A model generated the notes under the pieces. That model searched no databases. It was not told where the DNA came from and worked only from the letters and a program-made list of their open reading frames with translations. 34,715 nt of DNA from Acidobacteriaceae bacterium (GTDB taxonomy: Bacteria; Acidobacteriota; Terriglobia; Terriglobales; Acidobacteriaceae): NCBI GenBank assembly GCA_030041435.1, contig JASHNW010000125.1:1-34715 (forward strand). The letters run 5' to 3'. Every line of letters begins with the position of its first letter. Position 1 is the first letter of the stretch. Positions 1 through 34,715 of this stretch are shown piece by piece. Made by a program: the position numbers and the translations under genes.

Positions 1-216
1 CAGGTTGAACCACTGCTGCAGAAAGTGAATGCGCAGCATGATGCTCAGCCCCGTCGGCGGACGCCCGTTCTCGCCCTTCGGATAATGCGGCCGGATCAGC
101 GCCTCCAGCTCCGCCCACGGCACCACCTGATCCATCTCCTCCAGAAACTGCTCCCGCCGCGTCTTCTTGCCGTATCTCTCGAATCCGCTCTGCGCCGCCA
201 GCGTCTGCTGTTTCAC
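1..216 (-). CDS. IS5-family transposase, N-terminal 72 residues (partial)
   Basis: Reading from a GTG at 216 the protein has the familiar IS5 transposase N-terminus: Gln/Thr-rich start, then GFERYGKKTRREQFLEEMDQ, VVPWAELEALIRPHYPKGE, and the RPPTGLSIMLRIHFLQQWF helix that in this family precedes the catalytic DDE domain. The open frame continues past base 1, so the catalytic part is not in the window. The GTG start is chosen because the family begins a few residues before this stretch and no upstream in-frame ATG is evident. It is probably functional elsewhere in the genome, but this copy cannot be judged. Confidence 0.85.
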   Translation of the reverse strand, partial: MKQQTLAAQSGFERYGKKTRREQFLEEMDQVVPWAELEALIRPHYPKGENGRPPTGLSIMLRIHFLQQWFNL

Positions 217-284
217 TCGCCCTTTTCCTCTACACCCCAGGTTATCTGCGCCGGCTGTGGATCGCAGAGTTAATCAGAGGTTCT
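1..284 (-). mobile_element. IS5-type insertion sequence, 5' end only (runs off the window)
   Basis: The minus strand carries the start of an IS5-type transposase gene. It is preceded by about 68 bases of non-coding DNA ending in AGAACCTCTGATTAACTCT (reading outward, ending at 284). The next four plus-strand bases, 285-288, are CTAG, the sort of 4-bp YTAR target that IS5-group elements duplicate, so I place the element edge at 284. The rest of the element lies outside the window, so neither the second terminal repeat nor the second target copy can be checked. Bases 1-197 recur exactly, in inverted orientation, at 34519-34715. Both window ends therefore stop at the same base inside the same repeat, as expected when an assembly breaks at a multi-copy IS. 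Confidence 0.75.
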
Positions 285-320
285 CTAGCAGGGTGGATAC
301 ACTGCGAAGGGAAGACGAAG

Positions 321-617
321 ATGGTGAAGATACCGCGGAAGGCCTACACGCTTGAGTTCAAGCAGGAGGCGGTGCGTCTGGTGGAGTCGGGCCAGCGTGT
401 TTCCGAGGCGGCGCGCAGCCTCGGGATTGTGGAACAGGCTTTGGCGAACTGGGTGAAGGCCCACCGTGCGGGCAAGCTGCGCGGCTCGGGCAGGGGCGCC
501 GAGCTGACCGCCGAGCAGATGGAGATCCGGCGCCTGCGCGCGGAACTGGCGCGGGTGACGATGGAGCGCGACATCCTGGGAAAAGCCACGGCGTTCTTTG
601 CAAAGAGCCAGAAGTGA
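321..617 (+). CDS. IS3-family transposase OrfA (helix-turn-helix subunit)
   Basis: The protein has 98 residues. It has a basic N-terminus, then a transposase_8-type helix-turn-helix (YTLEFKQEAVRLVESGQRVS and the following AARSLGI...LANWVKAH) and a C-terminal leucine-zipper-like helix (MEIRRLRAELARVTMERDIL) ending in KATAFFAKSQK. In IS3 elements this subunit binds the terminal repeats and is fused to OrfB by programmed -1 frameshifting. Here the orfA stop TGA (615-617) overlaps the orfB GTG start (614-616), so coupling or frameshifting could join them, although no classical A6G slippery run is seen. The length is normal for the family. Confidence 0.9.
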   Translation: MVKIPRKAYTLEFKQEAVRLVESGQRVSEAARSLGIVEQALANWVKAHRAGKLRGSGRGAELTAEQMEIRRLRAELARVTMERDILGKATAFFAKSQK

Positions 618-1507
618 AATACGCCTTTATCGATCGACATCGTTCCGTCTGGCCAGTCAGTGTGCAGTGCCGGGTGCTCGGCGTCAGCGCCAGCGGCTAT
701 CACCAGCACCGGTTGCGGCGGGCGAGGATCGCCCAGCGGCGGCATCTGACCGATGAGGCGCTGCTGGGGCACATTCGTGCGGTGCATGCTGAGACACGCG
801 GCGCTTACGGCTGGCCGCGCCTGTGGCGGGAGTTGCTCAAACGCGGCCTGCGCGTGGGCAAGCAGCGCGTGCAGCGACTGATGCAGAAGCATGGCATCCG
901 GGCGCGCGGCAGGCGGCGCTTCCGCGTGGCCACCACCGACAGCCGGCATGATCTGCCCATCGCACCCAACCGGCTGGAGCGCAACTTCTTGCCGCCGCGT
1001 CCGGACACGGCGTGGTCGGGCGACATCACGTATATCGCGACCGAAGAAGGCTGGCTGTTTCTGGCGGTGGTGATCGATCTGTTCAGCCGGCGCGTCGTGG
1101 GCTGGAGCCTGCAGCCGCACATGGAGCGCAGCCTGGTGATCGATGCTCTGGAGATGGCCTGGCAGCAGCGGCGGCCATCCGGGGGCGAGTTGCTGTTCCA
1201 CAGCGATCGCGGCAGTCAGTATGCCAGCCGGGACTTCACGCGGCTTCTCGACAGGCACGGCATCACCGCCTCGATGAGCCGCAGGGGGAACTGCTGGGAT
1301 AACGCCTGCAGCGAGACGCTGTTCGGATCCCTGAAGGTGGAGTGGCTCGACGGCCAGCGCTTCGCGACGATCCGCGAAGCTAAGGACGCGGTGCTCGAAT
1401 GGCTGCGCTGATACGATCGCAGCCGCATGCACTCCACGCTCGATTACTCCAGTCCAGCCGAGTACGAACGACGCTGGCGGGAGAAGCAAACTCAGGCCGT
1501 CGCATGA
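614..1507 (+). pseudogene. IS3-family transposase OrfB, interrupted by an in-frame TGA
   Basis: The frame from GTG 614 encodes an IS3 integrase core (rve domain). It shows ETRGAYGWPRLWREL in the HTH_21 region, then the catalytic residues in order: Asp in WSGDITYI, Asp in HSDRGSQYAS and Glu in CWDNACSETLFGSLKVE. Translation stops at TGA 1409-1411 after 265 residues. The same frame then continues with YDRSRMHSTLDYSSPAEYE to a second TGA at 1505-1507. That tail is the conserved end of IS3 OrfB, where the family usually has Trp-Tyr-Asn/Asp before the Arg-x-His-Ser-Thr motif. The simplest reading is a TGG-to-TGA nonsense change removing the last 31 residues. All three catalytic residues remain upstream of the stop, so residual activity cannot be excluded. 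Confidence 0.85.
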
Positions 1508-1529
1508 GCTCCAGCGGCGACCCAGGCAG

Positions 1530-1578
1530 GCGGCGGTAATGTGGAAATCGATGAAGCCGATTTCCACATTACCGCCGC
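1530..1578. repeat. Perfect 21-bp inverted repeat with 7-base loop
   Basis: Bases 1530-1550 are the exact reverse complement of 1558-1578, separated by ATGAAGC. The arm contains GCGGTAATGTGGAAATCG. The repeat lies 23 bases after the second stop of the IS3 orfB frame. It could fold into a very stable RNA hairpin, but no U-run follows, so it is not a standard intrinsic terminator. The arm has the look of a mobile-element terminal repeat, so two outward-facing ends left after an excision or joined head to head are another possibility. I cannot decide between these. Confidence 0.8.
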
Positions 1579-1591
1579 ACGACGGCTACGA

Positions 1592-1609
1592 CGAGATAAG
1601 CTAATCTCG
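1592..1609. repeat. Small 6-bp inverted repeat
   Basis: CGAGAT (1592-1597) and ATCTCG (1604-1609) are separated by AAGCTA. The hairpin is small and sits just beyond the large inverted repeat, in the non-coding DNA between the IS3 remnant and the small minus-strand gene. No function can be assigned; it may be chance. Confidence 0.35.
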
Positions 1610-1713
1610 CCTGAACCAACTCGCTAAGGTGTACGCATTCCAAGGGCAGGGTCACCGAGATCACAGCATTGCTCTTGCGATCATTCTTGAATTCGAGGTT
1701 GGGGTTTTCTCTT

Positions 1714-1941
1714 TTACCTTTGATATTGCTCCTCAGTCAACTCTAGCCAAATGCCGCCTCGGCCCATGTCGATGGCGCGCTGTATAGTCTGGCGTCCCTC
1801 CAGGTTCGGCCGGAATCCGACGCGCTCAGCGATTTCAAACAATCTCTCTTGCCGAACCAGATTTAGATGAACCGGGATGGGTGTCTTCAGATCTTCCTCA
1901 AGGAACTGGCATCGCCAGCCGCTCTGGGTTTGGAAAGACAT
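1714..1941 (-). CDS. Small hypothetical protein (75 aa)
   Basis: The frame starting at ATG 1941 reads MSFQTQSGWRCQFLEEDLKT and ends GGIWLELTEEQYQR. It is a compact soluble-looking alpha/beta protein with no membrane segment, signal peptide or cysteine motif. The composition (mixed charge, hydrophobic spacing, a Gly-Arg-Gly-Gly turn) is more protein-like than the surrounding shadow frames, and two thirds of it seems to form one amphipathic domain. A longer frame back to 1995 adds a very basic N-terminus that looks non-coding. No clear Shine-Dalgarno sequence precedes ATG 1941. I do not recognise the family and assign no function. Its position between an IS remnant and the cluster gives no hint of a role. 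Confidence 0.5.
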   Translation of the reverse strand: MSFQTQSGWRCQFLEEDLKTPIPVHLNLVRQERLFEIAERVGFRPNLEGRQTIQRAIDMGRGGIWLELTEEQYQR

Positions 1942-2649
1942 GTAATCACGACGACGAGGTTTTCTCTCATCAGAACACTGTCGCTTCGCCCGCATCGAGG
2001 GCTATCGCCTCACGCTGACGCGTCTGGAAGAGCAGTTCAGGGACAGGGCCATCAACCTCGAAAAAATGTCGGCTGCCGTTGCCGGACAACTTGCGAGAGA
2101 ATTTCTCTGCGCACCGTGGCGCCGGTCGGAAACAGAACGGGCAGGCTGCGGCGAAGGAATGCGCCTTGCCGCCTTTCAGTTCCTTTCGCAGTATCAGAAA
2201 GCTGTACGCGATCTGACACGACCAAGGTATATAAGGGATCGACCCCATGGGTGACGGGCAGCAGGTCGCGATTAAGGTGTTCCCCAGATTTATTGACCGA
2301 TGCGACCACTGTCGAGACCCTTTTGGCGTGAGCCCCTCAGTTTGCTGTCTATTCGGAGGAATGCCCAGCAGTGAGAAATCTATGGAGCGAAGGCGGAATC
2401 TTATTTTCCGACACCGGAAACATAGGGCCGTTGCCGGTCGGGATGAACTGTTCGATCGTAGTCTCTGGCCCGCGCCCAATTTCGGACGTCGTTTTTTGCG
2501 GCCCGTCATCATTGGAGAACGCGAGTGCGATATGATTACCTCCATTCCTCCTGGAACAGCATTGCCGGGAATTGAATCCGCGCCCGTAATTAGTTATCCT
2601 ATCTTCTACCCCACTGAAATCTTTCGCTTCCCGCTGGAGACGGTGAATT
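1942..2649. other. About 0.7 kb without a convincing gene; possible pseudogene fragment
   Basis: No frame here has a believable start, ribosome site and protein-like composition together. On the plus strand an open stretch from about 1947 to 2254 reads RIEGYRLTLTRLEEQFRDRA, then AINLEKMSAAVAGQLAREF, which looks like a real helical protein segment. It has no start codon before Met at 2066, and it becomes Cys/Arg-rich and unlike a protein after about 2100. It may be the remnant of a decayed gene cut by rearrangement at the IS junction. The 3' part of the region holds a candidate promoter for the patatin-like gene (2572-2600). Confidence 0.45.
2572..2600 (+). promoter_or_regulatory. Candidate sigma-70-type promoter for the patatin-like gene
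   Basis: TTGAAT (2572-2577) and TATCCT (2595-2600) are spaced by 17 bases in a locally AT-richer stretch. They lie 50 bases before the ATG at 2650. A GGAGA Shine-Dalgarno candidate follows at 2636-2640, a slightly long 9 bases from the start. This rests on motif match and position only. Confidence 0.45.
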
Positions 2650-4461
2650 ATGCAACCGTTTTATCTCGCGATGAATATGGCTGGCACCGTCTCCACGGGG
2701 GCGTACACGGCCGGTGTGGTCGATTTTCTTATCGAAGCGATGGACGCCTGGACGGCAACACGCGATGAGCAATTCCGGCAATTCGGCGAAGATTACGACC
2801 GCTGGACCATTCCGCCCCATGAGGTGCGGCTGGCGGCCCTCACCGGCGCCTCGGGGGGAGGGATGGTGGCATCACTTGTTGCGGCGGCTTTGTCGCAGCC
2901 ATTTGTGCCGGTTACGTCGCAGGCTTCGCCTAGCAGCTCCGCCAGCAATATCATCTATAGCAGCTGGGTGGAGCAAATCGACGCCAGAGATCTGCTGGGG
3001 CATACAGATCTGGATGCATCAGGCGGCAAAGTGCATTCTCTGCTGGACTCTACCGTTGTCCACCGGATAGCCCACGGTGCGCTGCGGATCGATTCTCCTC
3101 TCCCCAAACCTCGAGTGTGGGTGAAAGATGGCCTGAAACTCGTCCTCTCGGTTACCAACCTCGGAGGGACTCCATATGCGATCGAACCGCAAACGCAGTC
3201 CGATTCTGCGCGGGCACTGAACTTTGCAGACCGGCAGGATTTCGGGATTTGCTGGGACGCCACATCATGCAGCGATGACGCAATCTTACTCAATGCTCGC
3301 GGTGGCCCGGAGTGGCACACGCTGGCCAGTACGGCCATAGCAACCGGGGCATTTCCTCTTGTTCTTGCTTCCCAGGCTTTAACTCGCTCGGGCCGGGAAT
3401 ACAACCTGCGGCAGGAGATCGTTCCTGAAGTCGATCCAAAGTGCGGAGATGACGGACGATGCATCTGCAACAAGACTGCCCCGTTGCCGCCGTCATGGGA
3501 TGTCTCCGACGACATGGAGTTTCGCACAGTCAACGTCGACGGTGGCCTGACGAACAACAGTCCCTTCGATTTTGCGAGGCGGGAACTTGCGGGCCTGCCT
3601 CCCGAGAACCCCAACGGACACAACCCGCGCGACCCCAAACTGGCAGATCGGGCGGTGATCAATATTGCGCCGCTGGATTCCGTCACTCCCGCGAAGCTTC
3701 CTTCCATGCCGCAGGGTGACCTTTGGTCGGTGGTGACTCGCCTGGTAAATGTGCTCGTAAACCAGAGCAGGATCCAGGGTGAAAACCTGCAGCTCACCTC
3801 CGACCCAGCGGTAGCTTCGCGGTGGCTGATCGCCCCGACTACAGATCTGGGCGGAACTGAGCCGCTCGCGGGGGCCCTCGTCGGAGCATTCGCGGGCTTC
3901 ATTTCGCAACGATTCCGTCAACACGATTATCAACTGGGGCGCAGAAATTGCCAGCAGTTCCTGCGGAGGTACTTCGGAGTACCCTGGGACAATGTCCTGT
4001 TGCGGCAGTACAAAATGACTAAGGCGACCCGCAGTCGACTCGACCAGGAATTCGGACTGGATTCGGAATATCGCGCCTCCGCCGGATCCCCCGTACGGCT
4101 TTGTCCGCTGATCCCCGTGATGCCTTCTCTACAGCCCGAGATCAGAGTCACGCGCGACGCGATCGGTCGGCGGGAACTGGACCAAGTTGTTGGAATGGCA
4201 TTGGATCGGGTACACAGGGTTGCGCTTGCCCTGCTCAGCCATGGGGCAAGGACTCCCGATTTCGCCTTTCACGCGGCCTGGCCGTACCTGAAGAGCCGCC
4301 TGGGTGATTATCTTACTTTCCGTGCATCCGCGGACTTGGCCCGGAACGGATTTCTGCGGAATGATCCGGAACCTCCGGGGGTTAACGGCGATGAAACAAT
4401 CCTTGACGAAATGAAGAGATTGCGGGAGGAGATGGCTTCGCTAAGAAATCTGCTAGGCTGA
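2650..4461 (+). CDS. Patatin-like phospholipase family protein
   Basis: The protein has 603 residues. Near the N-terminus it has an oxyanion-type glycine stretch (NMAGTVSTGAYTAGVVDFL) and the nucleophile elbow GASGGG with Ser68. It has the second dyad motif DGG at Asp297 (VNVDGGLTNNSPFDF). Ser plus Asp-Gly-Gly is the Ser-Asp catalytic dyad of patatin lipases, which hydrolyse acyl esters of lipids. There is no signal peptide, so it is probably cytosolic or peripheral to membranes. It is longer than simple patatins (about 300 aa); residues beyond 400 have no motif I recognise, and the last about 20 residues look coiled-coil. It precedes the PKS operon on the same strand but has separate promoter signals on both sides, so it may or may not be part of the pathway. 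A role in acyl release or lipid remodelling would be inference. Confidence 0.85.
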   Translation: MQPFYLAMNMAGTVSTGAYTAGVVDFLIEAMDAWTATRDEQFRQFGEDYDRWTIPPHEVRLAALTGASGGGMVASLVAAALSQPFVPVTSQASPSSSASNIIYSSWVEQIDARDLLGHTDLDASGGKVHSLLDSTVVHRIAHGALRIDSPLPKPRVWVKDGLKLVLSVTNLGGTPYAIEPQTQSDSARALNFADRQDFGICWDATSCSDDAILLNARGGPEWHTLASTAIATGAFPLVLASQALTRSGREYNLRQEIVPEVDPKCGDDGRCICNKTAPLPPSWDVSDDMEFRTVNVDGGLTNNSPFDFARRELAGLPPENPNGHNPRDPKLADRAVINIAPLDSVTPAKLPSMPQGDLWSVVTRLVNVLVNQSRIQGENLQLTSDPAVASRWLIAPTTDLGGTEPLAGALVGAFAGFISQRFRQHDYQLGRRNCQQFLRRYFGVPWDNVLLRQYKMTKATRSRLDQEFGLDSEYRASAGSPVRLCPLIPVMPSLQPEIRVTRDAIGRRELDQVVGMALDRVHRVALALLSHGARTPDFAFHAAWPYLKSRLGDYLTFRASADLARNGFLRNDPEPPGVNGDETILDEMKRLREEMASLRNLLG

Positions 4462-4510
4462 TACGGTGCAGCAACCTCGAAAGAAAATCAGCTGGCGTCT
4501 ATTTTCCGCA

Positions 4511-4539
4511 TTAGAAACCCTGTCGGTCGCTACTATAAT
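4511..4539 (+). promoter_or_regulatory. Candidate promoter of the plus-strand PKS operon
   Basis: A perfect -10 box TATAAT (4534-4539) is preceded at 17 bases by TTAGAA (4511-4516), a weak -35. It lies in the 192-base gap after the patatin-like stop, with start codon 4654 about 110 bases downstream, which leaves room for a leader. It is the best -10 match I noticed in the window and stands just upstream of a run of closely packed genes reaching to about 20.6 kb. Confidence 0.5.
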
Positions 4540-4653
4540 CAATTAGTCATCAGCTTTCACCTGAAGGTATCGAAACTGTACCGGGGAAATGCTCCTCTGC
4601 ATCTCCTGCCGCTGTTGTTAGCAGCTCCTAACAATGGGATAGAGGGTATCGCG

Positions 4654-5013
4654 ATGAAATATCTAATTGTCGCCAAATCAAGGAGGAACCAGCTCCTGGA
4701 CCCGGGCAAGGCGTCCCTTCCGGATATGCTTGACGCTCGCGATAAGATGCATGCAGCCAAAGCGAGTGGGGTCATCGAGGGCGTCTACGCGCTGGTCGCA
4801 GGCGGCAGCGTCTGGATTGTGAACGCCGACTCGCATGAGAGCCTGGCTCGCACGCTGCGCAAATACCAGCTTTCAGACGCGGCGGACGTTGAAGTCATTC
4901 CGGTGATCGACGCGTTCTCGGTTCTGGACGAGCGGATCGAACATATCTCCACGACCCCAGGCAGGGCCAACGGCTCTCCAGGTGCAAATCACTCCAGTTT
5001 GCGGCAAGTTTAA
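4654..5013 (+). CDS. Small ferredoxin-fold protein resembling muconolactone isomerase-like/DUF3303-type proteins
   Basis: The protein has 119 residues and starts MKYLIVAKSRRNQLLDPG. ATG 4654 is chosen over a longer frame because GAGGG (4642-4646) sits 7 bases before it. The order beta strand (MKYLIVAK), helix (ARDKMHAAKASGVIEGVYAL), glycine turn and strand (GGSVWIVNADSHESLARTL), then VEVIPVIDAF is the beta-alpha-beta pattern of dimeric alpha+beta barrels, especially small proteins related to muconolactone isomerase. The C-terminal about 25 residues look disordered. It stands 15 bases before the first PKS gene, so it may be a cyclase-, isomerase- or chaperone-like partner of the PKS; that role is inferred from position. 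No catalytic residue set can be assigned. Confidence 0.7.
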   Translation: MKYLIVAKSRRNQLLDPGKASLPDMLDARDKMHAAKASGVIEGVYALVAGGSVWIVNADSHESLARTLRKYQLSDAADVEVIPVIDAFSVLDERIEHISTTPGRANGSPGANHSSLRQV

Positions 5014-5028
5014 GTCTCCGATGAGGCA

Positions 5029-8000
5029 ATGAGACCGGCAGATCAAAATCCGGGAATCGCCGTTGTCGGAATGGCGATGCGCGGCGGCGATTACGCAACG
5101 GCAGCCGAATTCTGGCAGCAAAGCCTCGCGTCGGCCGTCTCCCCGTCGGCAAACGCCGGCCCTGCGCCTGCCGCCGACACCCCGCTAGGTTCGCTGCTTT
5201 CAGACGCGCTCGCCGATGCGCACTGGAGTGAATTACGCGACATGCCGGCGTTGGTCGCATGCAGCGGCCGGATGTTCGATGCCTCCGTCAGGGAAGCTTC
5301 ATCTGTCGTCGCGCGTCGCCCTGCCTCTGCGAACAGCGCTCGCGATCTCGAGTGCCTCCGCGAAGCAGCCCGCCGCCTGCGCGATCAAAACGCGAGCGCC
5401 ATTCTTGCTGTAGCGATCGAGGAAGGCCCCGCGTGGCGCGGTGTGGCTTTAGCGCTGAAGCGCGAAGCCGACGCCGAGCGTGATGGAGACGCGGTGTATG
5501 CGATTCTTCAGCCGGAAGATATCCCGTCAACCTGTGCGGTAGCGGAGATATGCCTGCCGGCCAACGATTCGATCGAAGCGACCGAATGGCGCGCGTTGCG
5601 CGCAAGGATCGCCGACCCGGAAAGGGTCGTCCCGCAAACGAGAGCAGCCGTTCGCCGTTGTGAGTCGGAGTTCGACCGGATGGCAGCCGTCGTCCGTATA
5701 GCCTTCGCGCTCCACACGCGGATAATCCCACCTAGCGAGGGGGTCCCGGCGGAACCGGGTACTGGCTTCTACGAAACGCCGGAACCGCTCCCGTGGATAC
5801 ACGGAGACGTGAGATCTCCCCGTCATGGCATCGTGCTGTTGCGCGATTCGACCGGGATCCTTTCCGGCGCGGTCCTCCGCGAATATACCGGCTCCCACCC
5901 CCACTCATCCGAAGCGTTAGTTCCGCAAAAGGAATGGGAAGTCTTCACGATCGCCGCACCCGATCGCGCGCGCCTGCTGGAGGATGCCCGGGACTTGCTC
6001 GCCGCCATAGAAGCGTGTCCGAACCGGTTCGCCGGAGGAGCCTACAGCACGGGAGCAGGAGCCTATCGGCTGGCGATCGTGGGAAAGAATGGTCCGGACT
6101 TCGCCGCCAAATTGCGTCAGGCGCTCCAGGCGATTCCCCGCAGCAGAAGGCGGCCGCAAATCGCCGAAGGCGTTTACTACGGGGAGCCGGCCGACGCCGC
6201 GCAATTTAACGGCAAACTCGCATTTCTTTTTCCCGGCTTCAACTCCGAGTATCCGGGAATGTTCCGCGATCTTTGCCTGCACTTCCCGAGCGTCCGGGAA
6301 TGGTTCGATTGTATGGACCGATTTGCAGGATTACGGCACGGGTTCTTTCCGAGCGATCTCGTCTTCCCGCCCCCGGGAGGTATGGCTGCGGAAGAGCGCG
6401 AGGCGATGGAACGGGAACTCAAACTGGGCGGCCCTTCGAGCCTGGTTGCCAGCCTCGCGATGTTTGACCTGCTCCGGCAGCTTGGAGTCGAGCCGGATTG
6501 CATCGCCGGGCACAGCAATGGAGAGAACGCCGCTTTGATCTCGGCGGGCATTCTACAGTGCCCCACGAAAGAGTCCGTGTTCGACATCATCCAGGTGGTC
6601 ACCACCCATTTCCGGAAAACGGGGAGGCCGCATGTGGAGGGCTTCTATCTGGCCGTGAGTGGGCTTAGTTGCGAGCAGATCGCGGAGGTTGTCGCCGCCA
6701 GTGACGAACGCGTGTGCGTGGCAATGGAGAACTGCTCGAACCAGATGGTGCTGTACGCGTACGCCGAAGAGGATGCGAGGGTGCGCCGGCGGCTGGAGGA
6801 AGCGGGTGGCCTGTGCCTTTCATTGGCGGCTGAGCGCCCCTACCATACACCGTTTTTCGGCGCGCAGGCAGATTTTCTGAGAAGCACTTACAGCTCGATT
6901 GGGATTGGACCAGGCCGGTACCCGGTCTACAGCACGGCGCTGGCAGCGCCTTTTCCGGATGATCCCGAGAACATCCGGGCCATGGCCCTGTTGCAGTGGA
7001 CCCAGCCGGTACGCTTTCAGGACACGATTCGCAGGATGTACGAGGACGGTGTGCGGATTTTCGTTGAGGCAGGCCCCGATGCGACGCTGACAGGGTTCGT
7101 CAAAGACATTCTGCGGGGGCAGAATCACTTGGCGGTCGCTTCCAACAGCCGTCACAAGGACGGCCTGGAAAAGGTGCTGCAGGTGATTGCCGCCCTGTTC
7201 GCTCTGGGGCGAACGACCGGTAGGTTCAGCCCTGCACCAAAGGGCAAGTTTCCTCTGCCCAAATCGCAGCAGGCCGTCGCTCCCGATGTGGTGGAGGGGC
7301 CGGCCATCGACGGCGATCAGGAGTGGCGGTCCGTGCTGTTGCAGCTCCATTTTGCGTTGATGAACGATTTCCTGGAGAGCCAGCGCCGCGTTCTGAGTGC
7401 CGCGGCCGCCAGCCTGTGCGAGCCGGAGGCTGCGCTTTCAGAGCACGCACACGCATCGTCGGGGAAGAAGACGGCGCGTCCGGCGCCGATGCTGGGGAAG
7501 ATCCTCGAACACGACGGCCGCCGTCTCTATGCGGAAAGGCTGATCTCGATCGAGAACGACACGTTCCTGCTCAACCACATGCTGGGCCGTTCCATCTCGC
7601 GTCGTCAGCCTGAGCTTCATGCGTTGCCGATCGTGCCGTTCACCATGACGATGGAGATCATCGCGGAGGCTGCGCTGTCCCTGGTCGGCAGCGGACGCGT
7701 GATCGCCCTGAGCGACATGCGCGGATTTCGCTGGCTGGCGGCGGATCGCGGAAGGTTGCGGATCGGAGTCGAAGCGGAGGCCCTCTCCTCGCTTGGCGGC
7801 GGCGCAGCTGTGCGAGTTCGCGTATTTGAGCTGGATGCTGCAGCTCAGCGCTCTCTGGCCTTTGAAGGCACCGTCCACCTCGCGAGTGATTATCCGGCGT
7901 CGCCACAACCGCTGGAGATCCGGTTCGAGCGGCCCGCCGCACCAGAGATCACGACAGAGTTCTTCTTTGAAGAGTGCACCTACAACGGGCGGGTGTTCCG

Positions 8001-9204
8001 TGGCATCGAGAGAGTTCCGGAAATGGATGGCGGAGCCATCGTGGCGCAATTGTTCGTACCGCCGGTGGACGGGTTCCTGCGCGACATATCAAATCCTGAA
8101 TTCCAGATCCCCGGACCATTGCTGGACTCCACGGGCCAGCTTGCCGGGTATTGGCTTGCGGAACTGCGCCGGTGTGATTTCGGCATCTTTCCCTTCTTCG
8201 TGCAGGGCTACCGTCAGTACGCGCCGGCGCCAGCTCCCGGCGGGCGAACCCTGTGCCGCTCAACCATGGGTTTCGAGAGCGGTGTCGTAACGTGCAGCTT
8301 CGATTTTCTGAGCGCGGAGCGAATCGTCTGGGCTCGCATGGAAGGCATGCAGCTGCGCGTCTTCGAGACCGACTGGGTAAAACGGTTCTTTACAGCCCAC
8401 AGGCCGGGCAAGTACTTCTCAGAATCGTGGACGCTTCCAGGCGCGGATGGCATGGTTGTACGGCGCATCGATACGCTGAGCCACGATTTTCTGGAGCAGA
8501 GCTGGGGAATCTGGAGCCGGGTACTGGCGCACCTGATTCTGAGCCGGAATGAGCTGGATTTCTGGTATGACCTGCCCGCGAAAGGTCGTCGGCGCATCGA
8601 CTGGCTGCTTGGCAGAGTAGCTGCGAAGGACGCTGTGCGTATCTGGGCCCACGAACGTTTCCTGCTGGAACTGGATCCTCCGGATATTGAAATCCTCCCG
8701 GCAGAGAGCGGGCAGCCGTCGGTGCGATGTTCCGACCTAGCGCCGCTGGGCGAGGCGCCAACGATTTCAATCACACACAGCGGAGGCACGGCAGCAGCTG
8801 TCGTGCACGGCGCTGGAGCGCCGGTCGGCATTGATTTGGAAGTGGCGCGCGAACGCCGGTCGTCGGCATGGATCAGCGGCGCTTTCGCTGATGCGGAGCT
8901 GCAGTTCCTCGATGGCGACACCGCGGAGGTGCTGGCCCTCTGGTGCGCCAAGGAGGCGGCGGCTAAAACATGCGGCCAGGGCCTGGGGGGCAGGCCGGAC
9001 GAGTGGATCATCGAAAGCCTCTCCGCGGACCGGCGGTCTTGCGTCGTCCGCCGCGGAAACAGAGCGTTCGATGTCTGGCTGTGGTGGAACGGGGAGGAAT
9101 CCGTTGCTCTCTGTCACCGAATGCACAACGGGCAATCCCCGGAAAACGCCGGTCTCGCAAACCGGGAGGAGGAACGGCATGAAGCCTATGCGGTCGGAGA
9201 TTGA
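5029..9204 (+). CDS. PUFA/enediyne-like PKS subunit: degenerate KS - AT - DH - PPTase
   Basis: The protein has 1391 residues. Residues 1-390 begin like a ketosynthase (GIAVVGMAMRGG, then a FW at the usual place) and later keep the KS-like stretch ALALKREADAERDGDAVYAI. The whole region is far shorter than a KS and has no Cys-His-His triad. AT follows at about 395-720 with GHSNG (Ser496) and RPYHTPFF supplying His. A hot-dog dehydratase spans about 835-1130, with His850 in NHMLG and the Asp1033/Gln1037 pair in LLDSTGQ. A C-terminal Sfp-type phosphopantetheinyl transferase, about 1235-1360, has GIDLE (Asp1269, Glu1271) and WCAKEAAAK (Lys1308-Glu1309, Lys1313). The order is close to PfaC plus PfaE, or to the DH-PPTase end of enediyne PKSs. 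The PPTase probably loads the ACP domain of the second PKS and the free ACP encoded next. It overlaps that ACP gene by 26 bases. Confidence 0.9.
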   Translation: MRPADQNPGIAVVGMAMRGGDYATAAEFWQQSLASAVSPSANAGPAPAADTPLGSLLSDALADAHWSELRDMPALVACSGRMFDASVREASSVVARRPASANSARDLECLREAARRLRDQNASAILAVAIEEGPAWRGVALALKREADAERDGDAVYAILQPEDIPSTCAVAEICLPANDSIEATEWRALRARIADPERVVPQTRAAVRRCESEFDRMAAVVRIAFALHTRIIPPSEGVPAEPGTGFYETPEPLPWIHGDVRSPRHGIVLLRDSTGILSGAVLREYTGSHPHSSEALVPQKEWEVFTIAAPDRARLLEDARDLLAAIEACPNRFAGGAYSTGAGAYRLAIVGKNGPDFAAKLRQALQAIPRSRRRPQIAEGVYYGEPADAAQFNGKLAFLFPGFNSEYPGMFRDLCLHFPSVREWFDCMDRFAGLRHGFFPSDLVFPPPGGMAAEEREAMERELKLGGPSSLVASLAMFDLLRQLGVEPDCIAGHSNGENAALISAGILQCPTKESVFDIIQVVTTHFRKTGRPHVEGFYLAVSGLSCEQIAEVVAASDERVCVAMENCSNQMVLYAYAEEDARVRRRLEEAGGLCLSLAAERPYHTPFFGAQADFLRSTYSSIGIGPGRYPVYSTALAAPFPDDPENIRAMALLQWTQPVRFQDTIRRMYEDGVRIFVEAGPDATLTGFVKDILRGQNHLAVASNSRHKDGLEKVLQVIAALFALGRTTGRFSPAPKGKFPLPKSQQAVAPDVVEGPAIDGDQEWRSVLLQLHFALMNDFLESQRRVLSAAAASLCEPEAALSEHAHASSGKKTARPAPMLGKILEHDGRRLYAERLISIENDTFLLNHMLGRSISRRQPELHALPIVPFTMTMEIIAEAALSLVGSGRVIALSDMRGFRWLAADRGRLRIGVEAEALSSLGGGAAVRVRVFELDAAAQRSLAFEGTVHLASDYPASPQPLEIRFERPAAPEITTEFFFEECTYNGRVFRGIERVPEMDGGAIVAQLFVPPVDGFLRDISNPEFQIPGPLLDSTGQLAGYWLAELRRCDFGIFPFFVQGYRQYAPAPAPGGRTLCRSTMGFESGVVTCSFDFLSAERIVWARMEGMQLRVFETDWVKRFFTAHRPGKYFSESWTLPGADGMVVRRIDTLSHDFLEQSWGIWSRVLAHLILSRNELDFWYDLPAKGRRRIDWLLGRVAAKDAVRIWAHERFLLELDPPDIEILPAESGQPSVRCSDLAPLGEAPTISITHSGGTAAAVVHGAGAPVGIDLEVARERRSSAWISGAFADAELQFLDGDTAEVLALWCAKEAAAKTCGQGLGGRPDEWIIESLSADRRSCVVRRGNRAFDVWLWWNGEESVALCHRMHNGQSPENAGLANREEERHEAYAVGD

Positions 9205-9493
9205 AGACGCCATTGTCGGAATTCTTGCAAGCGAAGACGAAGGATGGACGGTGAAGCAGTCGCAAATCGTTCCAGATGCCCGATTGGTTTCCGATCTGGG
9301 CCTCGATTCCCAGGATGTGCTGCACCTGATGGCTTCGATCAACATGCGGTTCAAGCGCAGATTCCTTTTCAACAAGCTTGTGGTGAAAGATGCCGAAGCC
9401 AGGGAGTACGTCGACGTGACAGTTCGGCAGGTGGTGGACTTTGTCGACGAGAACTTCGAAAGCACCGAGCCGCCCCGGGGCGCGGGAGCATGA
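9179..9493 (+). CDS. Stand-alone acyl carrier protein
   Basis: The protein has 104 residues. It has the carrier motif DLGLDSQDVLHLMASI, with Ser44 as the phosphopantetheine site, preceded by the helix I pattern (IEDAIVGILASEDEGW) and followed by a basic loop and VRQVVDFVDENF for the last helix. The ATG at 9179 is preceded by GGGAGGAGGA and lies inside the PPTase-encoding end of the previous gene, so translation is probably coupled. A longer frame in this register starts upstream but is antisense-like. The residue after the Ser is Gln-Asp, not the usual Leu, so it differs from the carrier domain in the second PKS (DSIKRIEIL). It may shuttle the acyl chain between the two PKS proteins or present it to a tailoring enzyme. 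Which of these applies is not visible here. Confidence 0.9.
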   Translation: MKPMRSEIEDAIVGILASEDEGWTVKQSQIVPDARLVSDLGLDSQDVLHLMASINMRFKRRFLFNKLVVKDAEAREYVDVTVRQVVDFVDENFESTEPPRGAGA

Positions 9494-10257
9494 AGCGGAT
9501 GATCATCAACGCGGATGATTTCGGCCTGACGGCTGGGGTCACAGCGGGCATTCGCGCGGCCATGCTGTGCGGGGCGGTTACCAGCACCTCAGTCATGGCC
9601 TGCGTTCCCGGATCGCTGGAGCGCACAGCCGAATATGCGAATGAGCTTCGGGGCCGGATCGGCGTCCATCTGCAGCTAACGGACGGCATAGCCTGTTGCC
9701 AGAACGTTCCGTCTCTGGTCGACGAAGAAGGATGCTTTCCGCGGTCCTGGCGCGACATCAAAAACCTCGACCGGGATGAAATCCACCGTGAATGGTGCGG
9801 TCAGATGGAGCGCGTTCTGGCCGCGGGCATTCGGCCGAGCCACATCGATACCCACCATGACGTGCACCGGTTTCCCGTTGCATTTAAGGTGTATTGCCAC
9901 CTGGCGTCTGAGTATGGCCTGTCGGCCCGCACCTTGGGTCCCGTGCATACAGCTGAGTTGCGGCGGTGGGGGGTGCGGTGCACGGATGCATTCGAGACCG
10001 CTTGGGGCGGAGAAGATCTCACAACGAAGGGGCTGTTACAGTGCGCCGAGCGCGCTTTTGCCTTGACAGAATGCGAGAGCATCGAGCTGATGACGCACCC
10101 GGGTTTCTGCGACGACGATCTTCGGCGGAAGTCCGGCTACACCGACGATCGGGAGCGGGAGCTGGAGGCCCTTTGCGACCCCGAACTGCGGGCTTTGCTG
10201 GATAAGGCAGGCGTCTGCCTGGGTTCCATCCGCGACGATGGAGAATTTGAACGATGA
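9490..10257 (+). CDS. YdjC/ChbG-family carbohydrate deacetylase
   Basis: The protein has 255 residues. It opens MKRMIINADDFGLTAGVTAG, the YdjC-family signature with metal-binding Asp-Asp. It continues with IGVHLQLTDG, RPSHIDTHHDVH (metal-binding His cluster) and a C-terminal MTHPG. Family members such as ChbG remove N-acetyl groups from chito-oligosaccharides, and hopanoid-cluster HpnK is a relative. The ATG overlaps the ACP stop as ATGA (9490-9493), so the two are translationally linked. Next to glycosyltransferases, the likely substrate is an N-acetylated sugar on the lipid product, but the sugar cannot be named. A second deacetylase of an unrelated fold is at 20571-21500. There is no signal peptide; it acts in the cytosol. 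Confidence 0.88.
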   Translation: MKRMIINADDFGLTAGVTAGIRAAMLCGAVTSTSVMACVPGSLERTAEYANELRGRIGVHLQLTDGIACCQNVPSLVDEEGCFPRSWRDIKNLDRDEIHREWCGQMERVLAAGIRPSHIDTHHDVHRFPVAFKVYCHLASEYGLSARTLGPVHTAELRRWGVRCTDAFETAWGGEDLTTKGLLQCAERAFALTECESIELMTHPGFCDDDLRRKSGYTDDRERELEALCDPELRALLDKAGVCLGSIRDDGEFER

Positions 10258-10967
10258 TGAGGAACACCCAGTTCGGGACCACCCCTCTGGTGGCGCATGG
10301 TCAAGGGCCGCACGACTTCAAGCCGTACTGGGACATCGTCTGCGACCGCTTTTTCGCGAGCCCTCGACAGTGGATCGGGCCGATTCCGGAACTCACAATT
10401 TTGACGTGGAATAACGGAAACGAGGGGATGGGCCTGCTGGAGCGCAGCCTCAGTCACCTCGGAATTCCTGGCCTGGTGACAGGAGCAGGCATTCGCGAAT
10501 GGGTGAACAGCACCCATAAACCCCTGCTGACGGCCGAGGCCGTCAATACTATCGAGACCGAGTATGTGATGGGCATCGATTCGCGCGACGCCATTCTGCT
10601 TGGCGATCCGCGTGCCATTCTGGATACGTTCAACTCGGCCTTCGATGCCGAGTTGGTGTTCTCGGCAGATCAGTTGAACTGGCCCAATCTGAAGCGCTTT
10701 CGCTCATTTGAAAATGACATTCCGGGCGCCAGCGCAAGCGAATTCCGCTATCTGAACAGCGGCGCCTGGATCGGAAGAACCCGATTTTGCCGGGAGTTCT
10801 TTGCAGCCGCAGCCCGCACAGCTCCGGCGCCCGAGGCGCCGGAAGTTGATCAGGGCATCTTTAAGCAGGTCTTCCAGATTTACTACCCCAAAGTGCAGCT
10901 CGACTACCGATGCGCCATGTTTCAGAATCTCGGGTTTGTGGCGAAACCCATCATTGAAGTGCTCTGA
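10254..10967 (+). CDS. PLOD-like glycosyltransferase
   Basis: The protein has 237 residues and starts MMRNTQFGTTPLVAHGQG. It has features of the procollagen galactosyl/glucosyltransferase-like (PLOD) family seen in bacterial polysaccharide clusters: LTILTWNNGNEG near residue 50, the nucleotide-sugar and metal region VMGIDSRDAILLGDPRAIL, ELVFSADQLNWP, then FRYLNSGAWIG and a VDQGIF motif. The usual C-terminal Asp-x-Gln is present as VDQG. It probably transfers a UDP-activated hexose. The ATG overlaps the deacetylase stop by 4 bases (ATGA, 10254-10257), and 29 bases separate it from the large PKS. Acceptor and donor are unknown; the family call is from motif pattern alone. Confidence 0.78.
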   Translation: MMRNTQFGTTPLVAHGQGPHDFKPYWDIVCDRFFASPRQWIGPIPELTILTWNNGNEGMGLLERSLSHLGIPGLVTGAGIREWVNSTHKPLLTAEAVNTIETEYVMGIDSRDAILLGDPRAILDTFNSAFDAELVFSADQLNWPNLKRFRSFENDIPGASASEFRYLNSGAWIGRTRFCREFFAAAARTAPAPEAPEVDQGIFKQVFQIYYPKVQLDYRCAMFQNLGFVAKPIIEVL

Positions 10968-10996
10968 CGAACTGTTCTGAAGCGCAGGGAGCCATC

Positions 10997-13900
10997 ATGC
11001 AGCCCTTTGCATACATCGCCGTTACGCCTGTCCATCTGTGCGATCCATCGCTGGCTCTTACTGCCGCGCACGCCGGCGGAATGGGCATTCTCGATTTCGA
11101 ATTCTGCGATGTCGACGGGCGCGCCTCCGCCACCCGCAATCTGCGCTGGCTGGTGCGGAGCGCGTCGGAACCGGGCGACTGCATCGGCCTGAGAATTTCC
11201 GCTAGTCAGGCTGACGAGGCCGAAGAACTGCTGAAGTTGCTGCGCGGTCGGCAGCACACTCTCATCGTGTCCGCGGATTCGCCGGATGACTTTGCCCGCG
11301 CAGAGAGCCTGAAGGACGAATCTACGCTCCTGATCGCGGAACTTACATCCGCAGGGCTGCTGGGGGCGATTCGCCATCAGCCGTGGTGGGGCGGGTTCAT
11401 TGCAAGAGGGGCGGAAAGCGGCGGATGGGTGGGTGAGGACTCCGCGTTCCTTCTCGCGCAGAAGTTTGCTGCGGAATGCACTGCGCCTTTTTATGTACGG
11501 GGCGGGATTGGCCCGCACAGCGCGGCGGCATGCCTGGCAGCCGGCGCAGCGGGAATCGTGCTCGATGATCAGTTGCTCCTGTTGCCCGAATCTCCGCTTC
11601 CTCCGGAATGGCGAAAGATTATCGAGAAGGCCGCCGGCCAGGATTGCGTCGTGGTCGGGGAGAGACTTGGCAAACCATGCCGCATCCTGAGCCGGCCCGG
11701 ATTGAAGGGAGGCACCGGACTGCGGTCGCTCGCAGCGCAGATTGAGCTGGCCGATGAAGCCTGGCGTTGGCCCGGTGAGGCAAACGCGCAGGTTGGCTGG
11801 GGAGACCCGGAGAAATACGCGTGGCCTGCCGGCCAAGCGCTCGGCTTTGCGGCCTCACTGCGCGACACATACGGGAACGCAGCGCGGCTGTTCCGCGGAA
11901 TCGTGGCGTCTGCGACAGAGAGCTTTGCTGGCGCCCGCGCGATGCGCTCTCTGGCGCCGGAGTCGCCGTTGGCTCAATCCCACGGCACACGTTATCCCAT
12001 TGTTCAGGGTCCGATGACGCGAGTCAGCGATCGTGCGGAGTTCGCCGCCGCGGTCGCGCGGAATGGAGCGTTGCCGTTTCTGGCGCTGGCTCTCATGCGC
12101 CAGGCGCAGGTGGCGCAGCTGCTGGAGGCAACGAAAAATCAGCTGGGGTCCCTGCCCTGGGGCGTGGGGATTCTCGGGTTTGCGAGCGAGGAGTTGCGAC
12201 GCGAACAACTGACAGCGGTGCGCGATGCCCAGCCGCCCTTCGCTCTGATTGCCGGAGGGCGCCCCGACCAGGCTGCCGAACTGGAGCGCGAGGGAATTGC
12301 CACCTATATCCATGCACCCACGGCCTCTTTGCTCAAAATGTTTCTGGAACAGGGCGCACGCCGCTTCGTGTTTGAGGGCGCCGAGTGTGGCGGGCACGTG
12401 GGCCCGTTCACCAGCTTCGCGTTATGGGACGACGCGATGCGTGTGCTCCTGCCGGCGGCAACCGCGCCCGCGACCGCCGCAAGCCTTCATATTCTCTTCG
12501 CAGGCGGCATCCATGATGCTCGATCTGCGGCCATGGTCGCCTCCCTCGCAGCTCCGCTCGCGCGACTCGGCGTTCGCGTGGGCGTGTTGATGGGCACCGC
12601 GTATCTCTTCACAGAAGAAGCGGTCACCAGTGGCGCAATCGTGCCCGGATTCCAGGCACGAGCCATCGGTTGCGAGCGCACGGTTACGCTCGAAGTGGGC
12701 CCGGGCCACTCTATCCGCTGCGCAGAGTCGCCTTTCGGTGGGCAATTCTATTCCGATCGCCGCCGGATGATGGCGGCCGGTATGCCTCCGGCAGAGGTTT
12801 CCGCCGAACTGGAGCGGCTTGGACTAGGCCGTTTGCGGCTGGCGTCGAAAGGCATCGAACGCGACGGGGACCAGCTTAGGAACTGCGGTGAGGAGAAGCA
12901 GCAGGCCCAAGGCATGTACATGATCGGTCAGGCCGCGACCATGCGCTCGAGCGTCAGCTCCATGGCCGAACTGCACGAAGAGGTGTCCCTGCAGTCGCAC
13001 GATTTCCTGCCGGTTAAAACGGCAGTGACACCTTCCGTGGGCGATGGCCGGCATGGCTGCTCTCCCGTCGCGATCGTAGGGATGGCGGTGCTGGCGCCCC
13101 GCGCGCAGGAGCCGCACCAATTCTGGCGCAATCTGCTGGATAAGGTGAACACCATTACGGAAATCCCGGCACGGTACTGGGATTGGCGGCTGTTCTTCGA
13201 CAGCGACACCAAAGCGCCGGACAAGACCTACTCGCGGTGGGGTGGCTTCATGGACGACGTGTCATTCGATCCGGTGCGCTTCGGCATACCGCCCAAATCG
13301 CTTCGCTCCATCAGCCCCGGACAGCTCCTCGTGCTTGAAGCGGTCCGCCGCGCGCTGGCCGATGCCGGGCTGGAGTCGGGCCGCTTCGACCATGAGAACA
13401 CTTCCGTGATTTTGGGCAGCGATGGCAGCAGCTTCTATCACAATCAATGCTTCTCCCGATCGATCGTCCCGCTCGTGACCGAGTTTCCCGAACAGGTGTT
13501 CCGGCGGCTTCCGGAGTGGACCGAGGAATCCTTTCCTGGCATTCTCAACAACGTGAGCGCCGGACGGGTAGCCAACCGTTTCAACTTTGGTGGAACGAAC
13601 TTTCTGGTAGACGCAGCCTGCGCGTCGTCGCTCAAAGCGGTTGAATTGGCCGTTCAGGAACTCGAGACCGGACGCAGCAATATGGTTGTGGTGGGCGGCC
13701 TGGACGTAGCCCAGACTCCGGCGTCCTACATCGCATTCAGCAAGACGCAGGCACTCTCCCCGCGAGGCCGAGCCCAGACTTTCGACAAAGCTGCTGACGG
13801 AATCGTCATCAGCGAAGCGGTAGCGGTGGTTATCCTCAAGCGGCTCGAAGACGCGGAGCGGGACGGCGATACGATTTACGCGATCGTCGAGAGCGTGGCC

Positions 13901-16900
13901 AGTTCCAGTGACGGCAAAGCGATGGGGCTAACCGCCCCGCGCCCTCTGGGCCAGAAGCTGGCCTGCCGGCGCGCCTACGAGAGGGCTGGAGTTGCGCCGC
14001 GCTCTATCGGACTTTATGAGGCGCACGGCACCGGCACAGCCGTCGGTGATGCGGCCGAGCTTGAAACCATCAGCTCGCTGCTGCGCGTGGATGGAGCGCC
14101 ACCCGCAAGTTGTGCCATTGGTTCGCTGAAATCGCTGATCGGTCACACCAAGACGGCGGCTGGCGTTCTCGGCCTGATTAAAGCCGCCCTAGCGCTGCAC
14201 CACAAAACGCTGCCGCCCCACGGCGGAGTCGAGAAACCGCTCGACCCTATCCTTGAGGACGACTCGCCGGTCTTCCTCCTCAAAGAGCCGCAGCCGTGGC
14301 TGGCTCATGCCGATCGCCCGCGCCGTGCTGCGGTGAGCGCCTTCGGTTTCGGCGGCACCAACACACACGCCGTACTGGTCGAGTACCGGGGGGCAGCTTC
14401 GCGGGTGCCAGGGGCTGCCGACCGGCCCTGCGAGTTATTCCCGCTGCGCGCCCACGACCCGAGTGAACTCGAGGTCGAGGCCCGTCATTTGCTCGACGCT
14501 TTGCGCGGCGGTGACTTCGCGCATCTCGCCGACCTGGCGTATACGTGCGGCGAGCGCGCCTGGCGAGCGCGCAGCCATCCATGGGTGCTCTCTATCGCAG
14601 CCGGCAACCAGCCGGAACTGATAGTTGCACTGGAGACGGCTATTGGAGCGATCGGCACCGGCAGGTATGAAAAGTTGCCGGCCCACATCCGCATCGCCCA
14701 CGCTGAGAAAATGGGCAGGCTGGCGTTTCTGTTTCCCGGTCAGGGCTCGCAATATCCTGACATGCTGCGCGAGTTGGCCCTTTATTCCGACGTGATGCGT
14801 TCCTGTCTTGAGTCAGCTGTCCGGCAACTCGAGACATGGCTGCCCCGGCCTCTGGAGCAATACATCTATCCTCCCGCCGCCTTCACGGAAGAAGGGGAAT
14901 CGCGCCAGCGTGCGGCATTTGCTGCGACCGAAATCGCCCAGCCTGCAATCGGTGCTGTTTCCCTCGCCTGTTTCGATCTGCTCGCAGCCCTCGGCATACA
15001 TCCCGAAATGGCTTGCGGACACAGCTTCGGTGAGTTCACCGCGCTGGCGGCGGCCGGGGCGCTGGACCGAACGGAATTCTGGAACCTGGCGGCTGCGCGC
15101 GGCCGTGCTATGGCTTCCGCGAGCAACGTTCGCGGAGGAATGGCGATGGTGCGCGCCCAGCGGGCACAGGTTGCGGCGTGGCTGCAAAATCACGATGGCC
15201 TGGTCCTGGCGAACCATAACGCTCCGTTGCAGTGCGTGATTTCCGGCGCGGCGGATCAGGTCGACGATGCCGTAAAAGAGCTGACTGAGAGCGGCCTGAC
15301 CTGTACGCGGCTGCCGGTCAGCGGCGCTTTCCACTCGCCATTAATGGCAGGCGCGCAGGAGCCGCTGACACGTGCCATCGATGCGTGCTCATGGGTTTCT
15401 CCGCGGATTCCCGTTTATTCGAACGCCTCGGGCGAGCCGCACGGTCCCGGCACGGAACGCATTCGCGCGCAGTTGCGCGGGCATCTCCTCAGTCCCGTGG
15501 AATTCGTCTCCGCAATCGAAGCGATGTATCGCGACGGCGCTCGCATCTTTGTGGAGTGCGGACCCCGGAATGTGCTCACGGGACTCGTGCGCCAGACTCT
15601 GGATTCGCGCGAGCACGTGATCGTGCCGCTCGACAGCGGTTCCGGCAGCTGGCGGGCCCTTCTCATTGGCCTTGGCGAACTGATGGCGGCCGGAGTCGAA
15701 TACGACACCTGCGCGCTGTTCGCGGGCCATTCCACGCGGTTGCTCGACTGGACGAACCTGAACCCGTCTCGTCCCGCGGAATTGCCCGGGACAGCATGGG
15801 TAGTGAACGGGCTTATGGCGCGTCCTCGCGATGAAAAGGTGTCGCAGTGGGGGCAGGAGCCTCACCTGACGGCCGACAGCGCCGCTGAATTGCGCCGCAG
15901 GAATGTCGTGCAGGCAGCAGCTCCGGCCGTCCCGGGACTGCTGAGCCACGGGACTTTGACTCCACAGCTAACCGCCGGGCAATCAAGCAAGCTTGCCGCT
16001 CTGCAGGCGCATCAGGAAACCATGCAACGATTCCTCGCCGTACAGGAAGATCTGGTGAAGGCATTTCTCGGCGTCCCGACCTCCCCCGCGACCAGTGCGC
16101 CAGGGCCGGCTCTGCATCCACTGGAAGCGAACGGTCACTCGTCGCAGCCTGCCGCGAATCAACTGCCCGGGACGGCCCGGCCGGAAGCCGAACCGGTCGC
16201 CGCCCAGGAGGCATTCGCCACCCTGGGCAAGGCCGAACTGGAGAGGATATTTCTGCATCTGGTGAGCGAACATACCGGCTATCCGATCGAAGTGCTGGGG
16301 CTCGATATGGACCTCGAAGCCGAGGTAGGGGTCGACTCCATCAAGCGCATCGAGATCCTGGATGCGTTCCGCAAGAGCGCCCCGCCCGATGTTGCCGAAT
16401 CCATGCGCACCTACATGGAGAAACTCACCCGAGCCAAGTCGCTCAACGCGATCATTACGCGGATCGCTGAATTCGCCACAAGGCCGGCAGCCGATGAGCG
16501 GGCGCTCGTTGTCGGGGCTCTGCCGGCGCCGCGGGAGCCGGAACCGGTGTCCCATGAGGCGGCTCTGCAGGAAGAGGTGCCATCGCCTGAAGCTGAAGAG
16601 GATTGCCCGCGGTATGTAATTCAGGCGCGGTCGGAGGAGACATCCCGGGGGCCACGCATCGAGCCACGCGGCCTCTACGTGCTGACGGGAAGTTCGGCGC
16701 CCGCCACAGAGGAAGTTGTTCATGCATTGACCATCCGTGGGGCATCGATCGTCCGAATCGACACTTCTTGCCTCGAAGATGCGGAGCACGTGACCGCCGC
16801 GCTCGAGCAGGCGCGCCGGGAACACGGACCCGTGCAGGGCATCGTCCACCTTGCCGGGATTGATCCGGCGCAGCCAGCGGAATCGCTCGCGCAATGGCGT

Positions 16901-18208
16901 CGCGGGACCCGCATCCACGTGAAGAGCCTGTTCCAGCTGGCGCACGCGTGCGCCTCCGATCTCCAGCACGCCACGCAACCGGTTTTGCTCTCGGCGTCTC
17001 TCCAGGATGGCCGCTTCGGACGAGAAGGCGAAGGGCCTGGCAGCCTCGCGGCTGCAGCGTGCTCCGGCCTGCTCAAGACCCTTTCCGGGGAGTGGCCGCA
17101 CGCTCAGCTCAGGGCTGTGGATTGCGACGGCGCGATGGCTCCCAAGGAGATCGCCGAGGCCATCGTGAAGGAGTTGCTGACACCGTCGAGTGCGATCGAG
17201 ATCGGGTATTCTCGCGGAACTCGCATGGTCTTCGACGCTGTTGCCGCACCGCTGGACGGACGTCCTCTCGCATCGGAACAGCCGCGCGCGGATTGGGTGT
17301 GGCTTTTGACCGGGGGCGCCCGCGGGATTACAGCCGAGATTGCCGCCAGCGTGGCGCAGAGCGGCGGTACCCTGATCGTCGCGGGCAGGACGGAAATTCC
17401 GGAGGACGGAGGGGACGAATTCGAAGGCGTCACGGGTCCGGCCTTGCGCGACGCCCTGATTACGCAGGCGCGCTCAAAGGGCGAAGACGTGATTCCTGCA
17501 CGCATGGAGGCCCGCGTCCGCGCCATCCTCGCTGCCCGCGAGATTCGTCAAAACCTGAAACGTATGCGCACGGCCGGAGCCAGAGCGGTCGAGTATCACG
17601 CTGCCGATCTTCGTGACGAGTCGGCAGTCGCCAGCCTGCTTGCCTCAATCTACAGCCGGTTCGGTCGCCTCGACGCCGTAGTCCATGGAGCCGGTATAAT
17701 CGAGGACAAACTGGTGGCCGAAAAGCAACAGGCATCCTTCGACCGCGTATTCGATACCAAAGCTGACAGTGCCTGGCTGCTGACCCGGTACCTGCAGCCT
17801 CAGGGCCTCAGGCTGCTGATCATGTTCGGTTCAATCGCAGGAGAGTTTGGAAATCCCGGCCAGGCAGACTACGCCGCTTCCAACGAGCTTCTCAACCGCC
17901 TCGGCTGGTGGATCAAGCGAGCCTGGAGTCATACGCGCGTAGTCACCATCAACTGGGGACCCTGGGTAGGCGGAATGGCCACCGAACCTGTTCGGCAGAT
18001 GCTTCGAGGGCGCGGCATCGTGCCCATTGCGCGTGGAGCCGGCGTACGATTCTTCGATCAGGAGATTGCCCGGGCTGCAGCGGGAGAAGCGGAGGTCGTC
18101 GCAGGACGCGGTCCTTGGAGCGAAAGGCAGCATGAGCGGAGCGACATTCCGCTTGGCGATCTTATCGAGAACCTGCATGGTCTCACCGAAGCTGCCTGGG
18201 TAATGTGA
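10997..18208 (+). CDS. PUFA-synthase-like PKS: tandem PfaD/nitronate-monooxygenase-like domains - KS - AT - ACP - KR
   Basis: The protein has 2403 residues and the start is preceded by AGGGAG. Residues 1-310 and 335-640 are two copies of a flavin-binding nitronate-monooxygenase/PfaD-like barrel. Copy 2 has EGAECGGHVG with His467; copy 1 has GAESGGWVG with Trp144 in that place. KS spans about 688-1130 with Cys875 (VDAACASS), His1010 (EAHGTGT) and His1050 (LIGHTKTA). AT starts at 1241 (FLFPGQGSQYP) with Ser1343 (GHSFGE) and AFHSPLM. A single ACP lies around Ser1781 (VGVDSIKRIEIL). KR runs from about 1890, with TGGARGI at 2105 and Ser2279/Tyr2292. The order matches PfaA with PfaD moved to the N-terminus, but with one ACP instead of a tandem array. 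With the DH of the other PKS this supplies beta-carbon reduction, dehydration and possibly enoyl reduction. Confidence 0.93.
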   Translation: MQPFAYIAVTPVHLCDPSLALTAAHAGGMGILDFEFCDVDGRASATRNLRWLVRSASEPGDCIGLRISASQADEAEELLKLLRGRQHTLIVSADSPDDFARAESLKDESTLLIAELTSAGLLGAIRHQPWWGGFIARGAESGGWVGEDSAFLLAQKFAAECTAPFYVRGGIGPHSAAACLAAGAAGIVLDDQLLLLPESPLPPEWRKIIEKAAGQDCVVVGERLGKPCRILSRPGLKGGTGLRSLAAQIELADEAWRWPGEANAQVGWGDPEKYAWPAGQALGFAASLRDTYGNAARLFRGIVASATESFAGARAMRSLAPESPLAQSHGTRYPIVQGPMTRVSDRAEFAAAVARNGALPFLALALMRQAQVAQLLEATKNQLGSLPWGVGILGFASEELRREQLTAVRDAQPPFALIAGGRPDQAAELEREGIATYIHAPTASLLKMFLEQGARRFVFEGAECGGHVGPFTSFALWDDAMRVLLPAATAPATAASLHILFAGGIHDARSAAMVASLAAPLARLGVRVGVLMGTAYLFTEEAVTSGAIVPGFQARAIGCERTVTLEVGPGHSIRCAESPFGGQFYSDRRRMMAAGMPPAEVSAELERLGLGRLRLASKGIERDGDQLRNCGEEKQQAQGMYMIGQAATMRSSVSSMAELHEEVSLQSHDFLPVKTAVTPSVGDGRHGCSPVAIVGMAVLAPRAQEPHQFWRNLLDKVNTITEIPARYWDWRLFFDSDTKAPDKTYSRWGGFMDDVSFDPVRFGIPPKSLRSISPGQLLVLEAVRRALADAGLESGRFDHENTSVILGSDGSSFYHNQCFSRSIVPLVTEFPEQVFRRLPEWTEESFPGILNNVSAGRVANRFNFGGTNFLVDAACASSLKAVELAVQELETGRSNMVVVGGLDVAQTPASYIAFSKTQALSPRGRAQTFDKAADGIVISEAVAVVILKRLEDAERDGDTIYAIVESVASSSDGKAMGLTAPRPLGQKLACRRAYERAGVAPRSIGLYEAHGTGTAVGDAAELETISSLLRVDGAPPASCAIGSLKSLIGHTKTAAGVLGLIKAALALHHKTLPPHGGVEKPLDPILEDDSPVFLLKEPQPWLAHADRPRRAAVSAFGFGGTNTHAVLVEYRGAASRVPGAADRPCELFPLRAHDPSELEVEARHLLDALRGGDFAHLADLAYTCGERAWRARSHPWVLSIAAGNQPELIVALETAIGAIGTGRYEKLPAHIRIAHAEKMGRLAFLFPGQGSQYPDMLRELALYSDVMRSCLESAVRQLETWLPRPLEQYIYPPAAFTEEGESRQRAAFAATEIAQPAIGAVSLACFDLLAALGIHPEMACGHSFGEFTALAAAGALDRTEFWNLAAARGRAMASASNVRGGMAMVRAQRAQVAAWLQNHDGLVLANHNAPLQCVISGAADQVDDAVKELTESGLTCTRLPVSGAFHSPLMAGAQEPLTRAIDACSWVSPRIPVYSNASGEPHGPGTERIRAQLRGHLLSPVEFVSAIEAMYRDGARIFVECGPRNVLTGLVRQTLDSREHVIVPLDSGSGSWRALLIGLGELMAAGVEYDTCALFAGHSTRLLDWTNLNPSRPAELPGTAWVVNGLMARPRDEKVSQWGQEPHLTADSAAELRRRNVVQAAAPAVPGLLSHGTLTPQLTAGQSSKLAALQAHQETMQRFLAVQEDLVKAFLGVPTSPATSAPGPALHPLEANGHSSQPAANQLPGTARPEAEPVAAQEAFATLGKAELERIFLHLVSEHTGYPIEVLGLDMDLEAEVGVDSIKRIEILDAFRKSAPPDVAESMRTYMEKLTRAKSLNAIITRIAEFATRPAADERALVVGALPAPREPEPVSHEAALQEEVPSPEAEEDCPRYVIQARSEETSRGPRIEPRGLYVLTGSSAPATEEVVHALTIRGASIVRIDTSCLEDAEHVTAALEQARREHGPVQGIVHLAGIDPAQPAESLAQWRRGTRIHVKSLFQLAHACASDLQHATQPVLLSASLQDGRFGREGEGPGSLAAAACSGLLKTLSGEWPHAQLRAVDCDGAMAPKEIAEAIVKELLTPSSAIEIGYSRGTRMVFDAVAAPLDGRPLASEQPRADWVWLLTGGARGITAEIAASVAQSGGTLIVAGRTEIPEDGGDEFEGVTGPALRDALITQARSKGEDVIPARMEARVRAILAAREIRQNLKRMRTAGARAVEYHAADLRDESAVASLLASIYSRFGRLDAVVHGAGIIEDKLVAEKQQASFDRVFDTKADSAWLLTRYLQPQGLRLLIMFGSIAGEFGNPGQADYAASNELLNRLGWWIKRAWSHTRVVTINWGPWVGGMATEPVRQMLRGRGIVPIARGAGVRFFDQEIARAAAGEAEVVAGRGPWSERQHERSDIPLGDLIENLHGLTEAAWVM

Positions 18209-18216
18209 GGACCGGG

Positions 18217-19428
18217 ATGGATTCCCTGCTTTTCTATTCCCATCATTCAGTGGGACTCGGTCACCTGGTGCGGTCTCTTTCGCTTGCACGGAAGCTGGCC
18301 GAACGGTTCCGCGTGACGCTCCTCTGCGGCGGCAAAATGCCCGAATTCGATTGTCGGCCGCCGGGGGTTGACACGATTTCCCTGCCGTTTCTCATGATGT
18401 CGGCTGAGGGAAAGTGGATGGCGCCGGACAGCGACGCGGCCCAGCGCCTGCTGGAAGAGCGGCAGCGATCGATCCTCGAATTTTTCGATCGTGTCCGTCC
18501 CTCTGTGGTTTTGGTCGAGTTCTATCCTTTTGGCCGCATGCAATATTCGAGCGAAATTCTGGCGTTGCTCGAGGCGGCACGCTGCAGTTCGCGCCGTCCG
18601 CTGGTGGTGTGCAGCGTTCGCGACCTCCTGGAAAGGCGAAGAGAGCATCAGCAGATCTACGACGATTTCGCCAGCGTCTTCGCCAACCACCTCTACGACG
18701 GCGTCCTCGTACATTCTGATCCTCGTCTCATCCGCTTCGAAGAAACCTTTCTGCCGAGCATTCCGATGCGCACGCCGCTCTATTACACCGGGTATGTAGA
18801 GCCGTACGCGCAGGTGCCGGAGGGGGGCGCCACGCGCGATGACAGAGCGTGGGGCATAATTGTGAGCTGCGGTGGCGGAAATATCCCGGGAAGCCATCTG
18901 TTGCATTGCGCCCTTGAGGCTCACGCACGCCATTTACTTCCGCGCGGAATGCCCTTGCATCTGGTGGCCGGACAGTTACTTCCTGAAGGCGATTGGAATG
19001 CCCTTCAGTCCGCTGCGGCGGGTATCCCGGGCGTGGACGTTCGGCGCTGGATTCCGAATCTGGTCGGTGCGCTGCGGCATGCTGCGGCTTCGATAAGCCA
19101 GTTCGGGTACAACACGTTTCTGGATTTGATGGGGTCCGGCGTACCCGCTCTTGCCGTTCCTTATCAGACTCCTCTTGATGAGGAGCAGACCCGGCGAGCA
19201 GAGATTCTGGAAGACCGAGGCGTGATTCGCGTACTGCACCCCAGCGACCTGACTCCCGAACGCCTTGCGCGTGAGGTGGAGCTGACGCTGCAGAATCGGC
19301 CCCGGCGTCTGACCATTGACATCGGCGGAGCGAGCCGCACGGCCGCCATTGTCGATGCGCTGCGCCGAGGCGCGCAGCCGGATGCTCTTTCTCGGGACTC
19401 TCCCCTGACGGCTGTCCTCGATGCCTGA
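18217..19428 (+). CDS. MurG/GT28-like glycosyltransferase
   Basis: The protein has 403 residues. It starts MDSLLFYSHHSVGLGHLVRS, with the N-terminal His-x-Gly-x-Gly-His-like loop of GT-B enzymes. The second half has VSCGGG around residue 220, WIPNLVGALRHAAASISQFG, then FGYNTFLDLMGSGVPALAVP and DEEQTRRAE, the nucleotide-sugar-binding pattern of MurG/UGT-like proteins (COG4671 type). ATG 18217 is chosen because GAGG (18206-18209) precedes it by 7 bases. A GTG at 18205 overlapping the PKS stop is a possible alternative and would add four residues. It directly follows the PKS, so a role in glycosylating the PKS product is likely. Donor sugar unknown. Confidence 0.85.
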   Translation: MDSLLFYSHHSVGLGHLVRSLSLARKLAERFRVTLLCGGKMPEFDCRPPGVDTISLPFLMMSAEGKWMAPDSDAAQRLLEERQRSILEFFDRVRPSVVLVEFYPFGRMQYSSEILALLEAARCSSRRPLVVCSVRDLLERRREHQQIYDDFASVFANHLYDGVLVHSDPRLIRFEETFLPSIPMRTPLYYTGYVEPYAQVPEGGATRDDRAWGIIVSCGGGNIPGSHLLHCALEAHARHLLPRGMPLHLVAGQLLPEGDWNALQSAAAGIPGVDVRRWIPNLVGALRHAAASISQFGYNTFLDLMGSGVPALAVPYQTPLDEEQTRRAEILEDRGVIRVLHPSDLTPERLAREVELTLQNRPRRLTIDIGGASRTAAIVDALRRGAQPDALSRDSPLTAVLDA

Positions 19429-20581
19429 CCGTCCGCGCGTCTGCCTGGCAACCTTCCGCTTCCCTCCAATGAAGGGCGGCGTAGCCCGCGCCGCCTCACG
19501 TATCGCCTCGTTCCTGGCACAGGGCGGGTTTCAAGTGTATGTTTGCGTGTTCCCTGAGAGCCATATGGCCATCCCGCACGCAACGGAGCCGGACAGCTCG
19601 CACATCACGACGCGTTGGACCCCGTTGCCGTCCGCGGACAACGAATTGGTCGATCTTCTGGAGCGCGCTTCTGCCATGGCCGAGGTGATCCGGCAGCTGG
19701 ACGCCGACGTGCATTTCGATCTCTTTCACGGCATCTTTCTGCCCGCGGCGTTTCCCTGTCTGCAGGTGGCCCGGCGTGGACGCAGGCCAGTTATCGCCAG
19801 CGCCCGCGGAAGCGATGCCACTTTGTGGCCGAGCAACTCCGGGTCGCGGTCGATTATCGCCTCAGTGCTGCGCCACGCACACACCGTTACCGCACCCAGC
19901 AGGGACAGTCTGAACCGCCTGCAGGCCATCGAAGATATAAGAGATAAGTCGGCGATAGTACCAAACTCGGCGGCGGAACCAACGGCCCCGTGGACGCTTG
20001 AAGCCGCGCATCGCCACGTGGTCGGGACCGTGGCAGAGTTTTACCCCGTCAAGAGGATTCCGCTGCTGATCGAGTCCTACGCTATGGTGCCGCAGGTCCT
20101 GCGGAAGCAGTTGCTCCTCGTAGGAGACTTCCCCGGCAAGGGGGACTGGCAGCGCGCGATGGATGCAATCGCCCGCCTAGGAGTCGCACACGAAGTCTCC
20201 GTCACGGGATACGTCGACGCAAGCGAGGTAGCGCGGCATTTGCGTTCGATGCGTGTCTTCGTTCTGACCTCTGAGTTCGAGGGATTCTCCAATGCCCTGC
20301 TCGAGGCGGCGTCAATGGGAGTTCCGGTCGTCAGCACCCAGGTAGGAGGAGTTGAGGAATTGCTGGCGGCCGCCCCGGAAATTCCCGCGCTCCTGGTGGC
20401 CGACGAAGCAGGCCTGGCGACGGCTATCGCACGCGTACTGAGCAGCGACGACTTGGCCGCTTCTCTTTCTGCCGCCGCTCGGCAGGCTGCTCACCATTTC
20501 CGTCCCGAGCGCGAGCGGGAGAAGTGGCTCGAAGTTCACCAGGAGGCGCTCAAGGGGGCGCCCGCGACGCTCAGCCGATGA
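19421..20581 (+). CDS. GT4-family glycosyltransferase
   Basis: The protein has 386 residues. It starts MPDRPRVCLATFRFPPMKGG, followed by VARAASRIASFLAQGGFQVY, a GT-B N-terminal domain with the Gly-Gly-x-x-Arg loop. The C-terminal domain has VGTVAEFYPVKRIPLLIESY, LLLVGDFPGKGD, then SEFEGFSNALLEAASMGVPV, which is the E-x7-E donor-binding motif of GT4. The gene overlaps its upstream neighbour by 8 bases and is the last gene of the plus-strand run. Its stop overlaps the stop of the convergent deacetylase by 11 bases. It is probably the second or third sugar-adding step; the sugar and the order are not readable from sequence. Confidence 0.9.
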   Translation: MPDRPRVCLATFRFPPMKGGVARAASRIASFLAQGGFQVYVCVFPESHMAIPHATEPDSSHITTRWTPLPSADNELVDLLERASAMAEVIRQLDADVHFDLFHGIFLPAAFPCLQVARRGRRPVIASARGSDATLWPSNSGSRSIIASVLRHAHTVTAPSRDSLNRLQAIEDIRDKSAIVPNSAAEPTAPWTLEAAHRHVVGTVAEFYPVKRIPLLIESYAMVPQVLRKQLLLVGDFPGKGDWQRAMDAIARLGVAHEVSVTGYVDASEVARHLRSMRVFVLTSEFEGFSNALLEAASMGVPVVSTQVGGVEELLAAAPEIPALLVADEAGLATAIARVLSSDDLAASLSAAARQAAHHFRPEREREKWLEVHQEALKGAPATLSR

Positions 20582-21500
20582 CCGCGCCGGCATCGCCGTT
20601 GGTCAGATAGACGAAATGTTCGAATGGAAGGCGGCGCAGCAGGAATCGATCCGTCCAAGGGTCATTGAGGCCGGGCTCCATCGTTAGGGCACAGCAGTAC
20701 CCCGCAGCCCGGGCAGCAGCCGGACCCCGTACACCAATGTGCGGCATCTCTCCGTACGGATAAGCAAAGGCTGCCCCTTCGATTCCGAGCCGGGCGCGAA
20801 GATCTGCGGCCGATCCGCACACTTCATCCTCTAGTGCCAGCTCATCCGCCTGGCCCACAGCCTGATGCGTGCGAGTGTGCGACCCTATATGCCAACCCTC
20901 TTCGTAAAGCTCTCGCAGCTCTTCCCACCCCATCTGGCGGTATGTCTCGCGGCCACGCGCGTATTCCTGGCATCCTCCGGGCGCTACCTCGAGCCTCCTG
21001 AAAAGCTCTGCGCGCACTCGTGGCAATTCCTTCACGGGGGTAGCTTTGAGGTGCTTCTTGGCGATCTTCATGGCGGCGATCCGCGCCGACTCGAAGGCCA
21101 GGTCGTAGCCGCCCTCGCCCAGAAAATCGAGATCGACGCGGGAGACCCGGGACAGGCGAAAGGCAATCTCGGTTTCGTCGTGCGCAAACGCCATCCGCCC
21201 TCCCTGTTCGGCGTACGTGGTCACAGCGAATACCGCCGCGGGGATGCCGAGCCGACGCAGAGCCGGGCGGGCGTATGCATAGACCCCGTAGTACGCGTCA
21301 TCAAAGGTCACCACCGCAACGCGCGCAGTGGATTCCCCCGATTGCAGACGCGCGATGGCTTCGGGAAGCGGGAGGATTTTGAAGAACTCCGACAGATACT
21401 CGACCTGACGGGTGAACCTTTCAACGGTGAGCCGCGGCGCCGCTCGGTCGAACAGATCCAGCGGATCGGCCAGCACGTTGTGGTAGCAAATTACATACAC
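20571..21500 (-). CDS. NodB-type polysaccharide deacetylase
   Basis: The protein has 309 residues and starts VYVICYHNVLADPLDLFDR, with GTG read as Met. The CE4/NodB motifs are in order: VAVVTFDDAYYG (catalytic and metal Asp), GWHIGSHTRTH (metal-binding His-x3-His), FAYPYGE (the Arg/Pro-type motif 3 region) and a C-terminal RRLPFEHF. There is a long insert (about residues 115-200) between motifs 1 and 2. The start is fixed by GGAGGG at 21512-21507, 6 bases before the GTG; a longer frame to 21563 lacks such a site. No signal peptide is seen, so like NodB it may act in the cytosol on an oligosaccharide or glycolipid intermediate. It complements the YdjC-type deacetylase, suggesting two N-acetyl positions or two substrates. 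Confidence 0.88.
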   Translation of the reverse strand: MYVICYHNVLADPLDLFDRAAPRLTVERFTRQVEYLSEFFKILPLPEAIARLQSGESTARVAVVTFDDAYYGVYAYARPALRRLGIPAAVFAVTTYAEQGGRMAFAHDETEIAFRLSRVSRVDLDFLGEGGYDLAFESARIAAMKIAKKHLKATPVKELPRVRAELFRRLEVAPGGCQEYARGRETYRQMGWEELRELYEEGWHIGSHTRTHQAVGQADELALEDEVCGSAADLRARLGIEGAAFAYPYGEMPHIGVRGPAAARAAGYCCALTMEPGLNDPWTDRFLLRRLPFEHFVYLTNGDAGAVIG

Positions 21501-21512
21501 GTGCCGCCCTCC
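21501..21512 (-). promoter_or_regulatory. Strong Shine-Dalgarno that fixes the deacetylase GTG start
   Basis: On the minus strand GGAGGG (21512-21507) lies 6 bases before GTG 21500. This decides the start against the ATG at 21563, which would add 21 residues of Arg/Pro-rich sequence without a ribosome site. Confidence 0.7.
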
Positions 21513-21740
21513 GGTCGATCCGCACCTTCGCGGTTCAGACAGCGTCGCCGCCGGGCGACACACGAGATGAGCCAGGAAATGAACTGTAAGGAGCCATCCG
21601 GGGCCCTCCCTCTGCCCAATGGAGGGGACGCGATCCGGCAGCGATATCCATGGGCGCCGAAGCTCCAGTCCCCGTTCGCGCGGACGCCTGACTAAAATAA
21701 CCAGCCTGGACCCGAAAGTACCGTTCGGCGCTCGAGTCGA

Positions 21741-22046
21741 CTAACTTGGCCTGCTGGTACCAAAGCCAGACTTTACCGCGGCGACGTCCTCGCGCAGTTG
21801 ACGTATTTCGCTGAGGAGAGCTTCCATTTTGTTCTGCCCCGCCCGCTGCTGGCTGGCCTCGGCGCGAATCTTCGCGGTTTCGGCAGCGGCCTGATTCCAT
21901 GCGTCGGCAGCTATCGAGCTCAGGTCCATTCCCGCTTTCACAACCTGAACCAGAATCGGCCGCGCAATCGACCCGCCAACAACCGTCACCGCTGCGCCGA
22001 TCGCACAGCTTTTCCAACTGAATTTTCTCAGCATCCAGCTAAGCAT
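21741..22046 (-). CDS. Small one-TM/coiled-coil protein, DUF5132-like (paralogue A)
   Basis: The protein has 101 residues. It starts MLSWMLRKFSWKSCAIGAAV, with a Gly/Ala/Val-rich segment that can cross or lie in the membrane (residues 14-35). An Ala/Glu/Arg-rich helix follows, and heptad-like EALLSEIRQLREDVAAVKSG near the C-terminus. The pattern resembles the small DUF5132/DUF1490-like proteins that accompany some metal-type transporters. It is a clear paralogue of 28657-28953, sharing the SWKS-x-A-x-GAA start, P-x-LV-x-V-x-K-x-GM and the LR-x-D-x-AAVK tail. ATG 22046 is chosen because GGAGGAG precedes it closely; a frame to 22073 adds nine residues that span that ribosome site. It is divergent from the SDR gene. 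The family name is from memory and should be checked by profile search. Confidence 0.78.
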   Translation of the reverse strand: MLSWMLRKFSWKSCAIGAAVTVVGGSIARPILVQVVKAGMDLSSIAADAWNQAAAETAKIRAEASQQRAGQNKMEALLSEIRQLREDVAAVKSGFGTSRPS

Positions 22047-22266
22047 TCGTTTCTCCTCCAGGCCGGCCGACACGCAAGCCTGTTACTCCAGAGTGGGTTG
22101 CAGTGGACAAATTACGGAAACAGATTGAGGGAGGCCGAGGTCAGGTTCCCCGGCGATTATTATCCATGCACACACTTCCCGAGTCAATGCCAAATGCTCG
22201 GGCTTTCGCCGCCGAAGATATCGGTTCGCGACATATTCATATGTTAGCCCAATTTTCACCTGACAC

Positions 22267-22275
22267 TGGTATGAT
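22267..22275 (+). promoter_or_regulatory. Candidate extended -10 promoter for the SDR-dioxygenase pair
   Basis: TGGTATGAT (22267-22275) is an extended -10 (TGnTATGAT) with no good -35 at the expected spacing. It lies 53 bases before the SDR ATG, in the 282-base divergent gap between the small membrane-protein gene and the SDR. This is a motif match only. Confidence 0.35.
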
Positions 22276-22328
22276 TACTTCGTTACTTTCAGCTGGCCAA
22301 TCGATCCCAAAGTGGACGGTTTGAATCT

Positions 22329-23177
22329 ATGGATTTCCTCACTGGCCGCGTTGCAGTTGTCACCGGAGCCGGAAGCGGCATTGGAGCCGCTCTCTCGATC
22401 GAATTGGCCCGGCATGGTTGCAGAATAGTACTTGCCGACATCTCCCCTGCTTATCTCGACGCGCAGCTGGAGCGCGTGCGCGCGGAAGGCGCCGAGGTGA
22501 TGGCTGAAAGGACGGACGTTACCGATCTGCAAAGTGTCGAATCACTGGCAACTGCGATCGAGCAGCGCTTCGGCGCCGTTCATGTCGTCTGCAACAACGC
22601 AGGGGTTCTGGCGACCGGCCCTCTGCTGGCAACTCCCGCCGACGCGTGGCGCAGGGTCATCGACGTCAACTTCTGGGGCGTCGTGAACGGCATCCGAACC
22701 TTCGTTCCGCGTCTGATGCGGCAGGGCGACGGCGGGTATGTCCTCAATTCTGCCTCGCTCGCTGGTTTGCAGGGTGTCAGCGAGCTGGGCGTTTATTCCG
22801 CTTCGAAGTTTGCGGTGGTTGGACTCTCTGAAGCTCTGTACCAGGAGATGAAACCGTACGGTATCGGCGTTGGGGTGCTTTGTCCTATGGTGGTCCGCAC
22901 AAAAATCGCAGACCACGCCGGAAAGACCAGCGGGGAGGATGCCAGCGATGTCCTCGATCACGCTCCCCGCCTGCGGCGCGGTTCCATCAAGACTCCGGAG
23001 TTTGTTGCGGCCCAGGCAGTCAGAGCGATCCTCGCGAACAGGTTTTACATCTTTACACACGACGAAGAGCGGGAGATTCTGCGAGAGCGTGCCGAGCGGT
23101 TCGAACGGGCGTGCGACTGGCTGAATGAGTCCAAAGCGGCCCTCCCGATCAACGAGACAGAGGTGGCAAATCTATGA
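22329..23177 (+). CDS. Short-chain dehydrogenase/reductase (SDR)
   Basis: The protein has 282 residues. It starts MDFLTGRVAVVTGAGSGIGA, the Rossmann TGxxxGIG motif. Then come ADISPAYLDAQL (Asp after strand 2; such an acidic residue often favours NAD over NADP), NNAG near residue 90, and the catalytic set Ser in LNSASLAG, then YSASK (Tyr and Lys). It is a classical SDR of somewhat longer than usual length (250 aa is common), with a C-terminal extension ending LPINETEVANL. The stop overlaps the dioxygenase start as ATGA (23174-23177), so the two are co-translated and probably act in sequence, for example one oxidising a carbon and the other reducing or oxidising the product. Substrate unknown. 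Confidence 0.92.
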   Translation: MDFLTGRVAVVTGAGSGIGAALSIELARHGCRIVLADISPAYLDAQLERVRAEGAEVMAERTDVTDLQSVESLATAIEQRFGAVHVVCNNAGVLATGPLLATPADAWRRVIDVNFWGVVNGIRTFVPRLMRQGDGGYVLNSASLAGLQGVSELGVYSASKFAVVGLSEALYQEMKPYGIGVGVLCPMVVRTKIADHAGKTSGEDASDVLDHAPRLRRGSIKTPEFVAAQAVRAILANRFYIFTHDEEREILRERAERFERACDWLNESKAALPINETEVANL

Positions 23178-24142
23178 ATGCTTCCGACGTACAAACCCCA
23201 TCATTTCTGGTTTCGCCGCTGGCGCCAGGATTCGGAGCGCTGGTAGCGGCGACTGCGTTGTCTGGTCTTCCCGAACCAGCCGAGATCATGGCCCTGACAT
23301 CGCAATACGGCACCCTCCTTCTGCGAGGCTTTCCCTTCGATTTCGACGCCTTTGTGGCCTTCACGGACCGCTGCTGCTCGAGTTTCTCGAAGTATGTCGG
23401 AGGCGGAATCCGCTTCCGTGCGCTGAATCGGGATTCCATGGGAGCCGAAGGTACGGTCATGACGACGACCGGCAGCACCCAAGCGTTTCCTATTCCCCTT
23501 CACGGAGAAATGTATTATCAGAAGATCCGTCCGGATGTGCTTTGGTTTTTTTGCCAGCGCGCACCCGCCGAGCACGGGCAAACCACGCTGGCCGACGGTC
23601 GGCTGATTTTCGAGCAGTTCTCCGCAGAAACCAAGAACATTCTCCGCTCCCGACGCCTCTGTTACATACGACAGCTAGCGCCCGATGACTGGGCTACCTC
23701 GTTCATGACTGAGGACGTCGGCGAGTTGAAGCGGATCTGCGATGAAAACGAGCTGCGCCTTGAAATGCGGCCCGACCGCTCGGTGCGCATCGAGTATGTT
23801 GCCCCCGCAGTCTACGCCACCGATGACCACCGCGAGGCGTTCATTAATTCGTCCATTTTGCTCTGGGAATTCGAGCGCGCACTGCTGTCTGGCGCAGCGG
23901 TCCAGGTGCTCGGCGCCAGCGCGCCGGATCGTCCGCCGCTCGTGGTCAGGTGGGAGGACGGCTCGGAAATCTCCGAGCCCCTTATGCGCGAAGTGGAGGC
24001 AGCGGCTGAACCATTCACAGTTCGCGTGAACTGGCAGCCCGGCGACCTGGTGCTGGTCGACAACCGCAAGATTATGCACGGCCGCCGCAAGACCGTGGGC
24101 AATGACCGCCAAATCCTGGTTCGGCTGGGGAACCTTAGTTAG
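23174..24142 (+). CDS. TauD/TfdA-family Fe(II)/2-oxoglutarate dioxygenase
   Basis: The protein has 322 residues. It contains TLLLRGFPFDFDAFVAF (the TauD N-terminal 'RGF' strand), the iron-binding His-x-Glu in PIPLHGEMYY, and the distal His in LVDNRKIMHGRRKTV followed by ILVRLGN with the 2-oxoglutarate-binding Arg. It uses HxE rather than the commoner HxD; Glu is accepted in some SyrP-like members found in natural-product clusters. It probably hydroxylates, or desaturates by oxidation, an unactivated carbon of the acyl chain or an amino acid. It is coupled to the SDR by a 4-base overlap and converges with the carbamoyltransferase, with only 6 bases between the stops, leaving no room for a conventional terminator. 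Confidence 0.87.
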   Translation: MNASDVQTPSFLVSPLAPGFGALVAATALSGLPEPAEIMALTSQYGTLLLRGFPFDFDAFVAFTDRCCSSFSKYVGGGIRFRALNRDSMGAEGTVMTTTGSTQAFPIPLHGEMYYQKIRPDVLWFFCQRAPAEHGQTTLADGRLIFEQFSAETKNILRSRRLCYIRQLAPDDWATSFMTEDVGELKRICDENELRLEMRPDRSVRIEYVAPAVYATDDHREAFINSSILLWEFERALLSGAAVQVLGASAPDRPPLVVRWEDGSEISEPLMREVEAAAEPFTVRVNWQPGDLVLVDNRKIMHGRRKTVGNDRQILVRLGNLS

Positions 24143-24148
24143 CCGGGT

Positions 24149-26290
24149 TTATATATCGGTCGCGGATGCCCGCTCACCCGCGCGAGTGAGCGACACAAGC
24201 GACATGCGGCGCAGACTGGCGATCAAACGCACGATGGCCGCTTCGTCCATCGAGTGGCCATTCGACTGTAGCATGAGCAGGATCTCCCGTACGGTCCGCG
24301 GCTCACTACACAACGAGAGAATCGGCCGCAGGTCGCAGTTGGCGATCACCTTGGTGCGGCCCCACGTATTCTTGGTAACGAACTTCGTGTAAATGCCGGA
24401 CAGGCGGAGAGACGGATAGCGTTCCGCCAGTTCCAGTTCCGCGAGTCGCGAGTCTGCGTCGGAGCTGAAGAAAAATGGCTGTCCGGTTCCTGCGCCGTCG
24501 CCATTTTCCCGCCAGAACCCGTCACGCACGTTCACGCACACCGAGACCTGCTCCATCCTGAGCCTTACAACCGAATCGAGCAGGGCCCCGTATCCGCCCT
24601 CCTTCGCCAGCATGAAATTCTCAAGAACACACCGGTCCATCCCCGACTCCAGAAAGCACCAGATGGCGTCTTCCGGGCTCTCTACAATTGGCTCCCCGGC
24701 AATGTTGAACGAGGTGTTGAGCAGCATGGGAACCCCGGTCCCCGAGTAAAACCGCTTAACCAGCGCATAAAGACGCGGCGTCGACTGCGTCACCGTCTGG
24801 ACGCGGCCAGTGCCGTCCACATGAACGACGGCTGGAACCAGATGCGCTTTTTCGGGACGGAAGGCCATCACCCGCATCATGAACGGGCTCTCCTCCGCCC
24901 CCTTCTCGACGTCGAACCAGTCGCTCACAGCCTCCAGCAGCACACAGGGGGCAAACGGACGAAAAGATTCGCGGAATTTGACGCGGTTGTTCAGGCGCTC
25001 CTTCGCTTCCGGATCGCGCGGATCGCAGAGAATGCTCCGATGCCCCAGCGCCCGCGGTCCCAGTTCGGAGCCACCCTCGAACCAACCCACAATTTGGCCC
25101 GAGGTCAGCTCCCGGACTGTGTCGCCCACAATGTCGTCCGATTCGCTTGCCACAAGGCCTGGCGCGCTGACTATCGCTGCAGAGATCTCTTCCTTCGCGT
25201 ATCGCCTCCCAGCGCTGTCTTCCCGCAGAGCATCCGTTCGGCCTTCGCCCGTCAGCTTCCACAGTCCGTAGTAGGCGGCTCCGATTGCGGTGCCGCTGTC
25301 CTCCGCGGCCGGCATGAAGAAACACGACTCGAATGTTTTCTGGCGGACGATCTTTTCGTTCGCCACACTGTTCAACGCGGTTCCGCCGGCAAAACACAGG
25401 TTCGGGCTGCTGTTGGCGCGGCGCAATTCCCCGATCAGGAACATCAGCGCATGTTCCAGCGCCTCTTGCGTGGACGCTGCAAGGTCGCGATACTCCTCCT
25501 GCCGCAGCGGCCATCGGTCGTTGTGGGGAAACCGTTCCACGACGCCATCCGTGTAGTTGAACTCTCCGTCGCAGATCTCGAAGAAATCCGATACCGGAAT
25601 GCGCGGGCAGCCGTACGGAGCAAGCCCCATCACCTTGCCCGGCCCGTCGGAGAAGGAACCGAAGATCTGTCGCCCGACAGACGAGTACATCTCGCCCAGC
25701 GAGCGGAATGGCCGCATCCCGCGGTACTGTTCGCGCCTCTTGGCAAAGACCCATTTCCTGATCGGCGTTACGGTAACACCGCTGGCGTGATAAAGGGAGA
25801 TTGTTTCCGCAGTTGCAGGTGCCTGGCTCGCAACGCATGTATCCATCTGCCGCTGGCTCACCGTCGCTCGCTCTTCTTCGGAAAGGTCGTCCCAGCGCGA
25901 TCCCGACGCGTCCACTACCAGCACCGCGCTGTCGCGGAAGCCGCTTTGCACGAAGGCCCCCACAGCGTGCCCCAAATGATGGCTGATCGTGAGCGTGGGG
26001 ATTCTGTGGTGTTCGGTCCTCAGCACCGGATTCAGCGAGAGATCCATCCAGATCGATCGAAATGGCTCGGTCGGGCAGTTGACCACCATGTTCAGGTCAG
26101 AGGCTTTGATTCCGGCCGCGTCCAGACAGTAGCGAATGGCCAGGGAACTCTCGCCGGCAAGCAGCTCGGCGCGTTTCATCCGCAGCAGCCGTTCCTCCTG
26201 AATGGCGGCAACGACGCACTCTCCGTGCAAAAGACAGGCGGCCCCGTTGTGTGACGAGGCGAGACCCAGCACCCAGGGTTTCGATTTCAT
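24149..26290 (-). CDS. NodU/CmcH/TobZ-family carbamoyltransferase with C-terminal extension
   Basis: The protein has 713 residues. The N-terminal Kae1-like domain has LGLASSHNGAACLLHG, VVAAIQEERLLRMKR, the metal His cluster ISHHLGHAVGAF near residue 100, and LCFAGGTALNSVANEKIV. The C-terminal YrdC-like/carbamoyltransferase part has GWFEGGSELGPRALGHRSI, NNRVKFRESFRPFAPCVL and LLNTSFNIAGEPIVESPEDA. Members use carbamoyl phosphate and ATP to carbamoylate hydroxyls (NodU on Nod factors, TobZ on tobramycin). The family domain ends near residue 560. The extra about 150 residues end in a small helical region (SEPRTVREILLMLQSNGHSM...) that looks like a PqqD-type or winged-helix domain, which is unusual. 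It lies 7 bases downstream of the ABC exporter gene, so the two are co-transcribed. Confidence 0.92.
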   Translation of the reverse strand: MKSKPWVLGLASSHNGAACLLHGECVVAAIQEERLLRMKRAELLAGESSLAIRYCLDAAGIKASDLNMVVNCPTEPFRSIWMDLSLNPVLRTEHHRIPTLTISHHLGHAVGAFVQSGFRDSAVLVVDASGSRWDDLSEEERATVSQRQMDTCVASQAPATAETISLYHASGVTVTPIRKWVFAKRREQYRGMRPFRSLGEMYSSVGRQIFGSFSDGPGKVMGLAPYGCPRIPVSDFFEICDGEFNYTDGVVERFPHNDRWPLRQEEYRDLAASTQEALEHALMFLIGELRRANSSPNLCFAGGTALNSVANEKIVRQKTFESCFFMPAAEDSGTAIGAAYYGLWKLTGEGRTDALREDSAGRRYAKEEISAAIVSAPGLVASESDDIVGDTVRELTSGQIVGWFEGGSELGPRALGHRSILCDPRDPEAKERLNNRVKFRESFRPFAPCVLLEAVSDWFDVEKGAEESPFMMRVMAFRPEKAHLVPAVVHVDGTGRVQTVTQSTPRLYALVKRFYSGTGVPMLLNTSFNIAGEPIVESPEDAIWCFLESGMDRCVLENFMLAKEGGYGALLDSVVRLRMEQVSVCVNVRDGFWRENGDGAGTGQPFFFSSDADSRLAELELAERYPSLRLSGIYTKFVTKNTWGRTKVIANCDLRPILSLCSEPRTVREILLMLQSNGHSMDEAAIVRLIASLRRMSLVSLTRAGERASATDI

Positions 26291-26297
26291 GATCGTG

Positions 26298-28580
26298 TCA
26301 GCGACGCTTCGTCCCGCTGCCTTTCTTTTTCGGTTTTGGCGCCGCCCCGCTCCTCACAGGTAGCTGCGGCTTTGCTTCGACAGTGGGCGGAGGGCTGGGC
26401 TCCGGCGCGACTGCAGCGGCTTCCTGTTTGTCAGCTCGCCCGACCGCCGCGGGTGCCGCAGTGTCCGGCGGCTCGACTGCAGGCGCTGCCTCCGTGTCCG
26501 GCCCCTCGGGCTGCGCCACTGCATCGGCTGCACTCTCGCCGGTCTGGATCCGCCAAAGTGCCGCGTACAGGCCATTGGCGCGCACCAGCTCTTCGTGTCG
26601 GCCCTGTTCGATGACACGACCTTCGTCCATCACGTAAATCACGTCTGCGTTGCGCACGGTTGACAGGCGGTGAGCAATCAGCAGGATGGTCCGGCCCTCC
26701 GCGGCCACCCGCAAGGAATTTTGAATGGAGGCTTCCGTCTCGAAATCAATTGCCGAGGTCGCCTCATCGAACAACAGGACAGAGCGGTCCGACAAGACCG
26801 CACGTGCGATGGCGATACGCTGTTGCTGTCCGCCGGAAAGCTGAGTGGTGCGCTCGTTGAGCGGCGTATGGTAACCCTGCGGAAGTTCTTCAATAAAAGA
26901 ATCCGCACCTGCAATCTGCGCGGCGCGCTTGACCTCGGCGTCGGAGGCATCGGGCCTCGCGTATGCGATGTTCTCACGTACTGTTCCACCAAACAGGAAC
27001 GTATTCTGCGGCACCAGAGCCATCTGGCCGCGCAGTGCATCGAGCCCAACTTCCCGGGTGTCAACGCCTCCGATGCGAATCATCCCTTCATTCTGGTCGT
27101 AGAATCGCAGCAGTAGTTTCAGGACAGTCGTCTTGCCGGCGCCAGTCGGTCCCACAAGAGCAGAGGTCTTGCCGCCAGGCAGTACCAGGCTTACGCCGCG
27201 CAGCACCGGCTTCTCGGCATCGTAGCCGAATGTGACGTTGTCGAAGACGATTTCGCCGCGCGCGGCCGAATCGGACAGCTGTCCCGGGCCGGCTGTAACA
27301 GCGGGCTTCCGATCCATCGTGCGGATCACGCGCGTCATCGATACCCTGGCTCGCTGGTACTGTTCGGCCGACATACCCAGCCGTCCGAGAGCCGTGAGCA
27401 GTCGCAGGGACGCGAAGCTCATCGAGTTATAGGCGCCCGTGGTCACGTCGCCGGATTTCACCAGTGCCGCGCCGTAAATGAGCGTGCTCAGAAATCCCGC
27501 GCCCACCGTAAGCTGGATCGCCGGAACATAGCAAGCGCTCAGCTCCGCCATTTGTCGCATGCTCTCCGCCCACTGCTCCCCGGCGTGCGCCACGCGCCGG
27601 GCCTCGTAGTCCTGCTGGGTGAAGCTGGCGATGGTTGCCATACCCTCTATGTTCCCGTGCAGCATGGCGGAGAGGCGCCCCTCATTTTCGAGAGTCAGCT
27701 CGTAGCGTTTCAGGATTTTCTTCAGAAGGGCGCGTGAAATTAAGTAAACCGCCGGCCCGATTGACAGATGGACGAACGCCAGCAGCGGAGAAGTCGCGAA
27801 AAACGTCGTCAGCACAATGACACAATTCGCGACAATGGTAATGATCGGATCCACGCCAAGGGCGATGAACTTGCCGATGCGCGCGAGATCGCCGTCGAGC
27901 ACCGACATCCATGCGGATACCGGCCGCATTTCAAGCACACCTGGGTCGAGTTCCTGCAAATGGCGATAAACTTCGTTGCGCAAGTCGTTCTGAATCGCAA
28001 TCGCCAGGCGGTCAGACTGAATTGTGTGCAGATAGCTGAAAAACGAGTCCAGCACCCACACAACAGCGGCGGCCGAGCCAAGAAACGTCAGCTGCGAAGC
28101 AGGGCTGCGGAACCCCAGCTTACGGATCATCGAATGCGGTCCGCGCGTGAGCAGATCGATCCCGGCGCCAACCATGGCAGGGGGAGCAGCCTCGAACAGC
28201 CGATCGGCAAACGCTATGCCGAGCGCGGTCGTCGCCATCCCGGCGTGTTTCGGACTGTGCTTCAAATAACTGATGAATGGGTTTTCGCCGGGCACGGGCG
28301 ACCAGCCCCCGCGATCAGGCGTGCCCGCCGGCACAGGCAAGGCGCTGCGAGAATCCGTGAGCCCTGTCGCGACCATCGTCACCATGGCCTGCGCCCCCAG
28401 ATATGGCTCGTAGACAACCAGAACGCTCCCTGTGAGTGCCTTCGCGCTGCACGAACGCACTCCAGGGAGTGCCTGCACTCGTTTCTCGAGCTCCGCCGCA
28501 AGGTCCGGGCGATCGAGAATCGTGGGGGCGTTCAGGCGCAGTCTTCCACGGATCGACGATCTGATCTGCAGTTGCGTCAA
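26298..28580 (-). CDS. ABC exporter (TMD-NBD half transporter) with N-terminal HMA-like domain
   Basis: The protein has 760 residues. Residues 1-80 (IRSSIRGRLRLNAP ... LPGVRSCSAKALTGSVLVVY) match the CxxC-less HMA-like domain usually met at the N-terminus of P-type ATPases of the CtpC kind. A type-I exporter TMD follows at about 150-420, then an NBD with Walker A GPTGAGKTT (about 478), the Q-loop, LSGGQQQRIAIARAVL (about 577) and LLFDEATSAID. The last about 100 residues are Pro/Ala/Glu-rich and end in KPKKKGSGTKRR. The TTG start at 28580 is needed to keep the HMA-like domain; the next Met lies inside it. It probably works as a homodimer exporting the product. Three small membrane proteins of the kind that accompany HMA-like ATPases are encoded close by. 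Confidence 0.9.
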   Translation of the reverse strand: MTQLQIRSSIRGRLRLNAPTILDRPDLAAELEKRVQALPGVRSCSAKALTGSVLVVYEPYLGAQAMVTMVATGLTDSRSALPVPAGTPDRGGWSPVPGENPFISYLKHSPKHAGMATTALGIAFADRLFEAAPPAMVGAGIDLLTRGPHSMIRKLGFRSPASQLTFLGSAAAVVWVLDSFFSYLHTIQSDRLAIAIQNDLRNEVYRHLQELDPGVLEMRPVSAWMSVLDGDLARIGKFIALGVDPIITIVANCVIVLTTFFATSPLLAFVHLSIGPAVYLISRALLKKILKRYELTLENEGRLSAMLHGNIEGMATIASFTQQDYEARRVAHAGEQWAESMRQMAELSACYVPAIQLTVGAGFLSTLIYGAALVKSGDVTTGAYNSMSFASLRLLTALGRLGMSAEQYQRARVSMTRVIRTMDRKPAVTAGPGQLSDSAARGEIVFDNVTFGYDAEKPVLRGVSLVLPGGKTSALVGPTGAGKTTVLKLLLRFYDQNEGMIRIGGVDTREVGLDALRGQMALVPQNTFLFGGTVRENIAYARPDASDAEVKRAAQIAGADSFIEELPQGYHTPLNERTTQLSGGQQQRIAIARAVLSDRSVLLFDEATSAIDFETEASIQNSLRVAAEGRTILLIAHRLSTVRNADVIYVMDEGRVIEQGRHEELVRANGLYAALWRIQTGESAADAVAQPEGPDTEAAPAVEPPDTAAPAAVGRADKQEAAAVAPEPSPPPTVEAKPQLPVRSGAAPKPKKKGSGTKRR

Positions 28581-28656
28581 AAGCTATCACTCAGCCCTAG
28601 ATACGGGCGGTTGGTATCTGCGAAAAGTCCGCGAGGTGCGAAATCCGTCCAGAATT

Positions 28657-28953
28657 TCAGGCCAAGCCGGCTTTGGCTTTCACGGCCGCCAGATCGCTGC
28701 GCAATGCACGCAGTTCTTCAAGCAGCGCCTGACTGCTGAAGGAACTGGCCCGCGATTGCGCGGCCTCGTCGCGAACTCTTGCCATTTCGGCCGACGCCTG
28801 GCGGATCACATCCTGGGTTGAGGAGGCTACACCCATTCCCACCTTGGCCACGGAAACCAGCAAGGGGTGAACGACAGCACCGCCCACCAAGGATGTGGCG
28901 GCTCCCATCGCAAAGCTCTTCCAACTCATCTTATGGAGCAAAAACTTGAGCAT
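28657..28953 (-). CDS. Small one-TM/coiled-coil protein, DUF5132-like (paralogue B)
   Basis: The protein has 98 residues. It starts MLKFLLHKMSWKSFAMGAAT with a Gly/Ala/Val membrane-type segment (SLVGGAVVHPLLVSVAKVGM). An Ala/Arg/Glu-rich helix and a coiled-coil end (ALLEELRALRSDLAAVKAKA) follow. It is a paralogue of 21741-22046, with about half of the aligned positions identical by eye. It stands 76 bases upstream of the ABC exporter gene, same strand, suggesting a physical partner of the exporter. The Shine-Dalgarno site (AAGGA) is rather far from ATG 28953; Met9 is an alternative start but lacks a better site. The likely role is a scaffold, chaperone or regulator of the transporter, by analogy with mycobacterial PacL proteins and P-type ATPases. 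Confidence 0.8.
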   Translation of the reverse strand: MLKFLLHKMSWKSFAMGAATSLVGGAVVHPLLVSVAKVGMGVASSTQDVIRQASAEMARVRDEAAQSRASSFSSQALLEELRALRSDLAAVKAKAGLA

Positions 28954-28995
28954 CGTCTTATACCGTCCTTCTCGAGAGTTAGTAGCACGGATACT

Positions 28996-29256
28996 TCAGT
29001 TGATACCGATGTTCGAATTGCCTGATTGGGTGTAAACGGCTTCTTTCGCGCGTTCCGCCGATCTCAGAGCCGACGCTTCCGCGAGAATGTCCTGTACATC
29101 TTCGACCACCAGCATGCCGGTGCGGCGCGCGTGCTTGCCGGCCACCTCCAGTCCATCTTCCGATTTCACGATCATCCACGCGAGAGCGCGTCGCAAAAGC
29201 GGCCCATTTTTCAGAGCGAACAGTCCTGCTGCCGAACCCAGTAGGAAACTCCACAT
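28996..29256 (-). CDS. Small membrane-anchored protein, DUF6110/DUF1490-like
   Basis: The protein has 86 residues. It starts MWSFLLGSAAGLFALKNGPL, a short hydrophobic N-terminal segment. An amphipathic region and VVEDVQDILAEASALRSAER follow, with a polar tail. The Gly-x-x-Gly hydrophobic start plus a D-x-x-AEA helix recalls the DUF6110/DUF1490 small proteins found beside HMA-domain P-type ATPases. It is related in design, but not clearly in sequence, to the two DUF5132-like paralogues. GAGG lies about 10 bases before ATG 29256. It is 42 bases upstream of paralogue B and belongs to the same minus-strand unit as the exporter. Function unknown; exporter partner is the favoured inference. Confidence 0.72.
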   Translation of the reverse strand: MWSFLLGSAAGLFALKNGPLLRRALAWMIVKSEDGLEVAGKHARRTGMLVVEDVQDILAEASALRSAERAKEAVYTQSGNSNIGIN

Positions 29257-29371
29257 AATCTTTAGCCCTCGTTGTATCAGATTTTCATGAAATAGATCTT
29301 AACGCCCGAACAGCCGGCTCTGCTGCATAAGTCAAACCTGAGACACAGGAGCCCCAATACATCCGGATCGG

Positions 29372-30115
29372 TCATCGCACGACAGGTTTATGGATTTCCA
29401 GCGCGAATCCAAGGGCCATCAGGCCGCGCTCGGGCCGAAAGATCTGGGTGTAATCAAGCAGCCCCGCCTCGCGAAGGAATTCCCTCACTTCGGGAACCGT
29501 GAACTTCTCTTTCGTGATCGACTTGCCAAGGCGCGGATCCTCCGCGATTCCCAGCCGAATCAGTTCCTTTCTCGCCTCATCCCGAAGCCGGTCGAACTCC
29601 GCGAGAGCGGCAGGATCGGGATCCCTCCGCACGTCGTGAATCATCGCAATCCCGCCCGGCTTCAGGAGGCGGAAAATCTCGCGTAGCGCCCGGGGCCGGT
29701 CCTGCCAGTGATGAAGAGTGGAGCGGCTCACAATGATATCGGCGAAATCCGACGGCAGACGCATATCGTGAGCGTCATCCACCATCAGCTCGATGCGGTT
29801 GCCAAACCCCTCGCTGCCAATCGCCCGCCGGCCTTGTTCGATCATTTCGGGATCGACATCGCTCCCGACGATGCGCAGACCCTCCAGTTCCGGCATACGC
29901 GCCAGATATACGAGAAAGCGCGCGGTTCCCGTGCCGACGTCGAGCAGCGTCGCGCCGGGAGAACGAGGAATCGCTTCTTCCAACACCCGCCTGCCCATGA
30001 CCTGATCGAATGGCGCAACGTAATGCGCCGTGTAGTGGTCGTAAACCTGAGGTGTGCAGCGCACATGAGCCTGGTTCAAAACTACGTCTTCACCGGTCGC
30101 GGAGTCGCTCGGCAT
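29372..30115 (-). CDS. SAM-dependent methyltransferase (class I)
   Basis: The protein has 247 residues. Motif I is LLDVGTGTARFLVYLARMPE (about residues 53-72), and the acidic residue after strand 2 is in IVGSDVDPEMIEQGRR. DFADIIVSRSTLHHWQDRPRA, the Methyltransf_11-like post-motif, follows, then LLKPGGIAMIHDVRRD. It is a normal-length O-, N- or C-methyltransferase of small molecules; the acceptor cannot be read. AAGGA lies about 9 bases before ATG 30115. It starts 3 bases after the stop of the upstream isopropylmalate-synthase-like gene, so the two are co-transcribed and perhaps act in one precursor pathway. It could equally be a tailoring enzyme of the lipid, as NodS is for Nod factors. Confidence 0.88.
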   Translation of the reverse strand: MPSDSATGEDVVLNQAHVRCTPQVYDHYTAHYVAPFDQVMGRRVLEEAIPRSPGATLLDVGTGTARFLVYLARMPELEGLRIVGSDVDPEMIEQGRRAIGSEGFGNRIELMVDDAHDMRLPSDFADIIVSRSTLHHWQDRPRALREIFRLLKPGGIAMIHDVRRDPDPAALAEFDRLRDEARKELIRLGIAEDPRLGKSITKEKFTVPEVREFLREAGLLDYTQIFRPERGLMALGFALEIHKPVVR

Positions 30116-30118
30116 CGT

Positions 30119-31318
30119 CTAATTCCTTTCCCTGGTTCTCACCGCTGCTACTGCGCTGGCAAGCAGCGCTTCTTCATCGCGCCACGCGTCCCTGGGCGCT
30201 GCCTTTGCAATCTCAACCACTTGAGTCAGATCCGCGCCGCTCAGCTTCAGGCCCATCCGCTCCAGCCTTTCTGAGAACGCCGCTCGGCCACTGTGCTTGC
30301 CCAGCACCAGTCTGGTCCCCGGAGCTCCGACCCGCTCGGGGCGGAACGGCAAATATGTGTCGGGATGCTTCAGGAGACCGTCCTGATGAATGCCCGCTTC
30401 CGTGGCCAGAATATTTCTGCCAACCACAGCCTTGTTGGGCGCGACGGGCACCCCGGTAAGTTCCGAAACCGTCTGGCTCAGCCCCCACAGTTTCTCCGTC
30501 GCGATGGCCGTCCGCATCCCCAGCGCTGGTCCATTGAGCGCGATCGCCATCACTACCTCTTCCAGAGCCGTGTTGCCCGCCCGCTCACCAATCCCATTCA
30601 CCGTGCACTGCGCAATCGGAACTCCCATGGCCAGCGCCGTCAGCGTATTTGCCGTCGCTAATCCAAGGTCATTATGGAAATGAACAGCAATGGCAGCCTT
30701 ATTAACGTTCGACACTCCGTCCTGAATGCGCCGTAACTGTTCCTGTACGAGCCCAGGTGTCAGAATACCAACCGTATCGGGGAAACCAATCACGAGCGCG
30801 CCGGCGTCGATCGCCTCCTGATAACATTCGCAGAGTACATCTGGCTCTGTACGGCTGGCGTCTTCCGGGCTAAATGCGACAAAATCGAACTTCCGGCGTG
30901 CATACTCAACCGATTCCCGGATAGTCGAGCGCAGTTGCGCCACCTTCATGCGGAGCTTGTACTCGCGGTGCAGCGGACTTGTACCGATGAAGAGACTTAC
31001 CGAGCGCTTATCTCTCGGGCAGTCTGCAAGGCTATCCCATGCGCGATCGATGTCGTCGCGCAGGGTCCTGCAGAGAGCGGAAACCACGGGGCCCGGACTG
31101 GCATCTGCAACTCTTCTGACGGCCTCAACCTCGCTCGCCCCACAAGCGGGAAAGCCCGCGTCAATTGAGCTTACGCCTGCTTCACCTAAGAGTTTCGCAA
31201 TTGTAACCTTGGCGGAGGGATCCAGAGACGCTCCAGGCATTTGCTCACCATCGCGAAGCGTGGTATCGCTCAGATAGACAAGCCGAGGCTTCGTCATTGC
31301 GTTCATAAAAGTCCACAT
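30119..31318 (-). CDS. Homocitrate/2-isopropylmalate synthase-like enzyme without regulatory domain
   Basis: The protein has 399 residues. It has DTTLRDGEQMPGASL (Arg-Asp-Gly and metal Asp) near residue 18, VHFHNDLGLATANTL (metal His-x-His) and VNGIGERAGNTALEEVVMA, then GIHQDGLLKHPDTY. These are the marks of the LeuA/NifV family, which condenses acetyl-CoA with a 2-oxoacid. It ends near residue 399, so the about 110-residue leucine-sensing domain of true LeuA is absent, as in NifV and secondary-pathway alkylmalate synthases. A cluster copy suggests supply of a chain-extended 2-oxoacid or amino acid. No leuC/leuD/leuB partners are in the window, so the pathway would borrow the primary ones. 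Met codons at 31318, 31306 and 31297 are all possible starts; none has a clear ribosome site. Confidence 0.85.
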   Translation of the reverse strand: MWTFMNAMTKPRLVYLSDTTLRDGEQMPGASLDPSAKVTIAKLLGEAGVSSIDAGFPACGASEVEAVRRVADASPGPVVSALCRTLRDDIDRAWDSLADCPRDKRSVSLFIGTSPLHREYKLRMKVAQLRSTIRESVEYARRKFDFVAFSPEDASRTEPDVLCECYQEAIDAGALVIGFPDTVGILTPGLVQEQLRRIQDGVSNVNKAAIAVHFHNDLGLATANTLTALAMGVPIAQCTVNGIGERAGNTALEEVVMAIALNGPALGMRTAIATEKLWGLSQTVSELTGVPVAPNKAVVGRNILATEAGIHQDGLLKHPDTYLPFRPERVGAPGTRLVLGKHSGRAAFSERLERMGLKLSGADLTQVVEIAKAAPRDAWRDEEALLASAVAAVRTRERN

Positions 31319-31454
31319 TTGGGTAATAATGGCCTGGGATACTCGGCCCGCTACTCTGGGGTCGAAATATTGAGATCATAGCACCACGCAGTCGGCTCAG
31401 ATACGAAATCCGAACACCGTCTGTAGATTTTTTGCGATAAGGGTGAGGGGCAAT
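31319..31454. promoter_or_regulatory. Divergent intergenic region, probably holding two promoters
   Basis: The 136-base AT-richer gap separates the minus-strand isopropylmalate-synthase-like unit from the plus-strand asparagine-synthetase-like gene, so both promoters should lie here. On the minus strand CTATGATCTC (around 31370-31380) offers a TATGAT -10 candidate without a good -35. For the plus-strand gene only the ribosome site is clear: GAGGGG at 31445-31450, which selects ATG 31455 over the GTG at 31443. No operator-like palindrome stands out. Confidence 0.4.
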
Positions 31455-33251
31455 ATGCGGGCGTTCCTGATATGGCATGACACCTGCCGCCTTCCGGACC
31501 ATTCTTCGGACAAGATAGCGTCAAAGGCCCTGGAGTTCCTGGCTCCTATGTTCGGTCCAGGGCTGATCGTCGCAGATTGTTCGACGCCAGCTCTGCACGG
31601 TGTCATAGTCGAACAACCTGTCTTCGGCTGCAGGCTTGCATTTGCAGAGGCGGACGAGGAAACCGACGTCCAGGCAATTGAATACCCATTGAACGCGCGG
31701 GCTGTGTTGTCCCGATCGCTCCAGCGCGTTCCCGAGTCTCTGCTTCCGGCTCTGTGCCGGGAACTGGAGCGCTCTCCGGAGCGGGTGCTGAGCGAACTGG
31801 CGCCGCCCTTCTCGCTGCTGTGGTTCCGCAAAGCGAACCACAGCACCACCCTGCAGGTCGATGGTCTCGGCCAGGCGCCTCTTTTCGAATTTGAAAACGG
31901 CCGGCTCTGGGCCGTCACGAATCACCTCGCGCTGCTGCAAATTCTCGGAGTTGAGCTGCAGCCCCTCCCCGCCGAGTGGGCTGCGTGGTCGGCCGTCGCC
32001 GGATGGTTCCCGATGGACCTCACAGGCTTTCGCGGTGTGCGCCGCGTCGCGCCGGGTACTCGCTTGCGCGTCGATCGGGACGGGATTCATCGAACCGTTT
32101 TCGATTTGCCGCCCAACTGGCTGCACCCCAGCCCCTTGTCTGTCGAGGACCGCCGGGAAGCCGCACGCCAGTCCCTTCTGGACATGCTCGGCGAGGTCCT
32201 CCGCTTCGCCGATGATTTCGATGTCGGCCTCAGCGGAGGCTGGGATACGAGGGCCGTTGTGTCTTCCCTTCACGCTCTTGGGGCGAACTTTCGGCCGCGG
32301 GTCAAGGGACCCGCACATTCCCCGGACGTGCTTCGGGCAACCGAACTGGCGCGGCTGGGCGGCCTCGATCTGATCGTCACCAACCATTCCGAGCCTGCGT
32401 CCGATTCCTGGCAGGACTCGGCTCGCAGCGTCGCCCTCGCTCTCCGCTGGCAGGCAGGCGAGATGGACATCGACAAACACAAGACGCTGTTCGCCTGCGG
32501 GCGGCGGTTCCTCCAAGCCAGAATCAACATGATGGGCCAGCATGGCGAGTTGGTGCGGGGGCGATTCTACGACAAGCTGATTCGCGAGGGCCGCATCACC
32601 GTCGATATCGGGGACGACGACATCGAGGAGGCCACGACCCGCGAGTACCTGAAGAGACTTCCGCCGTTCGTCCGGTCTGATGTTGCGGAGCAGGTCCGGG
32701 AAATCATCATCGCCTCTCTGCGACAGGCTGGCCGCTTCGGGCTGCACGGTCTGCTTCTTCTGGACTTTCACTTCCTGTACGAATACACGCGGCGTCGCAA
32801 CGCCGGTTCGCTCGCCTCGCAAAATAATCTTGTGGTCGCACCGTTTCTGAATCCGGAAATTATACGTTGCTGCTTTGGGTCTTCTCCTGAGGAGAAAGCA
32901 TTTCTGCGTTTTCATCGCCACATCATCGAAATCAACGCGCCAGGCTGGATTGACGTTCCGTTTGCCCAGTTCACTGCCCCCTTCGAATTCGAGGCGCAGG
33001 CGGACCTGGTAGACCCGGTACGCGCCGCCGAGGCGTTTTTCATTCGCACCGCGCGCGACAGCCGATACTACGATGCGATTGCATGGTGGAAGAGTGCGGG
33101 TCAGCCGCTTCTGGCCGAAGCAATCGAAACCGATGGATTTCTCAGCGAGGTTTTCGATCAGGTTGCGATGCGGCGAACTCCAACCGCCGCGCCAGACGAT
33201 ATTGTGGTGATGGCAGCCCTGTCTAAAGCGGCAGCTGCGGCCGTCGTCTGA
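31455..33251 (+). CDS. Asparagine-synthetase-like amide-forming enzyme, no glutaminase Cys
   Basis: The protein has 598 residues and starts MRAFLIWHDTCRLPDH. The first half has the layout of the AsnB N-terminal (Ntn) fold, but residue 2 is Arg, so the nucleophile Cys of class II glutamine amidotransferases is missing. The later part of that domain is recognisable (ENGRLWAVTNHLALLQILG, FRGVRRVAPGTRLRV). The synthetase domain has the PP-loop as VGLSGGWDTRAVVSSL (Ser260-Gly-Gly-x-Asp) and a long helical C-terminus. Such glutaminase-dead homologues include beta-lactam synthetase and lasso-peptide cyclase, which use ATP to adenylate a carboxylate and form an amide. Here it may join an amine to the acyl or alkylmalate-derived acid. 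ATG 31455 follows GAGGGG; a GTG at 31443 precedes that site. Its end overlaps the sulfotransferase gene by 94 bases. Confidence 0.85.
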   Translation: MRAFLIWHDTCRLPDHSSDKIASKALEFLAPMFGPGLIVADCSTPALHGVIVEQPVFGCRLAFAEADEETDVQAIEYPLNARAVLSRSLQRVPESLLPALCRELERSPERVLSELAPPFSLLWFRKANHSTTLQVDGLGQAPLFEFENGRLWAVTNHLALLQILGVELQPLPAEWAAWSAVAGWFPMDLTGFRGVRRVAPGTRLRVDRDGIHRTVFDLPPNWLHPSPLSVEDRREAARQSLLDMLGEVLRFADDFDVGLSGGWDTRAVVSSLHALGANFRPRVKGPAHSPDVLRATELARLGGLDLIVTNHSEPASDSWQDSARSVALALRWQAGEMDIDKHKTLFACGRRFLQARINMMGQHGELVRGRFYDKLIREGRITVDIGDDDIEEATTREYLKRLPPFVRSDVAEQVREIIIASLRQAGRFGLHGLLLLDFHFLYEYTRRRNAGSLASQNNLVVAPFLNPEIIRCCFGSSPEEKAFLRFHRHIIEINAPGWIDVPFAQFTAPFEFEAQADLVDPVRAAEAFFIRTARDSRYYDAIAWWKSAGQPLLAEAIETDGFLSEVFDQVAMRRTPTAAPDDIVVMAALSKAAAAAVV

Positions 33252-34309
33252 CACTGCCTCCCGAGCGCCGGAATCTGAGTTCGCCCGCGCGCCCCCTTCA
33301 GCAGAACCTGGCACTCGACTTCCACCCCATGCCGGTAACGCATGCGCGTCTGATAGTTCTCGAATTCGAGCCAGGCTGTGTCGAGTTCAATGTCCGTCAG
33401 TGGCGAAGCACCCGACAGAAGATCGGTATCGTAGCCCAGTTGGCGCTGCAGTTCCACCGGAGATGGAATGCTGCCAATGTTTGCCTGCTGAAGGGGACGC
33501 GCGGCGGAGTCCGAAAGCACAATCTGGTTGAACATCGCCCTCTGGCGCTCCGTCAGTTCACCGTGAAACCGGCCTACGCTTGACGCCTCGACGGCATCGG
33601 CCGCCGCCAGGCGCCAACCGGCATGCCGTGGTTTCCCTCCCGTCGGATTCGGCTCCAGCATTTCCTCGCAGTAGGGCTCATCGATGAACTCGCAGATCTC
33701 CCGGAGCACCTTGACCGGTTCCTGGACCAGGCGCTCATAGGAAATACGAAGGTAGTTAGGCCAGCTGGAATACAGAAGACCCAGAACAGTGGCGTAATAC
33801 CAGCGGCTTACCGATCGGAACGGACTCGCGCCGCGACCGCAGTAAGACACCACCGTATCCCGCGCGTCGCGTATAAGGTGAAGGAACTTCGCGCCGGGAT
33901 ATAGTGCGGATATCAGATCGAAGCAATAGATATTCGACGGGCATTTATCCAGCCAACGGCGCGCGCCGCGCGTTTCCACCGTCCGGCGCCAGAATGCCTC
34001 CAGCATCTCCGGGTATCCTGGACCCGACAGACACATCGCGCGAAGGCTTTCCCGATCCCACGGATAATCGTCGAGTTCCTCGAAAAGCTCTTCACTGGGC
34101 CCGAGAAAATCGGCTGGATAGCCCTTTGCGAGCCAGGTTGCAATCAGAGCGCGATAGCGTTCCGGCGGCTCCTTCAGCAGTGCCCGTTTGTCCAGCAGTG
34201 CTACTTCTCCGCCGGAAGCGATCGACGGATGACGTCCCAGCAGAGTCCGCAAAAGCGTGCTACCGGAGCTCGGGGCACAACCGATGATAATTGGAGGGCA
34301 GCAGATCAC
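33158..34309 (-). CDS. Sulfotransferase family protein
   Basis: The protein has 383 residues, starting at a GTG read as Met: MICCPPIIIGCAPSSGST. Residues about 6-24 are the PAPS 5'-phosphosulfate loop (GCAPSSGSTLLRTLLGRHP). KFLHLIRDARDTVVSYCGRG is the 3'-phosphate-binding motif with Arg and Ser. NYLRISYERLVQEPVKVL is the usual C-terminal family pattern. It transfers sulfate from PAPS to a hydroxyl or amine, like NodH on Nod factors. The start is uncertain: the open frame continues upstream to 34549 and into the IS5 copy, but upstream residues look non-coding, and the P-loop is normally at the very N-terminus. The last about 30 residues are encoded antisense to the convergent asparagine-synthetase-like gene. 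Confidence 0.87.
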   Translation of the reverse strand: MICCPPIIIGCAPSSGSTLLRTLLGRHPSIASGGEVALLDKRALLKEPPERYRALIATWLAKGYPADFLGPSEELFEELDDYPWDRESLRAMCLSGPGYPEMLEAFWRRTVETRGARRWLDKCPSNIYCFDLISALYPGAKFLHLIRDARDTVVSYCGRGASPFRSVSRWYYATVLGLLYSSWPNYLRISYERLVQEPVKVLREICEFIDEPYCEEMLEPNPTGGKPRHAGWRLAAADAVEASSVGRFHGELTERQRAMFNQIVLSDSAARPLQQANIGSIPSPVELQRQLGYDTDLLSGASPLTDIELDTAWLEFENYQTRMRYRHGVEVECQVLLKGARGRTQIPALGRQCQTTAAAAALDRAAITTISSGAAVGVRRIAT

Positions 34310-34325
34310 AACGTTTGAAACTAGC

Positions 34326-34341
34326 AGGAAGCTTTCTTCCT
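34326..34341. repeat. Small palindrome upstream of the sulfotransferase start
   Basis: AGGAAGCTTTCTTCCT (34326-34341) has 6-bp arms around a 4-base centre. It lies 17 bases upstream of the sulfotransferase GTG on the minus strand and overlaps the only purine-rich ribosome-site candidate (AGGAAG). In mRNA the small hairpin could mask that site, or it could be an operator. Chance is not excluded. Confidence 0.4.
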
Positions 34342-34450
34342 GTCGATTCGTGGCACGGAAAAAAATGGCCACGGGGGTGATTCCTCGCTCTGTTCCAGCC
34401 GGAATATCGGATTCGGAGCGATTTGGTCTCCGGTTGGCAGAACAGCCGAA

Positions 34451-34465
34451 ATCCCGATCCGGGAT
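34451..34465. repeat. 15-base palindrome ATCCCG-ATC-CGGGAT
   Basis: The arms ATCCCG and CGGGAT are perfect inverted repeats with a 3-base centre, in the short non-coding gap between the sulfotransferase start and the truncated IS5 copy. Its size and symmetry fit a protein-binding site, but no promoter can be tied to it. Confidence 0.4.
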
Positions 34466-34493
34466 GAGGACGCGATGGGCAGGTCGCAAGTCG

Positions 34494-34715
34494 ATGGACG
34501 CAGCAACTTGGGCGATCACGGCGCAGAGCGGATTCGAGAGATACGGCAAGAAGACGCGGCGGGAGCAGTTTCTGGAGGAGATGGATCAGGTGGTGCCGTG
34601 GGCGGAGCTGGAGGCGCTGATCCGGCCGCATTATCCGAAGGGCGAGAACGGGCGTCCGCCGACGGGGCTGAGCATCATGCTGCGCATTCACTTTCTGCAG
34701 CAGTGGTTCAACCTG
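34494..34715 (+). pseudogene. IS5-family transposase, second copy with replaced N-terminus (partial)
   Basis: From 34519 to the window end the sequence is the exact reverse complement of 1-197, so it encodes the same transposase from about residue 7 onward. Upstream of 34519 the two copies differ completely: the normal start and the terminal repeat region (198-284 on the left) are absent here. An ATG at 34494 happens to be in frame and would give a hybrid start MDAATWAIT before AQSGFERY. No recognisable IS end or CTAG site precedes it. It is either a 5'-truncated IS copy, a variant element, or an assembly join inside a collapsed repeat. Confidence 0.75.

Follow-up and report, generated by a model that had tools for sequence, protein, structure and literature searches.

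In mycobacteria the small protein PacL1 binds the metal-binding domain (MBD) of CtpC, and PacL proteins stabilise and cluster pumps (PMC9374683, PMC13043812). Detection of mycobacterial CtpG required PacL2 to be expressed along with it, which is a stability effect. Genes for DUF6110 (PacL-like) proteins usually accompany those of P1B6 ATPases, and ferrosome assembly in the membrane reportedly needs a pump and a membrane protein. The present analysis concerns an ABC exporter and its small neighbours in a stretch of 34,715 nucleotides from an Acidobacteriaceae bacterium (contig JASHNW010000125.1), referred to here as the window.

As in the PacL-CtpC/CtpG/CtpV effluxosomes (DUF1490), genes for small membrane proteins lie beside a transporter with an N-terminal domain of metal-binding type. 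Unlike those systems, the partner is an ABC exporter, the small proteins have neither a DUF1490 match nor a metal-binding tail, and the setting is a polyketide cluster. P0003 and its relatives resemble the DUF6110 proteins of P1B6 systems in distant profile similarity, whereas the window proteins fall below the curated cut-off and their partner is an ABC protein. The DUF5132 and DUF6072 cut-offs are passed in other loci that encode an HMA_2-ABC exporter (HMA+ loci), but the window proteins fall below them. The exporter has the TMD-NBD core of MsbA/P-glycoprotein-type exporters and differs in its N-terminal HMA_2 domain and in lying far below the MsbA equivalog cut-off (TIGR02203, 355 bits vs 602). 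In contrast to the Fez system of the ferrosome, with its iron pump and FezC cytochrome, the window pump is an ABC exporter and not a P-type ATPase. FezB is a P1B-6 ATPase. Neither an HMA-ABC fusion nor DUF5132 was found among the matches listed in a literature search that left out most subscription papers and all bioRxiv preprints.

The exporter and its N-terminal HMA_2 domain

The features discussed here are collected in Table 1. The original prediction proposed that an HMA-like N-terminal domain lacking CxxC precedes a type-I TMD-NBD exporter, and both parts of this description hold. Pfam HMA_2 was found at residues 4-58 of the exporter with 36.2 bits, above its cut-off of 30; the score was 41.2 bits when the N-terminus was scanned alone and 39.2 bits in a genome search, in which the exporter was the sole HMA_2 match in its genome (E ≤ 0.1). 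Residues 1-83 contain one Cys and no CxxC, and the HMA_2 family usually lacks this metal-binding motif. ABC_membrane and ABC_tran follow it, and the TMD-NBD core matches TIGR02204, MsbA and P-gp/ABCB4. The TTG start is preceded by a stop codon two codons upstream, and the alignments of relatives begin at about the same point. A model of the HMA domain, of moderate confidence, contains E12-17, H26-36, E41-49 and E52-59, the second helix being absent; several of its top Foldseek matches are HMA domains, all weaker than E 0.001. The exporters align to NCBIfam NF052233 (cyanophycin-associated ABC), whose N-terminal part is a candidate for the same domain, only from about profile position 163 onward.

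Table 1. Positions of the exporter, its domains and neighbouring genes in the window
Feature	Position	Strand	Basis
Acyltransferase and phosphopantetheinyl-transferase protein	5029..9204	+	domain scan
PUFA-type synthase, NMO(ER)-KS-AT-ACP-KR	10997..18208	+	Pfam/domain scan, homologues
P0004, 101 aa, type-B DUF5132-like paralogue of P0002	21741..22046	-	type-B and DUF5132 profiles
Carbamoyltransferase, directly downstream of exporter	24149..26290	-	Pfam; 33% homologue in G103 locus
P0001, HMA_2-ABC half-exporter, 760 aa, TTG start	26298..28580	-	Pfam domains, solved homologues
ABC_tran nucleotide-binding domain of exporter, residues 460-609	26754..27203	-	Pfam
ABC_membrane of exporter, residues 158-388	27417..28109	-	Pfam
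HMA_2 (PF19991) domain of exporter, motif GRLRL, CxxC-less	28407..28574	-	Pfam, exporters' HMA profile
P0002, 98 aa, type-B DUF5132-like small protein	28657..28953	-	type-B and DUF5132 profiles
P0003, 86 aa, DUF5132/DUF6110-like small protein	28996..29256	-	DUF5132 and DUF6110 profiles
SAM methyltransferase	29372..30115	-	Pfam
Isopropylmalate/homocitrate-synthase-like enzyme	30119..31318	-	Pfam, NCBIfam; 35% homologue in G238b locus

Small proteins encoded beside the exporter

Two small genes had been placed immediately upstream of the exporter on the same strand, and this is where they lie: P0002 is separated from the exporter by 76 bases and P0003 from P0002 by 42, both co-directional with it. 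A paralogue of P0002 with 49% identity, P0004, is encoded about 4 kb away. The proposed DUF5132/DUF6110 likeness stands as distant profile homology; curated family cut-offs were missed. All three proteins are below every Pfam and NCBIfam cut-off, including that of DUF6110 (PF19605); in Pfam they have no match at E ≤ 10 to DUF5132 (PF17195), for which the whole genome likewise gave nothing at E ≤ 0.1, or to DUF1490, the PacL domain. Direct Pfam assignment is ruled out, as the scans gave no relevant family.

The kinship becomes visible only with profiles built from relatives, for which reversed ORFs served as control. When four Pfam-positive DUF5132 proteins, all from outside the window, were combined into a profile, it found P0003 at E 2.3e-4, P0004 at 5.1e-3 and P0002 at 0.025, the best reversed ORF being at 0.21; among 3332 ORFs, the 13 best non-seed matches (E up to 0.08) all fell within HMA+ loci. 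A profile of four type-B proteins, again without window sequence, found P0004 (3.6e-23) and P0002 (3.3e-15) followed by seven DUF5132-type proteins (2.8e-4 to 0.11; best reversed ORF 0.08). The five best matches of a DUF6110 profile, built from four sequences of which one was shortened to 43 aa by choice of start, were small genes of HMA+ loci, P0003 standing at 0.022 and the reversed control at 2.8. A seven-member type-A profile gave P0002 only at 0.17 (reversed 0.46; an ORF of the HMA-less locus G1050b 0.35), and a 13-member profile gave P0003 at 0.029 vs 0.019 for the reversed control. The hhalign E-values are single-pair figures resting on few sequences. At this level of sequence comparison, the profiles show the window small proteins to be distant homologues of DUF5132/DUF6110.

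A low-confidence model of P0002 is all-helical, with two helices, and the hydrophobic stretch of P0003 is weak (KD 1.16). Behind this stretch the small proteins have modest contents of Ala (15-23%) and Glu (6-9%), so that AE repeats of the PacL type are not clearly present.

Recurrence of the small genes and their surroundings

At least 11 HMA_2-ABC exporters, the window's and ten others, were found in at least 10 genomes, all from the window's phylum, the count being fed by lists of best-scoring matches. In whole-protein Pfam scans three of the 11 pass the HMA_2 cut-off (the window, G134 and G999a) and seven are below it; for the G238b exporter no HMA_2 was listed at E 0.01. The HMA-less comparison set of 12 consisted of 11 of the 16 matches of one search and G198, a 197-aa fragment (G1026) having been dropped. 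Ten further loci, at 25-37% identity in a whole-exporter search of genome contigs, were not taken into the survey.

The small genes were expected to recur beside related exporters, and they do. A DUF5132-like profile with six seeds gave matches at E < 0.01 in 10 of the 11 HMA+ loci vs none of the 12 HMA-less loci (Fisher p 9.6e-6; 208,223 and 199,470 bases searched, respectively). In non-seed loci only, the figures were 5/6 vs 0/12 (p 7e-4). In the eleventh HMA+ locus a DUF6072 (PF19549) gene passing the curated cut-off adjoins the exporter and overlaps its start. The DUF5132 (PF17195) cut-off was passed in four HMA+ loci (G238a, G238b, G134 and G1050a); in G134 a distance of about 3.6 kb separates the small genes from the exporter. 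Five aligned exporters share only 33-42% with that of the window and retain the small genes beside them. The association of HMA_2-ABC exporters with small genes is well supported. On an unrooted tree the HMA+ exporters cluster (two changes; one change in 28% of bootstrap trees); judged by sequence they may form one clade, so that the loci are not independent.

Among 299 genomes in the phylum of G299, a Mesorhizobium, HMA_2 had 14 matches at E ≤ 1e-4, a threshold that weaker exporters would escape; five were P-type ATPases and nine short proteins, and none was an ABC-HMA_2 fusion. Profile A4 gave no match at E ≤ 1e-55 in 259 genomes in the phylum of G302. In these searches, which did not cover Cyanobacteria as a group, every instance of the fusion came from a single phylum. 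Five exporters of plasmid relatives (regions from 5 of 22 records) gave no HMA match, and none of the 733 ORFs of these five regions matched the small genes.

That HMA-like domains and such small proteins also occur with P-type ATPases, as originally proposed, was borne out. The exporters' HMA profile matches P-type ATPases in two HMA+ loci, one of which has a DUF6072 gene. A DUF6110 search of 199 genomes in the phylum of G301 (E ≤ 1e-6) gave four matches in three genomes; in Bacillota three of four DUF6110 genes precede P-type ATPases having a GRxR N-terminus. None of 13 window proteins scanned with Pfam is a P-type ATPase, the adjacent transporter being the ABC exporter. In at least one further genome the same candidate scaffold genes stand, within one locus, between the gene for an ABC exporter and that for a P-type ATPase, and the two transporters may share the small proteins.

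The suggested natural-product setting is supported for several HMA+ loci by lipid/polyketide enzymes and by homologues of the window synthase (42% over 2159 aa in G107; 50% over 1164 in G933); the G885 locus has a match to its KS region. The acyltransferase/phosphopantetheinyl-transferase protein is probably part of the PUFA-type synthase. One plasmid cluster encodes a homologous synthase alongside another ABC gene, and no HMA_2 or DUF5132 match was obtained there, so that PUFA-type synthase chemistry probably does not depend on the module.

A proposed export module and its alternatives

The original observation as a whole is confirmed and its interpretation is partly supported: both conditions that it named as refuting were checked and neither applied, while the proposed move of the module between P-type ATPases and ABC exporters may have run in either direction, the tree having no root. 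The reading that we favour, and to which we give an even chance, is that HMA_2 offers PacL/DUF5132-like scaffolds a docking site that does not involve metal, and that these scaffolds stabilise an ABCB-type exporter of the PUFA-type synthase product or gather it into clusters; docking, clustering, substrate and transport direction are what we infer of this module. The HMA_2 domain of the ABCB/MsbA-type half-exporter would bind no metal through CxxC and would dock the DUF5132/PacL-like proteins encoded adjacently. These would have a hydrophobic, Gly-containing N-terminal helix followed by a charged helix, binding HMA_2 through the latter and one another through the former. In this way they would stabilise the exporter and hold multiple copies of it together in a patch of membrane close to the PUFA-type synthase, and the exporter would move the lipid-like product of that synthase outward. 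A tentative extension, which we think rather less than probable, is an 'exportosome': the scaffold first known from metal pumps would be a general module, with DUF5132/DUF6110-type proteins recruiting any transporter that gains HMA_2 into patches, here coupling a lipid-polyketide synthase to clustered ABC exporters; elsewhere one scaffold may be common to transporters of the ABC and P-type ATPase kinds.

The same genomic association would be seen if the small proteins were ordinary one-to-one accessory subunits or chaperones on HMA_2, stabilising or tuning the exporter without clustering, and the dependence of CtpG on PacL2 agrees with this. In 6 of the 11 HMA+ loci, however, two or three different small proteins are found at E < 0.01, more than one-to-one subunits need, and we regard this explanation as unlikely. 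Metal handling, in which HMA_2 would sense or carry a metal and the exporter would export a metal complex or metal-binding product, is improbable. It is in keeping with the occurrence of HMA_2 and DUF6110/DUF6072 genes with P-type ATPases, with the HMA_2 P-type ATPase nearby in two HMA+ loci, with the presence in the set of solved homologues of ATM1-type heavy-metal exporters, which rank far lower than P-glycoprotein, and with one HMA-less relative that sits among MbtH and sucrase-ferredoxin genes. Against it are the lack of CxxC in the window domain and of any conserved Cys in the alignment of 11 HMA domains, the absence of His from the C-terminal 25 residues in all ten small proteins inspected (P0002-P0004 included), and the single HMA_2 gene of the window's genome, whose neighbours encode lipid/polyketide enzymes.

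The usual pairing of DUF6110 genes with P1B6 ATPases would also suit a compartment or vesicle enclosed by membrane, as in ferrosomes, where the lipid-polyketide would be stored instead of exported; we hold this to be very improbable. Least credible is that the domain and the small genes are remnants of a metal-resistance island with no functional link to the exporter. Shared descent, as the clustering of HMA+ exporters on the tree indicates, explains part of the association, but diverged exporters from three classes keep the small genes nearby, even though the orientation varies and most of the other neighbours differ, and these genes are absent from the 12 HMA-less loci and the five plasmid relatives.

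If the docking and scaffold reading is true, PacL-type scaffolding is separated from metal biology, and a docking domain with its small proteins becomes a portable means of stabilising and clustering transporters. The presence on an ABC exporter of a metal-domain relative without metal ligands would be explained, and there would be a handle on how the products of PUFA-type synthases leave the cell. DUF5132 and DUF6072 gain a functional hypothesis.

An HMA_2 domain fused to ABC exporters

On the minus strand the genes run in the order isopropylmalate-synthase-like enzyme, methyltransferase, P0003, P0002, ABC exporter and carbamoyltransferase, with small intergenic gaps. Pfam places HMA_2 (PF19991) at residues 4-58 of the exporter, followed by an ordinary ABC_membrane and ABC_tran core, and the top-scoring solved chains were P-glycoprotein and further ABCB-type exporters. 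By Pfam, the wider cluster contains a PUFA-type synthase made up of NMO-KS-AT-ACP-KR and an AT-PPTase protein, and it also encodes a sulfotransferase and a TauD-type oxygenase; its glycosyltransferase and asparagine-synthase-like labels come from sequence reading.

A search for HMA_2 in 297 genomes of the phylum Acidobacteriota gave 18 matches in 12 genomes (E ≤ 0.01), six of them ABC exporters. When the HMA and TMD regions were searched together, these six HMA_2-bearing (HMA+) exporters and two HMA-less ones (genomes G198 and G015) ranked top at 3.3e-31 or better, and the next match stood at 1.1e-21. A4, a profile of six exporters, was run in three classes (250, 193 and 148 genomes), where at least five more exporters spanning the HMA columns were found among the matches listed (G933, G903, G885, G1050 and G999), for a total of at least 11 in at least 10 genomes. 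The HMA_2 cut-off in whole-protein Pfam scans was passed by three of 11; seven fell under it (E 1.3e-6 to 6.4e-5), and no HMA_2 was listed at E 0.01 for one exporter of G238, at locus G238b. A profile of the 11 HMA domains found no match in 12 HMA-less exporters or five plasmid relatives. It did match two more proteins in the loci, a P-type ATPase in G999 (2e-14) and another in G238 (5e-11), both of which carry HMA_2 by Pfam. In G999 the exporter itself bears a tandem pair of HMA_2 domains. Among the papers listed for the topic, none describing an HMA-ABC fusion was found.

Coordinates of the exporter and of features noted in the window and at related loci
Location	Strand	Observation
Window 614-1411		Transposase-like ORF near the left end, IS3-type by sequence reading
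Window 24149-26290	-	Carbamoyltransferase; the Pfam domain ends at residue 563 of 713, and the roughly 150 residues after it have no above-cut-off family match
Window 26298-28580	-	ABC exporter P0001, 760 aa
Window 30119-31318	-	Isopropylmalate/homocitrate-synthase-like enzyme
Window 31443-33251		602-aa protein, SGGWDTR asparagine-synthase-like motif by eye; no above-cut-off Pfam match
L156:24596-25732		Rhodobacteraceae plasmid cluster with homologous synthase: citrate-synthase-like protein by sequence reading
L156:30880-33677		Rhodobacteraceae SC52 plasmid cluster: ABC gene, then a gene annotated prohibitin family, a protein kind known from membrane microdomains
L130:8360-14124		G999: tandem-HMA_2 exporter and HMA_2 P-type ATPase in opposite directions, two small DUF5132-like genes in between
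L049:5986-7767		Gloeocapsopsis dulcis plasmid: HMA-less exporter relative with MbtH, sucrase-ferredoxin and acylase genes around it, which may be a siderophore setting

Small genes that accompany the domain

All 3332 ORFs of at least 40 aa at 23 loci were searched (208,223 bases HMA+, 199,470 HMA-less). A profile of six small proteins (E < 0.01) matched at 10 of the 11 HMA+ loci and at none of the 12 HMA-less ones (p 9.6e-6), or at 5/6 against 0/12 when HMA+ loci were limited to those free of seeds (p 7e-4). These p-values overstate the case: on the exporter tree the HMA+ members group together (two changes; a single change in 28% of bootstrap trees), and the loci are therefore not independent. 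Persistence of the pair is telling because the exporters have diverged. At the eleventh HMA+ locus, G885, the exporter start is overlapped by a DUF6072 gene (105 bits), a family also found beside the HMA_2 P-ATPase of G999.

The cleanest test used four proteins passing the Pfam DUF5132 cut-off, with no window sequence among the seeds. Its 13 best non-seed matches (E to 0.08) all came from HMA+ loci and included P0002, P0003 and P0004, the paralogue of P0002; the best reversed-ORF control gave E = 0.21. Variants of this test with other profiles gave weaker results. Sixteen genomes were picked because they had an HMA_2 or exporter match; with the DUF5132 model, three of them gave four places in all, none farther than about 6 kb from an HMA_2 gene, and the remaining 13, the window's own included, gave no match.

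Alignment separates two kinds of small protein. Type A is DUF5132 proper; type B comprises P0002, P0004 and their relatives in G107, G933, G903 and G134, four genomes that each carry one protein of either type. A type-B profile made without window sequences retrieved P0004 (3.6e-23), P0002 (3.3e-15) and then type-A proteins; hhalign of type A against type B gave E 5.5e-7, for one pair and few sequences, at probability 92. In the window P0003 stands in for type A. The five best of 3332 ORFs against a Bacillota DUF6110 profile were type A proteins and P0003. In the literature searched no mention of DUF5132 was found, and DUF6110 appeared in two papers, each concerned with P-ATPases of mycobacteria.

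Neighboring chemistry

Homologues of the window synthase occur at G107 (42% over 2159 aa) and G933 (50% over 1164 aa, contig part); G885 gave a KS-region match only (33% over 470), such as any type I synthase might give. Homologues of the carbamoyltransferase and the isopropylmalate-synthase-like enzyme lie at G103, which also has thioesterase and glycosyltransferase genes, and at G238b, respectively. At G134, sequence reading points to a type III synthase and a P450. A Rhodobacteraceae plasmid synthase is 39.6% identical to that of the window over 93% of the query, in a cluster with annotated TauD, methyltransferase and PPTase genes and an ABC gene of a different kind; profile searches of this cluster found neither an HMA_2 nor a DUF5132-like match. 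The module thus tracks exporter type, not chemistry. The isopropylmalate/homocitrate-synthase-like and plasmid citrate-synthase-like proteins suggest that condensation of the polyketide chain with an oxo acid might yield an alkylmalate or alkylcitrate head group.

Comparison with PacL

As described in PMC9374683 and PMC13043812, mycobacterial PacL1 attaches to CtpC at the metal-binding domain of that pump, and PacL proteins stabilize pumps and gather them into patches; conserved residues of the membrane helix are required, the most conserved being a lysine and two glycines. For the window module, DUF1490 and the metal motif were sought in the small proteins and a P-ATPase partner among 13 window proteins scanned with Pfam; none was found, so it is not a PacL system. 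Absence of CxxC from the window exporter's domain, and of a His-bearing tail from the small proteins, argues for a structural rather than a metal role. By analogy, HMA_2 would be a docking site for the small proteins, which would stabilize or gather the pumps; joint presence or joint absence of domain and small gene is the pattern that docking predicts. Binding and patches here, like the substrate and the direction of transport, are what we infer, and by this analogy the module most likely works like a PacL platform.
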